Below, one piece after another: positions 1 to 64,000 of a stretch of DNA of 64,000 nucleotides. The notes below the pieces were generated by a model. The model was not told where the DNA came from. It did not search any database and saw nothing but the letters and a program-made list of their open reading frames with translations. Origin of the DNA: Planotetraspora phitsanulokensis (GTDB lineage Bacteria > Actinomycetota > Actinomycetes > Streptosporangiales > Streptosporangiaceae); the NCBI RefSeq assembly GCF_016863295.1, contig NZ_BOOP01000004.1:248001-312000 (forward strand). The letters are read 5' to 3'. Every line of letters begins with the position of its first letter. Positions within the stretch are counted from its first letter, which is position 1. The position numbers were made by a program, and so were the translations under genes.

Positions 1-489
1 GCCGAAGAGCGGGCGCACCTCGAGCCCGGTGGGGTCGATCGGCAGCCGCACGTAGCCGACGTCCACCCGGCCGTCGTGCAACACGCTCACCTGGTCGTTC
101 CAGCTGGTGCGCAACACCTCGACCGTGAGCCCGGGATGCGCCTCGCCCAGTGCCCGGACCGGACCGGTGACGGTGAGGCCGGGCATGAAGCCGACGGTGA
201 ACGTGTCGACGGCCCGGGCGGCCTGGGCGACCCGGCGGCGCAGCGCCTCCGCTCCAGCCAGTACCAACTCGGCGTCGGCGACCAGCTGCTCCCCCGCCGG
301 CGTCAGTCTCGTGCGACGCTTGTCGCGGACGAACAACTGCGCGTCCAGCTCCTTCTCGAGGGCCTGGATCTGCCGTGACAGGACGGGCTGGGCGATGTGC
401 AGCCGTTGCGCGGCCCTGCTGAAGTTCAGCTCCTCCGCAACCGCCACGAAGTAACGCAACTTCCGAAGGTCGACGTCCGCATGCCCCAT
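1..489 (-). CDS. LysR-family transcriptional regulator (5' part, cut by window edge)
   Basis: The first 163 codons of a LysR regulator run off the left edge of the window. The protein opens MGHADVDLRKLRYFVAVAEE, followed by the family's winged helix-turn-helix (FSRAAQRLHIAQPVLSRQI, residues about 24-42) and the usual linker helix. After that the effector-binding domain begins. It is divergent from the epimerase at 646, the standard LysR arrangement, so that gene is the likely target. An ATACC-N5-GGTAT inverted repeat with T-N11-A spacing overlaps this start codon, which suggests autoregulation. Effector unknown. Confidence 0.85.
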   Translation of the reverse strand, partial: MGHADVDLRKLRYFVAVAEELNFSRAAQRLHIAQPVLSRQIQALEKELDAQLFVRDKRRTRLTPAGEQLVADAELVLAGAEALRRRVAQAARAVDTFTVGFMPGLTVTGPVRALGEAHPGLTVEVLRTSWNDQVSVLHDGRVDVGYVRLPIDPTGLEVRPLFG

Positions 490-502
490 ACCTTCAGGGT
501 AT
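488..502. promoter_or_regulatory. LysR-type T-N11-A inverted repeat
   Basis: ATACC-N5-GGTAT fits the classical LysR T-N11-A box. It sits in the 156-base gap between the LysR gene and the divergent epimerase and covers the A and T of the LysR start codon. Binding there could both activate the epimerase and repress the regulator. This is inference from symmetry and position. Confidence 0.5.
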
Positions 503-645
503 TACGTGATGGAAAAGAGGTCTTGGACGGCCCTCGCCCTCCGGGACCAGAGTTGACCTCGTGGAACGCGTCGTCGTACGCGTCCGCGGCGGGGGTCCGG
601 CCGGCCCGCCGATCATCTTCTGGGCATCATCTGAAGGAGCAGGAC

Positions 646-1509
646 ATGAGGGTCTTCGTCACCGGGGCCTCCGGCTACATCGGCCAGGCCACCATCCGCG
701 CCCTGACCGCACACGGGCACACCGTCGCGGCGCTGGCCCGCAGCGACGACGCGGCGCGCACCGTGGCCGCGCTCGGCGCGGAGGTGGTCCGCGGCGGCCT
801 GACCGATCTGGACGTGCTGCGCGACGCGGCGGCCGGCGCCGGCGGCGTCATCCACCTCGCCCAGCACCAGGGCGGCGACGTCGCCGGGGTCGATCTGGCC
901 GCGGCCACGGCGATGCAGGTCGGCGCAGGCGACCGGCCGTACGTGCACACCGGAGGAGTCTGGGTCTACGGAGACACCCGCGGGGCCGTCGAAGAGGATG
1001 CCCCGCTGTCGCCGCCCTCGATCGTCGCCTGGCGGTTGGACAACGAGAAGCGGGTCCTCGCCCGGGCGGACCGCGGCGGCCGGCCGGTGCTCGTGATGCC
1101 GGGCATCGTGTACGGCGGCGGGCGCGGGCTGATCGAGGACTTCTTCGTCAAGCCCGCCAGGGACAAGGGCGAGGTCCGTTACATCGGGGACGGCTCCAAG
1201 CGATGGGCTCTCGTGCACGTCGACGACATCGCCGACCTGTACGTGCGCGCGCTCGGCGCCGAGTCCGGCACGAGATACGCGGGCGTCGGCGGGGAGGCCC
1301 CCAGCGTGCTGGAGGTGGCCCAGGCCGTCAGCGAGGCGATCGGGCATCCCGGAAAGATCGCCTCGATCACCCTCGCACAGGCTCGGGACGAGATGGGCCC
1401 CATCGCCGACGCCTTCGCCCTGGACCAGCGGTTCACCTCCGCGCGGGCGCGCGCCGAGCTCGGCTGGCGCCCGGCTCCGCGCGACGTGCTGAAGGCGCTG
1501 GCCGGCTGA
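646..1509 (+). CDS. NAD(P)-dependent epimerase/dehydratase (extended SDR)
   Basis: A 287-residue Rossmann protein opening MRVFVTGASGYIGQATIRAL, with the GxxGxxG dinucleotide motif at residues 7-13. Extended-SDR features follow: VWVYGDTRGAVEED, then MPGIVYGGGRG in the substrate region. A canonical YxxxK is not obvious, as in many atypical NmrA/epimerase-like members. The ATG at 646 is chosen because GAAGGAG lies 6 bases upstream (633-639) and because the conserved N-terminus begins here; the frame stays open further upstream without homology. Divergent from the LysR gene and probably its target. Substrate unknown. Confidence 0.85.
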   Translation: MRVFVTGASGYIGQATIRALTAHGHTVAALARSDDAARTVAALGAEVVRGGLTDLDVLRDAAAGAGGVIHLAQHQGGDVAGVDLAAATAMQVGAGDRPYVHTGGVWVYGDTRGAVEEDAPLSPPSIVAWRLDNEKRVLARADRGGRPVLVMPGIVYGGGRGLIEDFFVKPARDKGEVRYIGDGSKRWALVHVDDIADLYVRALGAESGTRYAGVGGEAPSVLEVAQAVSEAIGHPGKIASITLAQARDEMGPIADAFALDQRFTSARARAELGWRPAPRDVLKALAG

Positions 1510-1554
1510 TCTCCTTGTCATCCCGTGCCCGCCCGGGGCGCACGCGGAGCGAAC

Positions 1555-2469
1555 TCACTCCGGCAGGCGCGCGAAGGCGCGGACGGGAATCGTGCCGAAC
1601 CCCTCGACGCGCAGCGGCACGGCGGTGAACTTGGCGCCCGTCGGCGGGAGCCGATCGAGACCGGTCAGGTGCTCGACGACGGGAATGCCTGCCGCGAGCA
1701 GCAACGTGTGGGCCGGCCGTTCGAGGTCGGCGGTGTCGTCGATGTTGAGCGCGTCGATCCCGACCAGTGCGGCACCCTGCTCGACGAGGTGGGCGGCGCC
1801 CTCCCGAGTGAGGAAGTGCCGATCCTCCGCGTAGCCCGCCGTACCGAACCGGGCGTCGTCGCCGGTATGCAGAAGCACGGCCGCGCCGCGGACGTCCAAG
1901 CCTGCCAGCGCCCCCACGCCGATGCCCGCCCGCCGGTCCCCCGTCACCCTGGCGACCACCGCGGGGAGGTCCGCGGTCGCCTCCAGCGGGATCGACGCGA
2001 GGTCCGTCCCGCCGGCATAGCGGTGGTACGGCGCGTCGAGATAGGTCCCGGTGTTGCCGACCAGAGTGAGCCTGTCGATGGCGAACTCGGTGCCGGGAGC
2101 GTACAGCTCACGCGAAGACTCCCTGGTCAGATGGGCGTCGATCTCCGGAGCGGGAAGGCCGGGATAAGTCACCATTCCGGCTCGGATCACATGGCCGAGC
2201 TCGACGAACCGGCCACCCGCCTTCACCGTCGTGTCCCGGCGATCCGACGGCCCTCCCCGGGTGCCCTTGTGCCGTTCGGCGAAGACCTCGACGTTGGCGA
2301 GCTCGACCGTGTCGGTCATCAGCAGACCCAGCGAGGCCACGAAGAGGGCGCCGATCTGCGTCTCGGTGACGTCGGGGCCGGGGACGTCCACCCGGAACCC
2401 GTGCACGGCGAGGTCTCCACCGTTGCCGAAGGCGATGGCGGCGTCGAAGGAGGCGCGGTATTCGGTCAT
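1555..2469 (-). CDS. Cyclase-family (kynurenine formamidase-like) metal hydrolase with an extra N-terminal domain
   Basis: 304 residues. The cyclase fold starts near residue 87 (RFVELGHVIRAGMVTYPGLP). The family's metal motif HxGTHxDxPxH appears as NTGTYLDAPYH at residues 139-149, so the first two histidines are Asn139 and Tyr143 while Asp145 and His149 remain. Residues 1-80 form a separate conserved-looking segment (HGFRVDVPGPDVTETQIGAL) not needed for the cyclase fold. Members hydrolyse amides or lactones such as N-formylkynurenine; the altered ligands make that specific reaction doubtful. Stands alone, divergent from the dioxygenase at 2711. No strong Shine-Dalgarno precedes the ATG. Confidence 0.8.
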   Translation of the reverse strand: MTEYRASFDAAIAFGNGGDLAVHGFRVDVPGPDVTETQIGALFVASLGLLMTDTVELANVEVFAERHKGTRGGPSDRRDTTVKAGGRFVELGHVIRAGMVTYPGLPAPEIDAHLTRESSRELYAPGTEFAIDRLTLVGNTGTYLDAPYHRYAGGTDLASIPLEATADLPAVVARVTGDRRAGIGVGALAGLDVRGAAVLLHTGDDARFGTAGYAEDRHFLTREGAAHLVEQGAALVGIDALNIDDTADLERPAHTLLLAAGIPVVEHLTGLDRLPPTGAKFTAVPLRVEGFGTIPVRAFARLPE

Positions 2470-2564
2470 GGAGGTACGCCTACCACGGGAGCGCGGTCAC
2501 TGCGCCGCGGACCCCGTCCGGCCAGGCTGACGAACCTCTTTCGGAGTTGTTTGTAACTTTTAGG

Positions 2565-2599
2565 CGTTTCGGTCCACTTCCTCCTGTGAACCCGAAACG
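2565..2599. promoter_or_regulatory. Inverted repeat in the divergent cyclase/PhyH promoter region
   Basis: CGTTTCGG and CCGAAACG form a perfect 8-base inverted repeat with a 19-base spacer, between the divergent starts at 2469 and 2711. The arms resemble half-sites of the CCGAAAGTTTCGG operators near 11 kb, but the spacing differs, so membership of that regulon is not claimed. Confidence 0.3.
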
Positions 2600-2710
2600 G
2601 GCCTTCGGCGAATAGAGGGTGACCCGTGCACGGCTTCAGCGGGCCCACAGGCCTGTCGAAGCCCACGGGTTCCAGTTGTTCATCGAGGGACCACCGAAAG
2701 AACGTTACCC

Positions 2711-3586
2711 ATGACCCAGTTCTCCGTGATCGACACCTGGACGCCCATGACCGCCGCCGAGCGGGAGCAGTTCGAACAGGACGGCTTTCTGGTCATCCCC
2801 GGTGCGCTCAGTTCCGAGGAAGTCGATCACTACCAGGGCGCGATCCAGCGCGTCTACATGAACTCGCCCGAAGGAGCCGAGGGCGTCGCGCTGCATCAGC
2901 TGAGCGCCGCGACCCACTGTGCCGAGCTGGCGGGACTGCTGGATCATCCGGCCGTCTTCCCCTACGTGTGGTCCCTCCTCGGCTGGAACGTGCACGTCTA
3001 TCACTCGCATTTCGACGTTCATCCGATGCTCCGCAAGCCCCGGCCGTTCCGGTGGGAGTGGCACCAGGACGGCGGCCGGCAGAACCGGGAGATCGAGGCG
3101 GATCCCCGGCCGAGACTGTCGGTGAAGCTGGCCTTCTGGCTGTCCGACGTCTCCCGCGCCGGCCGGGGCAACCTGACCGTCATCCCCGGCAGCCACAGGA
3201 CCAACTGGCTGCCCGGCCCGCTGAGGCGCGACCTTCCGCACCCGCGGCCGGAGGGCGCGGTCGAGCTCACGGTCAACCCGGGTGACGTGCTGCTGTTCGA
3301 CCGCAGGCTGTGGCACGCGCGGTCGGACAACTACTCGGACTTCACCCGCATGGTCGCGTTCTTCGGCTACACCTACCGCTGGATCACCATCCGGGACGAG
3401 GTGGCCGACCTGTCGCGGCAGCCGTGGTTCGGCACGCTCAGCCCGGTTCAGCGCCAGCTTCTCGGGCACGTCGGCGACGGGTCCGGCGACCACGGCTGGG
3501 GCCACTTCCCGGAGACCACGCCGCTGTACGGCGAGCTCGCGGAGCGGGGTCTGCTCGATCCCTCGTATCCGCCCCTCATCCCCTGA
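2711..3586 (+). CDS. Phytanoyl-CoA dioxygenase (PhyH) family protein
   Basis: 291 residues with the Fe(II)/2-oxoglutarate dioxygenase facial triad: His118 and Asp120 in EWHQDGG and His202 in LWHARSDN, with Arg204 just after it. The N-terminal FEQDGFLVIPGALS is typical of PhyH proteins, which hydroxylate fatty acyl or small-molecule substrates using O2 and 2-oxoglutarate. Monocistronic: the next feature is a strong terminator. Upstream it faces the cyclase gene. The Shine-Dalgarno is weak (GAAAGAA). No biosynthetic neighbours reveal the substrate. Confidence 0.85.
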   Translation: MTQFSVIDTWTPMTAAEREQFEQDGFLVIPGALSSEEVDHYQGAIQRVYMNSPEGAEGVALHQLSAATHCAELAGLLDHPAVFPYVWSLLGWNVHVYHSHFDVHPMLRKPRPFRWEWHQDGGRQNREIEADPRPRLSVKLAFWLSDVSRAGRGNLTVIPGSHRTNWLPGPLRRDLPHPRPEGAVELTVNPGDVLLFDRRLWHARSDNYSDFTRMVAFFGYTYRWITIRDEVADLSRQPWFGTLSPVQRQLLGHVGDGSGDHGWGHFPETTPLYGELAERGLLDPSYPPLIP

Positions 3587-3631
3587 CGAGCCCCCGAGGT
3601 TCCCCTGCCCCGGAGGTCCCCCTCGTCAGGA

Positions 3632-3670
3632 GAGAGCAGGCCCGTCCCCAGCGGGCCTGCTCTCGCTTTT
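3632..3670 (+). terminator. Rho-independent terminator after the PhyH gene
   Basis: A perfect 13-base-pair stem (3632-3644 with 3652-3664) with a 7-base loop is followed by GCTTTT. It begins 45 bases after the PhyH stop codon. Confidence 0.85.
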
Positions 3671-3710
3671 CAGGCATGGACGTGTTCAGGCATGGACGGG
3701 TTCAGGCATA
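3670..3710. repeat. 16-base tandem repeat, about 2.5 copies
   Basis: TCAGGCATGGACG(T/G)GT is repeated at 3670 and 3686, with a 9-base partial copy from 3702. It lies between the PhyH terminator and the WrbA-like remnant. No function is evident. Confidence 0.6.
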
Positions 3711-3717
3711 ACGCCTC

Positions 3718-3931
3718 TCACGCGACGACGCCGAGGCCCTCGACCACGCGAGCGAAGCGCACGACCCGCTGCGCCTGGGCTCGCGCCGCTGCCCGCGTGG
3801 GCTCGCCGACGGGGACGGCGCCGAAGGCGTCGTGATGGGAGGTGCCGTACGGGTTGCCGTGCGCCGGGTCGGTGTAGCCGGGCGGCACCAGGACGCCGCC
3901 GACTTCCAGAACATGACATTCGGCGGCAGGT
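3718..3931 (-). pseudogene. C-terminal remnant of a WrbA-like flavodoxin/NAD(P)H:quinone oxidoreductase
   Basis: The minus frame ending at the TGA at 3718 reads HVLEVGGVLVPPGY, then GNPYGTSH, then a helical tail RAAARAQAQRVVRFARVVEG. This is the characteristic C-terminal third of WrbA-type flavoproteins, where the GNPYGTSH loop contributes to the active site. The flavodoxin core that should precede it is missing: beyond about 3931 the same frame is only the antisense of the DUF1697 gene. It is therefore a truncated remnant of roughly 70 codons. The breakpoint coincides with the promoter of the intact gene at 3971, suggesting a deletion or insertion scar. Not expected to be functional. Confidence 0.65.
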
Positions 3932-3970
3932 ATGGGCGGTAGCGTCACTCCCGACCTAGGAGGCGACGCC

Positions 3971-4564
3971 ATGCGATACGTGGCGCTCTTGCGCGGTATC
4001 AACATCAATCCCCGCAGCCAGATGGCCATGGCCGACCTGCGCGCACTGCTGGAGGGGCTGGGACACACCGGGGTGAGCACCCACCTGCGAAGCGGGAACG
4101 CCGTGTTCACCGGTGACGAGGAACCCCGTGAGCGGGTCGCCTCCGCAATCGAGCGGCGGATCACCGAAGAACTGACAATGGAGGTGGCCGTCATCGTCCG
4201 GACGGCCGGGGAACTGCGCGCCGTGGTCGAGGAGAACCCGCTGGAGGTGCGGGACCCGGCCAAGTTCGCGGTGGTCTTCCTTGCCGGCGAGCCGGACAGG
4301 AGGACGCTGGAGGGCATCGACCCGGCGAGCTACGCCCCGGAGGAGATGCGCGTCGGCAGACGCGAGCTCTACATGTACTTCCCCGACGGTCTCCGGCGCC
4401 CGAAACTGCCGCCGCTGCTGGAGAAGCGGTCGTCGGCGGTCGCCACGATGCGCAACTGGAACACGGTCACCAAGCTCCTCTCCCTGGCAGAGGACCGAGC
4501 GCCGCCTCCATTTCTCCTGACAAATCACGCCTTCGTATCGCATGACCGTAGATCGATCCCATGA
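3971..4564 (+). CDS. DUF1697 family protein
   Basis: 197 residues opening MRYVALLRGININPRSQMAM, the DUF1697 signature. Typical internal motifs follow: THLRSGNAVF, and RNWNTVTKLLSLAE near the end. Biochemical role unknown. The ATG at 3971 has an ideal AGGAGG 7 bases upstream. The protein continues about 25 residues past the family's usual end (tail DRAPPPFLLTNHAFVSHDRR), perhaps because the original stop was lost. It sits directly against the WrbA-like remnant. Confidence 0.9.
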   Translation: MRYVALLRGININPRSQMAMADLRALLEGLGHTGVSTHLRSGNAVFTGDEEPRERVASAIERRITEELTMEVAVIVRTAGELRAVVEENPLEVRDPAKFAVVFLAGEPDRRTLEGIDPASYAPEEMRVGRRELYMYFPDGLRRPKLPPLLEKRSSAVATMRNWNTVTKLLSLAEDRAPPPFLLTNHAFVSHDRRSIP

Positions 4565-4657
4565 TCGATATTCCGGTGTACGGTGACCCACTGGCGACCG
4601 CGGGCGGGTGGACCATGCCTTGCCGTGCAGGTCGGGCATGCAGGAGAGGAACCCCCC

Positions 4658-5953
4658 TTGTCGCAACCATTCGAGTCGCGTCCGTCGATGTCGCGTTCGT
4701 TCAAGTCGCTTTCGTCGAGACGCGGACGGCTGCTGCGCGCCTCTGCCACCGGTGTGGTGCTGGTGGTCGCCGCGGGCGCGACCATGAGCGGTTCGGCCAC
4801 AGCGGCGGAGGAGGACTACCTGAGATGCCCGCGGGGCTACTTCTGCCTGTTCACCGGCATCGAAGGCAAGGGAGGCATCTACAAGTACCGGACCTCGCAG
4901 TCCGACTTCGGTGCTCCCGGCCGTAACGCGCTCTCCTGGATCAACCGGACCAAGAACTTCGCGTGCCTGTGGCCCGAGAAGAACTACACGCTGAAGCCGA
5001 CGTTCAACGGCCCCGTCCCCGTCACCGACAACCCGGCGGAGGTGAACGGCGACACCACGTCGTCTTCGATGTTGAGGATGTACCGCCATCACGTCGGATC
5101 GATGACTCTGGCGCCCACCCGGCACGAATGCGAATGGCGCAAGCAGTACATCGACTGGACCCCGGTGCAGTACAGCCCGCCGGGCACGCCGAAGCCGTTC
5201 GGCTCCTTCCTTGGCAACGGTCAGAGCCAGGTGCTGATGCGCTCCGCGCAGGGCCGGTTGTGGGTGCTCCCGGGTGACCTCAGCAAGCCGCCCAACCTCG
5301 GAACCCGGCTGAGCGGCATGACCGTGCTCGTCAGGCACGGGGACTACACCGGCGACGGCCGCGAGGACATCTTCGCCCGCGACAAGGCCGGCGTCCTGTG
5401 GCTCTACCCCGGCAACGGCAAGTACGCCCTCGGCGCACGCAGGCTGATCGCCTACGGCTGGAACAACAAGACCGCCATCGCCGCCGTCGGCGACATCACC
5501 GGCGACAAGAAGAACGACCTGATGGCCCGCGACAAGGCCGGGGCCCTGTGGCTCTATCCCGGCAACGGCAGGGGCGGCTTCGGCGCGCGCACCCGGGTCG
5601 CCAGCGGCTGGAACACCATGACCGCCCTTCTCGGGCCGGGGGACCTCAGCGGCGACGGCAAGGACGACATCGTCGGCCGCGACAACGCCGGAGCGCTGTG
5701 GCTCTACCCCGGCAACGGCAAGGGCGGCTTCGGCAAGCGCGTCCGGCTCGTCACCGGCGTCTCGCGGACCTGGAAGCTCTTCGCGCCCGGCGACGTCACC
5801 GGTGACGGACGTAACGACATCTACGCTGTGGACGCGCTTGAGGCCGGCCACGGCGAGCTGCTCCTTTTCTCGGGGACCGGCAAGGGCCTCCGGCGCGAGC
5901 CCGTCTACTACCGGACGGTGTACAACACGGACTCCAAGGAAGTCCTCTTCTGA
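4658..5953 (+). CDS. Secreted I36-like / FG-GAP repeat protein
   Basis: About 431 residues from a TTG at 4658 with AGGAGAGG 8 bases upstream; an ATG at 4688 is the alternative. The N-terminus is a signal peptide (basic RRGRLLR, hydrophobic GVVLVVAAGATM, cleavage near ATAAEED). A peptidase-inhibitor family I36-type module follows (CPRGYFCLFTGIEGKGG). The C-terminal half has four FG-GAP/VCBS-like repeats, with calcium-loop cores such as DYTGDGREDI, DITGDKKNDL, DLSGDGKDDI and DVTGDGRNDI, each followed by a WLYPGNGKG-type strand. A beta-propeller-like extracellular binding domain is expected. Target unknown. Confidence 0.85.
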   Translation: MSQPFESRPSMSRSFKSLSSRRGRLLRASATGVVLVVAAGATMSGSATAAEEDYLRCPRGYFCLFTGIEGKGGIYKYRTSQSDFGAPGRNALSWINRTKNFACLWPEKNYTLKPTFNGPVPVTDNPAEVNGDTTSSSMLRMYRHHVGSMTLAPTRHECEWRKQYIDWTPVQYSPPGTPKPFGSFLGNGQSQVLMRSAQGRLWVLPGDLSKPPNLGTRLSGMTVLVRHGDYTGDGREDIFARDKAGVLWLYPGNGKYALGARRLIAYGWNNKTAIAAVGDITGDKKNDLMARDKAGALWLYPGNGRGGFGARTRVASGWNTMTALLGPGDLSGDGKDDIVGRDNAGALWLYPGNGKGGFGKRVRLVTGVSRTWKLFAPGDVTGDGRNDIYAVDALEAGHGELLLFSGTGKGLRREPVYYRTVYNTDSKEVLF

Positions 5954-6068
5954 GCCGAGACCGCGAACGCGCCTACGCCGACTTCTACCGCTCGATCAGG
6001 AGAGACCGCGCCGTGGCCGCGGAGCGCGCGGACGTCCCGACGTCGTGAACGTCCCCACGGCATGAACG

Positions 6069-6100
6069 GGGCGGCTCCGGGAGACATCCCGGAGCCGCCC
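6069..6100. terminator. Hairpin between convergent genes
   Basis: A perfect 13-base-pair GC-rich stem (6069-6081 with 6088-6100) has a 6-base loop. It lies between the convergent secreted-protein gene and the GH5 operon, with no T tract on either side. It probably acts in both directions, as is common in actinomycetes. Confidence 0.65.
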
Positions 6101-6147
6101 GGCTCACTCGCGCGATCAGACCCGCCGGAATTACCGTGCGGACGGCC

Positions 6148-7533
6148 TCAGCCGGCGCGCAGTTGCTCGACGAGGCTCGTCCTGATGTCGCAGTTGCGCA
6201 GCGCGAACGAGTCGGCGAGGGCGATCAGCTCGTCGTCGTCCAGCCCGCGGAACAGCTCTGCGTATTCATAGGCCAGGGGCTGGGCGACCGTGAGGTTCAG
6301 GATGAGCGTGCGGACCCAGTCGAACCGGCCCCACGGGTACGGGTCGAAGCCGGGGAACTCACGCGCGATCATGTCCTGGAACGGCTTGGTCACCTCGATG
6401 ATCCCGTTCCCGTCGCTGCCCCAGTTGTCGGCGCCGAGCCGGTTCTTCTTCGCCACGAAGTCGCCGAAGCGCTTCATGTACGGGGAGTCGGGGCGGACCA
6501 TGGCCACGCCCTGCCGTCCGAGGTCCTTGTACATCCAGCTCGACCACCCGGCGCCGTCGCGGCGGTAGATGTCGAGCTGGTCCGCCAGGACCTGCCGGCG
6601 CATGGCGTCCTTGTGCTCGTCACCGGTGTAGATCGGGGCGAACTCCCCCACCCAGATCGGCGTCCCGGTACGGCGGCTGTATTCGGTGCGCTGGAGGTAC
6701 TTGGCCTCCAGCGCCGCCTTGTCGTAGTGCTTGCCGTCAGTGACGCCCGGGTAGTCGCCGCCGTTGCCCATGCCCGGGGCGGCGTAGTCGTGGCAGACGT
6801 AGACGGTGTTGTCCCATTCGGCGTCGAAGACGTCGAACTCGGTCGAGTAGGTGTTGCCGTCGAGGAACAGGATGTGGCGGTCGTCGATCGCGCGGATGGC
6901 CTCGACCAGGCGGGTGTAGAACGGCCCGACCACCTGGCGCGACTCGTCCGCGGGCTCATTGATCGGGTTGTAGCCCGCCACCCAGGGGTTGTCCTTGTAG
7001 TGCTCGGCGATGCGCTCCCAGATCGCCACCACCCGATCCTGGAAGTGGGGGTGGTCGAAGAACGCGGGCCGGTGCGTGGGGTTGTCGGAGTGCCAGTGGT
7101 GGTTCTGCGAGCCCGGCAGCGCGTGCAGGTCGACGACCGAGTAGATCCCGTGCCGCGCGCAGGCCTCGATCGCCCGGTCGAGGTGGCGGAAGCCCTCCTC
7201 CTTGAACTCGAACGGCCGGGCGTCGTCCTCGAAGTGCCGGTAGTTGACCGGGATCCGGACGCAGTTCATGCCCATGTCCGCCAGCAGCTTCGCGTCGTCC
7301 TCGCCGAAGAACGCGGTCAGCAGCCGCTCGAAGAACAGCTCGTACTTCTCGTCCCCGAGGACCTCGCGGACCGTGCTGCGCATCAGTGATTCGTTGGCGG
7401 AGTAGCCGGTGATGAAGTTCTCCATGTTCAGCCAGCCGCCGACGGCCACACCCCGCAGGCGTACGGGCGTGCCCGTCTGGTCGACGAATTCGCGGCCCGC
7501 CGTACGGAGGAAGGCCGTGCTGTCCGACGTCAT
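6148..7533 (-). CDS. GH5-family glycoside hydrolase, intracellular
   Basis: 461 residues with the clan GH-A fold of GH5. The acid/base is Glu193 in GYNPINEP, the nucleophile is Glu297 in WVGEFAP, and His138-type DLHALPG and CVRIPVNYR are present. There is no signal peptide, so it should act on imported oligosaccharide. It is the last gene of a solute-binding protein, permease, permease, GH5 operon, 67 bases after the second permease, so the importer probably delivers its substrate. The sequence looks like the exo-glucanase-type GH5 branch, but the cis element upstream suggests a pentose-related regulon; specificity cannot be decided here. GAGGAA precedes the ATG. Confidence 0.85.
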   Translation of the reverse strand: MTSDSTAFLRTAGREFVDQTGTPVRLRGVAVGGWLNMENFITGYSANESLMRSTVREVLGDEKYELFFERLLTAFFGEDDAKLLADMGMNCVRIPVNYRHFEDDARPFEFKEEGFRHLDRAIEACARHGIYSVVDLHALPGSQNHHWHSDNPTHRPAFFDHPHFQDRVVAIWERIAEHYKDNPWVAGYNPINEPADESRQVVGPFYTRLVEAIRAIDDRHILFLDGNTYSTEFDVFDAEWDNTVYVCHDYAAPGMGNGGDYPGVTDGKHYDKAALEAKYLQRTEYSRRTGTPIWVGEFAPIYTGDEHKDAMRRQVLADQLDIYRRDGAGWSSWMYKDLGRQGVAMVRPDSPYMKRFGDFVAKKNRLGADNWGSDGNGIIEVTKPFQDMIAREFPGFDPYPWGRFDWVRTLILNLTVAQPLAYEYAELFRGLDDDELIALADSFALRNCDIRTSLVEQLRAG

Positions 7534-7600
7534 GTGCTCTGTTCCTCAAATCTGAAAACGCGGTGGATCACACGGGGGAATCGGGGGGTGTGCGCGGCGC

Positions 7601-8398
7601 CTACTTCAGCGCGCCGGCCGCCAGGCCGCGCTCGAAGAGGCGCTGCAGGCAGAGGTAGGCCACGATCTCCGGGATGGCGGTGATGACGGCGCTGGCCAGG
7701 ACCTTGGTCTGGTCGTTGCTGAACTGGCTGACGAAGAACTGCGGCAGCAGCGTGATCGTCTGCTTGGCCGGATCCTGGATGAGCACCAGCGGCAGCAGGT
7801 AGTCGTTCCAGGAGCCGATGAGGGTGAGGACGACGATCGCCGCGGCGATGGGCCGCGTCATCGGCACGACGATGTAACGGAAGGCGGTGAAGATGCTGGC
7901 GCCGTCGACCCGTGCGGCGTCGAAGAGCGAGTCGGGGACTCCGTCGATGAACTTCCTGGCCAGCAGGACCGCGAAGGGGATCTGGAGCGCGGCCAGCGGC
8001 AGCACCACCGCCCAGTACGTGTCGTACACGCCGATGCTGAGGGTGGTCGCGAACAGCGGGGTGAGCAGCACGACCTCGGGCAGGGTGAGGGCGGCCAGGA
8101 TCATCCAGAAGTACACCTCCTTGCCGCGGATGTGCAGCTTGGAGAACCCGAAGGCGGCGAACATGGTGAGGACGTAGACGATCAGGATCGTCGAGGCCGA
8201 CACGATGACGCTGTTCCTGAAGAACGTCCCCACGGTGCCGACGGCGAACACGGCCTCGTAGTTGCCGAGCCCCTTGCCCGCCAGCGACCCCTGGACCATG
8301 ACCACCAGGGGGAACAGGTAGGGGATGATCATCAGGGTGACGAGGAGCTGCAGCAGCAGCTTGGTGGACACCCTGCGGGCCTCAAACACTGGATTCAC
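7601..8398 (-). CDS. Carbohydrate ABC transporter permease (MalG type)
   Basis: 265 residues from a GTG at 8398. That start overlaps the stop of the preceding permease and has AAGGA just upstream, so translation is coupled. About six hydrophobic segments are visible. The EAA-type loop reads DAARVDGASIFTAFRYIVVPM, where the shared ATPase docks, and the C-terminus RLFERGLAAGALK is typical of MalG proteins. It pairs with the permease at 8382-9332 and the lipoprotein at 9376. The ATPase is not encoded nearby; actinomycete CUT1 systems commonly share a distant MsiK-like ATPase. Confidence 0.9.
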   Translation of the reverse strand: MNPVFEARRVSTKLLLQLLVTLMIIPYLFPLVVMVQGSLAGKGLGNYEAVFAVGTVGTFFRNSVIVSASTILIVYVLTMFAAFGFSKLHIRGKEVYFWMILAALTLPEVVLLTPLFATTLSIGVYDTYWAVVLPLAALQIPFAVLLARKFIDGVPDSLFDAARVDGASIFTAFRYIVVPMTRPIAAAIVVLTLIGSWNDYLLPLVLIQDPAKQTITLLPQFFVSQFSNDQTKVLASAVITAIPEIVAYLCLQRLFERGLAAGALK

Positions 8399-9332
8399 CG
8401 TCCTTACGGTTGGCGCGGGCCGCCACGGCGATCGCACCGAGCAGCGCCAGGATGAGCAGCAGGATCGACAGGGCCGCCCCGTAGCCGACGTGGGCCGACG
8501 GGATGCTGATCCGGTAGATGTAGGTCCCGAGGAACTCGGTGCTGTAGTTCGGCCCGCCGATGGTCACCAGGTACGGAACGTCGAAGGTCTTCAACGCCCC
8601 GATCACCCCGAGCATCGCCAGGGCCACCGTCGTCCCCCGCACGCCGGGCCAGACGATGCTGACCAGGACGCGGAGGTTGCTCGCCCCGTCGGTGCGCGCC
8701 GCCTCGAGCGTCTCGGGGTCGATCTGCCCCATGGCGGCGAAGTAGAGCACGAACGTGAGGCCGGTGAACTGCCACACCGTGATGAACATGATCACCGGCA
8801 TCGCGGTGCTCGACTGGGCCAGCCACGGCTGGGACAGGAAACCGAGCCCGAGGTGGTCCAGAGCCCAGTTCAGCTGGCCGTCCGCGGCGAACATCTGCCG
8901 GAACACCGGCGCCATCGTCGCCGGCGCGAGGACCACCGGCGTGAACACGAGGACCTTGTAGACGGCGCCCAGCTTCACCTTCGAGTGCAGCAGCGCCGCG
9001 AACACGAAGCCGATCGCGGTCTGCACGGTGAAGGTCACGACGAAGAAGACCACCGTGTGCCAGATGGCCTTCCAGAAGATCGGGTCCTGCAGGATCTCGC
9101 TGTAGTTGCCGAGCCCCACCGACGTGGGGGTGGGGCTCGTGCCGTCCCAGTCGAGTGTCGAGAGGTAACCGGTCTCGATGATGCAGTAGTAGAGCAGGCC
9201 GACCACGAAGACGAACGCCGGCATGATCCACGGCAGGCCCGCGGGCCTCCCGCCCCTCTTCCGGGAGCCGTCCGGAAGAGGAGCGGGCGATGGACGGCGC
9301 GCCCCGGTCTTCGGCGAGGTGATGGAAGTCAT
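8382..9332 (-). CDS. Carbohydrate ABC transporter permease (MalF type)
   Basis: 316 residues: a basic cytoplasmic N-terminus, then about six membrane helices. The EAA loop reads EAARTDGASNLRVLVSIVWPGV. FGTEFLGTYIYRIS-like C-terminal motifs (here STEFLGTYIYRISI) are typical of sugar importers. GGGAGA precedes the ATG. It lies 43 bases after the solute-binding protein gene and overlaps the next permease, consistent with one operon. Confidence 0.9.
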   Translation of the reverse strand: MTSITSPKTGARRPSPAPLPDGSRKRGGRPAGLPWIMPAFVFVVGLLYYCIIETGYLSTLDWDGTSPTPTSVGLGNYSEILQDPIFWKAIWHTVVFFVVTFTVQTAIGFVFAALLHSKVKLGAVYKVLVFTPVVLAPATMAPVFRQMFAADGQLNWALDHLGLGFLSQPWLAQSSTAMPVIMFITVWQFTGLTFVLYFAAMGQIDPETLEAARTDGASNLRVLVSIVWPGVRGTTVALAMLGVIGALKTFDVPYLVTIGGPNYSTEFLGTYIYRISIPSAHVGYGAALSILLLILALLGAIAVAARANRKDGESSV

Positions 9333-9375
9333 GAGTCTCCCTGCGCGTATGGGATGAGACGTGCCGCCTGCGGCT

Positions 9376-10752
9376 CTACTTGATCTTCTCGGCGGTGCTC
9401 TGCAGCGTCGCGGCGGCCTGCTCGGGGGTGGCCTGTCTCGCGGCCACGGTGGTCGAGGCCACGCCGATGGCGGTCTGCAGGTCGGCGCTCACCGTGGCGA
9501 GGCGCGGCTCGCTGGACTTGCCCGCGTCGCTGATCAGCTTCTCCAACGCCGGCTGCTGCACCGCGGGGTTGACCAGCTTGATCGAGTTCCAGTCCGGCTG
9601 AACGCTGGTCAGGGCGGGGATGTCGTTGAGGATGTCGGCGACCGCCTGCTGGCCGGCCTCCGACGTGCCGAGCCAGGTCGCGAAGGTGGTGGCGGCGGCG
9701 ATCGACTTGGACTTCTTGTTCACGGCGAGGCCGAAGTCGGCGTCACCGTAGAGCGAGCCGACGTTGCCGGTGCCGGCCACGTCCGGGAACGCGATCGGGA
9801 GCTGGGTGAACGGCTTGGGGTCGCCGACGCCCGCGCCGGAGATGGCGGCCGTGCTGCCGTCGACGGTGGAGTACTGCATGTACCAGGTGCCCATCATCAC
9901 CATCGCGGCCTTGCCGGACATGAACTCGTTGTTGGCGTCGGGGTACTGCTGCGTGCCCAGCGCGCCCTCCTGCATGATCCCGTCGTCGAACAGGCCCTTC
10001 CAGATGGTCAGCGCCTTGACGATCGTCGGGTCGGTCCACGGGACCTTCTTGTCGAGCGCCTGCGCCCACACGCCCGGCTTGACGTTGTTGCTGATCGCCT
10101 GCAGCGTGTCCTCGTTGAACGCGGTCTGGGCCGCGCCCTGGACGAAGCACTTGATGTCGTGGGTCTTGAAGGCCGCGCAGACCTGCTTCCACTCGTCGTA
10201 GTTCGTCGGCGGCTTCAGGCCGTACTTGTCGAACAGGTCCTGGTTGACCCAGACCGGCCCGGCGAAGTTCGAGCCGACCGAAAACGCGGCGAGCTTGCCG
10301 TCGGTGGTCAGGCTGGACACCCCGATCGGGGCCAGCTTCGACTTCCAGTCCGCGCCCAGGGCCTTCTGGACGGCCGGCGTGAGGTCGACGGCGTTCACGC
10401 CGTAGATCTCGACGGAGCCGTTGGCGGCGCCGGGGGCGACGTCGAAGACGTCCGGGCCGACCGAGGAGGCCAGGGCCGGACGGATCGCGGCGTCGTAGCC
10501 GTCGATGGTCAACTTCTTGTAGGTGACCTTGATGTTCGGATAGACCTTGTTGAACGCCTTGATGTAGGCCTCGGCGGGGGCCGCGTCGGGCGTCCACCCC
10601 CACCAGGTGATCGAGCCCGAGTCGGCCGAACCCTTGTCCGTGGTCTCGGTCGTTCCTCCGCCGGCGCATCCGGCGAGCGCCAGTGCCGCGGCCGTGAACA
10701 CGGCCGCCGCTCCGGGGAGACGGCGCTTCCAGATTCGCGAGGATCCCAGCAT
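9376..10752 (-). CDS. Extracellular sugar-binding lipoprotein of ABC importer
   Basis: 458 residues. The signal peptide ends in lipobox ALAGC with the lipidated cysteine at residue 29. A class-1 solute-binding fold follows (ITWWGWTPDAAPAEAYIKAF; FMSGKAAMVMMGTWYMQY near residue 300). The start at 10752 is set by AAGGAG upstream and by the signal peptide; the frame is open further upstream without meaning. First gene of the GH5 operon. Its leader contains a CCGAAAGTTTCGG operator at 10969-10981, so it is probably controlled by the divergent LacI regulator. Confidence 0.92.
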   Translation of the reverse strand: MLGSSRIWKRRLPGAAAVFTAAALALAGCAGGGTTETTDKGSADSGSITWWGWTPDAAPAEAYIKAFNKVYPNIKVTYKKLTIDGYDAAIRPALASSVGPDVFDVAPGAANGSVEIYGVNAVDLTPAVQKALGADWKSKLAPIGVSSLTTDGKLAAFSVGSNFAGPVWVNQDLFDKYGLKPPTNYDEWKQVCAAFKTHDIKCFVQGAAQTAFNEDTLQAISNNVKPGVWAQALDKKVPWTDPTIVKALTIWKGLFDDGIMQEGALGTQQYPDANNEFMSGKAAMVMMGTWYMQYSTVDGSTAAISGAGVGDPKPFTQLPIAFPDVAGTGNVGSLYGDADFGLAVNKKSKSIAAATTFATWLGTSEAGQQAVADILNDIPALTSVQPDWNSIKLVNPAVQQPALEKLISDAGKSSEPRLATVSADLQTAIGVASTTVAARQATPEQAAATLQSTAEKIK

Positions 10753-10968
10753 GTGAACTCTCCTTGCACGTGACTCGCACGCACTGGTCGTGGGAACGTC
10801 GCGCCGTCCTCCGCTGCATGGGGACGGCCACGACGGCCTGTGCTCACGCATGAGCACGGGGGTCCCGCTCGCACGCGGCGACGATGTCGGCACGGGGTCG
10901 CGGGACAGGGCGTGCGTCCTCCTCCGGCCTGGGGTCACCGGCCGGTGGAGCTGCACTGCTCACGGATA

Positions 10969-10987
10969 CCGAAAGTTTCGGAAAGTC
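10969..10987. promoter_or_regulatory. LacI-type operator 1 (CCGAAAGTTTCGG)
   Basis: A perfect 13-base palindrome, CCGAAAGTTTCGG (10969-10981), overlaps a second GAAAGT half-site at 10981-10986. It lies about 40 bases downstream of a minus-strand TTGACA (11027-11022), so it would fall just past the transcription start of the binding-protein operon. Shares CGAAAGTTT with three other sites in the window. Confidence 0.7.
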
Positions 10988-11319
10988 TTCTTGTGAGAGA
11001 AAAACACCGGCCCGGCGACAGTGTCAATAACTTCGGCCGAATTTGTTTCCGTTCAGTTACGAGGAGCGGGTCTCGCGGCCCCGGGTGAAGGCGCCCGTGT
11101 TTCGGCACGGACCGGTCACCCGAGATCGTCGGGGTGATATCCGCAGGTCGTCGTTCAGACCACTCGACCGCGTAGCGGATCCAGAACGCCGCGCGGGCCG
11201 ATGCCGGAGCGTGTCGGCGGGCCACATCGAGGCCCAATTCGGACAATCAGGTATTGACGTCGTTCGCAGCTTACCTGTCGCGAGCTCCGCAGGCCCGTCA
11301 CCAGCGGTGCTACCGTTAT

Positions 11320-11332
11320 AGAAACTTTCGAC
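11320..11332. promoter_or_regulatory. LacI-type operator 2, before the regulator gene
   Basis: AGAAACTTTCGA, whose complement is TCGAAAGTTTCT, lies 17-29 bases upstream of the LacI start codons. The position fits autorepression. Confidence 0.65.
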
Positions 11333-11348
11333 AGCACTGGCTCAGCGC

Positions 11349-12455
11349 ATGAGAGGTGTCGTGGCGACCGAGCAGGAGACGAGGACACAGAAGCGGACGG
11401 CGGGGAACTCCCGGAACGCCGACGCCGACCGCGTGACCATCGCGATGGTCGCACGCGAGGCGGGCGTGTCCGCGCCGACGGTGAGCAAGGTGCTCAACGG
11501 CCGGGAAGCCGTGGGTCCCGAGACCCGCCGGCGGGTCCAGGACGCGCTGATCTCGACGGGATACCAGCGCAGGGCCAGGGCGGAGACCGGAAAGGTCGGC
11601 CTGGTCGACTTCGTCATCACCGAGCTGGACACCGCCTGGGCCTGTGAGCTGCTGCGAGGCGCCGAACAGGAGGCCTACCGGCTGGGGGCCAGCCTGGTCC
11701 TCACCGTGACGCACGACCGGAAGGCCCAGCCGCGCGAATGGCTCAAGACCATCGCCTCCCGGCCCACCGACGGGGTGGTGCTGGTCGTCTCCAACACCCG
11801 GCAGGTGAGCGCGGAGACGCTGCGCCCGATCGACACCCCCTTCGTCGTCATCGACCAGGTCGGCGGGTACGACCGCGACGTTCCGACCATCGGGGCCACC
11901 AACTGGGCCGGCGGGTTCGCCGCCACCGAGCACCTGGCCGAGCTCGGCCATCGCCGGATCGGAGTGATCACCGGGCCCGCGGACGTCCGATGCAGCCTGG
12001 AACGCCTCGACGGCTACCGCGCCGCGCTCGGGCGGGCGGGCCTGCCTCTCGACGAGAGCCTGGTGCGGCAGGGCGACTTCTACGCCGAGGGAGGCAGACG
12101 GGCCGCGCTCGAACTGCTCGACCTGCCGGAGCCCCCCACGGCCATCTTCGCCGGCTCCGACCAGCAGGCGGCCGGCGTGTACGACGCGGCCCACTCCAGA
12201 GGCCTGCGCATCCCCGACGATCTCAGCGTGGTCGGGTTCGACGACACCGAGGTCTGCGAGTGGATGTTCCCCCGCCTGACCACCATCCGGCAGCCGCTCG
12301 CCCAGATGGCCGTGCTGGCCATCCGCAACGTGCTGGAGACCACGCACACCCCCGGTGAGCAGCCTCTCCACCTCGAGCTGTCCACCAGTCTGGTGACCAG
12401 GGACAGCACCGCGCCCTGGACGGCCCCCGCGCGGGCCGCGCGCCGCCGGGCCTGA
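11349..12455 (+). CDS. LacI-family transcriptional regulator of the GH5/GH3/oxidative sugar regulon
   Basis: 368 residues from the ATG at 11349; a GTG at 11361 with GAGAGG just upstream is equally plausible. The HTH is VTIAMVAREAGVSAPTVSKV (about residues 29-48), followed by the hinge helix ETRRRVQDALISTGYQ and a periplasmic-binding-type sugar domain (AELGHRRIGVITGP; DDLSVVGFDDTEVCEW). It sits between two oppositely directed operons, and CGAAAGTTTC-type sites flank it and precede its own gene. The element resembles the CGAA-N-TTCG target of BxlR, the xylan-response LacI protein of Streptomyces. Inference: a repressor relieved by a xylo- or related oligosaccharide. Confidence 0.88.
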   Translation: MRGVVATEQETRTQKRTAGNSRNADADRVTIAMVAREAGVSAPTVSKVLNGREAVGPETRRRVQDALISTGYQRRARAETGKVGLVDFVITELDTAWACELLRGAEQEAYRLGASLVLTVTHDRKAQPREWLKTIASRPTDGVVLVVSNTRQVSAETLRPIDTPFVVIDQVGGYDRDVPTIGATNWAGGFAATEHLAELGHRRIGVITGPADVRCSLERLDGYRAALGRAGLPLDESLVRQGDFYAEGGRRAALELLDLPEPPTAIFAGSDQQAAGVYDAAHSRGLRIPDDLSVVGFDDTEVCEWMFPRLTTIRQPLAQMAVLAIRNVLETTHTPGEQPLHLELSTSLVTRDSTAPWTAPARAARRRA

Positions 12456-12523
12456 CGGCCGCCGCGATCCACCGGGACGGCCTCGCTCGTTCCTGCGAGA
12501 AAGACCTGCGCGGGGCGGACGAT

Positions 12524-12543
12524 GCGAAAGTTTATAGAAAGTT
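12524..12543. promoter_or_regulatory. LacI-type operator 3 (double GAAAGTT)
   Basis: GCGAAAGTTTATAGAAAGTT contains the shared CGAAAGTTT plus a second direct GAAAGTT 11 bases on. It lies 70 bases past the LacI stop and about 370 bases before operator 4, so it could be an auxiliary looping site. Confidence 0.5.
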
Positions 12544-12841
12544 GTTGAGGGGTCATCCCTCCGCAGTTCCACTCTCGGCCGCGCAGCGTCGCGGCCCGCA
12601 CGGCCCTCCGCAGATGAGGCCCCCGCCGCCTGCGGAGCGATCCGTTCGAATATCACGATCATCTGCTCTACCAGGCAAAACAATCGGACGATATGGTTGG
12701 CGTGAGCCGTTCGCCGACGTGGCCCGCCGCCTGCGGCGGCACGGGTCGCGACCGGTCCCACCGGAGCACGAATGATCATCGCCCAGGCGCTCTGACGGGC
12801 GGAGATGTCATGGTGTCGACATTCCGGCGGTCGCCTGACCC

Positions 12842-12871
12842 TTGACGTTCGTCGAGCGACCGTTCTACGTT
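12842..12871 (+). promoter_or_regulatory. Promoter of the tautomerase-GH3 operon
   Basis: TTGACG (12842-12847), an 18-base spacer and TACGTT (12866-12871). The predicted start lies about 115 bases before the first gene. Operator 4 lies just downstream of it. The promoter of the 27.1-kb operon has the same -35 hexamer and the same spacer length. Confidence 0.55.
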
Positions 12872-12900
12872 GTGACTGCGGACCTTAAGTTTCACATTTC

Positions 12901-12916
12901 TTTCGAAAGTTTTCGG
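12901..12916. promoter_or_regulatory. LacI-type operator 4
   Basis: TTTCGAAAGTTTTCGG carries the shared CGAAAGTTT and sits about 25 bases past the predicted transcription start of the 12993-18742 operon, a repressing position. Confidence 0.65.
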
Positions 12917-12992
12917 CTTCCTTACTTTCCTGCACGACCCGCCGTGGCGCCCGGACACCTGGTCGACCGCCCGGCGCTGAAAGGAACCCCTC

Positions 12993-13358
12993 TTGCCTCT
13001 TGTGCAGATCGACCTCGACCGTTCCCTGGCCGAACGGCTGGGCGAGCAGATCAGCGACGGGATCCACCAGGCTCTGGTCGACGGCCTCGGCATGGACCCG
13101 ACCGACAAGTTTCAGATCTTCCGCACCCACGCGCCGGGAGAGATCGTCTTCGACCCGGGCTACAACGGAGTCGACCGGCGGCAGCTGGTCAGCATCCAGA
13201 TCCTGATGGTGCACATGTACGACGTCACCACCAAGTACGCGATGTTCGACCAGATCGCCAAGCGGCTGGAAGAGATCGGCATCCGGCCCGACGACCTGCT
13301 CATCAGCATCGTGGAGAACGGCTTCGAGGACTGGTACGCCGGCAAGTCCCGCAGCTGA
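12993..13358 (+). CDS. Tautomerase-superfamily protein
   Basis: 121 residues opening MPLVQIDLDRSLAERLGEQI. Removing the Met exposes Pro1, the catalytic base of this superfamily. The length (about 120 rather than 60) fits the fused two-unit, malonate-semialdehyde-decarboxylase/cis-CAAD-like group. Typical motifs follow: TDKFQIFRTHAPGEIVFDPGY and IEEIGIRPDDLLISIVEN-like (here LEEIGIRPDDLLISIVEN). GAAAGGAAC precedes the start. First gene of an operon with an epimerase, lactonase, aldo/keto reductase and GH3 enzyme, so it may tautomerise a keto-sugar-acid intermediate. That role is inference. Confidence 0.85.
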   Translation: MPLVQIDLDRSLAERLGEQISDGIHQALVDGLGMDPTDKFQIFRTHAPGEIVFDPGYNGVDRRQLVSIQILMVHMYDVTTKYAMFDQIAKRLEEIGIRPDDLLISIVENGFEDWYAGKSRS

Positions 13359-13401
13359 CCGCATCCCGCCCATTCCTGAACCCAAGATCCGGAGTCCTGC
13401 A

Positions 13402-14421
13402 GTGAAGGTTCTCTACATCGGCGGCACCGGCACGATCAGCTCGGCCTGTGTCGCGGAGTCGGTCCGCCAGGGGCAGGACGTGCACGTCCTGAACCGCGGT
13501 CGCACCGCCGGCCGGCGGCCCGTCCCGGCGGGGGTCACCACCATCGAAGGCGACGTCCAGGACGCGGAGTCGATGCGCCGGGCCCTCGACGGCGCGTCGT
13601 ACGACTGCGTGGTCAACTTCCTCAGTTTCGGCTCCAAGGACGCCTCCGCGGCCGTGGACCTGCTGGAGGGCCGGACGAACCAGTACATCCACATCAGCAG
13701 CGCGTCGATCTACCACAAGCCGGTACGGCAGGTGCCGTTCGTGGAGTCGACCACGCGGCGCAACCCCTACCTGGGCTACGCCAGGGAGAAGATCGCCGCC
13801 GAGGACGTCCTGCGCCGGGCGTACGAGGAGCGCGAGTTCCCCGTCACGATCGTGCGGCCGTCGCACACCTACGACGACGCCCATCCCCCGCTTCCCGGCG
13901 ACTGGACGGCGTGGGACCGGATCGTGCGCGGCGACGAGCTGGTCGTCCCCGGCGACGGCACGAGCCTGTGGACCCTCACGCACGCCAGTGATCTCGCCGT
14001 CGGCCTCGTCGGGCTGATCGGCAACTGGCAGGCCGTGGGCGAGGACTTCCACATCACCTCCAACGAGGCGCTGACCTGGAACGAGATCTACGACATCATC
14101 GGCCGCACGGCCGGAACCCAGGCCAGGCTCCTGCACCTGCCCTCGGAATTCCTGCCGGTCGTGGCCCCGGACTGGTTCTGGTCGGATCTGATCGTCGGCG
14201 ACCTGCAGCACAGCGCGGTGTTCGACAACACCAAGATCAAGCGCTTCGTCCCGTCGTTCCGTCCGACGGTCACCTGGTCGGAGGGCGCCCGCCGGCTGTT
14301 CGCCTGGCGTGCGGACCATCCCGAGGAGACCCGCCCCGACGCCTCGACCGACGCGGTGCTGGCGCGGCTCGTCGAGGGCCACCGTCTCGCCTCGGCGGCT
14401 CTGGCGCCGCTGGCGCCGTGA
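13402..14421 (+). CDS. NAD-dependent epimerase/dehydratase
   Basis: 339 residues. The N-terminal nucleotide motif is KVLYIGGTGTISSACVAE (GGTGTIS, residues about 7-13), and YxxxK is visible as YAREK in YLGYAREKIAAED. It belongs to the CSP41/atypical epimerase-reductase branch that recurs in actinomycete sugar-degradation clusters. It follows the tautomerase by 43 bases and its TGA overlaps the start of the lactonase gene (GTGATG), indicating coupled translation. Substrate unknown, perhaps a sugar or sugar acid of the same pathway. Confidence 0.85.
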   Translation: MKVLYIGGTGTISSACVAESVRQGQDVHVLNRGRTAGRRPVPAGVTTIEGDVQDAESMRRALDGASYDCVVNFLSFGSKDASAAVDLLEGRTNQYIHISSASIYHKPVRQVPFVESTTRRNPYLGYAREKIAAEDVLRRAYEEREFPVTIVRPSHTYDDAHPPLPGDWTAWDRIVRGDELVVPGDGTSLWTLTHASDLAVGLVGLIGNWQAVGEDFHITSNEALTWNEIYDIIGRTAGTQARLLHLPSEFLPVVAPDWFWSDLIVGDLQHSAVFDNTKIKRFVPSFRPTVTWSEGARRLFAWRADHPEETRPDASTDAVLARLVEGHRLASAALAPLAP

Positions 14422-15341
14422 TGGGAGCGTCCCCGGCCGAGCCGGCGAAGGGCGATCTGGCGGAGGGCGATCTGGCGGCGCTGCCGTGGCTGGACGTCTC
14501 TGGCGTCCACTGCGAGGGCGTCGTGTGGGACGCCGCCCTCGGGCGGGTGCGGTTCGTGGACATCCCCCGCGGGCGGGTGTTCGACGCGGACGTCGACACC
14601 GGCGACGTCAGGTGGTTCGACCTGCCGGCGCCGGTCACCGCCGTCCATCCCACGACGGACCCGGCGACCGTCGTCGTCGCGGACGGCGACGGCGTCGCAC
14701 TGGCCTCGCGGGACGGGCTGACCGAACGGCTCGCCGCCCCGCTGGCCGGGCGGCCGCGCATCCGGATGAACGACGCCGGCGTCGATCCCGCGGGACGGTA
14801 CTTCGCCGGCAGCATGGCCTACGACCAGGAGCCCGGGGCGGCGAGCCTCTACCGCCTCGACGCCGACCGCTCCCTGCACACGGTGCTGACCGGCGTCACG
14901 ATCAGCAACGGTGTCGACTGGTCGCCGGACGCGACCCTGTGCTACTTCGTGGACACTCCCCTGCGCCGCGTCGACGTGTTCGACTACGACGTGACGACGG
15001 GCGCGCTGTCGAACCGGCGCGTCTTCGCCGACACCTCCGCCGCCGCCGGGATGCCCGACGGACTGACGGTCGACGCGGAAGGCGCCGTATGGGTGGCCTT
15101 CTGGGGAGGATCGTCCGTCCGCAGGTTCGGACCCGACGGCCGCCTGGAGCGCACGATCACCCTGCCCGTCTCGCAGGTGACGTCGTGCTGCTTCGCCGGT
15201 CCGGAGCTGGACCAGCTCATCATCAGCACCTCCACCGAGGACCTCTCCCCCGACGACCTGCGGCGTCAGCCCATGGCCGGCATGATCTTCCGGGCCGAGC
15301 CCGGGTGCCGTGGCCGCCGCACGACCGAATTCGTGATCTGA
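14418..15341 (+). CDS. SMP-30/gluconolactonase family lactonase
   Basis: 307 residues of six-bladed beta-propeller type. The metal-site motifs of SMP-30 lactonases are present: CEGVVWDAALGRVRFVDIP near the N-terminus, RMNDAGVDPAGRYFAGSMAYD in the middle, SNGVDWSPDATLCYFVDT and GMPDGLTVDAEGAVWVAFW. These hydrolyse aldonolactones to aldonates. It lies just before the aldose dehydrogenase-type aldo/keto reductase, so lactone formation and opening are encoded together. The start is the GTG at 14418 or the adjacent ATG at 14421. Confidence 0.9.
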   Translation: MMGASPAEPAKGDLAEGDLAALPWLDVSGVHCEGVVWDAALGRVRFVDIPRGRVFDADVDTGDVRWFDLPAPVTAVHPTTDPATVVVADGDGVALASRDGLTERLAAPLAGRPRIRMNDAGVDPAGRYFAGSMAYDQEPGAASLYRLDADRSLHTVLTGVTISNGVDWSPDATLCYFVDTPLRRVDVFDYDVTTGALSNRRVFADTSAAAGMPDGLTVDAEGAVWVAFWGGSSVRRFGPDGRLERTITLPVSQVTSCCFAGPELDQLIISTSTEDLSPDDLRRQPMAGMIFRAEPGCRGRRTTEFVI

Positions 15342-15342
15342 C

Positions 15343-16338
15343 ATGGCCGATGACCTGACCGACGACCGGCGCACCGCCGCGTACGAACCGCCCGACCCGG
15401 CGGAGCGGCGCGCGTTCGGCCGCACCGGTCTCACCGTGACGCCCATCTGCATCGGGACCAGCCCGCTGGCGAGCATGCCCACGCTGTACGGCTACGCGGT
15501 CGACCAGGAGCGGGCCGAGGCCACGGTCGAGGCCGTGCTCGACGGCCCGTTCAACTTCCTCGACACCTCCAACAACTACGGCGGGGGCAGCGCCGAGCGG
15601 CGCATCGGCGCCGTGGTGCGCCGGCGTGGCGTGCCCGACGGCTTCGTCCTGGCCACCAAGGCCGACGCCGACCCCGACTCCGGCGACTTCTCCGGCGAGC
15701 GGGTACGCCGCTCGGTCGAGGAGAGCCTGGAACGGCTGGGCGTCGACCACGTGCCGATGATGTACCTGCACGACCCGGAGTTCCACGTCACGTTCGAGCA
15801 GGCCATGGCTCCAGGCGGCCCGGTCGAGGCGCTGGTGGAGCTGCGCGACGCCGGTGTCGTCGGCCACCTCGGGATCGCCGGAGGACCGGTGGAGCTGATG
15901 CGCCGGTTCGTCGGCACCGGCGTGTTCGAGGCCGTGATCAACCACAACCGGTGGACCCTGGTGAACCGTGAGGCCGACCCGCTGATCGACGACGCCGCCG
16001 AGCGGGGCGTCGCCTTCGTCAACGGCGCGCCGTACGGCGGGGGGATGCTGGTCAAGGGCCCCGACGCGCAGCCCCGCTACGCCTACCGGGACACCGACGA
16101 GTCGGTCAGGGACGCGGTCCGGGCGATGAAGCGGGCCTGCGACGCCCACGGCGTCCCGCTCGCCGCCGCCGCGCTGCAGTTCTCGCTGAGGGACCCGCGG
16201 GTGACGTCGACCATCGTCGGGATCTCCGAGCCCGCGCGGATCGCCACCACCCTCGATCTCGCCACCACCCCGATACCGCCGGAGCTGTGGGACGAACTCG
16301 ACCAGTGCACTCCTGCGTACGGCGGGTGGCTGGACTGA
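15343..16338 (+). CDS. Aldo/keto reductase, D-threo-aldose/L-fucose 1-dehydrogenase-like
   Basis: 331 residues with the AKR tetrad visible as Asp and Tyr in NFLDTSNNYGGG, Lys in LATKADAD and His in MYLHDPEF. The layout (RAFGRTGLTVTPICIGTSPLA, then ERLGVDHVPMMYLHDPE) matches the branch containing D-threo-aldose 1-dehydrogenase and pyridoxal dehydrogenase. Those enzymes oxidise C1 of free sugars to lactones. Adjacent to the SMP-30 lactonase with a one-base gap, which supports an oxidative sugar pathway. Exact sugar unknown. Confidence 0.85.
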   Translation: MADDLTDDRRTAAYEPPDPAERRAFGRTGLTVTPICIGTSPLASMPTLYGYAVDQERAEATVEAVLDGPFNFLDTSNNYGGGSAERRIGAVVRRRGVPDGFVLATKADADPDSGDFSGERVRRSVEESLERLGVDHVPMMYLHDPEFHVTFEQAMAPGGPVEALVELRDAGVVGHLGIAGGPVELMRRFVGTGVFEAVINHNRWTLVNREADPLIDDAAERGVAFVNGAPYGGGMLVKGPDAQPRYAYRDTDESVRDAVRAMKRACDAHGVPLAAAALQFSLRDPRVTSTIVGISEPARIATTLDLATTPIPPELWDELDQCTPAYGGWLD

Positions 16339-16387
16339 TGCCGACGACGGCCGTACGAGCGATTCACACGACCAAACGGAGAACACC

Positions 16388-18742
16388 GTGGCTTTGAGCA
16401 CTGAAACCTCGCCGAAGGTGTGGAAGGACACCGCCGTCCCCGACGAGGAGCGGGTCGAGGCCCTGATGGCCCGGATGAGCGTGGCCGAGAAGGTCGCGCA
16501 GCTGTACGGCGTCTGGGTGGGGATCAAGGACGAAGACGGCGAGATGGCTCCGCACCAGCACGAGTTCACGTCGCTGCCCGTCGGGTGGGACGAGCTGGTG
16601 AAGAACGGCATCGGCCAGCTGACCCGGCCGTTCGGCACGACGCCCGTCGGCGTTCTCACGGGGGCGACCACGCTCGCGAACGCGCAGCGGTCGATCACGG
16701 CGGCCGGACGCTGGGGCATCCCGGCACTGGTGCACGAGGAGATCCTGACCGGCCTGGCCGCGTGGAAGGCCACCGTCTACCCGTCGCCGCTGTGCTGGGG
16801 GGCCAGTTTCGACCCGGACCTCGTGGAGCGGATGGGGGCGCAGATCGGCGCGACCATGCGGCGGCTCGGCGTCCACCAGGGTCTGGCCCCGGTGCTCGAC
16901 GTGGCCCGCGACCTGCGGTGGGGTCGCGTCGAGGAGACCATCGGCGAGGATCCGGTCCTCGTCGGCACGATCGGCGCCGCCTACATCCGCGGCGTGCAGT
17001 CCGCGGGCGTCATCGCCACCCTGAAGCATTTCGTGGGCTACTCCGCGTCCAAGGCGGGCCGCAACCTCGCCCCGGTGTCGGCGGGCCGCCGTGAGATCGC
17101 CGACGTCCTGCTGCCGCCGTTCGAGATGGCGCTGCGGGCCGGGGCCGACTCGGTGATGAACTCCTACGCCGACATCGACGGGGTGCCCGTCGCGGCCGAT
17201 CCCGCGCTGCTCACCGACCTGTTGCGCGACACCTACGGCTTCACCGGCACCGTCGTCGCCGACTACTTCTCCGTCGCCTTCCTGCAGACCCTGCACAACG
17301 TGGCGGAGTCGCCCGCCGACGCGGCCAGGCTCGCCCTCACCGCGGGGATCGACGTCGAACTGCCCACGGTGAACACCTTCGGCCCGCCGCTGATCGAGGC
17401 GATCGAACGCGGCGAGGTCGACCCGGCCCTCATCGACCGCGCGCTGCGGCGCGTGCTGCTGCAGAAGTGCCGGCTGGGCCTGCTCGACGAGGGATGGGAC
17501 CCCGAGCCCTCCGTACTCGCCGAGGAGGGGACGGAGACGGGCGAGGCGGTGCTGGACGGCGACGAGCAGCGGGCCCTGGCCGCGGAGCTGGCCCGCCGCT
17601 CGGTGGTCCTGCTGCGCAACACCGGCACGTTGCCCCTGGCGCCGAGGCTGCGGCTCGCCGTCGTCGGGCCGCGCGCCGACACCCCGCAGGCCATGATGGG
17701 GTGCTACTCCTTCCCGATGCACGTCGGCGTGCACCATCCGGACGTCCCCGTCGGCATCGAGGTGCCGACCCTGGTCGAGGCGCTGCGCGCCGATCCGGCG
17801 GGTTACGACGTGCGTTACAAGCAGGGGGTGCCGGTCCTCGGCGGCGACGACGAGGGGATCGCGGCGGCCGTCGCGGCCGCGGCGGCCGCCGACGTGTGCG
17901 TGGCCGTGCTCGGCGACCAGGCGGGCCTGTTCGGGCGGGGCACCTCCGGCGAGGGCTGCGACACGGAGAACCTGCGCCTTCCCGGAAGGCAGGAGGAGTT
18001 GCTCGAGGCCGTCCTGGCCACGGGCACTCCGGTGGTGCTGGTTCTCCTGGTCGGCCGGCCGTACGAACTCGCCCGGCAGGTCGACCGCCTGGCGGCCGTC
18101 GTGTGCGGGTTCTTCCCCGGCGAGGAGGGCGCTCGGGCCCTGGCCGACGTCCTGTCCGGCCGGGCCGACCCGGCGGGGCGGCTCCCGGTGAGCTTCCCCG
18201 GCGACGGCGCCACCCAGCCCTCCACCTACCTGGCCGCGCCGCTCGCCCGGCGCAGCGAGGTGAGCTCGGTGGATCCCACCCCGCTGTTCCCGTTCGGCCA
18301 CGGGCTGTCCTACACGCCGATCACGTGGGGGGCCGTCACCGCCGGCGCGGCGAGGACGTGGCCGACCGACGGCGCCTTCGACGTGCGGGTGACGCTCAGC
18401 AACGACGCCGCCGGCCCGGTCTCGGAGGTCGTGCAGGTCTACCTGCACGACCCGGTGGCGGAGGTCGCCCGCCCGGTGCAGTCGCTGCTGACCGCGCACC
18501 GGGTCGACCTGGAGCCGGGCGAGACGCGGGAGGTCACGATCTCCCTGCACGCCGACCAGACCTCCTATACCGGAGCGGCGGGACGGCGGCAGGTCGACCC
18601 GGGCGAGGTCGAGCTGCGGATCGGGGCGTCAAGCGCCGATATCCGCGAGACCGTCTCCGTCACGATGACCGGGCCCCGGCGCCACGTCGGGTTCGACCGG
18701 GTCATGGAGGCCACCGTCACCACCGCGGCGGCCCAGGGCTGA
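16388..18742 (+). CDS. GH3 family beta-glycosidase (beta-glucosidase/beta-xylosidase)
   Basis: 784 residues from a GTG at 16388 with GGAGA upstream. The GH3 N-terminal barrel includes ATLKHFVGYS and the nucleophile Asp292 in GTVVADYFS. The alpha/beta sandwich domain follows, then a C-terminal FnIII-like domain (VVQVYLHDPVAEVARPVQ and DLEPGETREVTISL). There is no signal peptide, so it acts inside the cell on imported glycosides. Last gene of the operon starting at 12993. GH3 enzymes of this length include BxlA-type beta-xylosidases, which would fit the operator type, but beta-glucosidase activity cannot be excluded. Confidence 0.9.
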   Translation: MALSTETSPKVWKDTAVPDEERVEALMARMSVAEKVAQLYGVWVGIKDEDGEMAPHQHEFTSLPVGWDELVKNGIGQLTRPFGTTPVGVLTGATTLANAQRSITAAGRWGIPALVHEEILTGLAAWKATVYPSPLCWGASFDPDLVERMGAQIGATMRRLGVHQGLAPVLDVARDLRWGRVEETIGEDPVLVGTIGAAYIRGVQSAGVIATLKHFVGYSASKAGRNLAPVSAGRREIADVLLPPFEMALRAGADSVMNSYADIDGVPVAADPALLTDLLRDTYGFTGTVVADYFSVAFLQTLHNVAESPADAARLALTAGIDVELPTVNTFGPPLIEAIERGEVDPALIDRALRRVLLQKCRLGLLDEGWDPEPSVLAEEGTETGEAVLDGDEQRALAAELARRSVVLLRNTGTLPLAPRLRLAVVGPRADTPQAMMGCYSFPMHVGVHHPDVPVGIEVPTLVEALRADPAGYDVRYKQGVPVLGGDDEGIAAAVAAAAAADVCVAVLGDQAGLFGRGTSGEGCDTENLRLPGRQEELLEAVLATGTPVVLVLLVGRPYELARQVDRLAAVVCGFFPGEEGARALADVLSGRADPAGRLPVSFPGDGATQPSTYLAAPLARRSEVSSVDPTPLFPFGHGLSYTPITWGAVTAGAARTWPTDGAFDVRVTLSNDAAGPVSEVVQVYLHDPVAEVARPVQSLLTAHRVDLEPGETREVTISLHADQTSYTGAAGRRQVDPGEVELRIGASSADIRETVSVTMTGPRRHVGFDRVMEATVTTAAAQG

Positions 18743-18750
18743 GGACGCCT

Positions 18751-18792
18751 CGGGTCGCCCGCCGGCGCCTGGTCCCGCCGGCGGGCGACCCG
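18751..18792. terminator. 17-bp hairpin between convergent operons
   Basis: A perfect 17-base-pair stem (18751-18767 with 18776-18792) with an 8-base loop starts 9 bases after the GH3 stop and ends 34 bases before the stop of the convergent LLM gene. It has no T tract and probably serves both operons. Confidence 0.8.
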
Positions 18793-18825
18793 ACTCCTAG
18801 CCGGCCACCGCCGGGTTGTCGTGTG

Positions 18826-19698
18826 TCAGCCGATCGCGGCGACGCGTGGGGCGACGCGCTCCGCCACGTGTTCGGTGAAGTCGACCGGGTGCCGGTCCGG
18901 CAGCACCTGGATCTCGCTGATCCCCAGCCTCGCGTACTCCTCCGCCTCGGCGAGGAACACGCCGGTCTCCTCGAGGACCGGGCGGCTGAACATCACGGTC
19001 TTCTCTATGGCGTCGTAGTCGCGGCCCTCGGCGTCGCAGTGCGCCCGCAGCACGTCCAGCTTGTGCGCCACCTCCTCCGGGCCGGTGGCGAACAGGTTGC
19101 AGGCGTCCCCGTACCGGGCGACCAGTCGCAGGGTCTTCTTCTCCCCGCCGCCGCCGATCATGATCGGCGGGCGCGGCCGGCCCAGCGGCGCCGGCACGCA
19201 CAGGGTCTCCTCGAGCTGATAGTGACGTCCGCGGTAGGGGCCGTCGTCGTCGCTCCACATCTGAAGGCAGATCTGGACCGTCTCCTCCAGCCGCTCGAAC
19301 CGCTCGGCCATCGGGACCACGGGCACGCCGAGCCCGCGTTGCTCCCGCTCGTACCAGGACGCGCCGATGCCGAACTGCGCGCGGCCGCCGGACAACACGT
19401 CGAGGGTAGTGACGATCTTCGCCAGCAGGCCGGGGTGCCGGTACATCGCGCCGGTGACCATCAGGCCGAGCGTCATGCGCGTGGTCAGCGCGGCCACGTA
19501 CCCGAGCGTCGTGTACCCCTCCAGCATCGGCTCGTGCGCGCCTCCGCGGCGGTGCCGCATCTGGAAGTAGTGGTCCATCGGCGTGAACGACGAGATCCCC
19601 GCCTGTTCGGCGACGCGGGCCGTCTCCGCCAGCGTCGGCGCGATCAGCTGGGGATCCGCCGGGGTCGAGAAGTTCCAGTAGTGCAAACCGAGTTTCAT
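18826..19698 (-). CDS. LLM-class (F420-type) flavin-dependent oxidoreductase
   Basis: 290 residues opening MKLGLHYWNFSTPADPQLIA, with ADHYFQM-like (here PMDHYFQM), AQFGIGASWYEREQRGLGVP and GGGGEKKTLRLVARYGDACN. These are luciferase-like/F420-dependent signatures. The start at 19698 is fixed by the conserved N-terminus and AGAGGGG upstream. It lies 136 bases after the Gfo/Idh/MocA gene and may be the last cistron of the operon from 27.1 kb or have its own promoter. Substrate unknown. Confidence 0.85.
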   Translation of the reverse strand: MKLGLHYWNFSTPADPQLIAPTLAETARVAEQAGISSFTPMDHYFQMRHRRGGAHEPMLEGYTTLGYVAALTTRMTLGLMVTGAMYRHPGLLAKIVTTLDVLSGGRAQFGIGASWYEREQRGLGVPVVPMAERFERLEETVQICLQMWSDDDGPYRGRHYQLEETLCVPAPLGRPRPPIMIGGGGEKKTLRLVARYGDACNLFATGPEEVAHKLDVLRAHCDAEGRDYDAIEKTVMFSRPVLEETGVFLAEAEEYARLGISEIQVLPDRHPVDFTEHVAERVAPRVAAIG

Positions 19699-19834
19699 GT
19701 ACCCCTCTGCCTGGCGGGGCGGCCGGACCGCGGTTCCACACCCGGGCCCTGGCCCGCCCCCGCCGAAATCGACTGCGCAGTGTCTCACAAATCGCGCATT
19801 CGATGGCAGGCCGGACGTCAACCGGCCGACGAGG

Positions 19835-20836
<1,002 letters not shown>

Positions 20837-20896
20837 TGCAGCAATGTCCCTTATCGGAGGAATCAGCGTGTCCAGCATGCCGTCCGGCACGAACCG

Positions 20897-22417
20897 CTAT
20901 GCGACCGGGGTGAGGACGCCGTCGACGCGGCGGACCAGTCCGGCGGCGCCGGCGGGGACGTCGCGCAGCTCGTCGGGCAGCAGCTCCTGCGGGACGTTCT
21001 GCAAACTGATCGGGCGCAACCAGCGGCGGATCGCCGTGGTGCCCACGCTGGTGTGGAGAGCACTCGTGGTCGCCGGGTACGGCCCGCCGTGGTGCATGCC
21101 CCACGCCACGGCGACGCCGGTCGGGAACCCGTTCCACACCACGCGGCCCACCGTGCCCGCGAGCTGCGCGAGCACGAGGGCCGACAGTTCGGCGTCAGCC
21201 GCGTCGGCGTGGACCGTCCCGGTGAGCGCCGGCCCGAACCGCCGCAGCAGTTCGAGCAGCCGCCCCTCGCCGTCGTACTCGACGACGACCAGGACCGGGC
21301 CGAAGCACTCCTCGGTCAGGGCGCCCGTGACCGAGGCGACGTCCGCCCGCAGGAGCAGCGGGACGCCCGTCCAGCCCTCGCCGATGGCCTCATGTCCACG
21401 GGCGAGCACCTCGACGCCGTCCATGCCGAGGAGCGTCTCTGTGCCGCGCAGATAGGTGCCGGCCGTCCGCTCGCTGAGCATGACCCCGGCGGACATCGCC
21501 GCGACCCGCTCCGCCAGCGATCGGCGGACGGTCTCGCCGTGCGCGCCGGCGGGGAGCAGCACCACGCCGGGCTTCGTGCAGAACTGCCCCACACCGAGCG
21601 TGAAGGAGGCGGCGAGGCCCGCCGCGATGTCCTCGCCGCGCGCCGCGGCCGCCGCGGGGCACACGACGAGCGTGTTGAGGGCACCGAGTTCGCCGTAGAA
21701 GGGGATCGGCGACGGCCGGGACGAGGCGACGTCGAACAACGCCCGCCCGGCGCCGAGCGAGCCGGTGAAGCCGACGGCCTGGACGGCGGGGTGCCTGACC
21801 AGGTCGACGCCCGCCTCGCGGCCGAAGACCAGGTTGACGACGTCGGGGGTGACGCCCGCCGCCGCCGCTCCTTCGGCGAGCGCCTCGTGGGCGCGCACCG
21901 ACGTCGCGGGATGCGCCTCGTGCACCTTGGCGACGACCGGGCATCCGGCGGCCAGCGCCGACGCCGTGTCGCCGCCGGGCACGGAGAACGCGAACGGGAA
22001 GTTGCTCGCGCCGAACACAGCGACCGGGCCGAGCGGGACCAGCATGCGGCGCAGGTCGGGACGGGGGCCCATCGGGGTGTCCCCGGCGTGGTCGATTGTG
22101 GCCTCGAGGTAGGCGCCGTCCTCCACCACGTCGGCGAACAGGTCGAGCTGGTAACACGTCCTGGTCAGCTCGCCGTTCAGCCGCTGCTCGCCGAGGGCCG
22201 TCTCACGGTCGGCGACGGCGACCAGATCGGTCCTGGCGTCCTCGATCGCGCCCGCCATGGACCGCAGCAGCCGCGCCCGCCCCGCGCGCCCGAGCGCCGT
22301 GAGCTCCCGTGCGGCCGCCTCGGCCCGCGCGCACAGGTCGTCGAGGTCCGCCGACGTCGTGCCGGCCTCGATGCGCTCGACGACGCGCCCGGTGCGCGGA
22401 TCGATACTGTCGATCAT
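20897..22417 (-). CDS. 2,5-dioxovalerate (alpha-ketoglutarate semialdehyde) dehydrogenase
   Basis: 506 residues of the NADP aldehyde dehydrogenase type. The general base is Glu243 in FYGELGALN and the catalytic cysteine is Cys280 in VGQFCTKPG, a motif characteristic of alpha-ketoglutarate semialdehyde dehydrogenases. The reaction oxidises 2,5-dioxopentanoate to 2-oxoglutarate, the last step of oxidative pentose or glucarate degradation. Its start overlaps the stop of the FAH-family gene by 4 bases (ATGA), so the two steps are translationally coupled. Confidence 0.9.
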   Translation of the reverse strand: MIDSIDPRTGRVVERIEAGTTSADLDDLCARAEAAARELTALGRAGRARLLRSMAGAIEDARTDLVAVADRETALGEQRLNGELTRTCYQLDLFADVVEDGAYLEATIDHAGDTPMGPRPDLRRMLVPLGPVAVFGASNFPFAFSVPGGDTASALAAGCPVVAKVHEAHPATSVRAHEALAEGAAAAGVTPDVVNLVFGREAGVDLVRHPAVQAVGFTGSLGAGRALFDVASSRPSPIPFYGELGALNTLVVCPAAAAARGEDIAAGLAASFTLGVGQFCTKPGVVLLPAGAHGETVRRSLAERVAAMSAGVMLSERTAGTYLRGTETLLGMDGVEVLARGHEAIGEGWTGVPLLLRADVASVTGALTEECFGPVLVVVEYDGEGRLLELLRRFGPALTGTVHADAADAELSALVLAQLAGTVGRVVWNGFPTGVAVAWGMHHGGPYPATTSALHTSVGTTAIRRWLRPISLQNVPQELLPDELRDVPAGAAGLVRRVDGVLTPVA

Positions 22418-23322
22418 GACTGCCGCCCTTCGGTGGCGTGGCCGTACGCGGGGTTCACACCCGGCGGCATGCCGCGGACCACCGTGTTGCCGAGCACGCC
22501 GACTCCGCTGATGGCGATCTCGACGGTGTCGCCGTCCGCGAGCGTGAACGGCGCTTCGGGCACGAGGCAGGTCCCGGTCGACAGGATCACCCCGTCCGGG
22601 TGCACGTCGCCGCGCATCAGATACGACACCAGCTCGTCCAGCCGCCGGTGCAGCCGCGCGGTGCTCGTCTCACCGCTCCACTCCCGCCCGCCGTTCCTGC
22701 CGATCGTCATCTCGATCGTGAGGTCGTACGGATCCTCGACCTCCCAGACCGGAGTGATCCACGGACCCAGGCCGCACCCACCCCAGTAGATCTTGGCCTG
22801 GGGCAGGTAGAGAGGGTTCTCCCCCTCGATGCTCCGCGAGGACATGTCGTTGCACACCGTGTAGCCGACGGTCTCCCCGAAGCGGTTGACCACCAGCGCC
22901 AGCTCGGGCTCGGGCACGTCGACGACGGAGTCGGCGCGTACGGCCAGGCGCCCGCCGGGGCCGACGACCCGCCACGGCACCGACTTGAAGAACAGCTCCG
23001 GCCGCTCGGCGTCGTAGACCAGCTCGTAGATGGTCGCGGCCCGCTCGCTCTCCTCGACCCTGGCCTCACGGGACGTCTCGTACGTGACGCCCGCCGCCCA
23101 CACCTCGGTCGTGCCGTCGACGGGTGCCAGGAGGTCGACCTCCGAGAGGGGCACCCGGTCGCCGAGCGGACCTCCTGCGAGCAGGGCGCGCAGGTCGGCC
23201 AGCGGCGACGCCCAGAGCTCCGCGAGCGACGTCACTCCCCCGAGCTCGGCGACGTGGCCGTCGTCGTGCAGCCCGATCCGGGGCCGCGCGGATTCCCGCG
23301 TCCGATACCTGACGATGTTCAC
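22414..23322 (-). CDS. FAH-family enzyme, probable 2-keto-3-deoxypentonate dehydratase
   Basis: 302 residues from a GTG with AAGGAGTCACC upstream. FAH-fold motifs include VWAAGVTYETSREARVEES, VPEPELALVVN (metal ligands Glu), YTVCNDMSSRSIEGENPLYLPQAK and GDVHPDGVILSTGTCLVPE. The length and the YLPQAK(I/V)Y signature match 2-dehydro-3-deoxy-D-pentonate dehydratases, which form 2,5-dioxopentanoate. The 4-base overlap with the dehydrogenase that consumes that product supports the assignment. The alternative is a diketo acid hydrolase of the deoxyhexose route. Confidence 0.85.
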   Translation of the reverse strand: MNIVRYRTRESARPRIGLHDDGHVAELGGVTSLAELWASPLADLRALLAGGPLGDRVPLSEVDLLAPVDGTTEVWAAGVTYETSREARVEESERAATIYELVYDAERPELFFKSVPWRVVGPGGRLAVRADSVVDVPEPELALVVNRFGETVGYTVCNDMSSRSIEGENPLYLPQAKIYWGGCGLGPWITPVWEVEDPYDLTIEMTIGRNGGREWSGETSTARLHRRLDELVSYLMRGDVHPDGVILSTGTCLVPEAPFTLADGDTVEIAISGVGVLGNTVVRGMPPGVNPAYGHATEGRQS

Positions 23323-23476
23323 GGTGACTCCTTGGCGCTGCTTACCGGTGCGACGGGCACGGGGACGGGATGACGACGGCCGGGGGGCACGAGAATAGGC
23401 CGCGAGTTACGGAAGTGTCGCCGGGCTGCCGCGACGGCCGGAGAGCTGGCGGCCGTCGAAGCGCGACGGCGGGCTG

Positions 23477-25252
23477 TCAGTGCGAGTCGCGCGGGACCTC
23501 GCTTCCGCGGCTGCCGCGCAGGAACTCGAAGTCCACCCCTTCGTCCGCCTGAAGGACGTGCCGGCGGTAGAGCCAGCGGTACCCGCCCTCCTCCTGCGTG
23601 GCAGGGGCCTGCCACTCTGCGCGCCTGCGGTCGAGCTCCTCGTCGCTCACGTGCAGGGTCAGCCGCCTGCCCGGCACGTCGAGCTCGATGCGGTCGCCGG
23701 TGCGCACCAGCGCGAGCGGGCCACCGACCGCGGCCTCCGGTGAGACGTGCAGGACCACGGTGCCGAACCCGGTGCCGCTCATGCGCCCGTCGCTGATGCG
23801 CACCATGTCGCTCACGCCGTCGCGGAGCAGCTTCGCGGGCAGCGGCACGTTGGCCACCTCCGGCATGCCCGGGTAGCCCTTGGGGCCCGCGCCCCGGATG
23901 ACCAGCACGTCGTCGGGGGTGACGTCGAGGTCCTCGTCGTCGCACACCGCGTGGTAGGCCTCGGGCGAGTCGAAGACCAGCGCCCTGCCCTCGTGGTGCA
24001 TCAGGGACGGCGACGCGGCCGACTGCTTGATCACCGCGCCGTTCGGGCAGAGGTTGCCGCGCAGGATCGCGGTCCCGGTGCCGGACGGCAGCAGCGGCTC
24101 GGTCAGCGGGCGGATCACCTCGGTGTTCCAGCAGACCGCGTCCGCGACGTTCTCCCCGATGCTTCGGCCGGTGACGGTGACGGCGTCCGAGTGGAGCAGG
24201 CCCGCCTCGTCGAGCTCGCGCATGACGACCGGCAGGCCGCCCGCGTAGCAGAAGTCCTCCATGAGGAACCGGCCCGACGGCATGAGGTCGACGATCGTCG
24301 GCACGTCCCGGACGAGCGTGTCGAAGTCGTCGAGCTTCAGGTCGACGCCGAGCCGACCGGCCAGGGCGGTCAGGTGGATGATCGCGTTGGTGGACCCGCC
24401 GATGGCGGCGTTGGTCCTGATCGCGTTCTCGAAGGCCTCCCGGGTGAGGATCGCGCTCGGGCGCAGGTCCTGCTCGACCATGTCCACGATCCGCCGTCCG
24501 GCCTGCTGCGCGACCTCCATCCGGCGCATGTCCACGGCGGGCCAGGTCGCCGAGCCGGGAAGCTGCATGCCGAGGGCCTCGGCCATGCAGGCCATGGTGG
24601 AGGCGGTGCCCATCGTCATGCAGTGCCCGTTCGACCGGGCCATGCAGCCCTCGGCGGCGTAGCCCTCCTCGACGGTCATCCGGCCGGCCTTGATCTCCGC
24701 CTCGAACTTCCAGACGTGGGTGCCCGAGCCGACGTCACGGCCCTGGAACTTGCCGTTGAGCATCGGGCCGCCGGTCACCATCACGGCCGGGAGGTCGACG
24801 CTGGCGGCGCCCATCAGCAGCCCCGGCGTGGTCTTGTCGCAGCCGGACAGCAGCACCACGCCGTCGAGCGGGTTGGCCCGGATGAGCTCCTCGGCCTCCA
24901 TGGCGAGCAGGTTGCGGTAGAGCATCGCGGTCGGGCGCATCAGCGTCTCGCCGGTCGCGAGTACGGGGAACTCCAGCGGGAAGCCGCCCGCCTGCCAGAC
25001 GCCGCGTTTCACCGCCTCGGCCACCCGGTGCAGGTGCGAGTTGCAGGGCGCGAGCTCGGACCAGGTGGTCGCGATGCCGATGACCGGGCGGCCGTCGAAG
25101 ACCTCCGGCCCGAACCCCTGGTTGCGCATCCAGGACCGGTACAACATTCCCGCGCGGCCTTCGGCCCCGAACCAGTGCGCGCTCCGCCTGGTGCGGCCGC
25201 CGCCCTGCTCCGGCTCCGTGCCGTCCGCGCTGCCCGACATGTTCACATCCAT
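23477..25252 (-). CDS. IlvD/Edd family dehydratase (probable aldonate dehydratase)
   Basis: About 591 residues. The iron-sulfur cysteines lie in APCNSH, LLSGCDKTTPG and ARSNGHCMTMG. Further family motifs are AIGGSTNAIIHL, GRSIGENVADA, GNLCPNGAVIK and SDGRMSGTGFG. The sugar-acid branch (xylonate/arabinonate/gluconate dehydratases) fits better than true IlvD, given the neighbours. It would convert an aldonate to the 2-keto-3-deoxy acid. Starts possible at 25252, 25246 (GTG, best spacing to GGAGG) or 25240; all overlap or abut the SDR stop, so translation is coupled. Confidence 0.9.
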   Translation of the reverse strand: MDVNMSGSADGTEPEQGGGRTRRSAHWFGAEGRAGMLYRSWMRNQGFGPEVFDGRPVIGIATTWSELAPCNSHLHRVAEAVKRGVWQAGGFPLEFPVLATGETLMRPTAMLYRNLLAMEAEELIRANPLDGVVLLSGCDKTTPGLLMGAASVDLPAVMVTGGPMLNGKFQGRDVGSGTHVWKFEAEIKAGRMTVEEGYAAEGCMARSNGHCMTMGTASTMACMAEALGMQLPGSATWPAVDMRRMEVAQQAGRRIVDMVEQDLRPSAILTREAFENAIRTNAAIGGSTNAIIHLTALAGRLGVDLKLDDFDTLVRDVPTIVDLMPSGRFLMEDFCYAGGLPVVMRELDEAGLLHSDAVTVTGRSIGENVADAVCWNTEVIRPLTEPLLPSGTGTAILRGNLCPNGAVIKQSAASPSLMHHEGRALVFDSPEAYHAVCDDEDLDVTPDDVLVIRGAGPKGYPGMPEVANVPLPAKLLRDGVSDMVRISDGRMSGTGFGTVVLHVSPEAAVGGPLALVRTGDRIELDVPGRRLTLHVSDEELDRRRAEWQAPATQEEGGYRWLYRRHVLQADEGVDFEFLRGSRGSEVPRDSH

Positions 25253-26034
25253 CCTCCGTCGACGATCCACTTCTGGCCGGTGCACATGGCGCTGTCGTCG
25301 GCCGCGAGCCACAACACCATCCGTGCGACGTCGGCCGGCATGATGTTGTCCTTCAGCGACTGGACCTGGTCGAGTTTCGCCAGCGTCTCAGGCGTGACCA
25401 GTTGCGCGAGCTGCCGTTCGGTGAAGACCCATCCCGGGATGAGGCAGTTGACGCGGATCCGGTCCGGCCCGAGCTCACGAGCCAGCGTCCTGGTCAGGCC
25501 CTCGATGCCCGCCTTGGACGTGACGTACGCCGGCAGGCCGACGAAGTCGGCGTGCGCGCTGATCGAGCCCAGGTTGACGATCGAACCGCCGCCGAGCGCG
25601 CGCATGCCGGGGACGACCGCCTGGATCGCGAAGAAGTGGTGCTTCAGGTTGACCGCGATCGCGTTGTCCCAGTAGGCCTCGTCGACCGCCGCGCTCTCAT
25701 GGCGCTCGTCGTTGGCCGCGTTGTTGACGAGGATCGAGATCGGCCCGAGCCTGTCCGTCACCTCCGCGACGGCCGCCCGCACCTGGGTGACGTCCCGGAC
25801 GTCGGCCTCGACGAACACCGGCTCCGGGCAGTCCGTACGGCTCAGCCGTTCGAGCAGGCGCTCGGCCCCGGCGACGTCGATGTCGGCGAAGCCGACCCGT
25901 ACGCCCTGGGCCGCGAGAGCGGAGACGAACTCCGAGCCCAGACCGGTCGAGCCGCCGCTGACGAAGGCGACCCGGCCGCGGAGGCTCGGATAGGTGGCGT
26001 AGCGCGCCTCGGCGGCTTCTTGCGCGATGGTCAC
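25243..26034 (-). CDS. SDR-family NAD(P) oxidoreductase
   Basis: 263 residues from a GTG at 26034 that overlaps the ADH stop (GTGA). Classical SDR motifs: GGSTGLGSE, NNAAND, the catalytic Ser in NLGSISAH, and Tyr/Lys in YVTSKAG. The C-terminus is KWIVDGGWM. It may be the sugar 1-dehydrogenase or a keto-deoxy-acid dehydrogenase of the pathway. The apparent large frame upstream of this start only shadows the ADH gene. Confidence 0.9.
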   Translation of the reverse strand: MTIAQEAAEARYATYPSLRGRVAFVSGGSTGLGSEFVSALAAQGVRVGFADIDVAGAERLLERLSRTDCPEPVFVEADVRDVTQVRAAVAEVTDRLGPISILVNNAANDERHESAAVDEAYWDNAIAVNLKHHFFAIQAVVPGMRALGGGSIVNLGSISAHADFVGLPAYVTSKAGIEGLTRTLARELGPDRIRVNCLIPGWVFTERQLAQLVTPETLAKLDQVQSLKDNIMPADVARMVLWLAADDSAMCTGQKWIVDGGWM

Positions 26035-27146
26035 TGCGACTCCCACGGGAGAATCACGCCCCGGCCGACCGAACCGCTGGTCAGGTCGGCGAAGGCCTCG
26101 TTGATGCGGTCGAGCGGGTACCGCCTGCCGATGAGCGCGTCGAGCGGCAGCCGGTCGGCGAGGTAGAGCTCGAACAGCCGGGGAAGGTCCACAAGCGGGT
26201 TGGCCGAGCCGTACAGGCTGCCGACCACGCGCTTCTCCCGCTGCACGAGCAGGTTGATCGGAACGTCGAACGTCGTGCCGACCGCGCCGAGGCCGACCGC
26301 CACGAGCGTGCCCCCCGGGCGCAGCACGTGGAGGGCCGTCTCGAGCGTGGCAGGGCGGCCGACCGCCTCGATCGCCCACTCCATGCCGCCGGGGCGGATC
26401 GCGCGGAGGGCGTCGGCGGCGTCCTCGCGGGAGGCGTCCACGGTGTGCGTGGCGCCCAGCCGCTCGGCCATCTCGAGCCTTTCGGGGACGACGTCGACGA
26501 CGACGATCGGGTTCGCCCCGGCCAGCACCGCGCCGAGCACGCTCGACAGCCCGACGCCGCCCGCACCGAAGATCACGATGCCGTCGCCGGCGCAGCGGCC
26601 GACGGCGTTCAGCACGGCGCCCACGCCGGTGATGACCGCGCAGCCGGCGATCGCCGCGATCTCGGCCGGGACCCCGTCGGGCACGGGCACCACGGCGTGC
26701 TCGGACACGACGCAGTGTTCGGCGAAGCAGGAGACGCCCAGCAGGTGGTGAACCTTCGTGCCGCCGGCGCTCAGGCGGCTGGTCCCGTCGAGCAGGCCGC
26801 CGGAGCTCGACTGGATGCCGGCGGCCTCGCACAGGGCGGGCCGTCCGACCAGGCAGTAGCGGCACCGGCCGCAGCGGGGCCGCCACATCAGGCAGACCCG
26901 GTCGCCCGGCGCGAACCGGGTGACGCCCGGCCCCACGGCCTCGATCACGCCGGCGCCCTCGTGCCCGGGGACGACGGGGAGCGGGCACCGCAGGTCGCCG
27001 GCGAGATAGTGCTGGTCGCTGTGGCAGACGCCGGCCGCCTCGACTCTGACGAGGACTTCGCCCGCGTGCGGCTCGTCGAGTTTCAGCTCGCCGACCTGCA
27101 GAGGACTTCCGACGTTGTGCAGCAGCGCGGCTCTCATCTGACCCAT
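26031..27146 (-). CDS. Zinc-dependent alcohol dehydrogenase (MDR family)
   Basis: 371 residues (or 368 from the ATG at 27137). The catalytic zinc site is CHSDQHY and GHEGAGVIEAVGPGV; the structural zinc cysteines lie in RPRCGRCRYCLVGRPALC; the nucleotide motif is GAGGVGLSSV. First gene of an operon running down to the FAH, dehydrogenase and Gfo genes. A TTGACG-18-TAGCGT promoter and a GTTTCGGAAAC operator lie just upstream. Substrate unknown, possibly a sugar or alcohol released from the glycoside. Confidence 0.9.
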   Translation of the reverse strand: MGQMRAALLHNVGSPLQVGELKLDEPHAGEVLVRVEAAGVCHSDQHYLAGDLRCPLPVVPGHEGAGVIEAVGPGVTRFAPGDRVCLMWRPRCGRCRYCLVGRPALCEAAGIQSSSGGLLDGTSRLSAGGTKVHHLLGVSCFAEHCVVSEHAVVPVPDGVPAEIAAIAGCAVITGVGAVLNAVGRCAGDGIVIFGAGGVGLSSVLGAVLAGANPIVVVDVVPERLEMAERLGATHTVDASREDAADALRAIRPGGMEWAIEAVGRPATLETALHVLRPGGTLVAVGLGAVGTTFDVPINLLVQREKRVVGSLYGSANPLVDLPRLFELYLADRLPLDALIGRRYPLDRINEAFADLTSGSVGRGVILPWESQ

Positions 27147-27236
27147 CCGTCCCCGACCGCCTTCGCCACGGCCGCCGAACCCGGCTCCGGCGTTCGGCCG
27201 GCGACCTTCGCTCAGGCCTTGAACTCGATCGCTGCC

Positions 27237-27266
27237 ACGCTAGGTGTTGCAATCAGACGTCGTCAA
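27237..27266 (-). promoter_or_regulatory. Promoter of the ADH-KGSADH operon
   Basis: On the minus strand, TTGACG (27266-27261), an 18-base spacer and TAGCGT (27242-27237). The arrangement matches the tautomerase-GH3 operon promoter in -35 sequence and spacer. The leader would be about 85 bases. Confidence 0.55.
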
Positions 27267-27268
27267 CA

Positions 27269-27287
27269 GTTTCGGAAACATTCGCGA
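27269..27287. promoter_or_regulatory. LacI-type operator 5 (GTTTCGGAAAC)
   Basis: A perfect 11-base palindrome, GTTTCGGAAAC (27269-27279), is followed by ATTCG. The complement, CGAATGTTTCCGAAAC, is one mismatch from the CGAAAGTTTC core of the other sites. It abuts the -35 hexamer of the ADH operon. Confidence 0.6.
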
Positions 27288-27603
27288 TTCCAGAGGTAGG
27301 GAACCGCACCACCCTTCGGGTGACCAAGCACCGGCGCACTTCCGGGAGCATCAGCGCGGGGAACGGCAATGACGCCTCTCACCTGTGGTTATGTTTCGGT
27401 CATCGTTCCATCCGGCAGGGATGCGAGCAGGGTCCGGAGACGCAAGAAGGCTCCGAAACTTGCCGAACACGATCGCAACTATCGAGGCCGCGGGGCTGGA
27501 CAGAGCCCGGTTCCGCGTCCGCCGGCAGCGCGGTGACACCATCTGAACGTGCGCGCCGGACCGCATCGGCGAGCGGTGACATCCGATGCCGACGAGGAGA
27601 ACG

Positions 27604-28551
27604 ATGAGCCTGAAGATCCTGCTGCCGACCACCATTCCGCTGGATCCGCGGCTGCCCGGTGACTTCACCGTCGTCTCCTACGATCCGCACGAACCTCTGC
27701 CGGAGCACGCCGTGGACGCCGAGGCTCTCGTCGTGTGGGGGAACTCCGGGGAGATGCTCCGCGACGCCGCGCGGCGGCTCGGCTCGCTCCGCTGGGTGCA
27801 GACGCTGGCCGCGGGTCCGGATCAGGTGCTGGCCGCCGGGTTCGCGACGGACGTCGTCATCACCTCCGGCCGCTCATTGCACGACGGGCCCGTGGCCGAG
27901 CACACGCTGGCGCTCGTGCTGGCCGCGGCACGCAGGCTGCACCGGCTGACGCGGGCGCAGATCGGCCATCGCTGGGCGGGCGAACTGGGCGGCATCCAGC
28001 CGATCACCACGAGCGGAGCGTTCCGCACACTTCGCGACGCCCGCGTGCTGATCTGGGGCTTCGGCTCGATCGCCGGCACGCTCGCGCCGCTGCTGACGGC
28101 TCTCGGCGCCCATGTCACCGGCGTCGCGCGCACGGCGGGCCAACGCGGGGGTCACCCGGTCATCAGCGCGGACGAACTGCCCGGCGAACTCCCCGTCACC
28201 GACGTGCTGATCATGATCCTGCCGTCCACCGACGCGACCCGTCACGCCCTCGACGCCGCGAGGATCGCACTCCTGCCGCCGCACGCGTGGGTGGTCAACG
28301 TGGGACGAGGCTCCACCGTCGACGCCGCCGCGCTGCTCGGCGCCATCCGGGCCGGACGACTCGGCGGCGCCGCGCTCGACGTGTTCGAGGACGAACCGCT
28401 CCCCGCCGACTCCCCGCTGTGGGACGAACCCGATGTGATCATCAGTCCGCACGCCGCCGGAGGACGGCCGCTGGGCGCCGACGCGCTGATCGCCGAGAAC
28501 GCGCGCACTCTGATCGAGGGCACTCCCCTGCGCAACGTCGTCGCCCGCTGA
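27604..28551 (+). CDS. D-isomer-specific 2-hydroxyacid dehydrogenase
   Basis: 315 residues. The nucleotide-binding motif is IWGFGSIAGTLAPLL, substrate Arg lies in VNVGRGSTVDA, Glu in LDVFEDEPLP and the catalytic His in IISPHAAGG. It reduces 2-keto acids to D-2-hydroxyacids or the reverse. The ATG at 27604 has GAGGAG 5 bases upstream. It is divergent from the sugar operon; no CGAAAGTTT site lies near its own start, so membership of the regulon is uncertain. Confidence 0.88.
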   Translation: MSLKILLPTTIPLDPRLPGDFTVVSYDPHEPLPEHAVDAEALVVWGNSGEMLRDAARRLGSLRWVQTLAAGPDQVLAAGFATDVVITSGRSLHDGPVAEHTLALVLAAARRLHRLTRAQIGHRWAGELGGIQPITTSGAFRTLRDARVLIWGFGSIAGTLAPLLTALGAHVTGVARTAGQRGGHPVISADELPGELPVTDVLIMILPSTDATRHALDAARIALLPPHAWVVNVGRGSTVDAAALLGAIRAGRLGGAALDVFEDEPLPADSPLWDEPDVIISPHAAGGRPLGADALIAENARTLIEGTPLRNVVAR

Positions 28552-28705
28552 CGCGCGGCTGGTACGCACGCTTGGTGACACGCGGTCGGTGGCCGGGCGC
28601 GCGCCAGGCCGATCCGTTCACGAGCCGGTCGCGCGCGCCGTGCACCCGGTGATTCGGACTGAGAACCGGCTTCTCGCCCAGTCGGCTCCCTGTACGGCAT
28701 CGGCC

Positions 28706-28748
28706 TTCGGTTCTCACGGAAGCCGCTCACGATTCCGTGAGAACCGAA
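28706..28748. repeat. 16-bp inverted repeat
   Basis: TTCGGTTCTCACGGAA (28706-28721) is complementary to 28733-28748, with an 11-base loop. It lies 155 bases after the dehydrogenase stop and 86 before the YndJ-like start. It could be a terminator without a T tract, or an operator. A related GAGAACCGG occurs near 28661. Confidence 0.55.
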
Positions 28749-28833
28749 AGGCGGTCCAGGCCTTCGCAGGCCGTCGACGGCTTGATACGGTGTGCTCATC
28801 GCTCGACTTTGAACACGTTCAAGAAGAGGCGCA

Positions 28834-29670
28834 ATGACTCCCCTCGTCAACGTGATCATCATGCTCGGCATGCTGGTGGTGGTGCCCGCCGGCCTTGCCC
28901 TGATCAAAACTCCCCGCCATGTCCGCGTGGTGTGGATCGCCGGAGCGCTGCCGGGAGCGGCCTCCCTCTGGATCGGGCGGGGTGTGGTCGCCGCCGGGCT
29001 CGCCACGCTCTACGCAGGCGCCACCGGAGTCCTCGCGTCGCACGCCGCCGTACGGGCGTGGCACGCCGCCGTGGACGGGTGGCGACGCCGCTCTCTCGCT
29101 CTTCGGGAGGTGGCGGTGCTCACCGCGATGGCGTCCCCGGCCGTCGCGGGCGTCTCCCTCGTCTGGGAGCGCGCCGGGCACACGCTCCTCGGCTTCAAAC
29201 CGTCCCTCCTCGCCCTCACCGTGGCGCACTTCCACTTCGCCGGGTTCGCCGCGGCGCTGGTCGCCGGGCTCGTGTGCCGCGCGGCCGGAGAGCGGAGGGC
29301 GGCCGCCGCGGCCGCCCTGGCCGTACCCCTGGGAACGGCTCTCGTGCTGGCCGGTTACTTCGTGGACGACTGGGCGGAACTCGCCGGCGCGGTCGTCCTC
29401 ACCGCGGGGATGTGGCTGGTCGGGTGGCTGACCTGGACCGAGGTGCGTCGCGACGTCACGGACCGGCTCACGCGGGGGCTGCTCGCCGTCTCGGCCGCCG
29501 TCCTCGTCGCGACGATGGTCCTGGCACTGAGCTGGGCGTTCGGCGAGGCCGCCGGCGTGCCCCATCCGTCGGTCGAGTGGATGGCCGCCACTCACGGGGT
29601 GTGCAACGCATTCGGATTCGCCCTGTGCGGTGTCGCCGCCTGGCGCAGACTTCGGCCCCGTCCCCTGTGA
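28834..29670 (+). CDS. YndJ-family membrane protein
   Basis: 278 residues with about eight hydrophobic segments and short loops, so an integral membrane protein. The conserved YndJ features are LTVAHFHFAGFAAALVAGL in the middle and WMAATHGVCNAFGFALCGVAAWR at the C-terminus. The histidines inside membrane segments could bind a metal or haem, but this is unproven. AAGAGG precedes the ATG. Followed after 43 bases by the DUF1990 gene, a pairing that looks like a functional unit. Confidence 0.8.
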   Translation: MTPLVNVIIMLGMLVVVPAGLALIKTPRHVRVVWIAGALPGAASLWIGRGVVAAGLATLYAGATGVLASHAAVRAWHAAVDGWRRRSLALREVAVLTAMASPAVAGVSLVWERAGHTLLGFKPSLLALTVAHFHFAGFAAALVAGLVCRAAGERRAAAAAALAVPLGTALVLAGYFVDDWAELAGAVVLTAGMWLVGWLTWTEVRRDVTDRLTRGLLAVSAAVLVATMVLALSWAFGEAAGVPHPSVEWMAATHGVCNAFGFALCGVAAWRRLRPRPL

Positions 29671-29713
29671 ACCCGTGCGGACCCGTGTGACACGGCGTCC
29701 CGGAAGGAGCGCG

Positions 29714-30235
29714 ATGGATCTGCAGCGGTACCAGAACGCCGAGCTGACCTACGAGGAGGCCGGCGCCACCGGATCGGGAGACCTGCCCGGTGGATATCGC
29801 CATCTTCGCCGCCGCTACGACCTGGGTGAGGCCGCCTCGTTCCGCGGCGCGGCCGAGGCTCTGCTGACCTGGCGGATGCACGCCGCGCTGGGATTGCGCC
29901 CGCAGGCCACGGCGCCGAGGGCCGCGCCCGGCGTCGTCGTGGTCAGCCGGCTCGGTCCCGGCCCCCTCGCGCTGAAGGCGCCCTGCAGGGTCGTCTGGGC
30001 GATCGACGAGGACCGCCGGGCCGGCTTCGCGTACGGCACGCTGCCCGGCCATCCGGAGAGCGGAGAGGAGTCGTTCCTGCTCGAAGTGGCGGACGACGGC
30101 TCGTTGTCCTTCACCATCAGCGCGTTCACCCGGCCCGGGCGCTGGTACACGCGTCTCGCCGGGCCGATCACCGCAATGGCGCAACGGGTGTTCGCCGACC
30201 GCTACGCCGCGGCACTGCGTCACCACACGCGCTGA
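29714..30235 (+). CDS. DUF1990 family protein
   Basis: 173 residues, soluble. Family-typical stretches include YEEAGATGSG near the N-terminus, RTIGPG-type VSRLGPGPLALKAPCRVVWA, AGFAYGTLPGHPESGEESFLL and TISAFTRPGRWYTRLAGP. Function unknown. GGAAGGAG lies 5 bases upstream of the ATG at 29714, which fixes the start. Cotranscribed with the YndJ-like gene and followed by an ECF sigma gene on the same strand. Confidence 0.88.
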   Translation: MDLQRYQNAELTYEEAGATGSGDLPGGYRHLRRRYDLGEAASFRGAAEALLTWRMHAALGLRPQATAPRAAPGVVVVSRLGPGPLALKAPCRVVWAIDEDRRAGFAYGTLPGHPESGEESFLLEVADDGSLSFTISAFTRPGRWYTRLAGPITAMAQRVFADRYAAALRHHTR

Positions 30236-30344
30236 CGCACATCGGTTCAGAAAACGTGTCCGCCGACCGCCCAGTTCGCCCCCCGACCGGTGTCCATACA
30301 CGGACGGACGTACGACAGGATGCGCGAAGAAGGGTGACGCGAAG

Positions 30345-31358
30345 GTGGGAGCAGTGACAGCCGACCTGATCTCAAGGGCACGGGCCGGGGACGGCGACGC
30401 GTTCCGGGAGCTGACCGAGCCGCACCGCCGGGAGTTGCAGGTGCACTGCTACCGGATGCTCGGCTCCTTCCAGGATGCCGAGGACGCCCTGCAGGACGCG
30501 CTGCTGGCCGCCTGGCAGGGCTTCGGCGGGTTTCAGGGGCGCTCCTCGATCCGCACCTGGCTCTATCGGATCGCCACCAACCGGTGCCTCAACGTGCGCC
30601 GCTCGGCCAGCCGGCGACCGGCCAAGGAGTGGGACGTGCCCGGGGTCGAACCGCCCGAGCCGACGCGGGTCGGCGAGGTCGTGTGGCTCCAGCCGTTTCC
30701 CGACGCCCTCCTTGACGGCGCGATTCACGTGCCGCTCGGCCCGGAGGCCCGCGTCGAGCAGAGCGAATCCATTTCTCTGGCGTTCGTGACCGCACTCCAG
30801 GTCCTGCCGCCTCGCCAGGTCGCCGTCCTCGTCCTGCGCGACGTCCTCGGATTCCACGCCGCCGAGGTGGCAGACATGCTCGACTCGACCCTCGAGTCCG
30901 TCAACAGCGCCCTCAAACGGGCGCGCGCCGGCCTGCGGCGACGGCTGCCGGCTCCCGACCGCGAACCGCCTCCCGCCTCCGGCTCGCCCGCCGAGGACGC
31001 CGTCGTGGCGAGGTTCGTCAGCGCGTACGAGTCGGCCGATCTCGACGCGCTGGTGGCCATGCTGACGGACGACGTCTTCATGTCGATGCCGCCGATGCCC
31101 CTCGAATACGAGGGCCGGGACGTCGTGGCCCGCTTCTGCACGGGCATCTTCGGCGCGGGCCGGAGGTTCGACCTCGTGCCGACGCGCGCCAACGGCCAGC
31201 CGGCGTTCGGAGCGTACCTGCGCACCCCGACCGGCATCCGGCACGGGACCGGCCTCGTGGTCGTCACCCTCTCCGGCGACCGGATCTGCGCCATGACCCG
31301 CTTCGACAACAGCGCGCTCTCATGGTTCGGGCTGCCGCGATCGCTCCCGAGCCGGTAG
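30345..31358 (+). CDS. ECF sigma factor with C-terminal SnoaL/NTF2-like domain (SigG/SigJ-like)
   Basis: 337 residues. Sigma region 2 reads VHCYRMLGSFQDAEDALQDA and RSSIRTWLYRIATNRCLNVRR; region 4 reads LPPRQVAVLVLRDVLGFHAAEV, then STLESVNSALKRARAGL. Residues from about 215 form a SnoaL-like domain (FVSAYESADLDALVAMLTDDVFMSMPP), as in ECF groups that lack a separate anti-sigma and sense through this domain. Starts possible at the GTG at 30345 or 30354. No anti-sigma gene is adjacent; the YndJ/DUF1990 pair upstream may be a target or a coincidence. Confidence 0.9.
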   Translation: MGAVTADLISRARAGDGDAFRELTEPHRRELQVHCYRMLGSFQDAEDALQDALLAAWQGFGGFQGRSSIRTWLYRIATNRCLNVRRSASRRPAKEWDVPGVEPPEPTRVGEVVWLQPFPDALLDGAIHVPLGPEARVEQSESISLAFVTALQVLPPRQVAVLVLRDVLGFHAAEVADMLDSTLESVNSALKRARAGLRRRLPAPDREPPPASGSPAEDAVVARFVSAYESADLDALVAMLTDDVFMSMPPMPLEYEGRDVVARFCTGIFGAGRRFDLVPTRANGQPAFGAYLRTPTGIRHGTGLVVVTLSGDRICAMTRFDNSALSWFGLPRSLPSR

Positions 31359-31485
31359 CCGCACGTCATCTCCTCGGGCCTGACGACTTTGAGCGGACGA
31401 ATCACCCGCACTGGTGGAATCTGCAAAGATTCCGATCAAGCCGTACACAAGCGGCCTTAAAGATCGTAAACATTGGAGATACCCC

Positions 31486-31710
31486 ATGGCGGTTTCTGCC
31501 AACCTGGACAAGCTGCTCGACCGGGAGTACGAGGAGTACACCCTGGACAAGCTCGTGGACGCTCCCGTCGCCGCCCTCGCCGGCGTGGGTGAGGCCGGCG
31601 CCGAGGCGCTGGCCCGCACGCTCGGCATCGTCACGATCGGCGACCTCGGCCGCAGCCAGATTTTCCGCTACGCCGCCGCGCTCGTCGCGCTGGACGACAG
31701 CGCCAAGTAG
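31486..31710 (+). CDS. Small protein with helix-hairpin-helix-like repeat
   Basis: 74 residues, acidic. The stretch VAALAGVGEAGAEALARTLGIVTIGDLG looks like a helix-hairpin-helix motif, as in DNA-repair and nucleic-acid-binding proteins, but it is the only recognisable element. The ATG at 31486 has GGAG 8 bases upstream. Monocistronic between an ECF sigma gene and a convergent acetyltransferase. Function unknown. Confidence 0.75.
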   Translation: MAVSANLDKLLDREYEEYTLDKLVDAPVAALAGVGEAGAEALARTLGIVTIGDLGRSQIFRYAAALVALDDSAK

Positions 31711-31779
31711 TCGTTCACCGCGCGTAACGAGAAGGGTGCCGCCCGATCCTCGGCGGCGCCCTTCCGCGCGCCCGGCCCT

Positions 31780-32214
31780 CTACAGGCTGATCTGGTAGAG
31801 GATGAAGCCCCGGTTGACGGCCACCTGGTCGTACAGCCGGCGGGCGGTGGCGTTGGTCGCCTGGGTGGACCAGTACACCCGGCTGCACTCCCGCTCACGC
31901 GCCCATTCGGTCACCGCCCCGATGAGTGCGCGCGCCACCCCCTTGCCCCGGGCCTCCGGCGCGGTGAACAGATCCTGCAGGTAGCACACGTCCGGCGCTG
32001 TGGTGCTGGCGTGCACGAGGAAATGCGTGATCCCCACCAGCCTGCCGTCGATCTTCGCGCCGAAGGCGTGCATCCGGGTGTCCTCCTGGAAGGCGTTCCA
32101 GGCCCTGTCGTACATCTCGGCGGGGAGCGTCCGCTCGTAGAAGGTGTTGTAACCGCGGAACAGCGTCTGCCAGTCGTCGCGGTCCGCCGGGGTGAGACCG
32201 CCGATGCCGATCAT
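31780..32214 (-). CDS. GNAT family N-acetyltransferase
   Basis: 144 residues with the acetyl-CoA motif CYLQDLFTAPEARGKGVARALIGAV (Q/RxxGxG/A around residues 92-97) and the terminal VYWSTQATNATARRLYDQVA strand-helix. It transfers acetyl to an unknown amine. GGAGGAA precedes the ATG. Stands alone. Confidence 0.9.
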   Translation of the reverse strand: MIGIGGLTPADRDDWQTLFRGYNTFYERTLPAEMYDRAWNAFQEDTRMHAFGAKIDGRLVGITHFLVHASTTAPDVCYLQDLFTAPEARGKGVARALIGAVTEWARERECSRVYWSTQATNATARRLYDQVAVNRGFILYQISL

Positions 32215-32304
32215 GTGGGTTCCTCCAGAAGGGGCTCAGGAGGCTCCACCCTATTTCCGCACGCTCATGGGAGATCGGCACGGAACCGGACGCCGCCGCG
32301 ACGG

Positions 32305-32868
32305 TCACCTGACGGCGAACCAGACGTCTCCCTGTCCGGCGGTGCGCGTCAGGTGCACCTTCCAGCAGCCCTTCTTCGGGAAGACCAGGCCGGTCCCCCA
32401 CTCTTCGCCCGGCCGCTTCCAGTTCGACCCGGAATGTTGCTGCGGCCCCCACGCCAGCGTGGCCTTCGTGCCGTCCGGGAGCGTGGCGCCGACCACGAGA
32501 GGCCCGCTTCCGGTCATCCGCCAGACGATCTTCACCTCCTCGCCCCGCTTGAACGGCACGGCCGCGAACGGCAACGCCCACAACTCGGCGTCCGGGGAGG
32601 TCCCCCTCAGGTCCGGCATGCCCGCCCCCGTGTCCGTGACCGGCGTGCCGCACCGACCGGCCGCCGCCTCCGCGGTCGACAGGAGCGAAGGCGTCGGGGT
32701 GGCCGGGACACTGCTCGCGGCAGCGGACGCACCGGCGGTCGCGGCGGGATCCGTCCCACCAGCAGAGGCCGTCCCACCAGCAGGAGCCGTCCCGCCGGTG
32801 GGGCCGGACGTGCAGGCGGCCGTCGCGAGGGCGGTCGCGATCACGACGGGCCTGATGGATATGCGCAT
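32305..32868 (-). CDS. Secreted lipoprotein of unknown function
   Basis: 187 residues. The signal peptide has a lipobox-like TAAC ending at Cys19, then a low-complexity Gly/Ala/Thr/Pro linker to about residue 65 and a small globular domain (GEEVKIVWRMTGSGPLVVGA; GCWKVHLTRTAGQGDVWFAV). The C-terminal beta-rich domain resembles actinomycete lipoproteins of unknown role. GGAGGAA precedes the ATG. It lies 123 bases downstream of the CU044_5270-type gene and may share its operon. Confidence 0.8.
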   Translation of the reverse strand: MRISIRPVVIATALATAACTSGPTGGTAPAGGTASAGGTDPAATAGASAAASSVPATPTPSLLSTAEAAAGRCGTPVTDTGAGMPDLRGTSPDAELWALPFAAVPFKRGEEVKIVWRMTGSGPLVVGATLPDGTKATLAWGPQQHSGSNWKRPGEEWGTGLVFPKKGCWKVHLTRTAGQGDVWFAVR

Positions 32869-32991
32869 GATTTCCTCCTCCCTGCTTCTACTCCGCGGCA
32901 GGGCATCGGGTTCCCGTGTCGGGTCGCCGGAGACGCGGCGGAGGCCGGAGTGGGCGAGTCACTCCGGCCTCCAGTCTCAGAAGGCGGTCGT

Positions 32992-34116
32992 TCAGCCGTG
33001 GTGCGGGGTGTCGCCGGTCCAGCCCGCCTGCATGACGCTCTGCTCGGTCAGGACCGTCCCCGGGCCGAGGCCGCGGTACGTCCCGCCCACGATGGTCTGC
33101 TTGTCGCCGATCACCTTGTTGGTCTTCGGGTCGAGGATGATCTGGTACTCGTACGTGGCGCCGCTGCCGTCGATCATCTTGCCCTCGGCCGCGATCCCGA
33201 CACCGGTGCGGCCGTCCAGCGACTTCACCTTGCCCACGCCGCGGACGCCCGGCAGGTCGGCGAGGGCGCGGAACGCCTTGGCCCGGATCTCAGGCGAGGC
33301 CGGCTGCTCGATGAGGAAGTAGAACCCCTGGAAGAGCCTGCCCGCCGGGTCCGACGTCGCCTGGGGAAAGAGCAACTCCTGGAACCGCGCCGGGTCGGAG
33401 GCGATCTTCTCCTTCTCGGCCCAGGTCAGCTGGGCGCTCGGCGGGCACTTGGCGGCGGCGTCGGCCCGGGCGCACAGCTGCTTGAAGGACGCCGAGGCGG
33501 ACTTCTTGACCTCCGGGGTGATCCGCTTCGTGGTCCACGCGCCGTCGGCCAGCGTGTAGGTGAAGAAGTCCTCGTTGTTGCGCACCTTGAAGGACGCCGG
33601 CGAGCCGGCCGCCTTCCACGCCGACTTGTCCGCGGCCGTCAGCGGATAGGCGGCCAGGTCGCGCTGGAAGGTGTAGTCGGTCTCCTGCGCGGACGGCGAA
33701 CGCCAGCCGTCGAACTCGTTCGGACCGAAGACCGTGTATGGCGTCGCGCCCTCCACCCTGCCGGAGGAGCCGCTGATCATGTGCAGCCGCCAGAACCTGC
33801 CGGTCGGCTCGTTCGCGGCCTGGTCCGCCGCAGCCAGCAGGATCGACTTGGCCGACAACTCCGTGGTCGGGGCGCCCGCGACGGGGGACGTGCCCGCGCC
33901 GCCCCCGTTGCCGATGCCCACCGCCGTGACGGCGACCGCGGCAGCGGCGGCCGTGGCGAGCAGCCCCAGGCCCACGCGTGCGCGGCCGCGCAGGAATCCG
34001 GGCCGGGACGACGAGCGGCCGCCCTCGTGAGCGAGCCTGGCCCGGATCCGGGTCTCCAGCTGCGGATCGGGCGCGATCTCCCCGTAGACGTCACGTACCA
34101 TCTTCAGGTCATCCAT
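32992..34116 (-). CDS. CU044_5270-type membrane-anchored protein, probable anti-sigma partner
   Basis: 374 residues. The cytoplasmic N-terminus (MDDLKMVRDVYGEIAPDPQLE) leads to one transmembrane segment (VGLGLLATAAAAAVAVTAVGI, about 48-68) and a large extracytoplasmic domain. The overall layout matches the CU044_5270 family found next to ECF sigma genes in actinomycetes. It overlaps the sigma gene at 34109 by 8 bases, so the two are coupled and it may act as its membrane anti-sigma or output protein. That role is inference. Confidence 0.82.
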   Translation of the reverse strand: MDDLKMVRDVYGEIAPDPQLETRIRARLAHEGGRSSSRPGFLRGRARVGLGLLATAAAAAVAVTAVGIGNGGGAGTSPVAGAPTTELSAKSILLAAADQAANEPTGRFWRLHMISGSSGRVEGATPYTVFGPNEFDGWRSPSAQETDYTFQRDLAAYPLTAADKSAWKAAGSPASFKVRNNEDFFTYTLADGAWTTKRITPEVKKSASASFKQLCARADAAAKCPPSAQLTWAEKEKIASDPARFQELLFPQATSDPAGRLFQGFYFLIEQPASPEIRAKAFRALADLPGVRGVGKVKSLDGRTGVGIAAEGKMIDGSGATYEYQIILDPKTNKVIGDKQTIVGGTYRGLGPGTVLTEQSVMQAGWTGDTPHHG

Positions 34117-34714
34117 GCTGGTCCTTCTTTCGCGAAAAGTCCGTCAGGTCGTTCATGGGGTTGGTGTCGCCCAGGACCGCGCGCACCTTCTTCCTGGCGC
34201 GGTTCAGCCGGGATCCGACGGTCCCGTACGGAATGCCGAGGGACGCGGCGACCTCCTCGTGGGTCAGCCCGGCCAGGGCCACCAGCAGGAGCACGTCCCG
34301 ATCGCCGTCGTTCAGCGAGGCGATCGCCGCGGCCAGCGCCGGCTTCAGCCCCTGGGCCGTGACGTCGGAGACGACCCGGTTCTCCGGTCCTTCGGCGTGG
34401 GGCTCCGGGCCCTGCCTGCCCATGGCCCGCAGCGCGCGCAACTCCACCCGCCGCTGCCTGCTGATCAGGTTGGTCGCGATGCCGTACAGCCATGGGCGCA
34501 CGCCGCCCCGGCTCGCGTCGTAACGCGACCGGTTGCGGAACGCGGTGAGAAAGGTGTCGGCGACGACGTCCTCCGCGGCGCTCGGCCCGAGCCGGCTCGC
34601 CACGTATCGGTGGATCTCGCTGAAGTGCGCGTCGAACACCGCGGCGAACCGTTCGGGTTCGTCATGGGAGCGCCGGATCTCGGTGGACGCGTCCGGCCAG
34701 GGTGGGGCGGTCAC
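34109..34714 (-). CDS. ECF-family RNA polymerase sigma factor
   Basis: 201 residues from a GTG with AGGGAGG upstream. Region 2 reads YVASRLGPSAAEDVVADTFLTAF and VRPWLYGIATNLISRQRR; region 4 reads GDRDVLLLVALAGLTHEEVAASLGIPYGTVGSRLNRARKKV. Overlaps the downstream membrane protein gene by 8 bases, the usual coupling of an ECF factor to its regulator. No SnoaL domain, unlike the factor at 30345. Confidence 0.92.
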   Translation of the reverse strand: MTAPPWPDASTEIRRSHDEPERFAAVFDAHFSEIHRYVASRLGPSAAEDVVADTFLTAFRNRSRYDASRGGVRPWLYGIATNLISRQRRVELRALRAMGRQGPEPHAEGPENRVVSDVTAQGLKPALAAAIASLNDGDRDVLLLVALAGLTHEEVAASLGIPYGTVGSRLNRARKKVRAVLGDTNPMNDLTDFSRKKDQHG

Positions 34715-34953
34715 GAAGGCCTCCCTGTCATCGGTTCCCTCTCGACGGAATGAAAGCGGTCAGTGTGTATAGCCCGATCCCCGGATCTGCTTTCACGCTC
34801 GTCGTAAGGAGTCGTCCGGCTCAGGACGAAAAGTCGCCATATGGGGTGGCGACCAGCATGCCAACCCGTTCGGCCAGGTCAAGCACAGGGTGCGGAACGC
34901 GAGCGCGACCGCCGCGGTGCGGCCGCGCTCGCTCGTGCGAGTCGGCGGGAGGG

Positions 34954-36786
34954 TCAGCCGCCTGGCCGCGCCGGGCGTTCGGACCGCTCTTCGGCTTCGA
35001 CGACGCGCTCCTCGTGCCACAGCCGCCGCATCTCCGGGCAGTTCTCGAGCAGATCGCCGAGCGTGCCCCGGCCGGCGACCCTGCCGCGATCGAGCACGAC
35101 GATCTGGTCGGCCCGTTCGAGCGCCGCCTGCCGGTGCGACACCACCAGCAATGTCGCGGGGCCGCGCCCGTCGCGGGCTGCGCCGGCGATCCGGTCCCAC
35201 AGCAGCTTCTCCGTCTCCACGTCGAGAGCGGACGACAGATCGTCGACGACCAGCAGGTCAGGCATCCGGACCAGCGCCCGCGCGGCGGTCGCCCGCTGCG
35301 CCTGGCCTCCGGACAGCCGGACGCCACGGGGGCCGACGATCGTGTCCAGGCCGTCCGCCATCTCGGCCAGACCCTCCTCGAACGCCGCCGACTCCAGCGC
35401 GCGGGCGAGGTCGGCGTCGTCTCCGGACCGGCCGAGGAGCAGGTTCTCCCGGAGCGATTCCGAGAACAGCCGCGGGACCTGGCTCGCGTACGCCGCTCGG
35501 CCCGGCACCAGGAACGTCCCCGGGTCGGCGACGAGCCGGCCGTTCCAGAAGACGGCGCCCTCGTCGGCCCGCGCGAGGCCGAGCAGCGCCCGCACCAGAG
35601 TCGTCTTGCCCGATCCGACGGCTCCGGTGACGACGGTGAACGACCCCCGGCGGATCAGCAGGTCGATCCCGTGCACGCCGCGGCCGCTCCCGTCGTGGCG
35701 GACGCTCAGCCCGCGTGCCTCGACGACCTCGAGCGGGTCGCCGTGGTCCGGCACGGACCCCGGCGGAGAGAGCGGTTCCCGGTGGAACCAGACGCCGCTG
35801 TTCCTGGACAGGTGGCCGGCGTCTTCGTGGGGCGCCATCAGCCGCGTGAGCCGCTCCGTCGACACCGCGGCCTGCGGGAGCCGGAAGAGCACCCGGCCGA
35901 CGATGCGCGGCAACGCCGTGAGCCAGCCGACGTAGCTGGTGAACAGCGCGAGGTCGCCCACCGTGAAGTCGCCCCGGCGCATCGCGGGTGCGGCGAGCAG
36001 CAGGACGAGACCGGTGCTGATCTCGACGGTCGCGCTCGTCGAGGTCTCGAGCAGGTCGGACGCGAGCCGGTCCTTCACGGCGGCGTCCCGCCTTTCCCTG
36101 TTGTGCTCGCGCAGTCGCTCGAGCACCGCGTCCTCGGCGCCCGCGGTCTTGATCGCCAGTACGCCGGCGAAGGTCTCGCCGATGTACGCCGTGACGGCCG
36201 CGCCGAGTCCCCGGGCACGGCTGTGAAGCCGCCGGACCACCTCGCTCATCAGCCGGCTCAGCACGCCCACCACGATCATGGGCACGACCAGCACCAGGGT
36301 GATGACGGGATCGACCGTCGCCATGATCGCCAGTGCGGCTCCGCTGAAGAGGAACGTCCCGGCGAGCGGCACGCTTTCGTCGACGAGCTCGACCAGGTCG
36401 CTCACGTCGTCCCGGAGGCGCGCGACGGACTCGCCCGGCGAGTGCGGCTGCCGCCCCGCGGCGGGTCCAGGCGCCGTCAGGAGCGAGCGCAGGACGTTGG
36501 CCCGCAGGAGGGTCGCCATGGCGTCCCACCAGTAGCCTCCGTACAGGTTCGCGACGTACATGATCAGACCGCGGACGACCTCGACGCCCACGAACGCCGC
36601 GCACAACCAGAGGATCTGGTCCAGGCCCGCCACGCGCTGCCCGCCGATCCGATCGAAGATCTGCTGCAGCAACAGCCCGCTCCCGAGCGGAATGACACTG
36701 ACCGGCAGCCACAGCAGGCCGCCCACGAGATAGCGGCGCAGGTCGTTGCGCACGAGGCGGGCGACCACCAGCGACACGGGCTTCAT
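34954..36786 (-). CDS. ABC exporter half-transporter, subunit with degenerate Walker B
   Basis: 610 residues: a six-helix membrane domain (about 20-310), then the nucleotide-binding domain. Walker A is GAVGSGKT (388-395), the signature is canonical LSGGQ (491-495), Walker B is LLVVDD (511-516) with Asp516 where the catalytic Glu normally stands, and the switch His lies in VVSHRQ. Its partner at 36783 has the complementary defects, so a heterodimeric exporter is predicted. The start overlaps the partner's stop (ATGA). Third gene of an operon headed by a ribosomal protection protein; drug export is the likely role. Confidence 0.9.
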   Translation of the reverse strand: MKPVSLVVARLVRNDLRRYLVGGLLWLPVSVIPLGSGLLLQQIFDRIGGQRVAGLDQILWLCAAFVGVEVVRGLIMYVANLYGGYWWDAMATLLRANVLRSLLTAPGPAAGRQPHSPGESVARLRDDVSDLVELVDESVPLAGTFLFSGAALAIMATVDPVITLVLVVPMIVVGVLSRLMSEVVRRLHSRARGLGAAVTAYIGETFAGVLAIKTAGAEDAVLERLREHNRERRDAAVKDRLASDLLETSTSATVEISTGLVLLLAAPAMRRGDFTVGDLALFTSYVGWLTALPRIVGRVLFRLPQAAVSTERLTRLMAPHEDAGHLSRNSGVWFHREPLSPPGSVPDHGDPLEVVEARGLSVRHDGSGRGVHGIDLLIRRGSFTVVTGAVGSGKTTLVRALLGLARADEGAVFWNGRLVADPGTFLVPGRAAYASQVPRLFSESLRENLLLGRSGDDADLARALESAAFEEGLAEMADGLDTIVGPRGVRLSGGQAQRATAARALVRMPDLLVVDDLSSALDVETEKLLWDRIAGAARDGRGPATLLVVSHRQAALERADQIVVLDRGRVAGRGTLGDLLENCPEMRRLWHEERVVEAEERSERPARPGG

Positions 36787-38540
36787 CGGCTCACTCCCGC
36801 CATGTCCAGCATGCGGGCGAACCTGCTCGTCGGGTCCGCCGCGAGGTTCTCGCGGCGGCCGTACTCGACGACCCTTCCGCCGTCGATGACGGCGATCTTG
36901 TCAACGCGGGACAGTGAGGAGAGCCGGTGCGCGATGAGCACGCCGGTACGGCCCCTCAGGAGCCGGTCGACGCTCCGCTCGATCCGCCGCTCGGTGGCCG
37001 GGTCCAAGCGGCTGGACGCCTCGTCCATCACGACGAGCCCGGGATCGGCGAGGAACGCCCGGGCGAGCGCGAGCAACTGCGCCTCACCGGCCGAGACGCC
37101 GGTTCCCGAGACGCCCCCGAGCACGGTGTCGAGTCCGTCGGGCAGGGACGCCAGCCAGTCGCCGAGACCGACGTCGACGAGAACGTCGCGCAGCACGGAA
37201 TCGTCGGGTGGCGGGCGGAAAAGCGTCAGGTTGTCCCGGACGCCGGCCGCGAAGACCTGCACGTCCTGCGTGACGGCGCAGATCCTGCTGCGGACCGAGG
37301 AGGGGTCGGCGTCGCGCAGGTCGACCCCGCCGACCCGAACGGCTCCCTCGGTCGGGTCGTAGAGCCGCAGCACCAGCCGCGCGACACTGGTCTTGCCGCT
37401 GCCCGTACGGCCCACCAAGCCGAGCGTCTCCCCCGGCGCCAGGCTGAGGGTCACGTCCGACAACACCTGTTCGCCGTCGTCGGGGTACGCGAAGCCGACA
37501 CCTTCGAGGGACAGCTCCAGCGGCCCGGTGACCGGCAGCGGCCGGGGGTCCGCGGGCGCGGGCAGCGTGCGCCGCTCGGCGAGCAGGTCGCCGATGCGCG
37601 TCACGCCGGCCAGGGCCGCCTGGTACTGCCTCAGCTGGTCGATCAGCCGCTCGAAAGGCGCGCGGACCATCAACGTGTACTGGAACAGCAGCACGGCGGT
37701 GCCGACCGTGATGGCCCCGGATCGCTGGGCCCACGCGGCGAGGCCGAGCGCGATCGCCGTGCCGGCCGCGAACGCCACCCATGTGCCGGCGAGGAGGCCG
37801 ACCCCGATCTGACCGCTCCGGTAGTTCGCCCGGTACCAGGCGGAACTGCCCTGGTAGAGGCGGTACACGGCGTGCTCGCCCGCGCCGTTGGCCCGGATGT
37901 CCTCCGCGCCGGCCAGCCGTTCCTCGAGGCCGCCGAACAAGGCCGCGCCGGCCGCGCGCGCCCGGGCCGCGGAGGGTACGGCCAGCCGCTGCGCCCGGGC
38001 CATGGCGTAGCCGGTCAGCACGCAGTAGACCAGCAGGAAGCCGCCGATGCGCGGATCGACGGCGGACACGATGACGAGCACGCCTGCGAGCAGCAGGACT
38101 CCGGCGACGACGTCCAGCAGGAAGGCGACCACGAACTCGGCGACGGCGACCACGTCCCCGTCGACCCGCTCGATCATCTCGCCGGGCGTGCGCCTGCCGT
38201 GGTAGGCCATGTCGAGGCCGAGGGCGTGCCCCGCCAGCGTCTCCCGCAGACGGTTCGTGCCGTCCCAGGCGAGCCGGCTCGCGAGCCAGGCGGTGAGCAT
38301 CCGGGCGAGCTGCCCGGCGAGCGCGAGCGCGAGGTAGCCCGCGGCGATCAGCACGAGATGACGGGTGCTCGCCCCGCCGATCGCGTCGTCGACGAAGTGG
38401 CCGGTGAGGGGAGGCGCGAGCAGCGGCAGCACCGTCGTGGCGACGACGGACACGGCGAGGGCGGCGGCCCCGCGAGGCCCCGGGCGAAGGTGGCGCAGGA
38501 CGGAACTCCGGGTCGTCGCCCGGTGGGTGGGAATCGTCAT
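36783..38540 (-). CDS. ABC exporter half-transporter, subunit with degenerate signature motif
   Basis: 585 residues: an N-terminal membrane domain (about 25-320), Walker A GRTGSGKT (377-384), an altered signature VSAGEAQ (482-488) instead of LSGGQ, Walker B LVVMDE (502-507) with the catalytic Glu507, and the switch His in LIAHRLSS. The ATG at 38540 lies 2 bases after the ribosomal-protection gene stop; apparent coding further upstream only shadows that gene. Complements the subunit encoded at 34954. Confidence 0.9.
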   Translation of the reverse strand: MTIPTHRATTRSSVLRHLRPGPRGAAALAVSVVATTVLPLLAPPLTGHFVDDAIGGASTRHLVLIAAGYLALALAGQLARMLTAWLASRLAWDGTNRLRETLAGHALGLDMAYHGRRTPGEMIERVDGDVVAVAEFVVAFLLDVVAGVLLLAGVLVIVSAVDPRIGGFLLVYCVLTGYAMARAQRLAVPSAARARAAGAALFGGLEERLAGAEDIRANGAGEHAVYRLYQGSSAWYRANYRSGQIGVGLLAGTWVAFAAGTAIALGLAAWAQRSGAITVGTAVLLFQYTLMVRAPFERLIDQLRQYQAALAGVTRIGDLLAERRTLPAPADPRPLPVTGPLELSLEGVGFAYPDDGEQVLSDVTLSLAPGETLGLVGRTGSGKTSVARLVLRLYDPTEGAVRVGGVDLRDADPSSVRSRICAVTQDVQVFAAGVRDNLTLFRPPPDDSVLRDVLVDVGLGDWLASLPDGLDTVLGGVSGTGVSAGEAQLLALARAFLADPGLVVMDEASSRLDPATERRIERSVDRLLRGRTGVLIAHRLSSLSRVDKIAVIDGGRVVEYGRRENLAADPTSRFARMLDMAGVSR

Positions 38541-38542
38541 GG

Positions 38543-40510
38543 CTAGACCCGCCGCCTGATGTGCAGCAGGTATTCCTCGCGGCTGAGCGGGTTGTTGTCC
38601 GTCCTCCGCCGGACCGGGGCCGGGCCGCGGACCGGTGCGTAGTGGTCGAAGACGGACTCCATCACCCCCTCCCCGTGGGTGAGCCCACGTAGCCGCCGGT
38701 GCAGGTCGTGCACCCGGCCGGCCGGGATGTCCCCGTCGAGCGTGCACATCGGGCCCCGCGTCTCCGTCACCCGCGGCACGGCGCGCGACCGGGCCAGGGC
38801 GGGAGCGATCGCGCCGACCGTGTCGGCCGGGACCTCGAGGTGGAAGCGGTGGATCGGCTCGCACACGACGGTGCCGGCCTGCTTCAGGGCGCTCATGAGC
38901 ACCAGCGGGGTCAGCAGGCGGAAGTCCCTGGCGGTGGTCTCCGGGGAGACGTAGCCGGACTGCGTCAGCGTCACCGCGCAGTCGACGACCTGCCATCCGT
39001 GCAGTCCCTGGCGCAACGTGTCCCGCACCGTCTTCTCGAGCGCCGTACGGAACTCCTCGACGGCCTTGTACACGTACAGCGGGACCGACTCGAGCTTGAC
39101 GTCCAGCCCGAACCGCACGCCGGAGCCCGGAGCGGCCGGGTCGACGCGCAGCCCGACGGTGGCGAGGAACGGGTTGGACGCCCTGCCGACGACCTCGACG
39201 GACGTGCCGGTGCCCACCGGCCGCTCGACGCAGATCATGGTCGTCTCGCGGAAGTCGACGTCGACGGCGTAGTCGGCCGCCAGCGTCTGCTGGATGACCT
39301 CCTTCTGCACCTCTCCGTAGAGGGACAGGAACAGCTCCTGCCTGGTGTCGTCCTGCCGCAGGTTGATCAGCGGATCCTGCTCGGCGAGCTGCGCGAGCGC
39401 GGTGTGCAGCGCCTCCTTCTCTCCGGAGCGGCGCGGGACGACGGCCGTCTCCAGAGTGGGCGGCGCGAAATGGTGGTCCAGCGTGGCCGTACTCGGCACG
39501 CCGATCGCGTCACCGATCCGGACGTCGGCGAGACCCCACAGCTGCCCGATCTGCCCGGCGGCGACCGACCCGCGGGGCACGGCGGACCCGTGGTCGAAGA
39601 CGCGGATCGCGGTGACCTTCCGCTCGTCGTCGCGCAGACGCAGCCGGTCGCGTGTCCGGAGGGTTCCGGAGAACATGCGAACGTAGGCGATCTTCTCTCC
39701 GGCCGGACCCCGCTCGACCTTGAACACCGTGCCGGAGACGGGACCGCGGGCGTCGCCCTCCCCGGCGGGAAGCAGTTCGGTGAGCCCGGAGATCAGCGCG
39801 TCCACCCCGGCGCCCGTGATCGCCGAGCCGAAGAACACCGGGTGCACCAGCGCCCGCCCAGTCTGCGCCACGAGTTCGGCGCGGAGCATGCCGTACGGGA
39901 CCGGGGCCGCCTCGCCGACGTACGCGGCAAGGATCGCGTCGTCGTTCCCGGCGAGGACGTCGGCCAGCGCCGTGGTGAAGGCGCCGTCGGCCGGGCCGTA
40001 CTCGGTGAAGCCGGCGTCGCGCGTGCCGAGGCCGTACGCCGACCCCATCGAGACGACGGACGGCGTCAGCGTCTCGGCGATGACGCGCAGGACGTGCGCG
40101 TCCCGCGCGCCCCCGCGGTCGATCTTGTTGACGAAGATCAGGGTGGGGATGCGCAGCCGCCGCAGCGTCCGCATCAGCACGCGGGTCTGCGCCTGCACGC
40201 CCTCGACGGCGGAGATCACCAGCACGGCGCCGTCGAGCACGTTCAGGACGCGTTCGACCTCGGCGATGAAATCCGGGTGACCCGGCGTGTCGATCAGGTT
40301 GACCGTGACGTCCCCGATGACGAAGGAGACCACGGCGGACTTGATCGTGATTCCGCGCTGCCGTTCCAGCGCGAGGGAATCGGTCTGGGTGTTGCCGTCA
40401 TCGACGCTGCCGATCTCGTCGATGACACCGGCGGCATGCAGCAGCCGCTCGGTGAGGCTGGTCTTACCAGCGTCTACATGCGCCAAAATCCCCAAGTTCA
40501 GCGTTCTCAC
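38543..40510 (-). CDS. Tet/OtrA-type ribosomal protection GTPase
   Basis: 655 residues from a GTG at 40510. EF-G-like GTPase motifs: G1 HVDAGKTS (11-18), the switch RQRGITIKSA, G3 DTPGH and G4 NKID. The later domains follow EF-G layout, ending in SREEYLLHIRRRV. Length and motifs match ribosomal protection proteins such as TetM and OtrA, which eject tetracyclines from the ribosome using GTP; EF-G itself is longer. It heads an operon with a two-subunit ABC exporter and is preceded by an overlapping leader ORF. Actual drug specificity is unknown. Confidence 0.88.
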   Translation of the reverse strand: MRTLNLGILAHVDAGKTSLTERLLHAAGVIDEIGSVDDGNTQTDSLALERQRGITIKSAVVSFVIGDVTVNLIDTPGHPDFIAEVERVLNVLDGAVLVISAVEGVQAQTRVLMRTLRRLRIPTLIFVNKIDRGGARDAHVLRVIAETLTPSVVSMGSAYGLGTRDAGFTEYGPADGAFTTALADVLAGNDDAILAAYVGEAAPVPYGMLRAELVAQTGRALVHPVFFGSAITGAGVDALISGLTELLPAGEGDARGPVSGTVFKVERGPAGEKIAYVRMFSGTLRTRDRLRLRDDERKVTAIRVFDHGSAVPRGSVAAGQIGQLWGLADVRIGDAIGVPSTATLDHHFAPPTLETAVVPRRSGEKEALHTALAQLAEQDPLINLRQDDTRQELFLSLYGEVQKEVIQQTLAADYAVDVDFRETTMICVERPVGTGTSVEVVGRASNPFLATVGLRVDPAAPGSGVRFGLDVKLESVPLYVYKAVEEFRTALEKTVRDTLRQGLHGWQVVDCAVTLTQSGYVSPETTARDFRLLTPLVLMSALKQAGTVVCEPIHRFHLEVPADTVGAIAPALARSRAVPRVTETRGPMCTLDGDIPAGRVHDLHRRLRGLTHGEGVMESVFDHYAPVRGPAPVRRRTDNNPLSREEYLLHIRRRV

Positions 40511-40574
40511 GTAGCGTCATGTCCTTTGGATAGGTGGAGTTCGCCTGCTGAATGGACATGCACGCTGCGCGCAT
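40464..40574 (-). CDS. Leader ORF overlapping the ribosomal-protection gene start
   Basis: 36 codons, opening MRAACMSIQQANSTYPKDMT, run from an ATG at 40574 with a near-perfect AAGGAGG 5 bases upstream to a TAA at 40464, 47 bases inside the resistance gene in another frame. Its Shine-Dalgarno is much stronger than that of the resistance gene (AAAGGA, 10 bases before the GTG). Leader peptides controlling resistance to ribosome-targeting drugs are known for tet(M), erm and whiB7. Here ribosome stalling could alter initiation at 40510. This is inference; the ORF could also be chance. Confidence 0.45.
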   Translation of the reverse strand: MRAACMSIQQANSTYPKDMTLRENAELGDFGACRRW

Positions 40575-40606
40575 TTCGCCTCCTTGGTTGATCGGCTGTC
40601 ACGGTG

Positions 40607-40650
40607 AGTACAACAGACGGCGGTCTTCGGGGACAAACGATTTTGTTCCG
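40607..40650 (-). promoter_or_regulatory. WhiB7-like promoter of the resistance operon
   Basis: On the minus strand, AAAA (40644-40641) precedes by three bases a -35-like TTTGTC/TTGTCC (40637-40631). An 18-base spacer leads to TGTACT (40612-40607). An AT-rich patch just upstream of the -35 is the hallmark of WhiB7-activated promoters. The start would be about 25-30 bases before the leader ORF. Confidence 0.4.
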
Positions 40651-40784
40651 CGGCGTGTCCGGCATCGACGCGCAGGTCGCCTCCGGTCGTCGAGGACCAC
40701 CTCCGCCTCGAACCCGGGCGGCGAGGTGAGGTGCGTCTCAGCGGTTGCGGACGACCCGTCGAGCAGTGAGTGCTGTGACAGACT

Positions 40785-41648
40785 TTGCGTGTGAATGCAC
40801 CAAAACTCCGCATTGTTGCGATGCATGCATATTTGCCGGGTTATCGCCTTGTCGCCGACTGGGCGGAACGACACGGCCACGAGATCGTCCTGGTGGTGAC
40901 GCCGCCGACCGGCGCCAACCAGCGCTACGACAAGAATGCGACGCCGTTCGTCCTCGATCTCCCGCGGGACGCCAACGTCCTCGTCACCGGGCAACTGCGC
41001 ACGATCGCCGCCCCGGTGATCGACTCCCTGCAACCCGACCTGGTGATTTCCGCCGCGTTCCCCCGCCTGATCCCCGCCGAGATCCTCGGCGTCCCCAAGT
41101 ACGGAGCGTTCAACCTGCACCCGTCGCCGCTGCCCGCCGGGCGCGGGCCCAACCCGGGACGCCTGATCTACGAAGGCGCCACCACGGTCGGGGCCGCCCT
41201 CCACCGGACCGAGCGGGACTTCGACACCGGCGCCGTCCTGAGCCGCCGCGAGCGCCCTCTGCCGGACGACCTCGACGGCCCGGCGCTGGGGCGGCTGTGG
41301 ACCGAGATGCTGGCCGAATGCCTCGAGGAGGGCGCGGCCCGCGCCGTCGCCGGCGATCCCGGCATCCCGCAGGACCCCTCGAAGGCGTCGGAGGCGCCCT
41401 TCTACACCGACGCCGAGCGCCTGATCGACCTCACGGAACCGGTCGCCACGATCCGCCGCAGGGTCGCCGCGCTGAACGTCACCGCACCGCAGGCGCGGAT
41501 CCGCCTCGACGGCAGTGAGGAGACGGTCGTGAACGCGTACGGCGTCCCCGCCGACCGGCCCTCCTCCCCCGGCACCGTGCTGGAGCGGCATCCGGACGGC
41601 TGGACGGTGCAGGCCGGCGACCGGCCGCTCCGTATCCTCACCGCGTAG
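40785..41648 (+). CDS. Formyltransferase-family protein (Fmt-like)
   Basis: 287 residues from the TTG at 40785, or 285 from the GTG at 40791. The formyltransferase core is intact: Asn-x-His in AFNLHPSPLPAGRGPNPG and Asp in ERDFDTGAVL, the N-H-D set that transfers formyl from 10-formyl-tetrahydrofolate. A C-terminal Fmt-like domain follows (PVATIRRRVAALNVTAPQARI). It is shorter than true methionyl-tRNA formyltransferase, so a paralogue acting on another amine or sugar nucleotide is possible. No clear Shine-Dalgarno; divergent from the resistance operon. Confidence 0.85.
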   Translation: MRVNAPKLRIVAMHAYLPGYRLVADWAERHGHEIVLVVTPPTGANQRYDKNATPFVLDLPRDANVLVTGQLRTIAAPVIDSLQPDLVISAAFPRLIPAEILGVPKYGAFNLHPSPLPAGRGPNPGRLIYEGATTVGAALHRTERDFDTGAVLSRRERPLPDDLDGPALGRLWTEMLAECLEEGAARAVAGDPGIPQDPSKASEAPFYTDAERLIDLTEPVATIRRRVAALNVTAPQARIRLDGSEETVVNAYGVPADRPSSPGTVLERHPDGWTVQAGDRPLRILTA

Positions 41649-41704
41649 GCCGGGCCACCGCCCGGCACTCGATGCACGACGACCGAAGGAGCGGACGGCC
41701 GCAG

Positions 41705-42409
41705 ATGGCACCTTCCCGGCACTGCCTTTTCGACCTCGACGGCACACTGACGGACCCCGAAACCGGAATCGTCCGGTCCATGCGGCACGGACTTTCCGCG
41801 GTGGGGGTGTACGACGTGGACCACGCGACCCTCCGCTCCCTCATCGGCCCCCCGCTGTGGGACGGGTTCACCAGGCTGGGAGTGCGGGACGTCGACGCCG
41901 CGGTGGCGGCCTACCGGGAACGGTATGCCGACATCGGGATGTACGAGAACGAGGTCATCCCCGGCATCCCCGCCGTCCTTGAGGCCCTCGTGGCGGACGG
42001 CTGGACGTTGGCCGTCGCGACGTCCAAGCCGGCGGTCTTCGCCGAGAAGATCGTGGAACACTTTGGGCTCGGGGGCTTCTTCACCTACGTGGCCGGGGCG
42101 ACCCTCGACGGGTCCCGGCGGTACAAGGCCGATGTCATCCGCCATGCGCTCGACGTGCTCGGCGCCCCGCCCGAGGCGACCGTCATGGTCGGCGACCGCC
42201 GTGAGGACGTCGCGGGCGCCGCGGAGTGCCAGGTGCGGACCGTCGCCGTCCGCTGGGGGTTCGGCCAGCCGGGTGAGTTCACCGCACCGGAGGTCATCTC
42301 GGTCGTCGACACACCCGCGGACCTCCTCGCCGTCCTCAGGGAGACGGCCCGCACGCCGTCCGCCCGTGTCGCGGATCAGCCCTCTGCCCAGGCGAACACC
42401 GAGCGGTAG
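41705..42409 (+). CDS. HAD-superfamily hydrolase (phosphoglycolate phosphatase-like)
   Basis: 234 residues from the ATG at 41705; an ATG at 41672 in the same frame is possible. Motif I is FDLDGTLTDPETG, motif II lies in LAVATSKPAVFAEK, and motifs III and IV in RRYKADVIRHAL and MVGDRREDVAGA. The helical cap matches the Gph/GmhB-like C1 type. Substrate unknown. Convergent with the NTF2-like gene, whose 3' end overlaps by 34 bases. Confidence 0.88.
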   Translation: MAPSRHCLFDLDGTLTDPETGIVRSMRHGLSAVGVYDVDHATLRSLIGPPLWDGFTRLGVRDVDAAVAAYRERYADIGMYENEVIPGIPAVLEALVADGWTLAVATSKPAVFAEKIVEHFGLGGFFTYVAGATLDGSRRYKADVIRHALDVLGAPPEATVMVGDRREDVAGAAECQVRTVAVRWGFGQPGEFTAPEVISVVDTPADLLAVLRETARTPSARVADQPSAQANTER

Positions 42410-42957
42410 AGCTCCTCGACCGCACCGGGTGCGTCGTCGCCGTAGAGATCGTCGGCGACGCCGTACCCGAGCCGGTCGAACAGGTACGCCAGGACGCGGT
42501 AGCTGGGGCGGTACGCGGTGAAGGCGGCCGGATCGAGGTCGAGCCGCGTGCCCGGGAGCGCGGGAACGAGCACGTCCCGCTCGTAGACGGCGTCCAGCGA
42601 CACGATGCCCCAGGAACCGGAGCGGCGCGCGGCCCGGTAGAGGAGCCGTGCGAACGCGGTCAGATCCGCCTGGACCCCGTCGACGTCGGTGCGCGTCTCG
42701 ATCGCGGCGGGCATCTCGATGACGGCGCGGTCCCCGTGCTGCCGGACCACCGGAGGGCAGAGCCGATGGGTGAACTTGAGACCCCGGCCGCTCATCTCCC
42801 GTGATCCGGACACGAATTCCGGTCCGCTGCCCGTGAACCAGCTCAGGCGCACGGTCGAGTCCGGATGGAAGCACGCGTTCATGCGGTCCCACCACCCGCG
42901 GTCGCGTGCCTGGCGCTCGTGCAGGACCAGCTGAGTGAGCTCTGCGACGTCGTTCAT
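42376..42957 (-). CDS. SnoaL/NTF2-like protein
   Basis: 193 residues. An NTF2-like opening (VAELTQLVLHERQARDRGWWDRMNACFHPDSTVRLSWFTG) is followed by a second half with DVHV-type strands (RTDVDGVQADLTAFARLLYR). Such proteins bind or isomerise small molecules. The ATG at 42957 has GGAGGGGG upstream. Overlaps the HAD gene tail. Confidence 0.82.
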   Translation of the reverse strand: MNDVAELTQLVLHERQARDRGWWDRMNACFHPDSTVRLSWFTGSGPEFVSGSREMSGRGLKFTHRLCPPVVRQHGDRAVIEMPAAIETRTDVDGVQADLTAFARLLYRAARRSGSWGIVSLDAVYERDVLVPALPGTRLDLDPAAFTAYRPSYRVLAYLFDRLGYGVADDLYGDDAPGAVEELYRSVFAWAEG

Positions 42958-43112
42958 GGGTCCCCCTCCATCCGGATGCCGTACCCACCGCCCTCCCGGA
43001 TCAGCCACCGCCGCCGGGCGCCGCAGGGTTTCATTGACATGCGCCGGTGCGCGTCCTCAACGGCGGCCCGGTGCGGCAGACCTGTGTGCCCACCTGTGAA
43101 GGGAATCAGCGG

Positions 43113-43454
43113 ATGACCCAGCCCGGAGACTTCGGCGCCACCGGATCGCTGGCCCGAGTGCTGGCGGACGTGACCGCGGAACGCGTGGCGCAGGACGCCA
43201 TATGGGGTGTGCAGGAGCTTCCCGACGGCACCGGGCCGCAGGGCCTGCCCGAGGCCGACCGGGCCAGGCAGGCGGTGGAGGACGCGGCGGCCCGCGGCCT
43301 GCCGACCTGGCGGGACATCCTGTACGAGGAGGTCATGGAGGCGTTCGCCGAGGACGATCCCGAACGACTGCGCGCCGAGCTGATCCAGGTCGCCGCGGTC
43401 GCGGTCAAGTGGGTGCAGGCACTGGATCAGCGTGTCCGGCCGGTCAGTCCCTAG
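43113..43454 (+). CDS. Hypothetical protein, MazG-like helical
   Basis: 113 residues, wholly helical by composition. RDILYEEVMEAFAEDDPERLRAELIQVAAVAVKWVQ resembles the ExxE...ExxxA metal motif of MazG/phage NTP-pyrophosphatase proteins, and TAERVAQDAIWGVQELPDGTG is common in actinomycete and phage homologues. GAAGGGA precedes the ATG. Function unproven. Its stop overlaps that of the small minus-strand frame at 43451. Confidence 0.75.
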   Translation: MTQPGDFGATGSLARVLADVTAERVAQDAIWGVQELPDGTGPQGLPEADRARQAVEDAAARGLPTWRDILYEEVMEAFAEDDPERLRAELIQVAAVAVKWVQALDQRVRPVSP

Positions 43455-43660
43455 GACCCGAACCCGACCCGCTTCAGCCACCAGTCGAGGAGGTCGGCGT
43501 CGCCGAGGATCTCGACACCATCCTCCCAGCCGTCTCGATGCGGGGTCGACACTGTAGGCGAACGCGCGAGGTCAAGGCGGAGAACCACGTCGCGGGCGCC
43601 GGTCCCCGTACTGATGCACCACCCACGGACCTGCCGGATCAGCCCACCGCTGCCACGCAC
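43451..43660 (-). CDS. Small hypothetical protein or C-terminal gene fragment
   Basis: A minus-strand frame of 69 codons, MRGSGGLIRQVRGWCISTGT through LDWWLKRVGFGS, has strongly G/C-biased third positions, unlike a shadow. The GTG at 43660 is a possible start but its Shine-Dalgarno is poor (GGAG, 16 bases away). It may be the tail of a gene whose 5' part was lost when the adjacent plus-strand gene arrived. No family recognised. Confidence 0.35.
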   Translation of the reverse strand: MRGSGGLIRQVRGWCISTGTGARDVVLRLDLARSPTVSTPHRDGWEDGVEILGDADLLDWWLKRVGFGS

Positions 43661-43717
43661 CGTCCGCCCCTGCCTGCTCCGTGACCGGAACCGGACGGCC
43701 GGAGGTAGTGTCCGATC

Positions 43718-44329
43718 ATGCAGCCGAAGATCGTGGCTTATGTCCCCCCTGGCGGCTTTCCGGGGGGGGACTTCGATACCGGGGTGCTGGTAGCAGCAGG
43801 AGCAACCCTCGGAGTCGCCATGTTGCTGGCCGCCCTGATCGACCCGAAGAAGAACTGGTGGTCGTTCACCGCGTGGCGCTACCGCAATCCGGACGCCGTT
43901 GAGCCGAGCGATGCCGCCTACTCCGCCGCACGGATGAGCTGGGTGGCAAGCGCGCTGGTGGTCTTCGCTCTGACCGGTGGTCTGGCGGCCTTCGTTCACC
44001 ACCAGGAAGCCGATCAGCGCCGAATCACTCATCCGTCTCCCTCACCGTCGGCCCCGGAAGACACCGGTGCCGACATGCTGAAGGCCAACATCATCACGGA
44101 GAAAATCCTGCAGCTGAGTTTCAAGGAGGCCCGGAAACCGCGCACGGTCGCCGGACAGGTGGCCGCCTCAGTCGAGCCCGGCGCCACGGTGACGTTCCCC
44201 GCCGATCCCGACTTCGTTTCTCTTACGCTGGCCGACGGGAAGACCTTCTGCCTGAACCTGCCACCTGACGCACCAGCCAGGGCACCCCGCCCGTACGACC
44301 CCATCGTGTCGGTGCCGGGCTCCTGCTGA
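43718..44329 (+). CDS. Two-helix membrane protein of unknown function
   Basis: 203 residues. A hydrophobic segment at about 22-40 and a second at about 73-92 flank a loop WWSFTAWRYRNPDAVEPSDAAY that resembles DUF6199-type membrane proteins. The C-terminal 110 residues (TVAGQVAASVEPGATVTFPADPD) should be outside the cell. No good Shine-Dalgarno was seen. Role unknown. Confidence 0.72.
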   Translation: MQPKIVAYVPPGGFPGGDFDTGVLVAAGATLGVAMLLAALIDPKKNWWSFTAWRYRNPDAVEPSDAAYSAARMSWVASALVVFALTGGLAAFVHHQEADQRRITHPSPSPSAPEDTGADMLKANIITEKILQLSFKEARKPRTVAGQVAASVEPGATVTFPADPDFVSLTLADGKTFCLNLPPDAPARAPRPYDPIVSVPGSC

Positions 44330-44348
44330 GCCCACCGGCCGAAGGCCG

Positions 44349-45023
44349 TCAGAGCGCGGAGATCGAGGCGGGCGCCCGCTCCGCGCGGCTGAGCGCGCGC
44401 ACCACGCCGGTCGCGCCGTGCCGTCGCATCGCGATCCGCGCCAGCAGGTCGACGACGGTCTCGACGGCCTCGCCGGGCAGCGCGGGTGTGGGCACCCCCA
44501 CGCTGTAGGCCAGGTCGTCGGAGTGGATGACGATCTCCAGCAGCCGGCTCGTCACGAAGTCGTCCAGAGTGAGCGACCAGGGTCCCCAGGTCGGACGCCG
44601 TACCGGCCGCGAAGGCGCGGCCGGCAGCGTGGTCCGCAGGTCCCGTACGGCGGCGCCGGCCCGGTCCGCCAGCGCAGCGGGGCCTCCGGTGGCGTCCTTC
44701 TCACCGCCCGTTCTGATGTTCACGTTGAACGGGTCGTCGAGGTCGGATCCGATCCAGCTCGCGCGCGCGTAATAGTCGTGGATCGGGATGGTCTCCTCGA
44801 TGGGGACGGGCTCGCCCAGCACCTTCGGCAGGGCGAAGATCTGCCCCGCCAGATGGCCGGCGAGCCCGTGGACGCTGAGCTTGGGCAGGGCACTCGGCTC
44901 CCGCCAGGCGGCGGCCACCTCCGGGGCGGCGAGCAGCTTCGCCGCCGATTCGGCCGCCGTGAGGTAGAGCTCTCTGACGTGCGCCATTCCCATGCCTCCG
45001 AGGGATTCCGTGATGTCCGCCAT
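44349..45023 (-). CDS. Maleylpyruvate isomerase N-terminal (DinB-like) domain protein
   Basis: 224 residues. The MDMPI_N/DinB-type four-helix bundle shows His52 and His57 in LSVHGLAGHLAGQIF and a later His in LEIVIHSDDLAYSVGV, the usual metal triad of mycothiol-dependent isomerases and transferases. It likely uses mycothiol, typical of actinomycetes. Substrate unknown. It lies downstream of the KAS gene with a 51-base gap. Confidence 0.85.
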   Translation of the reverse strand: MADITESLGGMGMAHVRELYLTAAESAAKLLAAPEVAAAWREPSALPKLSVHGLAGHLAGQIFALPKVLGEPVPIEETIPIHDYYARASWIGSDLDDPFNVNIRTGGEKDATGGPAALADRAGAAVRDLRTTLPAAPSRPVRRPTWGPWSLTLDDFVTSRLLEIVIHSDDLAYSVGVPTPALPGEAVETVVDLLARIAMRRHGATGVVRALSRAERAPASISAL

Positions 45024-45074
45024 GCAAAGAACGTGACGCTCATGAAGCTCATTCCGGCATGGCCGCCAGAATGA

Positions 45075-46295
45075 TCATCCGGTGAAGGCGAGGGACGCGT
45101 TGTGGCCGCCGAAGCCGAAGGAATTGACCATGGCCGCCTTCCACCGGCCCTGACGCGGCTTCCCGATGACGATGTCGAGCTTGATCTCGGGGTCGAGGTC
45201 GGCCAGGTTCCGGACCGCCGGGATCGCTCCGTCGCGGACGGCGAGGATCGCGGCCACCGCGCCCATGGCGCCCGCCGCCCCGCACATGTGCCCGGTCATC
45301 GACTTGGTGGCGGTGACCGCGGGATGGGTGCCCAGCGCCTCGGTGATCGAGCGGGTCTCCGTCAGGTCGCCGGTCGGGGTCGACGTGGCATGGGCGTTCA
45401 CATGCCCGATATCGATCGGGTCGAGTCCCGCCGACTCCAGGGCCAGTCGCATGGCGCGCACCTGACCGGCCGCGTCCGCGGCGGTGATGTGGTGGGCGTC
45501 GGACGTGGTGCCCGCGCCCGCCAGCGTGGCGTGCACGCGGGCTCCGCGGGCGGCGGCGAAGTCCTCGCGTTCGAGGACCACCAGGGCCGCCCCCTCGCCG
45601 AGGACGAATCCGTCGCGCCTGGCGTCGAACGGGCGGGAGGCCTCCTCGGGAGCGTCGTTCCGCCTGGACAAGGCCCTGGCCTGGGCGAACCCGGCGAGGG
45701 TGAGCGGGTGCACGCACGCCTCCGCGCCACCCGCGATCACCACGTCCGCGCGGCCCAGGCGGATGAGGTCCAGGCCCATGGCGATCGCCTCCGCCCCGGA
45801 GGCGCAGGCGCTCACCGGGGTGTGGGCGCCTCCCCGGGCGCCGAACTCGATGCTGACCACGGCCGCGGGGCCGTTGGGCATCAGCATCGGCACCGTGTAC
45901 GGCGAGACCTTCCGCGGGCCCGATTCCTCCATGAGGTCGTCCTGGGCGAGCGTGGTCAGCACCCCGCCGACGCCCGTGCCGATCACGACGGCCAGGCGCT
46001 CCGGCTCGACCTCGGGGGCCCCGGCGTCCGCCCATGCCTCCCGCGCGGCGACGAGCGCGGCCTGCTGGCACCGGTCCAGCCGCCGGGCGGGCACCCGGCC
46101 CAGCACCTCGGCGGGGTCGACCCGCATCCGCCCGGCGATGCGGACGGGCAGGTCCTGCGCCCAGTCCTCCTCCACCAGGGTGATGCCGGAACGCCCGTCC
46201 AGCATGCCGCCCCATGTGGAGGCCACGTCCCCGCCCAGCGGCGTGGTGGCGCCGAGCCCGGTGACCGATGCGCCCGCCGTCATTCCGTCTCCCAT
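45075..46295 (-). CDS. Beta-ketoacyl-ACP synthase II (KAS II)
   Basis: 406 residues. The catalytic triad is Cys164 in VSACASG, His302 in NAHATSTPTGD and His336 in SMTGHMCGAAG. Overall length and motifs fit FabF-type condensing enzymes. It elongates acyl-ACP with malonyl-ACP. GAAGGAG precedes the ATG at 46295, 6 bases away. No acyl carrier protein or other fatty-acid gene is adjacent, so it may be a specialised or secondary-metabolism KAS rather than the housekeeping enzyme. Confidence 0.9.
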   Translation of the reverse strand: MGDGMTAGASVTGLGATTPLGGDVASTWGGMLDGRSGITLVEEDWAQDLPVRIAGRMRVDPAEVLGRVPARRLDRCQQAALVAAREAWADAGAPEVEPERLAVVIGTGVGGVLTTLAQDDLMEESGPRKVSPYTVPMLMPNGPAAVVSIEFGARGGAHTPVSACASGAEAIAMGLDLIRLGRADVVIAGGAEACVHPLTLAGFAQARALSRRNDAPEEASRPFDARRDGFVLGEGAALVVLEREDFAAARGARVHATLAGAGTTSDAHHITAADAAGQVRAMRLALESAGLDPIDIGHVNAHATSTPTGDLTETRSITEALGTHPAVTATKSMTGHMCGAAGAMGAVAAILAVRDGAIPAVRNLADLDPEIKLDIVIGKPRQGRWKAAMVNSFGFGGHNASLAFTG

Positions 46296-46624
46296 CGACG
46301 ACTCCTTCCGTGCCGGGAGACGCCTCCGCGGGTGCTCCCCGTACAACGCTGCCAGTACGCACCAGGCCGGGCAGGTGAGCTGATCAACGAAAAAGTCGCC
46401 GGAGATTTGTCGGCGATGTCAAGATCATGCCGATCGACCCGGCCCCGATCCGGCCAACGATCAAATTCCCCCATAAAGGTAAAAACCGCTCATTCGTGAT
46501 GATCATCACATCATGGGATGAATTGGAATCAGCCCAGGGTGTGCCCGGTTAACACAGGCGTAACACGGAGCACGTGCAACGTCTGGAACCACCGGACCCG
46601 CGTGCTCACCAAGGGGGAAAGACC
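46296..46624. other. 329-base divergent promoter region
   Basis: No gene was seen. It contains the GTGATGATCATCAC palindrome at 46496 and an AT-richer stretch around 46460-46520 that stands out in this GC-rich context. The rest is unremarkable. Confidence 0.5.
46496..46509. promoter_or_regulatory. CRP-like palindrome GTGA-N6-TCAC
   Basis: A perfect 14-base palindrome, GTGATGATCATCAC, fits the core of CRP/GlxR sites (TGTGA-N6-TCACA). It lies 116 bases upstream of the His-rich secreted protein and 201 from the KAS start. Confidence 0.45.
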
Positions 46625-47095
46625 ATGAGCAAGATCACTCGGCGCCTCGCGACAGCGGCGGCTACCTTGGCGATCACAGGAGGGGTCGTCTTCGCCACGA
46701 GCGGGGCGGCCTCGGCGGCCACGGTCGAAAGCGTCAGCCACGCCACCGTCTCTGCGAGCCATCAGACGGTGCGGCACAACAGCAACACCCAGCGCTGGGA
46801 CGGCACGCGGTGGTGGTACCGCTACAACGGCCACGGCGACTGGTACAGCTACAGCCACGGTGTGCGCTACCGCTTCGACGGACACAAGTTCTACCGCTGG
46901 ACCGGCGGCAAGTGGAAGGCCGTCTCGACCTCCTACGCCCGGCAGCACGATCTGAACAAGCGGGACTTCTCCCGCGACTGGCACCACGGCCGCGACGACC
47001 ACGGCCACGACAACGGGCACAACAGCGGGCACGGCAACGGGCATGACGGCAAGGACGACCACCACGACAACGGCCACTCGGGCCACGGGCACTGA
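46625..47095 (+). CDS. Secreted His/Gly-rich small protein
   Basis: 156 residues. The signal peptide is MSKITRRLATAAATLAITGG with cleavage near GAASAAT. A middle Tyr/Trp-rich part (RWDGTRWWYRYNGHGDWYSY; FYRWTGGKWKAV) suggests a sticky or carbohydrate-binding module. The last 45 residues are a His/Asp/Gly/Asn repeat (HGHDNGHNSGHGNGHDG) with many histidines, likely to bind metals such as zinc or copper. AAGGGGGA precedes the ATG. Confidence 0.82.
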   Translation: MSKITRRLATAAATLAITGGVVFATSGAASAATVESVSHATVSASHQTVRHNSNTQRWDGTRWWYRYNGHGDWYSYSHGVRYRFDGHKFYRWTGGKWKAVSTSYARQHDLNKRDFSRDWHHGRDDHGHDNGHNSGHGNGHDGKDDHHDNGHSGHGH

Positions 47096-47162
47096 CCCAT
47101 CGGGCCGCCGGCCCGGTGTCACCAACGGGCCGGCCCGTGCCCCCATGCAAGCGGCGCGGCCT

Positions 47163-47229
47163 GCATGATCACGACAAGCGCCACCGCTGATCAGCGCGCA
47201 TTCCCTCGAATCCGCGCATGATCACGACA
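47163..47229. repeat. GCATGATCACG direct repeats
   Basis: GCATGATCACGACA occurs at 47163-47176 and 47216-47229. GCATGATCACG recurs at 47692-47702 beyond the small membrane protein gene. All lie between or next to genes. Confidence 0.5.
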
Positions 47230-47346
47230 GGAGTTTGCCGCCTGGCGTCCCCCGCTTCGGCAGCCGCCTCGGGGACGATCAAGGGTCGCTCGGGCCGAAG
47301 GTCTGATCAAGCTGCTTCACCGCCTCTGGCCTTCCGGCGGGAGCAT

Positions 47347-47538
47347 TTACTCCTTCTTATGGTGCTCGGAGACTGCACAGGCCACCGCGCCAAGCATGGC
47401 GATCCAGGCGATCTGAAGGAGGATATTGCCCACACGTTGGGTGCCAAGGTCGAAGGAGAAGAGGCCTCCAAGGATGAGTGCCCCCGTGCCAACGGCCAGG
47501 AAGACGTTACGTCCGGTTAGTCCGAAGAGCTTAAGCAT
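47347..47538 (-). CDS. Small two-helix membrane protein
   Basis: 63 residues from the ATG at 47538 (MLKLFGLTGRN); a GTG at 47562 would add 8. Two hydrophobic segments are present (VFLAVGTGALILGGLF and ILLQIAWIAMLGAVACAV). The C-terminus is SEHHKKE. No Shine-Dalgarno is obvious for either start, so it may be leaderless. Function unknown. Confidence 0.55.
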   Translation of the reverse strand: MLKLFGLTGRNVFLAVGTGALILGGLFSFDLGTQRVGNILLQIAWIAMLGAVACAVSEHHKKE

Positions 47539-47697
47539 GCGGGCGATGTTACGGCCCGACACTCAGTCCGCCGCTGGACAGTGACACCTTCACCCCCGCG
47601 GAGCGCATCATGCGGGAAGAGCCTGAGCTACGGGCCGTCTTCACCGTGCACGCAGAGACGGGCGTGCGCACGTCTGAGGGACTGGCCATCTGCATGA

Positions 47698-48567
47698 TCA
47701 CGCGGAAAGGTCGGGGGGTTTGAGATTGTAGACGCGGATTGCGTTTCCGGCGAGGACGAGGCCCGCGGTCTCCTCGTCGGGGCACAGCGCGGCGATCGCC
47801 CGGGCGTTCTTCGCGATCCCGGGGATGCCGGGCCAGTCAGTGCCGAAGATCATCCGGCGGACGAGACGGTCCCAGTTGTGCCTCGCGTAGTACTCCCGCA
47901 GCCGGGACGGGGGCAGGCCGGACAACTCGATCCAGACCCGCTCGTTGGACAGGGCCATGAACGCCGCAGCGTCGTACCACCAGCCGCGGCCGCCGTGCGC
48001 GAGCGCGATGTTCAACCGCCGGAAGTCACGCAGCACGTCGTCCAGATGGATCGGGTCGGCGAACGAATTGGACGAGCCGGGGAAGATGCTCGTGCCGCAG
48101 TGGACGACGAGCGGGATGCCGGCGGACTGGCACAGCTCATAGGCGGGATACAGCGACCGGTCGTTGGCTGCGACGCCCGCGTGCACCGGGTGGATCTTGA
48201 GCGCGACGGCCCCCAGCTCGATCTGGCGCTGCAGTTCCTCCTCCACGGGATAGTGGAGATGCGGGTTGACGTTCGCGATCGCCCGCACGCGGCCGGGATT
48301 GTGCTCGGTCAGCGGCAGCAGGTCCTCGATCGGCTGAATCCCGGTGACCTTCGGGCTGTACTCCGCCAGCACCAGGGCGATGTCGACCCCTTCTTCCTCG
48401 AGGTACGCGTCGAACCGTACGGGGTCGACGGTGCCCTCCGCGTCGTACACGCGCTCCAGCACCGGCGTCCCGCCGAAGTCGTGCGCCCACTGCCGCCACG
48501 CCGGCTTCAGGGTGGGCAGCCGGGCGGCGTGCAGGTGGACGTCCACGAGTGGCCGGCCGTCGAGCAT
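47698..48567 (-). CDS. Amidohydrolase-2 family hydrolase in the box operon
   Basis: 289 residues of the metal-dependent TIM-barrel type. HxH is DVHLHAARL at the N-terminus, the LKIHPVH and LVVHCGTS segments supply ligands, and the Asp lies in IFGTDWPG. Members hydrolyse or decarboxylate aromatic and ring-cleavage products. It follows the benzoate-CoA ligase gene by 43 bases, so it is probably the last gene of the operon. A role releasing benzoate from a conjugate, or processing a ring-opening product, is inference. Confidence 0.82.
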   Translation of the reverse strand: MLDGRPLVDVHLHAARLPTLKPAWRQWAHDFGGTPVLERVYDAEGTVDPVRFDAYLEEEGVDIALVLAEYSPKVTGIQPIEDLLPLTEHNPGRVRAIANVNPHLHYPVEEELQRQIELGAVALKIHPVHAGVAANDRSLYPAYELCQSAGIPLVVHCGTSIFPGSSNSFADPIHLDDVLRDFRRLNIALAHGGRGWWYDAAAFMALSNERVWIELSGLPPSRLREYYARHNWDRLVRRMIFGTDWPGIPGIAKNARAIAALCPDEETAGLVLAGNAIRVYNLKPPDLSA

Positions 48568-48610
48568 CAGCGCACCTCGCACGCGCCGCCCGGGCGCGTT
48601 CCTGTGACGT

Positions 48611-50194
48611 TCACGACAGCGTGACCTCCTCGGCCGGGTCGAGCAGCACCTCGGCGGCCATGGCGCGCAACTCGACGCGGCGGATCTTGCCGGTGGCCGT
48701 GGTGGGATAACCGTCGACGAAGATGATCTTGCGTGGGCGTTTGAATGACGGCAGGCCCGCGCGGCAGAACTCGACCAGCTCGCTCTCACCGGCCGAGCGG
48801 CCCTCGCTCAGCACGACGTACGCGACGGGCTTCTCCAGGCCGTCGCCGTCACGCGCGGCGACGACGACGGCCTGGGCGACCGCCTCGTGCGCGAGCAGCC
48901 GGTTCTCGACCTCGGCGGGCGAGACCCAGATGCCGCTCGCCTTGAGCATGTCCCCGGTACGGCCGAGGCAGGTGTAGTAGCCGTCGGCGTCCCGGACGTA
49001 GGTGTCGCCGGTGCGCAGCCATTCGCCCTGGAAGACCTGCCGGGAGGCCGCGTAGCGCGACCAGTATCCGGTGGCGGTGGACTCGCCGCGGACGAACAGT
49101 GTCCCCGGGGTGCCCACGGGCGCTTCCCGCCCCTCGTCGTCGAGGATGCGCAGGTCGTAGCCGGGCACCGCGACGCCCGTCGTGCCCGCTCGTACGCCGC
49201 CCGCGCGGTTGGACAGGAAGATGTGCAACATCTCGGTCATGCCGATGCCGTCCAGGATGTCGACGCCGAAGTGCGAGGTCCACCGCTGGTAGAGGGCGGC
49301 GGGCAGGGCCTCGCCCGCCGAGGCGCACAGCCGGACCCCGCCCAACGCGTCCGGCGGCAGGCCCGCGCGCAACATGTTCGCGAAGAACGTCGGCCCGGCG
49401 AAGAACAACGTCGCGCCGTACTCGCGGGCGCGTCCGGCCAGTGTGTCGGGCCGTGAGGGCGCGCCTTCGAGGATCGCGGACGCGCCCACCGCCAGGGGGA
49501 AGAGCACCGAGTTCCCCAGCCCGTACGCGAAGAACGCCTTGGCGGCCGACAGGCACCGGTCGCCGGGGCGGATGCCGAGGACCTGGCCGCCGTAGGTCTC
49601 GCACACCACGCGGATCGATCCGTGCCGGTGCATCGCGGCCTTCGGCGTCCCCGTGGTGCCGGACGTGTAGAGCCAGAAGGCCGGCGAGTCCGCGCTGGTC
49701 GGGTAGACCACGTCGCCGGAACCGTCGTCCGGGAGGTCGCCGAGGAAGTGGACAGGAACGCCGGCCTCGGCCTCACGGACGGAGCCGCCCTCCCGGACGA
49801 GCATTCCGGTCAGTTCTGGGGCGTCAGCGGCGGCCGCCACGGCGACCTCGGCGTATTCGGGCGAAAACGCCAGTAACCGCGCCCGCGAGTCGCGGAGCAA
49901 CTCGGTCAGGCCGTCGGCGTGCGACATCGTGGAGACCGGCACCGGCACGGCGCCGATGCGCATGGCGGCGAGGAACACCACGACGAAGTCGGGCGAGTCC
50001 GCCATGAACATCAGCAGCCGCTGCTCGGGCAGCAGGCCGATGGCGCGCAGCCCGGCGGCGGTGCGCCGGACGCGGTCGTGCAGCTGGGCGTAGCTGACGT
50101 CTCCCTGCGCACCGGTCAGCGCCAGGCGCTCGCCGTCCCCCCGGTCGATGTGCCGGTCGAGCAGGTACGTGCAGGCGTTGAACAGATCGGTCAT
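48611..50194 (-). CDS. Benzoate-CoA ligase family AMP-forming enzyme
   Basis: 527 residues. The ATP motif is YTSGTTGTPKAAMHRHG; the AMP motif TGVAVPGYDLRILDDEG and the hinge LRTGDTYVRDADGYY follow; the C-terminal lysine lies in YPTTATGKIRRVELR. The segment AKAFFAYGLGNSVLFPLAVGA matches benzoate-CoA ligases. It activates benzoate to benzoyl-CoA, the substrate of BoxB. Directly after boxB with a 16-base gap. Confidence 0.88.
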   Translation of the reverse strand: MTDLFNACTYLLDRHIDRGDGERLALTGAQGDVSYAQLHDRVRRTAAGLRAIGLLPEQRLLMFMADSPDFVVVFLAAMRIGAVPVPVSTMSHADGLTELLRDSRARLLAFSPEYAEVAVAAAADAPELTGMLVREGGSVREAEAGVPVHFLGDLPDDGSGDVVYPTSADSPAFWLYTSGTTGTPKAAMHRHGSIRVVCETYGGQVLGIRPGDRCLSAAKAFFAYGLGNSVLFPLAVGASAILEGAPSRPDTLAGRAREYGATLFFAGPTFFANMLRAGLPPDALGGVRLCASAGEALPAALYQRWTSHFGVDILDGIGMTEMLHIFLSNRAGGVRAGTTGVAVPGYDLRILDDEGREAPVGTPGTLFVRGESTATGYWSRYAASRQVFQGEWLRTGDTYVRDADGYYTCLGRTGDMLKASGIWVSPAEVENRLLAHEAVAQAVVVAARDGDGLEKPVAYVVLSEGRSAGESELVEFCRAGLPSFKRPRKIIFVDGYPTTATGKIRRVELRAMAAEVLLDPAEEVTLS

Positions 50195-50210
50195 TGCACA
50201 CCGTCCGGCT

Positions 50211-51638
50211 TCAGGCGAGGTGGACGTAGTCGTAGTCGAACGGCTTGCCGTTGATGCCCTGACGTGGCGGCGCGATCCAGGCCGCGATCTTCCCCCGCTC
50301 GTGCACCGGCCGCATCAGCGAACGGACGTGGGTCTTGTCGAGGTCGGTGGGCAGCCAGGCGCCCTTACGCCGCTCCCACTCCTCGACCGGGAGCAGCTCT
50401 CCCTCGGGGGTGACCTCGATGCCGGAGAACGCGCCGACCCGCCGGTTGAACGCGGTGTGCGGCAGGTGGAGCCGCTGCGGCAGCCCGGCTTCCTCCAGGA
50501 TCCTGTTCCACCGGTTGACGCCGTTCTGGCAGTCGCGGATGTACTCGCGGCGCAGGTCGCTGTTCAGCCCGACGAGCGCCGACACCTCGGTCTGGCCGAT
50601 CCGGCCGTCGACGACCGCGTCCACCATCATCGAGTCGTCGGTCAGGCGGTGGTCGTCCCGGCGGCGCTCCTCCGACCAGCGCCCCTTCAGTCCGGCGGTG
50701 AAGTAGTTGGCCACGTTGGTCGAGGTCTCCGACCCGAACAGGTCGAGCGACACCGAGTAGTGGAAGTTCAGGTACTTCTGGATCACGTTCAGCGGGATGC
50801 CGCCGAGGCCGCCGACGTCGTCGGTGTCGTGCTCCAGCATGAGCTGCGCGGTCCGCTCGACGACGCGGTCGATGCCGGTCGTCCCGACGAACATGTGGTG
50901 CGACTCCTCCTTGAGCATGAACTCGCACGTGCGCGACAGCGGATCGAACGCGCTCTCCTTGAGGGTGCCGAGCTGGTACTTCCCGTCCCGGTCGGTGAAG
51001 TAGGTGAACATGAAGAACGACAGCCAGTCCGGGGTCTCCTCGTTGAACGCCCCGAGGATGCGGGGGGACTCCTCGCTGCCGGAGTTGCGGTGCAGCAACT
51101 CCTCGGCCTCCTCACGGCCCTCCCGGCCGAAGTACGCGTGCAGCAGGTAGACCATCGCCCACAGGTGACGGCCCTCCTCGACGTTGACCTGGAACAGGTT
51201 GCGCATGTCGTAGAGGCTGGGCGCGGTGGCGCCGAGGTTGCGCTGCTGCTCTACGGAGGCCGGTTCGGTGTCCCCCTGGATGACGATCAGGCGCCGCAGG
51301 TCGGCGCGGTACTCCCCCGGCACCTTCTGCCACACCGGCTCGCCCCGGTGCTGTCCGAAGGCGACGCGGCGGTCGCGGTCGCGTTCGGCGAGGAAGATGC
51401 CCCAGCGGTAGTCCCTCATCGCGACGTGCCCGAAGTGCGCCCAGCCCTCGCGGCCGACGTTCACGGCCGTGCGCAGGTAGACGTCCTCGGTGGGGAGGGT
51501 GGGCCCCATCGACTCCCACCAGGTGAGGAAGTTGGGCTGCCAGGACTCGAGGGCGCGCTGCAGCCGGCGGTCCTCGTGCAGGTCGACGTTGTTGGGGATC
51601 TTCTCGGAATAGTCGGCGGGGGTCGTCAACGGCGTCAC
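50211..51638 (-). CDS. boxB: Benzoyl-CoA 2,3-epoxidase subunit BoxB
   Basis: 475 residues from a GTG that overlaps the boxC stop (GTGA). The di-iron ligands lie in two ExxH motifs, EEGRH (Glu155/His158) and KEESHH (Glu244-His248), with an upstream Glu near 130. Length and motifs match BoxB, which epoxidises benzoyl-CoA with O2. It needs electrons from BoxA, which is not encoded here. Confidence 0.92.
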   Translation of the reverse strand: MTPLTTPADYSEKIPNNVDLHEDRRLQRALESWQPNFLTWWESMGPTLPTEDVYLRTAVNVGREGWAHFGHVAMRDYRWGIFLAERDRDRRVAFGQHRGEPVWQKVPGEYRADLRRLIVIQGDTEPASVEQQRNLGATAPSLYDMRNLFQVNVEEGRHLWAMVYLLHAYFGREGREEAEELLHRNSGSEESPRILGAFNEETPDWLSFFMFTYFTDRDGKYQLGTLKESAFDPLSRTCEFMLKEESHHMFVGTTGIDRVVERTAQLMLEHDTDDVGGLGGIPLNVIQKYLNFHYSVSLDLFGSETSTNVANYFTAGLKGRWSEERRRDDHRLTDDSMMVDAVVDGRIGQTEVSALVGLNSDLRREYIRDCQNGVNRWNRILEEAGLPQRLHLPHTAFNRRVGAFSGIEVTPEGELLPVEEWERRKGAWLPTDLDKTHVRSLMRPVHERGKIAAWIAPPRQGINGKPFDYDYVHLA

Positions 51639-53374
51639 ACTCGCTTCTTGTCGAAGTCGGCGCGCTGCCCGGTGCCGAACTTGCGCAGCGCGCCGTCGGG
51701 GCCGGAGGCGTTGGGGCGGTAGAAGATCCAGTTCTGCCACGCGGCGAGACGGCCGAAGATCTTGGTCTCGATCGTCTCGGGACCGGCGAAGCGGTAGTTG
51801 GCCTCCAGGCCGGTGAGCGCGTCCGGGCTGAAGCTGGCCCGCTCCTCGATCGCCATGCGCACCTCGTCCGCCCAGTCGATGTCGTCGGGGGCGAACGTGA
51901 CCAGCCCGAGCCGCTCGGCGTCCTCCGCCTCCAGCGCCTCCCCCGCGCTCGCCGTGGCCGCGGCGAGCGCGCCGGCGTCTCCCCAGAACCTCGTGCCGAG
52001 GCGGGTCAGGCCGTTGCCCATGGGCAGCGGCCCCAGGTTCATCGGCCCGACGCCGACCGTGGCGGGGTCCGCGTCGGGGTCCGCGCCGGGGTCCGCGTCC
52101 TCGAAGACGCCGGACAACTGGTAGGAGCGGTCGGCCGCCAGCGCCGGCTCCAGGAGCGAGCCGGCGAAGCAACTGCCCGGCTCGATCAGCGCGATGAGGC
52201 TGCGGCTGGTCACGTCCAGCCGTTTGAGCGTGCGCTTGAGGTACAGCACGATCTCGTTGACCAGCCAGTCGCCCGCGTGGTCGAGCAGCAGGGCATCGTA
52301 CGCGAGGACCAGCGCGGGGTCGCCCTTCGTGCGGACGACCCAGGTGCCCAGCTCGGTCTCGTTGGTGCGCAGATCGAGGATGAGGTCGTCGAGCTCCCGT
52401 GTGACGGCGAGCGTCCAGAAGTCCGCGCCCTGCTCGTGGATCCCGGCGACGGTCCGCGGCGGTTCGGCGTCCGGTCCGAGCACGGTGATCTCCGCGCAGC
52501 CGCGCGCTCGGTCGAGGACGGCCGTCACGTGGCGGTAGGAGATCCGGTCGCCGGTCCGCGTCCGGCCCAGCGGGGTGAGCACGACGCCGGGCGCGTCCTC
52601 CGGACGGCCCGACGTCCGTGCGAACGCGGCCGCCCGTTCCGCGACCGTCTCGTCCCATCTGGGCCTGGGCACCACTTCGTCGACGAGCCTCCACTGCACG
52701 GCCTTCCTGCCGCCCACCCCCTCGGACCTGGTGGAGAAGTAGTCCGCGAGGTCGCGCCGCACGTGGCGCTTGTCGACCACCCGGGTCAGGCCGCCGGTCC
52801 CCGGAAGGACGCCGAGCAGCGGCAACTCCGGCAGGGAGACCGCCGACGAGCGGTCGTCGACCAGCATGATGTGCTCGCACGCCAGGGCGAGCTCGTAGCC
52901 GCCGCCCGAGGCCGTGCCGTTCAGCGCGGCGAGGTAGGTCTGGCCCGAGTTGGCGCTCGCGTCCTCCATCGCGTTGCGGGTCTCGTTGGTGAACTTGCAG
53001 AAGTTCACCTTCCAGGCGTGCGGCGAGGCGGCGAGCATGCGGATGTTCGCGCCCGCGCAGAAGACCTTCTCCTTGCCGCTGGTCACCACGACCGTGCGGA
53101 CCCCGGGGTGCTCGAACCGCAGCCGCTGCACCGCGTCGTACAGCTCGATGTCCACGCCCAGGTCGTAGGAGTTCAGCTTCAGCTCGTATCCGGGGACGAG
53201 GCCGCCCTGCTCGTCGACGTCCATGGTGAGGGTCGCGACCGGCCCCTCGACGGACAGGCGCCAGTGGCGATATCGCGACGGGTGCGTCTGGAAGCCGACC
53301 GCCGTCCGCGGACCGGTTTCCCCCTCCGGCCGCACGCCGTCCGGCGCGCTGGACGCCCCTGCCGTGATGGTCAT
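51635..53374 (-). CDS. boxC: 2,3-epoxybenzoyl-CoA dihydrolase BoxC
   Basis: 579 residues from the ATG at 53374 (AGAAGGA upstream); the frame is open to a TTG at 53440. Two fused crotonase-like halves are visible: KEKVFCAGANIRML with NGTASGGGYELALACEH in the first, and ELPLLGVLPGTGGLTRVVDKRHVR. BoxC opens the epoxide ring hydrolytically, releasing formate and an aldehyde-CoA. First gene of the operon, divergent from the PaaX-like regulator. Confidence 0.9.
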   Translation of the reverse strand: MTITAGASSAPDGVRPEGETGPRTAVGFQTHPSRYRHWRLSVEGPVATLTMDVDEQGGLVPGYELKLNSYDLGVDIELYDAVQRLRFEHPGVRTVVVTSGKEKVFCAGANIRMLAASPHAWKVNFCKFTNETRNAMEDASANSGQTYLAALNGTASGGGYELALACEHIMLVDDRSSAVSLPELPLLGVLPGTGGLTRVVDKRHVRRDLADYFSTRSEGVGGRKAVQWRLVDEVVPRPRWDETVAERAAAFARTSGRPEDAPGVVLTPLGRTRTGDRISYRHVTAVLDRARGCAEITVLGPDAEPPRTVAGIHEQGADFWTLAVTRELDDLILDLRTNETELGTWVVRTKGDPALVLAYDALLLDHAGDWLVNEIVLYLKRTLKRLDVTSRSLIALIEPGSCFAGSLLEPALAADRSYQLSGVFEDADPGADPDADPATVGVGPMNLGPLPMGNGLTRLGTRFWGDAGALAAATASAGEALEAEDAERLGLVTFAPDDIDWADEVRMAIEERASFSPDALTGLEANYRFAGPETIETKIFGRLAAWQNWIFYRPNASGPDGALRKFGTGQRADFDKKRV

Positions 53375-53499
53375 GGATCCTTCTCCCGTCACCATGCCGA
53401 CCGTCAGCTCATGCTCCACAGGCATCTTGTGATCCGTCAACCACCTGTAGCATTTTGACGGGAACTTCTACACATCTCCAGCAGGCGGTCAGCCGCCCG

Positions 53500-53505
53500 T
53501 AGAAT
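53500..53505 (+). promoter_or_regulatory. Probable -10 element of the PaaX-like gene
   Basis: TAGAAT, a near-consensus -10, lies 28 bases upstream of the GTG start. No good -35 is seen at the usual distance. Confidence 0.35.
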
Positions 53506-53533
53506 GTCGCGTCGGACGACGGGAGAGGATCGA

Positions 53534-54475
53534 GTGTCGACACCGGCATCCCTGACCACGGCCGACGCCACGGCTGACGCCACCGTCGGCACAAGCGCCG
53601 GCATCACCGCGGACAGCACGGCCACCGCGCCGCCCATTGCGCCGCCCGCGGTGTCGCCCACTGTGTCGCGCAGGCACGCCGCCGGCGCGGAGAGCGCCCG
53701 AGGGCTGTTGTTCACCGTGCTCGGCGAGTTCGTCCTGCCTTCGGGCGGATCGGCGTGGACGTCGGCGTTCATCGACGTGCTCGGCCGGCTGGGCGTCGAG
53801 GAGAAGGCGAGCAGGCAGGCGCTGATGCGCACCGCGGCCGACGGCTGGCTCACCTCGGAGCGGGTGGGCCGCCGCACACTGTGGACCCTGAGCCCGGACG
53901 CGGAGCGGCTGCTCACCGACGGCGCCGAGCGCATCTACGGCTTCCAGGGAATGCAGCGCGAATGGGACGGCGGCTGGCTGCTCGTCCTGGCGCGCGTGCC
54001 GGAGAGCGACCGGCCGACGCGGCACCTGCTGCGAACCCGCCTCGGCTGGGCCGGCTTCGGCAGCCCCGCTCCCGGTGTGTGGATCAGCACCCATCGCGAC
54101 CGCGCGGCCGAGGCGGAACGGGTCCTCGAGGAGGCGGGCGTGCTCGACGAGGCCCAGATCTTCCACGCGGAGCACCGGGCGGGGGAACTGGCGAGGATGG
54201 TCAGGCAGGCGTGGGATCTCGACGCCGTCGAGAGGAGCTACGAGCGGTTCCTCGCCGAGTTCGCGCGACGGCCGTCCCGCGATCCGCTGGTGCGGGTGAC
54301 CGAGCTCGTGCACTCCTGGCGCAGGTTCCCGTCCGACGATCCCGAACTGCCCGGCGAACTGCTGCCCGCACGCTGGAGCGGCGCGCGGGCCGCGAGCCTG
54401 TTCCGGCGGCAGCACGCCAGGTGGACCGCCGCGGCGAGCGCCGAGTGGCGCCGCCTCACCGAGGACGCCGGCTGA
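53534..54475 (+). CDS. PaaX-family transcriptional regulator
   Basis: 313 residues from a GTG with GGGAGAGG upstream. A low-complexity Ala/Thr/Pro extension (about 1-55) precedes the PaaX winged helix (GLLFTVLGEFVLPSGGSAWTS; KASRQALMRTAADGWLTSERVGRRTLWTL) and the C-terminal PaaX domain (LRTRLGWAGFGSPAPGVWIS). PaaX represses phenylacetate genes and is released by an aryl-CoA. Here it is divergent from boxC by 159 bases, so benzoyl-CoA is the likely signal. Confidence 0.88.
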   Translation: MSTPASLTTADATADATVGTSAGITADSTATAPPIAPPAVSPTVSRRHAAGAESARGLLFTVLGEFVLPSGGSAWTSAFIDVLGRLGVEEKASRQALMRTAADGWLTSERVGRRTLWTLSPDAERLLTDGAERIYGFQGMQREWDGGWLLVLARVPESDRPTRHLLRTRLGWAGFGSPAPGVWISTHRDRAAEAERVLEEAGVLDEAQIFHAEHRAGELARMVRQAWDLDAVERSYERFLAEFARRPSRDPLVRVTELVHSWRRFPSDDPELPGELLPARWSGARAASLFRRQHARWTAAASAEWRRLTEDAG

Positions 54476-54518
54476 GAACGGCCCGCCCGGAGGGGAGGAC
54501 TCCGGGCGGGCCGCCTGG

Positions 54519-56747
54519 TCAGCTGATCGTGATGCTGTCCAGGTCAGGGGCGTTGGCGGTGTCGTTGTAGAACTTCAGGGTGTTGATGCCGGCGTTCATC
54601 GGCACCGTGACGGTCGTCGTGGTGGGCGAGTCCCAGGTGGTGCCTGTGAGCGTCGCCGTAACGGGCGTCCCGCCGTTGACGCTCACCGAGAACGACCGGG
54701 TTCCGCTCACCTCTCCGGCGATCGTCAACTGCCTGTCACCGGCGGCCGGCATGTTGACGTTGTAGGTCGCGTAGTTGGCGGTGTTGTTGCCGATGAAGCG
54801 CACCTTCGCGCCGCCCGAGCAGCCCGGGCAGGCGTCTGCCCTGGCGGACCCGCTCAGCACGCCGGTCTCCGCCTCGATCGTGACCGGCAGCGTGACACCG
54901 CCACCGGCGCCGTCCTCGGCGATCGGCTCCCCATGGCGGACATAGTGGTTGCCGACCCACGCTTCGTCGATGCGGAGCCGCTTGTACCTGGTGGTGTCGG
55001 TGGAAGCCGCGTAGGTGCTGAGCACCCGCAGGCGGACGTGACGGGCGGTGGTGTGGGGCAGGTCGACGATCTGCACGCCACGCTGGCTGGGCAGTGTGCC
55101 GATCTTGACGGGAGCGCCCCAGTTGACGCCGTCGTCGCTCGCGTACACCTCGTAGTCGCGGATGCGGGCCGACTGCTCGGTCGCCGACCGCGCGTAGCTG
55201 ACGGAGTCCTCACGCTGGTTGAGCCCGATGTACCGCGCCCGGTCGACGTCACCGAGATCGAAGTCGAGCGAGACCGGCAGCGTCTTGTTGTTGTCCCAGT
55301 ACGTCAGGTAGTCGCCGTCACCGGCGGCCGTGGCGTCGTGGCCGGCCGCGGACGCGCTCGCCGTGACCGTGACACCGGGGTACGGCTTGGCACGCCCGTT
55401 CGACGTGACCTTGAGGACCGTGTCGTACGGATCCCATTCGGAGATTCCGGTGATGGCGAGGGTGCCGTTCGACTGGGAGAACTTCAGCTCGGCGCCGGTG
55501 CGCAGGTTGGTGACACTCTTGATCTTGTAGCCGTTGTCGCCCAGCTTCAGGGTGGTGGTCCCGGTGGGCGGCGTCACCACGTGGATGTAGTGGAGGTTCG
55601 GGTCCGTCCGGCTGATCGTGGTGACGCCGTGGGCGCCGTCGTTCCAGCCGCCCGGCTCGAGCCCGCCGTACATGTATCCGCCGCCCTCGACCCCGTTCAG
55701 CGACTCCCAGATCTGGTCGAGGTAGTCGTCGGCGAAGTTGTTGAAGGCCTCCTGCTTGGGCGGGAAGTGGCCGTTGACCATGGCCTGCTCGTCCATGAGC
55801 GCCTTGACCGAAGATCCGACGTTGGTGATCAGCCGGCCCAGCGAAACCCGGTAGTCGACGGACGGGTCGACCCCGTCGTACCACCAGTTGCCGGTCGTGG
55901 GGAGCTTGAAGTCGGCCTCGGTGAGCCGCGGCTGCGCCGTGTAGACCGCCTGGGGGTAGTCGTACGACGGCGTCATGCCGGTCTTCTGCTCGTTGCTGAC
56001 CATGTCCATTTCTGGAGTGTCTTCGTTGTTGTTGCTGAGCGTGTAGTTGGGCCGCAGCTGGTGGATCTGCTCGTACAGGTGGTTCCGCTCCCAGTACGCG
56101 TTGTCGTTGTCGATCCAGAACCCGCCGAGGTCGGGGTAGCGCTTCATGACCTCGAAGAAGTTGTCGTAGCTGAACTCGCCGAAGCCGTCACGGGTGGTGA
56201 TGTCGACGTCGTGCCCCTTGTATGCGGAGTACGCCGCCGAGTCGAGCCAGCTTCCGGACGTGAGGCCCTGCGTGTGCCACTGCGGGTCGTCGGTCATGTA
56301 CAGGATGACCTTCATGCCCCGCGGCTTGGCCGCGTCGACCAGTTCACCGAGGAAGTCGCGCTTGGTGCTGCAGCTGCCCGGGATGGCGGACGGCCACGGC
56401 CGCGCGTAGCCGAGGCGGCTGTGGAACGTGGCGAGCACGATGTACTGCGTGTGCAGCTTCTGCGCCTCGTCGAGCCAGTAGTCGGGGGTCCAGCCGCCGT
56501 TGGTGACGTCGGCCTCCCACTGGGCGCAGTCGGTGTGCTGCGGCGCGGTGCGCTCGCCCCAGTGCAGGAACAGTCCCCCGACCGAACTGCGGAGGAACTC
56601 CTGACGCGGATTCTGGAGATCCGCGCGGGCGGGACCGACCGTGATCATGTTCAGGACGAGGGCGACCATCGCGGCGACAGCCACCGCGACCGTGCGCCGC
56701 CTTCGTCTCGTCATCCGATCGCCGTCGCCGGATAAGGCGTTGACCAT
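54519..56747 (-). CDS. Secreted GH29-like (alpha-L-fucosidase-type) enzyme with discoidin and CBM domains
   Basis: 742 residues. The signal peptide (RRRRRTVAVAVAAMVALVLN) is cleaved near ARADL. The catalytic domain resembles GH29: GLFLHWGERTAP (62-64 HWG), and GGFWIDNDN with Asp213 in the nucleophile position. The usual KHHDGF motif is replaced by ATFHSRLGYARPW, so it is a divergent branch. An F5/8-type discoidin domain (about 450-605) and a beta-sandwich carbohydrate-binding domain (about 625-742) follow. GGAG precedes the ATG. Two GTGAGCGCTCAC palindromes lie upstream. Activity on fucosides is inferred, not certain. Confidence 0.78.
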   Translation of the reverse strand: MVNALSGDGDRMTRRRRRTVAVAVAAMVALVLNMITVGPARADLQNPRQEFLRSSVGGLFLHWGERTAPQHTDCAQWEADVTNGGWTPDYWLDEAQKLHTQYIVLATFHSRLGYARPWPSAIPGSCSTKRDFLGELVDAAKPRGMKVILYMTDDPQWHTQGLTSGSWLDSAAYSAYKGHDVDITTRDGFGEFSYDNFFEVMKRYPDLGGFWIDNDNAYWERNHLYEQIHQLRPNYTLSNNNEDTPEMDMVSNEQKTGMTPSYDYPQAVYTAQPRLTEADFKLPTTGNWWYDGVDPSVDYRVSLGRLITNVGSSVKALMDEQAMVNGHFPPKQEAFNNFADDYLDQIWESLNGVEGGGYMYGGLEPGGWNDGAHGVTTISRTDPNLHYIHVVTPPTGTTTLKLGDNGYKIKSVTNLRTGAELKFSQSNGTLAITGISEWDPYDTVLKVTSNGRAKPYPGVTVTASASAAGHDATAAGDGDYLTYWDNNKTLPVSLDFDLGDVDRARYIGLNQREDSVSYARSATEQSARIRDYEVYASDDGVNWGAPVKIGTLPSQRGVQIVDLPHTTARHVRLRVLSTYAASTDTTRYKRLRIDEAWVGNHYVRHGEPIAEDGAGGGVTLPVTIEAETGVLSGSARADACPGCSGGAKVRFIGNNTANYATYNVNMPAAGDRQLTIAGEVSGTRSFSVSVNGGTPVTATLTGTTWDSPTTTTVTVPMNAGINTLKFYNDTANAPDLDSITIS

Positions 56748-56788
56748 GAGGAACTCCTTCGAGCCTGCGATCTCGACTGTCTTGTGTC

Positions 56789-56812
56789 GCCCCCGTGAGC
56801 GCTCACGGGGGC
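56789..56812. promoter_or_regulatory. LacI operator A, 24-bp perfect palindrome
   Basis: A perfect 24-base palindrome centred on GTGAGCGCTCAC, 42 bases upstream of the GH29-like start. Three copies of the core surround the LacI gene at 57089. Confidence 0.85.
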
Positions 56813-56871
56813 TTTGCCGACGACCTTCACCATCTCCGGGATCCGCGTCGGCGCGTGCGACCCGGCTGGCC

Positions 56872-56889
56872 GCCGTGAGCGCTCACGGC
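56872..56889. promoter_or_regulatory. LacI operator B, 18-bp perfect palindrome
   Basis: GCCGTGAGC-GCTCACGGC, the same core, about 80 bases from operator A and 200 bases before the LacI gene. It could serve repression of the GH29-like gene or autoregulation. Confidence 0.85.
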
Positions 56890-57088
56890 AAGCTTTTCGG
56901 ATCGCAAAGATTGGATCTGTGGACTGTGATCCCACACAAACGAGGCGACTGTCAACGGTCAGGCGGGGCGAGAACTCGCGGAGATGACCACGCATACATC
57001 GGATGTGTGAGGTCACGCGGCCTTTCAGATCTCATCCCTGTGAGCCGCCCGATACGCCGAAGGCGTCCAGGGAGGTTACAGTCCCAAC

Positions 57089-58099
57089 GTGCCGACCAAC
57101 AGAAAACCTCGGGTCACCATCGACCAGGTGGCGCAGGCGACCGGAGTCTCCCGCCAGACCGTGTCCCGGGCGATCAACAACAAGTCCGAGATAGATCCCG
57201 AGACCCGCCGGCGGGTCCTCGACGCGGCCCAGGCGATGGGCTACCGGCCGAGCCGGTTCGCCCGGGGCCTGGTCCGCCAGGATCTGATCACCGTCGGACT
57301 GGTCATCGCCGACGTGCTGAACCCGTTCTTCCCCGAGGTGACGGCGGGCGTGCTGGAGGCCGCAGAACGCCGCGGCTGGCAGGTCGTCGTCTACAACACC
57401 GGCTCGGAACGCCGCAAGGAACTGGAAGTCGTCGACATGCTCTTCGACCAGGTGGACGCGGGCGTGGCCTTCCTGCTCCATCACGAGGCGATCGCCAAGG
57501 CGACGGCCGGCAACCTCCCGTTCGTGCTGCTGGACAAGGGCGGCAGGGCCCCCGCGGTGCCCGGCGTGCGGATCGACTTCGAGGGCGGGGCACGGCGGGG
57601 CCTGGAGTACCTGATCGACCGGGGACACCGCCGGATCGCGATGCTGGACGACGAGGCGTACCTGTCGGCCGAGGCGCAGAACACCCGGCGCGAGCTGTAC
57701 CTCAAGGTGATGGGCGAGCACGGGATTCCGGTCGACGTCGACTGGATCCAGCCCGCGCACAACTCGATCGACGGCGGCGCGGCGGCGATGGAGCGGCTGC
57801 TGTCGGCGCACCGGGACGTCACGGCGGTGTTCGCCTACAACGACCTGATCGCCATCGGCGCCCAGTTGCGGGCCCGCGCGCTCGGCCTGCGCGTGCCGGA
57901 GGACTGCGCGTTCCTCGGCTTCGACGGACTGAGCATCGGCGAACTCGTGGAGCCTCCGCTGACCACGCTCCACATCGACAAGCGCCGACTGGGCGAGATC
58001 GCCGTCGAACAGGCGGCGCTGCTGCTCGGCGGCATGAGCGAGGACGAGATCCCCGAGGCCGTTATCGAACCGCAACTGGTCGTGCGGGCCTCTGCCTGA
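57089..58099 (+). CDS. LacI-family regulator of the GH29/GH36 regulon
   Basis: 336 residues. The HTH is VTIDQVAQATGVSRQTVSRAI (about residues 9-29), with the hinge ETRRRVLDAAQAMGYRPS. The sugar domain includes DRGHRRIAMLDDE and NDLIAIGAQLRARALGLRVPEDCAFLGFDG. It stands between the secreted enzyme and the importer operon, with its operator type (GTGAGCGCTCAC) before both. No strong Shine-Dalgarno (GGGAGG, about 19 bases away). Confidence 0.92.
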   Translation: MPTNRKPRVTIDQVAQATGVSRQTVSRAINNKSEIDPETRRRVLDAAQAMGYRPSRFARGLVRQDLITVGLVIADVLNPFFPEVTAGVLEAAERRGWQVVVYNTGSERRKELEVVDMLFDQVDAGVAFLLHHEAIAKATAGNLPFVLLDKGGRAPAVPGVRIDFEGGARRGLEYLIDRGHRRIAMLDDEAYLSAEAQNTRRELYLKVMGEHGIPVDVDWIQPAHNSIDGGAAAMERLLSAHRDVTAVFAYNDLIAIGAQLRARALGLRVPEDCAFLGFDGLSIGELVEPPLTTLHIDKRRLGEIAVEQAALLLGGMSEDEIPEAVIEPQLVVRASA

Positions 58100-58109
58100 T
58101 CACTCACTC

Positions 58110-58115
58110 TTGACA
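58110..58115 (+). promoter_or_regulatory. -35 element of the GH29/ABC/GH36 operon
   Basis: TTGACA, with AAGAAT/GAATGT-like -10 candidates 15-17 bases on. Operator C lies immediately downstream of the -10 region. Confidence 0.55.
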
Positions 58116-58143
58116 TTCGCGGTCTGTTGGAAGAATGTCTCTC

Positions 58144-58157
58144 CGTGAGCGCTCACG
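58144..58157. promoter_or_regulatory. LacI operator C
   Basis: CGTGAGC-GCTCACG, the same core as operators A and B, about 23 bases before the GTG start of the intracellular GH29-like gene. Confidence 0.85.
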
Positions 58158-58179
58158 TGAGCGGTAACGAGGGAGTGTC

Positions 58180-59484
58180 GTGATCCGGCGGAATGAGCTC
58201 GTCCAGGCCTCCGGCGCCGACCTCGCCGCTCTGGCCCTCAGCCGCCAGGCGTGGCTGAGGGACGACGTGATCGGCCTGTTCCTCCATTGGGGCATGCGCA
58301 CCTCGCCTCCGTTCACGGACGTCCGGGCCTGGGAGGACCGGGTCACGGCCGACGGGTGGACCGCGGACCACTGGATCGACCGGGCCGTCCAGCTGCACGC
58401 CGGCTACGTGGTGCTCGCGTCGTTCCACAGCCGGCTGGGCTACGTCCGCGCGTGGCCGTCGGAGATCCCCGGCAGCCCCGCCACCCGGCGGGACTTCCTG
58501 GGGGAGCTCGTCGCGGCGGCCGCATCCCGGGGCCTTAGAGTCCTGCTCTACATGACCGACGACCCCAAGTGGCACGACGAGGACGGCCTCGGGTCCCTCG
58601 ACTCGGCGGCCTACTCCGCGTACAAGGGCAGGCCCGTGGACCTGACCACCCGCGACGGATTCGGGGAGTTCGCCGCCGACAACTTCGCCGAGGTCATGCG
58701 GCGTCATCCGGATCTGGCGGGGTTCTGGATCGACAAGGAGAACGCCCACTGGAGGCGGAGCGGCCTCTACGACCGGATCCGGGCGGAACGGCCCGGCTGG
58801 ATCCTGGCCTGCAACGATCCGGACATACCGCCCGGGGACACGGCCATGGACGTGGTCGTTCCCGGCCTCGCCGCGGACGGGCCGCTTCCGCGCGTGGCCG
58901 AATCCGCCTTCACCGTCGCCGGCGGCTGGTGGTACGACGGCTCGGATCCCGAGGTCGACCACGACCGGGTCGTCAGGCGGATCGTCGCCAACGCCGGCTC
59001 CTCCACCAGGTCGCTGCTCGGGTTCGGGTCGCGGCACGGCGGCCGGTTCACGCCGAACCAGGAGGCGTTCTGCGACTTCGCGGCGTCCTACCTGGAGGGC
59101 ATCTGGGAGTCGCTCGGCGGGACCGAAGGCGGTCGCCGCCCCTCCCCCGCCGACGTACGGCCCGGCCCCGCCACCGAGGTCACCGTGCGCGGGGACGATC
59201 CGGACCGGCGCTACATCCATGTGATCGGCCGGCCGGCCGACGACACGGTCCGTGTCCGTGACGACAGCCGGCACGTCATCGAGGTGCGCGACCTGCGCAC
59301 CGGTCGGAGCATGCCGTTCGAGCAGTCGGACGGCCGTCTCACCATCAGCGGGATCACGACCTGGGACCCGCACGACACCGTGCTCGCGCTCAGAACTGCC
59401 CGCTCAACGTCGGGGACCGCTTCGCCGCGTCCAGCGGCGTCAGAAAACACCCCTCATCACTCATCGGAAGGCACATCGTCATGA
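58180..59484 (+). CDS. Intracellular GH29-like paralogue
   Basis: 434 residues from a GTG with GAGGGAG upstream, without a signal peptide. It is colinear with the catalytic domain of the secreted enzyme: GLFLHWGMRTSP (HWG 36-38), ASFHSRLGYVRAW, YMTDDPKWHD and GFWIDKENAH with Asp185. It lacks the discoidin and carbohydrate-binding parts and should act on imported oligosaccharide. Its end overlaps the solute-binding protein start (ATGA). The last 30 residues look unstructured. Confidence 0.8.
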   Translation: MIRRNELVQASGADLAALALSRQAWLRDDVIGLFLHWGMRTSPPFTDVRAWEDRVTADGWTADHWIDRAVQLHAGYVVLASFHSRLGYVRAWPSEIPGSPATRRDFLGELVAAAASRGLRVLLYMTDDPKWHDEDGLGSLDSAAYSAYKGRPVDLTTRDGFGEFAADNFAEVMRRHPDLAGFWIDKENAHWRRSGLYDRIRAERPGWILACNDPDIPPGDTAMDVVVPGLAADGPLPRVAESAFTVAGGWWYDGSDPEVDHDRVVRRIVANAGSSTRSLLGFGSRHGGRFTPNQEAFCDFAASYLEGIWESLGGTEGGRRPSPADVRPGPATEVTVRGDDPDRRYIHVIGRPADDTVRVRDDSRHVIEVRDLRTGRSMPFEQSDGRLTISGITTWDPHDTVLALRTARSTSGTASPRPAASENTPHHSSEGTSS

Positions 59485-60773
59485 AGCACAAAGCTTTACT
59501 GACGGCTCTCGTCACGACCATGGTGGCCGGCGCGTGCAGCGTCGGCGACCAGCAGGCCCCGCAGTCGAGCGGCGGCACGGCCAAGAAGGAGATCAGCTTC
59601 CTGGTCTTCGAGACCCCGAACCTGACGCCCCAGGTGTGGGACGCGGCGATCAAGCGGGTGACCGACAAGTACCCCGACATCTCGGTGAAGAAGCTGGTCG
59701 CCCCGAGTGAGGACCGGGTGTCCTACGCCAAGCAGCTCCTCGCCTCCGGCCAGTTCCCCGACGTGATGATCGCGGTCTCCCCCGCCGGGTTCGCCGAGAG
59801 CGGCGCCATGGCCGCCTTCACCCCCGACGAGCTGAAGGACTTCGACTTCCCGAACAACGGCGCGGTCCAGGGCAAGATCTACCAGCTGCCCACCAACACC
59901 CAGACGATCCCGGTCGTCTACTACAACAAGGACCTGTTCGCCAAGGCGGGGATCAGCGCTCCGCCGAAGACCTACGCCGAGCTGCTCGACGCCGCCGCCA
60001 AGCTCAAGGCGAAGGGCATCACGCCGTTCGTGATCGGCGGCGGCAAGGACCCCTTCGCCTCCACGCTCGCCTGGACGGCCACGATCGCCACCGACGTGTA
60101 CGCCAAGACCCCCGACTGGATGGCCAAGCGGCGGGCCGGGAGCGTGAAGTTCACCGACCCGGACTTCAAGAAGGCCACCGAGAAGTTCGCCGAGCTCGCC
60201 AAGCAGGGCTACATCGACAAGAAGGACGTCTCGCGCGACTACGCGGCGACCGAGCAGGCCTTCCTCGACGGCAAGGGCGCGATGTATCCCATGGGCAACT
60301 GGTTCGCCGCGGCGGGCGACGACCCCAAGCGCAAGCCCTCATGGGAGATCGGCGCGTTCAACTGGCCGACCGACGACGGCGGCGTGGTCGTGCCCGCCTT
60401 CACCGGCGGCGGCCTGTCGGTGAGCGCCACGGCCAAGAACCTGCCCGAGGCCAAGAAGTTCGCGCTGGCGTACACGCTCGACCAGACCAACCTGGACGCC
60501 TCCGTCCACAACGACGGGCTCTACCCCGCGATCAAGGGATACACGCCCCCGGCCGACACCGGCGCGGTCTTCAAGCTCGGCTACGACCTCTACCAGGAGG
60601 GCGTGAAGAGCAACACCGTCACCCAGGCGTTCAGCTGGGAGGCCGGCGACGACGGCATGCTACCCGGCGTGGTCGACAAGTGGCGGGCGGGCGCCCAGGA
60701 CCTCATCACCGGCAACAAGACCGTCGACCAGGTGCTGGCCTCCCTCGACGACGAGTGGGCCAAGGCGTCCTGA
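59481..60773 (+). CDS. Extracellular sugar-binding lipoprotein of ABC importer
   Basis: 430 residues. The lipobox is VAGAC with Cys19. A class-1 solute-binding fold follows (ISFLVFETPNLTPQVWDAAIKR; YYNKDLFAKAGISAPPKTYAEL; FLDGKGAMYPMGNWFAAAG). It overlaps the GH29-like gene by 4 bases and is followed by two permeases. The likely ligand is the fucosyl or galactosyl oligosaccharide processed by the operon's hydrolases. The ATPase is elsewhere. Confidence 0.92.
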   Translation: MKHKALLTALVTTMVAGACSVGDQQAPQSSGGTAKKEISFLVFETPNLTPQVWDAAIKRVTDKYPDISVKKLVAPSEDRVSYAKQLLASGQFPDVMIAVSPAGFAESGAMAAFTPDELKDFDFPNNGAVQGKIYQLPTNTQTIPVVYYNKDLFAKAGISAPPKTYAELLDAAAKLKAKGITPFVIGGGKDPFASTLAWTATIATDVYAKTPDWMAKRRAGSVKFTDPDFKKATEKFAELAKQGYIDKKDVSRDYAATEQAFLDGKGAMYPMGNWFAAAGDDPKRKPSWEIGAFNWPTDDGGVVVPAFTGGGLSVSATAKNLPEAKKFALAYTLDQTNLDASVHNDGLYPAIKGYTPPADTGAVFKLGYDLYQEGVKSNTVTQAFSWEAGDDGMLPGVVDKWRAGAQDLITGNKTVDQVLASLDDEWAKAS

Positions 60774-60776
60774 CCG

Positions 60777-61721
60777 ATGGCAGTCGACGTCAGGACGACA
60801 TCCGTCCCCGCCTCCGCGACCCCCGGGTCGCGGAGGCCCCGCCCGCCGTGGGCGCAACGACTGCGGTCGTTCGCGCTGTTCGGGGCGCCGGGACTGCTCG
60901 TCTACACCTGTTTCGTGCTCGCGCCGATCGCGATCAGCTTCGGCTACAGCCTCACCAACCACAACCCGTTCAACCCCCCGACCAGGTTCGTCGGCCTGGA
61001 GAACTACCGGCTGCTGTTCACTGACAGCGAGTTCCTCACCTCGCTGCGGGTCACCACGATCCTCACGGTCATCGTGGTGATCGTGCCGAACGTGGCCGGG
61101 CTCGGCATCGCCGTCCTGCTCGACCGCAAGGGATGGCTCTACAACGCCCTGCGCACGGTGTTCTTCACCCCGATGGTGCTCAGCTCGGTGGTCGTGAGCA
61201 TCGTGTGGACGCGCATGCTGGACGACGAGGGCCTGTTCAACCAGGCGCTGCGGGCCCTCGGGGTGGATCAGCCGCCGGGCTGGCTGTCCGATCCCCGGCT
61301 CGCGCTGTACTCGATCGCCGTCATCCTGTCCTGGCAGATGCTCGGCTTCTGCGTCGTGGTGTACCTGGCCGGGCTGCAGGGCGTGCCCAACGAGCTGGCC
61401 GAGGCCGCGGCCATCGACGGCGCCGGTCCGGTGCGGCGGTTCCGCTCGATCACCTGGCCGCTGCTCGCGCCCTCGCTGACCATCAACACGGTGGTTCTGC
61501 TCATCACCGCGTTCAAGATCTTCGACCACATCCAGGTGATCACGCACGGCGGCCCCGGCACCGGGACGACCGCGACCATCGCCTACGACGTCCTGCAGAC
61601 CGGCCTGGTGGCCAACCGGCAGGGCTACGCGTCCGCGATGGCCATCGTGATGCTCGTGATCATCGCGGTCGCGGCCGGCGTCACGCTCCGGATCCTCAAC
61701 CGCCGGGAGGTGAACCTGTGA
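60777..61721 (+). CDS. Carbohydrate ABC transporter permease (MalF type)
   Basis: 314 residues with about six membrane helices. The EAA loop reads EAAAIDGAGPVRRFRSITWPLL, the cytoplasmic ATPase docking site. Starts 3 bases after the binding-protein stop. Its TGA overlaps the next permease's GTG (GTGA), so the two subunits are coupled. Confidence 0.92.
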   Translation: MAVDVRTTSVPASATPGSRRPRPPWAQRLRSFALFGAPGLLVYTCFVLAPIAISFGYSLTNHNPFNPPTRFVGLENYRLLFTDSEFLTSLRVTTILTVIVVIVPNVAGLGIAVLLDRKGWLYNALRTVFFTPMVLSSVVVSIVWTRMLDDEGLFNQALRALGVDQPPGWLSDPRLALYSIAVILSWQMLGFCVVVYLAGLQGVPNELAEAAAIDGAGPVRRFRSITWPLLAPSLTINTVVLLITAFKIFDHIQVITHGGPGTGTTATIAYDVLQTGLVANRQGYASAMAIVMLVIIAVAAGVTLRILNRREVNL

Positions 61722-62548
61722 AGGACGCCCGCCTGCCGTGGTTGCGGCCGGTCGTCGCGCTCGTCGTCAGCGCGTTCTTCCTCGTGCCGCTCTACATGAT
61801 CCTCGTCAACGTGTTCAAGCAGGGCGAGAAGATCACCCAGTCGCCGGCGTCCCTGCCGGCACCGCCCACCCTCGAGAACATCACCGGGCTGCTCACCCGC
61901 ACGGACAACCTGTTCTGGGCGAGCCTGTCCAACAGCATCCTGGTCACCACGCTGTCGATCATCCTGCTCACGGTCCTGTCGGCGATGCTCGGGCACTTCC
62001 TCGCGCGCTCGCGCAGCAGGTGGGCGAGGGTGGCCATGCTCCTGCTGCTGTCCGGCCTGATGATCCCGCCACAGGTCATCCTCATGCCGATCACGCAGGT
62101 GCTGAGGGCCCTCGGCCTGATGACCACCCTGCAGGGCCTGGTGTTGTTCAACGTGGGGTACTACATCCCGTTCGGCGTGTTCGTCTTCACCGGGTTCCTG
62201 CGCGGAATCCCGATCGAGCTGGAGGAGGCCGCGGCCATCGACGGCGCGAGCCGTTCGCGCATCTTCTGGCGCGTGGTGTTCCCGCTGCTGCGGCCCGCGA
62301 CCGCGAGCGTCCTGATCTTCCTGGGCGTGTGGATCTGGAACGACTTCATCGATCCGCTGGTCATCCTCGGCCCGTCCCAGGGGACCACGATCACCACCGG
62401 CATCTACCGGTCCATCGGCCAGTACCAGGCCGACTTCGGCACGGTCTTCGCGCTGATGTTCCTGGCCACGCTGCCCGTGCTGATCTTCTACCTGTTCTTG
62501 CAGAAGCACTTCGTCAAGGGCCTCACGGGAGGAGCCACCAAAGGATGA
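61718..62548 (+). CDS. Carbohydrate ABC transporter permease (MalG type)
   Basis: 276 residues from a GTG with GGGAGG upstream; the larger open frame before it only shadows the other permease. The EAA loop reads EEAAAIDGASRSRIFWRVVFPLL; the C-terminus FLQKHFVKGLTGGATKG is typical. Its stop overlaps the GH36-like gene start (ATGA). Confidence 0.92.
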   Translation: MKDARLPWLRPVVALVVSAFFLVPLYMILVNVFKQGEKITQSPASLPAPPTLENITGLLTRTDNLFWASLSNSILVTTLSIILLTVLSAMLGHFLARSRSRWARVAMLLLLSGLMIPPQVILMPITQVLRALGLMTTLQGLVLFNVGYYIPFGVFVFTGFLRGIPIELEEAAAIDGASRSRIFWRVVFPLLRPATASVLIFLGVWIWNDFIDPLVILGPSQGTTITTGIYRSIGQYQADFGTVFALMFLATLPVLIFYLFLQKHFVKGLTGGATKG

Positions 62549-63870
62549 TTTTTCATCCGATCGCCGAGATCCCGGTCGATCCGGCACGCGGGCTGGTGCA
62601 CGCGCACGGCTGGCAGAGCTGGACGCCGACCACGGCGCTTCCCGTCGGGGGCCGCGGCTTCCAGCCGGTGCAGCAGGTCATGCAGACGATGCGGTACCGG
62701 CCGGGTCTCCCCGCCCCCGCCGACGGGTTCCAGGGCGAGGGCCTGCTCGCGGTGGCCCCCGACCCGGACGGCCCGGTACGGCTGTTCGCCGCCAGGGACG
62801 GCCTGGCGACGGTCCCCTCGATCCGGGCCCGTCTGGTGGGCGACCAGATGGTGATCACGGCCGACCGGCCGGACGAGGTCGTCGAGAAGACCTTCCCCGG
62901 TCCGCTCGACGTCGCGCTCGGCGCGTGGGCCGACGGCTTCGCCGCCGAGGCGGGAACGGGTCCCCTGCGCAGACCGCCCACCGTGTGGTGCTCCTGGTAC
63001 CACTACTACGAGGACGTCACCGAGGCCGACGTCCTGGAGAACCTCCGGGCGGTGGGCGAACACGACCTGCCGGTCGACGTCGTCCAGATCGACGACGGCT
63101 GGGAGGCCGAGATCGGCGACTGGCTGACGCCGTCGGGGCGCTTCTCCTCGATTCCGGAGACGGCCGCGCGCATCCACGCCGAGGGCAGGCGCGCGGGGCT
63201 GTGGCTCTCGCCGTTCCTGGTCGGGGCGCGCAGCGAGGTCGCCCGCCGGCATCCCGAATGGCTGGTGGGCGACGCCGGCCACAACTGGAACCAGGACCTG
63301 TACGGTCTCGACGTCACGCACCCGGGCGCGGCCGCCTATCTCCGTGAGGTCTTCCAGACCCTGCGCGGATGGGGATTCGACTACTTCAAGCTCGACTTCC
63401 TCTACGCCGGCGCGCTGGCCGGGCCCCGGCATTCGGGCGCCTCGCCGATCGCGGCGTACCGCGAGGGGCTGGCGCTCGTCCGCGAGGCGGCCGGGCCGGA
63501 GCCGTACCTGCTGGGCAGCGGCGCCCCCATCCTGCCGAGCGCCGGGCTCGTCGACGCCATGCGCGTCTCCCCCGACATCGCCGCGGCGTACGACGCGGGA
63601 ACGGGGGACCTGTCCGACCCCTCGCAACAGGCCGCCGCGCTCTCGACGACCGGCCGGTCCTGGCAGCACGGCCGCCTGTGGGTGAACGACCCGGACTGCC
63701 TGATCGTCCGCCCCGCCGTACAGCGCCGCGAGGAGTGGACCGCGACCGTCGAGCGGTTCGGCGGGCTCCGCGCGACCTCCGACCGGATCGCGGACCTCGA
63801 CGACTGGGGCCTGGAGACCACCCGTCGCGTGTTGTCCTCGGTGCCTCCCGCGACCCCCTTCACACCGTAG
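62545..63870 (+). CDS. GH36-like alpha-galactosidase (short form)
   Basis: 441 residues from the ATG at 62545 (GGGAGGAG upstream). The catalytic barrel is clear: WCSWYHYYEDVTE, QIDDGWE, the nucleophile Asp284 in YFKLDFLYAG and the acid/base Asp344 in RVSPDIAA. It is much shorter than usual GH36 (about 700) because the N-terminal beta-supersandwich is reduced. No signal peptide: it cleaves imported alpha-galactosides. Last gene of the operon. Confidence 0.85.
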   Translation: MIFHPIAEIPVDPARGLVHAHGWQSWTPTTALPVGGRGFQPVQQVMQTMRYRPGLPAPADGFQGEGLLAVAPDPDGPVRLFAARDGLATVPSIRARLVGDQMVITADRPDEVVEKTFPGPLDVALGAWADGFAAEAGTGPLRRPPTVWCSWYHYYEDVTEADVLENLRAVGEHDLPVDVVQIDDGWEAEIGDWLTPSGRFSSIPETAARIHAEGRRAGLWLSPFLVGARSEVARRHPEWLVGDAGHNWNQDLYGLDVTHPGAAAYLREVFQTLRGWGFDYFKLDFLYAGALAGPRHSGASPIAAYREGLALVREAAGPEPYLLGSGAPILPSAGLVDAMRVSPDIAAAYDAGTGDLSDPSQQAAALSTTGRSWQHGRLWVNDPDCLIVRPAVQRREEWTATVERFGGLRATSDRIADLDDWGLETTRRVLSSVPPATPFTP

Positions 63871-63948
63871 GGGGACCTCGTGGTCGTCTGGCGGTTACCG
63901 GCCGGTGCGGGGGCCTGGCCGTCACGACGACCCCGAGACCCCTGACGC

Positions 63949-63984
63949 CAGTGGGCCCCCGAGGGCGGCACCGGGGGCCCACTG
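63949..63984 (+). terminator. Hairpin after the GH36 operon
   Basis: A perfect 12-base-pair stem (63949-63960 with 63973-63984) with a 12-base loop starts 79 bases after the operon's last stop. No T tract follows, but the position fits a terminator. Confidence 0.65.
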
Positions 63985-64000
63985 AAAACGATCAGCGGCG

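Follow-up and report, generated by a model that had tools for sequence, protein, structure and literature searches.

The window analyzed here, a 64,000-nucleotide stretch of the Planotetraspora phitsanulokensis genome, encodes two enzymes with the GH29 fold, termed A and B, that belong to an outlying clade of this family. The chances are roughly even that the pair is controlled by a LacI-family regulator and removes an alpha-L-fucose-like residue from a rhamnogalacturonan-type plant glycan. Enzyme A (54519..56747, minus strand; 742 amino acids) is probably secreted and enzyme B (58180..59484, plus strand; 434 amino acids) is probably intracellular. Both open reading frames are present as an earlier note on this DNA had described them, and the two proteins share 46.8% identity over 451 aligned residues. 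The pair had been called colinear, which holds for the protein alignment but not for the genes, as these are divergent.

The AlphaFold model of the A core (residues 42-465; 55353..56624, minus strand; pLDDT 87.8, pTM 0.88) shows a catalytic barrel and a C-terminal beta-sandwich, and the same architecture was obtained for B (pLDDT 82.0, pTM 0.83). In A, an F5/8 type C (discoidin) domain occupies residues 461-577 (55017..55367, minus strand; PF00754, E 1.4e-10). The N terminus of A, judged by eye, is a hydrophobic secretion-type leader ending in ARA-DL, and B appears to have no room for a leader because its open frame opens only four codons upstream of the start. The F5/8C domain and these N termini agree with the earlier proposal of one secreted enzyme with discoidin and CBM-like domains and one cytoplasmic enzyme. 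The CBM-like part of that proposal corresponds to a CBM35-like domain (residues 623-728; 54564..54881, minus strand) whose Pfam match lies below the cut-off (23.7 versus 28 bits) and that is matched by CBM35-type PDB chains (2wz8 at E 4.4e-9, others weaker), some of which we take to be CBM35 modules.

Pfam PF01120 (Alpha_L_fucos) matched A with 39.0 bits and B with 41.3 bits, both above the cut-off of 25.2, with the best stretch covering profile positions 93-331 (A) and 88-339 (B) of 345. A profile-profile comparison also matched GH29 (probability 99.7, E 2.5e-25, 361 columns), while neither protein matched a fucosidase family in NCBIfam at E values up to 1. The best fold match was 8ozu for the A core (Z 33.5, rmsd 2.8, 356 aligned) and 9eu4 for B (Z 33.2, rmsd 2.8, 354 aligned), and in both models barrel and sandwich are combined as in solved GH29 structures. 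The whole-core two-domain fold and the position of the Asp nucleophile are shared with the GH29-A type fucosidases AlfB (8ozu/9hyj), 9eu1-9eu4 and those of B. thetaiotaomicron (2wvv/4jfw), whereas sequence identity to these is 15-20%. GH29-B folds scored lower (6org, SpGH29, Z 23.4 for A and 23.9 for B; 3ues, B. infantis, 22.7 and 23.2). A new fold or a family outside GH29 was rejected, as the best 50 fold matches listed per search were fucosidases, GH29, BpGH29 or ClAgl29 entries; the sole exception among them, 8ayr, has a title (sialidases and fucosidases) that names no family. The profile search and structure prediction that the earlier note had called for thus both match GH29. Its suggestion of an undescribed GH29-like subfamily stands as regards a clade that is coherent, lies apart in the tree and carries an altered motif, but by fold and profile this clade does not lie outside GH29. 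The fold alone does not demonstrate activity, and glycosidase activity is predicted.

As previously noticed, both proteins keep HWG and FWID (residues 62 and 210 in A, 36 and 182 in B) and replace the GH29 segment KHHDGF with FHSRLGY (A, residues 108-114; 56406..56426, minus strand; B, residues 82-88; 58423..58443, plus strand). The motif had been written (A/S)FHSRLGY; directly before FHSRLGY, A has AT and B has AS, hence (T/S)F. Aligned with ordinary actinobacterial GH29 proteins, FHSRLGY is one residue longer than KHHDGF, with the first His retained, the second changed to Ser and an extra Arg inserted. It is invariant in all 44 aligned clade members and occurs in the single motif-bearing open reading frame of each of the 40 Streptomyces loci read later, so its presence in A and B is no chance event. 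Also invariant in the 44 proteins are HW, the Trp two residues before the nucleophile, the Asp, the Glu and Tyr109 (A-core numbering; strand 105-110). HWG, the first His of the pair and this Trp are common to the clade and GH29-A type fucosidases. The His-His pair of KHHDGF is absent from the clade, which is not strictly GH29-defining: it is kept in 22 of 26 aligned ordinary actinobacterial GH29 proteins and missing from 4, a figure that leans towards typical members because these were picked by motif.

The predicted nucleophile is Asp213 in A (56109..56111, minus strand; after model strand 168-171) and Asp185 in B (58732..58734, plus strand; last residue of model strand 181-185). This Asp is invariant in the 44 aligned proteins, and in both models it lies at the end of beta4, the place of the GH29 nucleophile, an agreement of position only. 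Candidate acid/base residues are Glu277 of A (55917..55919, minus strand; after model strand 233-235), whose counterpart in the GH29 alignment is the Glu of WE...SWGY, and Glu241 of B (58900..58902, plus strand; within model strand 238-245); this invariant Glu sits at the beta6-end strand expected for the GH29 acid/base. Glu212 of the A core aligns with the TPE Glu of GH29, presumably the other possible acid/base position, and is Val in 6 of the 44 proteins, so B could differ in its acid/base. Sequence alignment places the acid/base residues of GH29-A enzymes poorly, according to an excerpt of PMC10154630, so Glu277 and Glu241 are candidates only. B-type proteins of three relatives have lost most of the C-terminal sandwich, and a paralogue in L006 is distributed over more than one frame. 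Both would fit degenerate or non-catalytic copies, a very improbable reading of the pair given that none of the 44 aligned proteins departs from the candidate catalytic residues.

The residues around the predicted sugar-binding site point in two directions. In the GH29 enzyme E1_10125, Phe59 and Trp219 hold the methyl group of fucose (excerpt of PMC7872956). The Phe two residues before the HWG His is kept in 41 of 44 clade members and the Trp in all 44, and if these residues are equivalent, the conserved methyl pocket favors a fucose-like sugar. The second His, taken from the same excerpt as fucose-binding in E1_10125, is replaced by Ser with an Arg inserted, so the sugar may not be fucose. 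The different sugar specificity suggested in the earlier note is plausible. It is therefore conceivable, if doubtful, that the enzymes have a −1 subsite altered for a different alpha-L-sugar (L-galactose, O-methyl or acidic) of pectin or gums, with the invariant Arg contacting the changed group. GH29 already includes galactosidase and glucosidase members (excerpt of PMC10154630), and L-fucose and L-galactose both occur on flaxseed rhamnogalacturonan (excerpt of PMC9368198). PDB titles name BpGH29 (7ljj, 7lnp, 7lk7) an exo-alpha-L-galactosidase and show ClAgl29B bound to L-glucose; together with ClAgl29A (ClAgl29A/B: 7xsf, 7xsg, 7xsh), these are examples of GH29 changing its sugar. They share the GH29 fold with A and B at Z of about 23-25, with 14-18% identity and a weaker fold match than that to the fucosidases. 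However, the retained methyl pocket argues against such a change of sugar.

A and B could also be ordinary alpha-L-fucosidases, that is, a fast-evolving GH29-A branch taking L-fucose from plant or soil glycans, in which the motif change reshaped one loop. We give this reading a rather low probability. The Pfam match, the best folds (9eu1-9eu4, titled GH29A, and AlfB), the methyl pocket and the 4 ordinary members without the His-His pair are all in line with it. However, when 13 ordinary actinobacterial GH29 proteins were included in a tree, the A/B family formed one side of a branch with SH-aLRT 100, and at the drawn root the family side measured 2.57 changes per site (0.21 on the other side), exceeding any branch among the 13 ordinary rows. 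These values come from a quick build without bootstrap, flagged for long branches and for odd letter composition in B and one relative (L031), which again suits a fast-evolving branch. For the ordinary set, a script selecting by motif was tried on 45 loci and gave a protein for 29; three were dropped, 26 were aligned and 13 entered the tree. Furthermore, the seven-residue motif with its inserted Arg is found in every member examined and thus resembles a constrained functional change.

A peptide-pattern scan of genome contigs identified 24 loci, all from Actinomycetota by title, and on these sequences the clade is so far confined to this phylum; as the patterns came from B, distant forms elsewhere may escape the scan. 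Among 72,556 plasmid records, none contained a relative of A at E 1e-5. In the open-access subset consulted, titles and abstract beginnings held no mention of the clade or of GH28-GH29-GH27 fusions, which does not prove absence from the literature.

Gene context says more about A and B than the motif does. The association with GH28, GH105 and GH27, the in-frame fusions and the shared palindrome are the strongest clues, and the earlier note had missed them. Among 45 strong Streptomyces matches, 40 loci were read; two (G699, G683) had already been read as L107 and L108, and the remaining three were omitted. GH28 or GH105 lay near the family gene at 36 of the 40, one of them (L196) by a 66-residue GH28 remnant only. 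None of 20 control windows, placed at a distance of 200 kb in 19 of these genomes, had either. In the first set, the corresponding count was 18 of 39 loci (38 distinct), with L023 included for a brief GH28 segment, and it was zero both for 20 ordinary GH29 loci and for 20 other windows. The first set already contained two of the 40 Streptomyces loci, L206 and L208, as L019 and L025, and L120 duplicates L005. The neighbor counts are not independent, because many of the Streptomyces loci are copies passed down by descent. Genes of relatives were called by a simple GC-based script, with some wrong-strand calls. At 18 of the 40 Streptomyces loci, a near-complete GH28 (at least 454 of 507 residues) is in frame with the family domain, and at 6 of these GH27 is in frame as well. 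Pfam confirmed GH28, family domain and GH27 in all four triple loci scanned as well as in L026; in L067 it matched GH28 and the family domain. GH28 also lies near family genes outside Streptomyces (e.g., L010, L113, L114, L116 and L118). As relatives adjoin or are fused to pectin-cutting enzymes, the clade probably trims a fucose-like sugar of a plant polysaccharide.

In many Streptomyces loci the cassette opens with a GH105 that matches YteR (E 8.3e-74), as in YteR-type unsaturated rhamnogalacturonyl hydrolase systems. We know of no GH29-like partner in the B. subtilis YteR system. A connection of the cassette GSDH with AA12, a group of fungal enzymes that oxidize L-fucose (excerpt of PMC6881810), was dropped, as its best PDB match was 3das and none of 35 matches at E 1e-8 was named AA12.

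A LacI-family regulator (57089..58099, plus strand; Pfam LacI, Peripla_BP_3) is encoded between A and B. The 14-bp palindrome CGTGAGCGCTCACG has three exact sites in the 9.17-Mb genome, every one at this locus: 46 bp before the A start (56794..56807), elsewhere in the A-LacI intergenic region (56874..56887) and 22 bp before the B start (58144..58157). In four genomes of the same genus there are 11 further exact sites, all of them upstream of a family match at a distance of no more than about 270 bp; the exact palindrome was absent from 4 of 10 genomes searched despite family genes there. A one-mismatch form occupies the same place before B in five relatives (L005, L006, L007, L117 and L119). 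In G108, a same-family relative, the sole exact palindrome precedes a GSDH-GH28-family-GH27 run, and on a different contig one-mismatch palindromes precede LacI and B. We infer that the LacI protein may repress both A and B through this palindrome.

Downstream of B, the window encodes an ABC sugar-binding protein (59481..60773, plus strand; SBP_bac_1) whose first 4 bp are also the last 4 bp of the B gene, two ABC permeases (60777..61721 and, start by eye, 61706..62548, both plus strand; BPD_transp_1) and an alpha-galactosidase-like protein (62545..63870, plus strand, start by eye; Melibiase) that matches the alpha-galactosidase 1zy9 (E 1.2e-65) and that we take to be GH36. A polysaccharide-lyase-like neighbor matched Pfam weakly (31.3 versus 29.9 bits), and none of its PDB matches was convincing (best E 0.7). 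A pathway for L-fucose catabolism in the surroundings of A and B was considered and is unsupported; a sugar-oxidation cluster at 13.4-25.3 kb resembles a pentose pathway. An N-glycan-type cluster (GH85, GH38) is located downstream of the window. The whole P. phitsanulokensis genome gave no match to GH28 or to GH88/105, the YteR-type family included, so this species would be unable to run the cassette route alone. The GH28/GH105/GH27 link may then be confined to other lineages and the window system serve another substrate, such as an alpha-galactosylated glycan. We consider this unlikely. The GH36-type protein and ABC importer, which take the place of the missing enzymes, and the N-glycan-type cluster are consistent with it. 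However, the G108 palindromes tie the GH28-family-GH27 cassette to the LacI and B operon, and GH28 also accompanies the family outside Streptomyces.

For removal of an alpha-L-fucose-like residue by a LacI-controlled pair, a GH29 double displacement is the most likely mechanism. Asp213 of A or Asp185 of B would attack the anomeric carbon, with Glu277 or Glu241 as putative acid/base, releasing a terminal L-fucose or L-galactose from a galacturonate-containing polysaccharide of the rhamnogalacturonan type. A would act outside the cell, anchored on the polymer via its F5/8C and CBM35-like domains. B may work inside on oligosaccharides from the adjacent ABC importer, alongside the GH36-type alpha-galactosidase, and a LacI-family repressor on the palindrome would govern both enzymes together.

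Pfam annotation would label A and B alpha-L-fucosidases. Tentatively, they may instead represent a GH29-related subfamily, or a sister family, not described before that removes a non-fucose alpha-L-sugar, e.g., L-galactose, from rhamnogalacturonan-type polymers, forming the middle part of a single chain in Streptomyces and split between outside and inside under one LacI operator in Planotetraspora. If so, the Streptomyces chains would be single-chain GH28, GH29-like and GH27 machines with the family domain in the middle. The fused chains are a natural multi-enzyme set ready to assay, and the palindrome renders regulon and inducer directly testable. Overall, a clade that combines an invariant change in a sugar-binding motif with GH28/GH27 fusions offers a defined way into the question of how Actinomycetota remove side groups from plant polymers that contain galacturonate.

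The two GH29-like genes flank a LacI-family regulator (57089 to 58099): gene A (54519 to 56747, minus strand; 742 amino acids) and gene B (58180 to 59484, plus strand; 434 amino acids), whose products are 46.8% identical over 451 aligned residues. The genes downstream of B, set almost without gaps, encode an ABC sugar-binding protein, two permeases, and an alpha-galactosidase-like protein. Among named relatives of B, those closest in a scan of genome contigs were in Planotetraspora, with a best-segment identity of 89% in P. kaengkrachanensis, whose locus proved identical to one in G125, a searched genome listed in the same genus as the window genome. The B-type proteins of three relatives (L029, L032, and L033) lack most of the C-terminal sandwich (approximately B residues 338 to 404), with the frame intact and the final ~30 residues retained. 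Elsewhere in the window, a PaaX-family regulator (Pfam) was found beside an apparent box-type benzoyl-CoA (benzoate) pathway, judged by eye (47698 to 54475). An oxidative pentose cluster (13402 to 25312) encodes a lactonase, an aldo/keto reductase, a Gfo/Idh protein, an aldehyde dehydrogenase, an FAA hydrolase, a GH3 protein scoring over the beta-xylosidase/alpha-L-arabinosidase cutoff, and a dehydratase near but below the L-arabinonate dehydratase cutoff (862 versus 882 bits). Downstream of the window, an N-glycan-type cluster (L065, 4938 to 17437) with a GH85 endohexosaminidase carrying F5/8C and a GH38 alpha-mannosidase lies next to a LacI gene and to genes judged by eye to be ABC genes.

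The observation in the earlier note held up apart from minor corrections, and its description of A and B as GH29-like was upheld by Pfam and by structural models. Both proteins passed the Alpha_L_fucos cutoff, with scores far below those of ordinary actinobacterial GH29 proteins, which reach 397 bits. AlphaFold models of the A core (residues 42 to 465; pLDDT, 87.8) and of B (pLDDT, 82.0) had GH29 fucosidases as their best fold matches (Z 33.5, rmsd 2.8, and 356 aligned for A; Z 33.2, rmsd 2.8, and 354 aligned for B). Likewise, a profile of 44 members of the family (A, B, and relatives carrying FHSRLGY) matched GH29 structures (E 1.7e-11) and 26 ordinary actinobacterial GH29 proteins (probability, 99.7; E 2.5e-25; 361 columns). 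The proposal of a distinct subfamily held in part: the family is a separate clade, but the fold match and Pfam cutoff place it in GH29. A quick tree combined 44 family rows with 13 rows of ordinary GH29 proteins. A branch with an SH-aLRT value of 100 separated the two groups, and the six B-type rows had a branch of their own (support, 98). From the drawn root, this branch measured 2.57 changes per site toward the family and 0.21 in the other direction; long branches, and an odd letter makeup in window B and L031, were flagged by the tree tool.

Replacement of KHHDGF, also proposed earlier, was evident in the profile alignment, where ATFHSRLGYA lies over TAKHH-DGFA: Phe replaces Lys, Ser replaces the second His, Leu replaces Asp, and Tyr replaces Phe; the first His and the Gly are kept, and there is one inserted Arg. 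FHSRLGY was invariant in the aligned members (44/44) and present in all 40 Streptomyces loci read later, two of which duplicate loci of the first set; the His-His pair occurred in 22 of the 26 ordinary proteins. In the GH29 enzyme E1_10125, His61, Trp72, His114, His115, and Tyr162 are described as hydrogen bonding fucose, and Phe59 and Trp219 as forming the methyl pocket (PMC7872956). Residues at the methyl-pocket positions were Phe in 41/44 and Trp in 44/44 family members. Judged by position, the family appears to retain equivalents of the His in HWG, a Tyr, the methyl-pocket Phe and Trp, and, of the His-His pair, the first residue; the second appears to have been lost. GH29 is reported to hold galactosidase and glucosidase members already (PMC10154630).

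In the models, Asp213 of A and Asp185 of B occupy the end of beta4, where the GH29 nucleophile is described as lying (PMC10154630). An invariant Glu (Glu277 in A, Glu241 in B) is located at the strand expected for beta6 and aligns over the Glu of WE...SWGY in ordinary GH29. At the position of the TPE Glu in GH29, 38/44 members have another Glu and six, including B, have Val, so Glu277/Glu241 would be the better acid/base candidate.

Family matches (E 0.001; strong, below 1e-100) were detected in 13 of 150 genomes of the taxonomic family (10 strong), 7 of 394 in the class set (5 strong), 9 of 396 in the phylum set (the window's own being the sole strong one), and 56 of 295 Streptomyces genomes (38 strong). 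All 24 loci from the genome-contig scan were Actinomycetota by title. A third family gene of P. silvatica (L006, 13532 to 15316) is split over several frames and is a single open frame in L005 and L007. One random control window (L151, from G059) itself matched one of the two family representatives by tblastn.

Neighbors were searched by tblastn (E 1e-10) with representatives of each class. Among the 40 Streptomyces loci, which like the others are nonindependent and in several cases end at contig ends, GH28, GH105, and GSDH were each found at 29, GH27 at 27, and a PF14099 lyase-like protein at 26. GH28 or GH105 was present at 36 loci, GH105, GH28, GH27, and GSDH together at 20, and none of the five classes at 2; the GH28 of L196 is a 66-residue remnant. 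The commonest order was GH105, lyase-like, GH28, family, GH27, GSDH. None of the five classes was detected in 20 control windows, each 200 kb from the locus, drawn from 19 of these genomes. In the first, wider set, GH28 or GH105 occurred at 18/39 loci (38 distinct; one through a short GH28 stretch only), compared with 0/20 ordinary GH29 loci and 0/20 other windows. Because of the nonindependence of loci, P values computed for the association are too favorable. LacI genes, by contrast, were also near ordinary GH29 genes (9/20 loci). A near-complete GH28 (at least 454 of 507 residues) shared one open frame with the family domain at 18 of the 40 loci, six of which also included GH27; Pfam found all three domains in the four triple fusions scanned and in L026, and GH28 plus the family domain in L067. 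The cassette GH105 is YteR-like (1nc5, E 8.3e-74). One GH28 type matched an exo-poly-alpha-D-galacturonosidase (3jur, E 2.4e-104), and the type found in fusions (that of L010) matched solved structures weakly. At L109 (15536 to 19501), a LacI gene follows the cassette, as do genes recognized by eye as encoding a sugar kinase, a KDPG-type aldolase, and an enolase-superfamily protein; the set looks as if it serves galactonate breakdown.

The palindrome CGTGAGCGCTCACG, which shares its 12-bp core with the symmetric E. coli lac operator, occurs three times in the window, upstream of A and B (56794, 56874, and 58144), against 0.11 matches expected by chance with up to one mismatch. These were the only exact copies in the 9.17-Mb window genome. 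Four same-genus genomes had 3, 3, 2, and 3 exact sites, and all 11 have, by position, a family match within ~270 bp downstream; relatives carry a one-mismatch version of the site that precedes B. In G108, a single exact copy precedes a GSDH-GH28-GH28-GH28-family-GH27 run on one contig, and one-mismatch copies precede LacI and B on another. In a Streptomyces genome (G1059), two exact copies lie between divergent LacI and family genes. Of the ten genomes searched, the remaining four had no exact copy, although each carries family genes. This distribution ties the cassette loci and the LacI/B loci into one probable regulon.

The simplest reading is that a LacI regulator controls a system for removing an alpha-L-fucose-like substituent from a plant polysaccharide that contains galacturonate. 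A would work outside the cell and B inside, after substrate import, with the alpha-galactosidase alongside. Flaxseed rhamnogalacturonan is one polymer described as bearing L-fucose, L-galactose, and galactosyl branches (PMC9368198). Counting against this reading, the window's own genome gave no match to GH28 or GH88/105; either the species would rely on fragments that other organisms release, or its substrate would be a different one.
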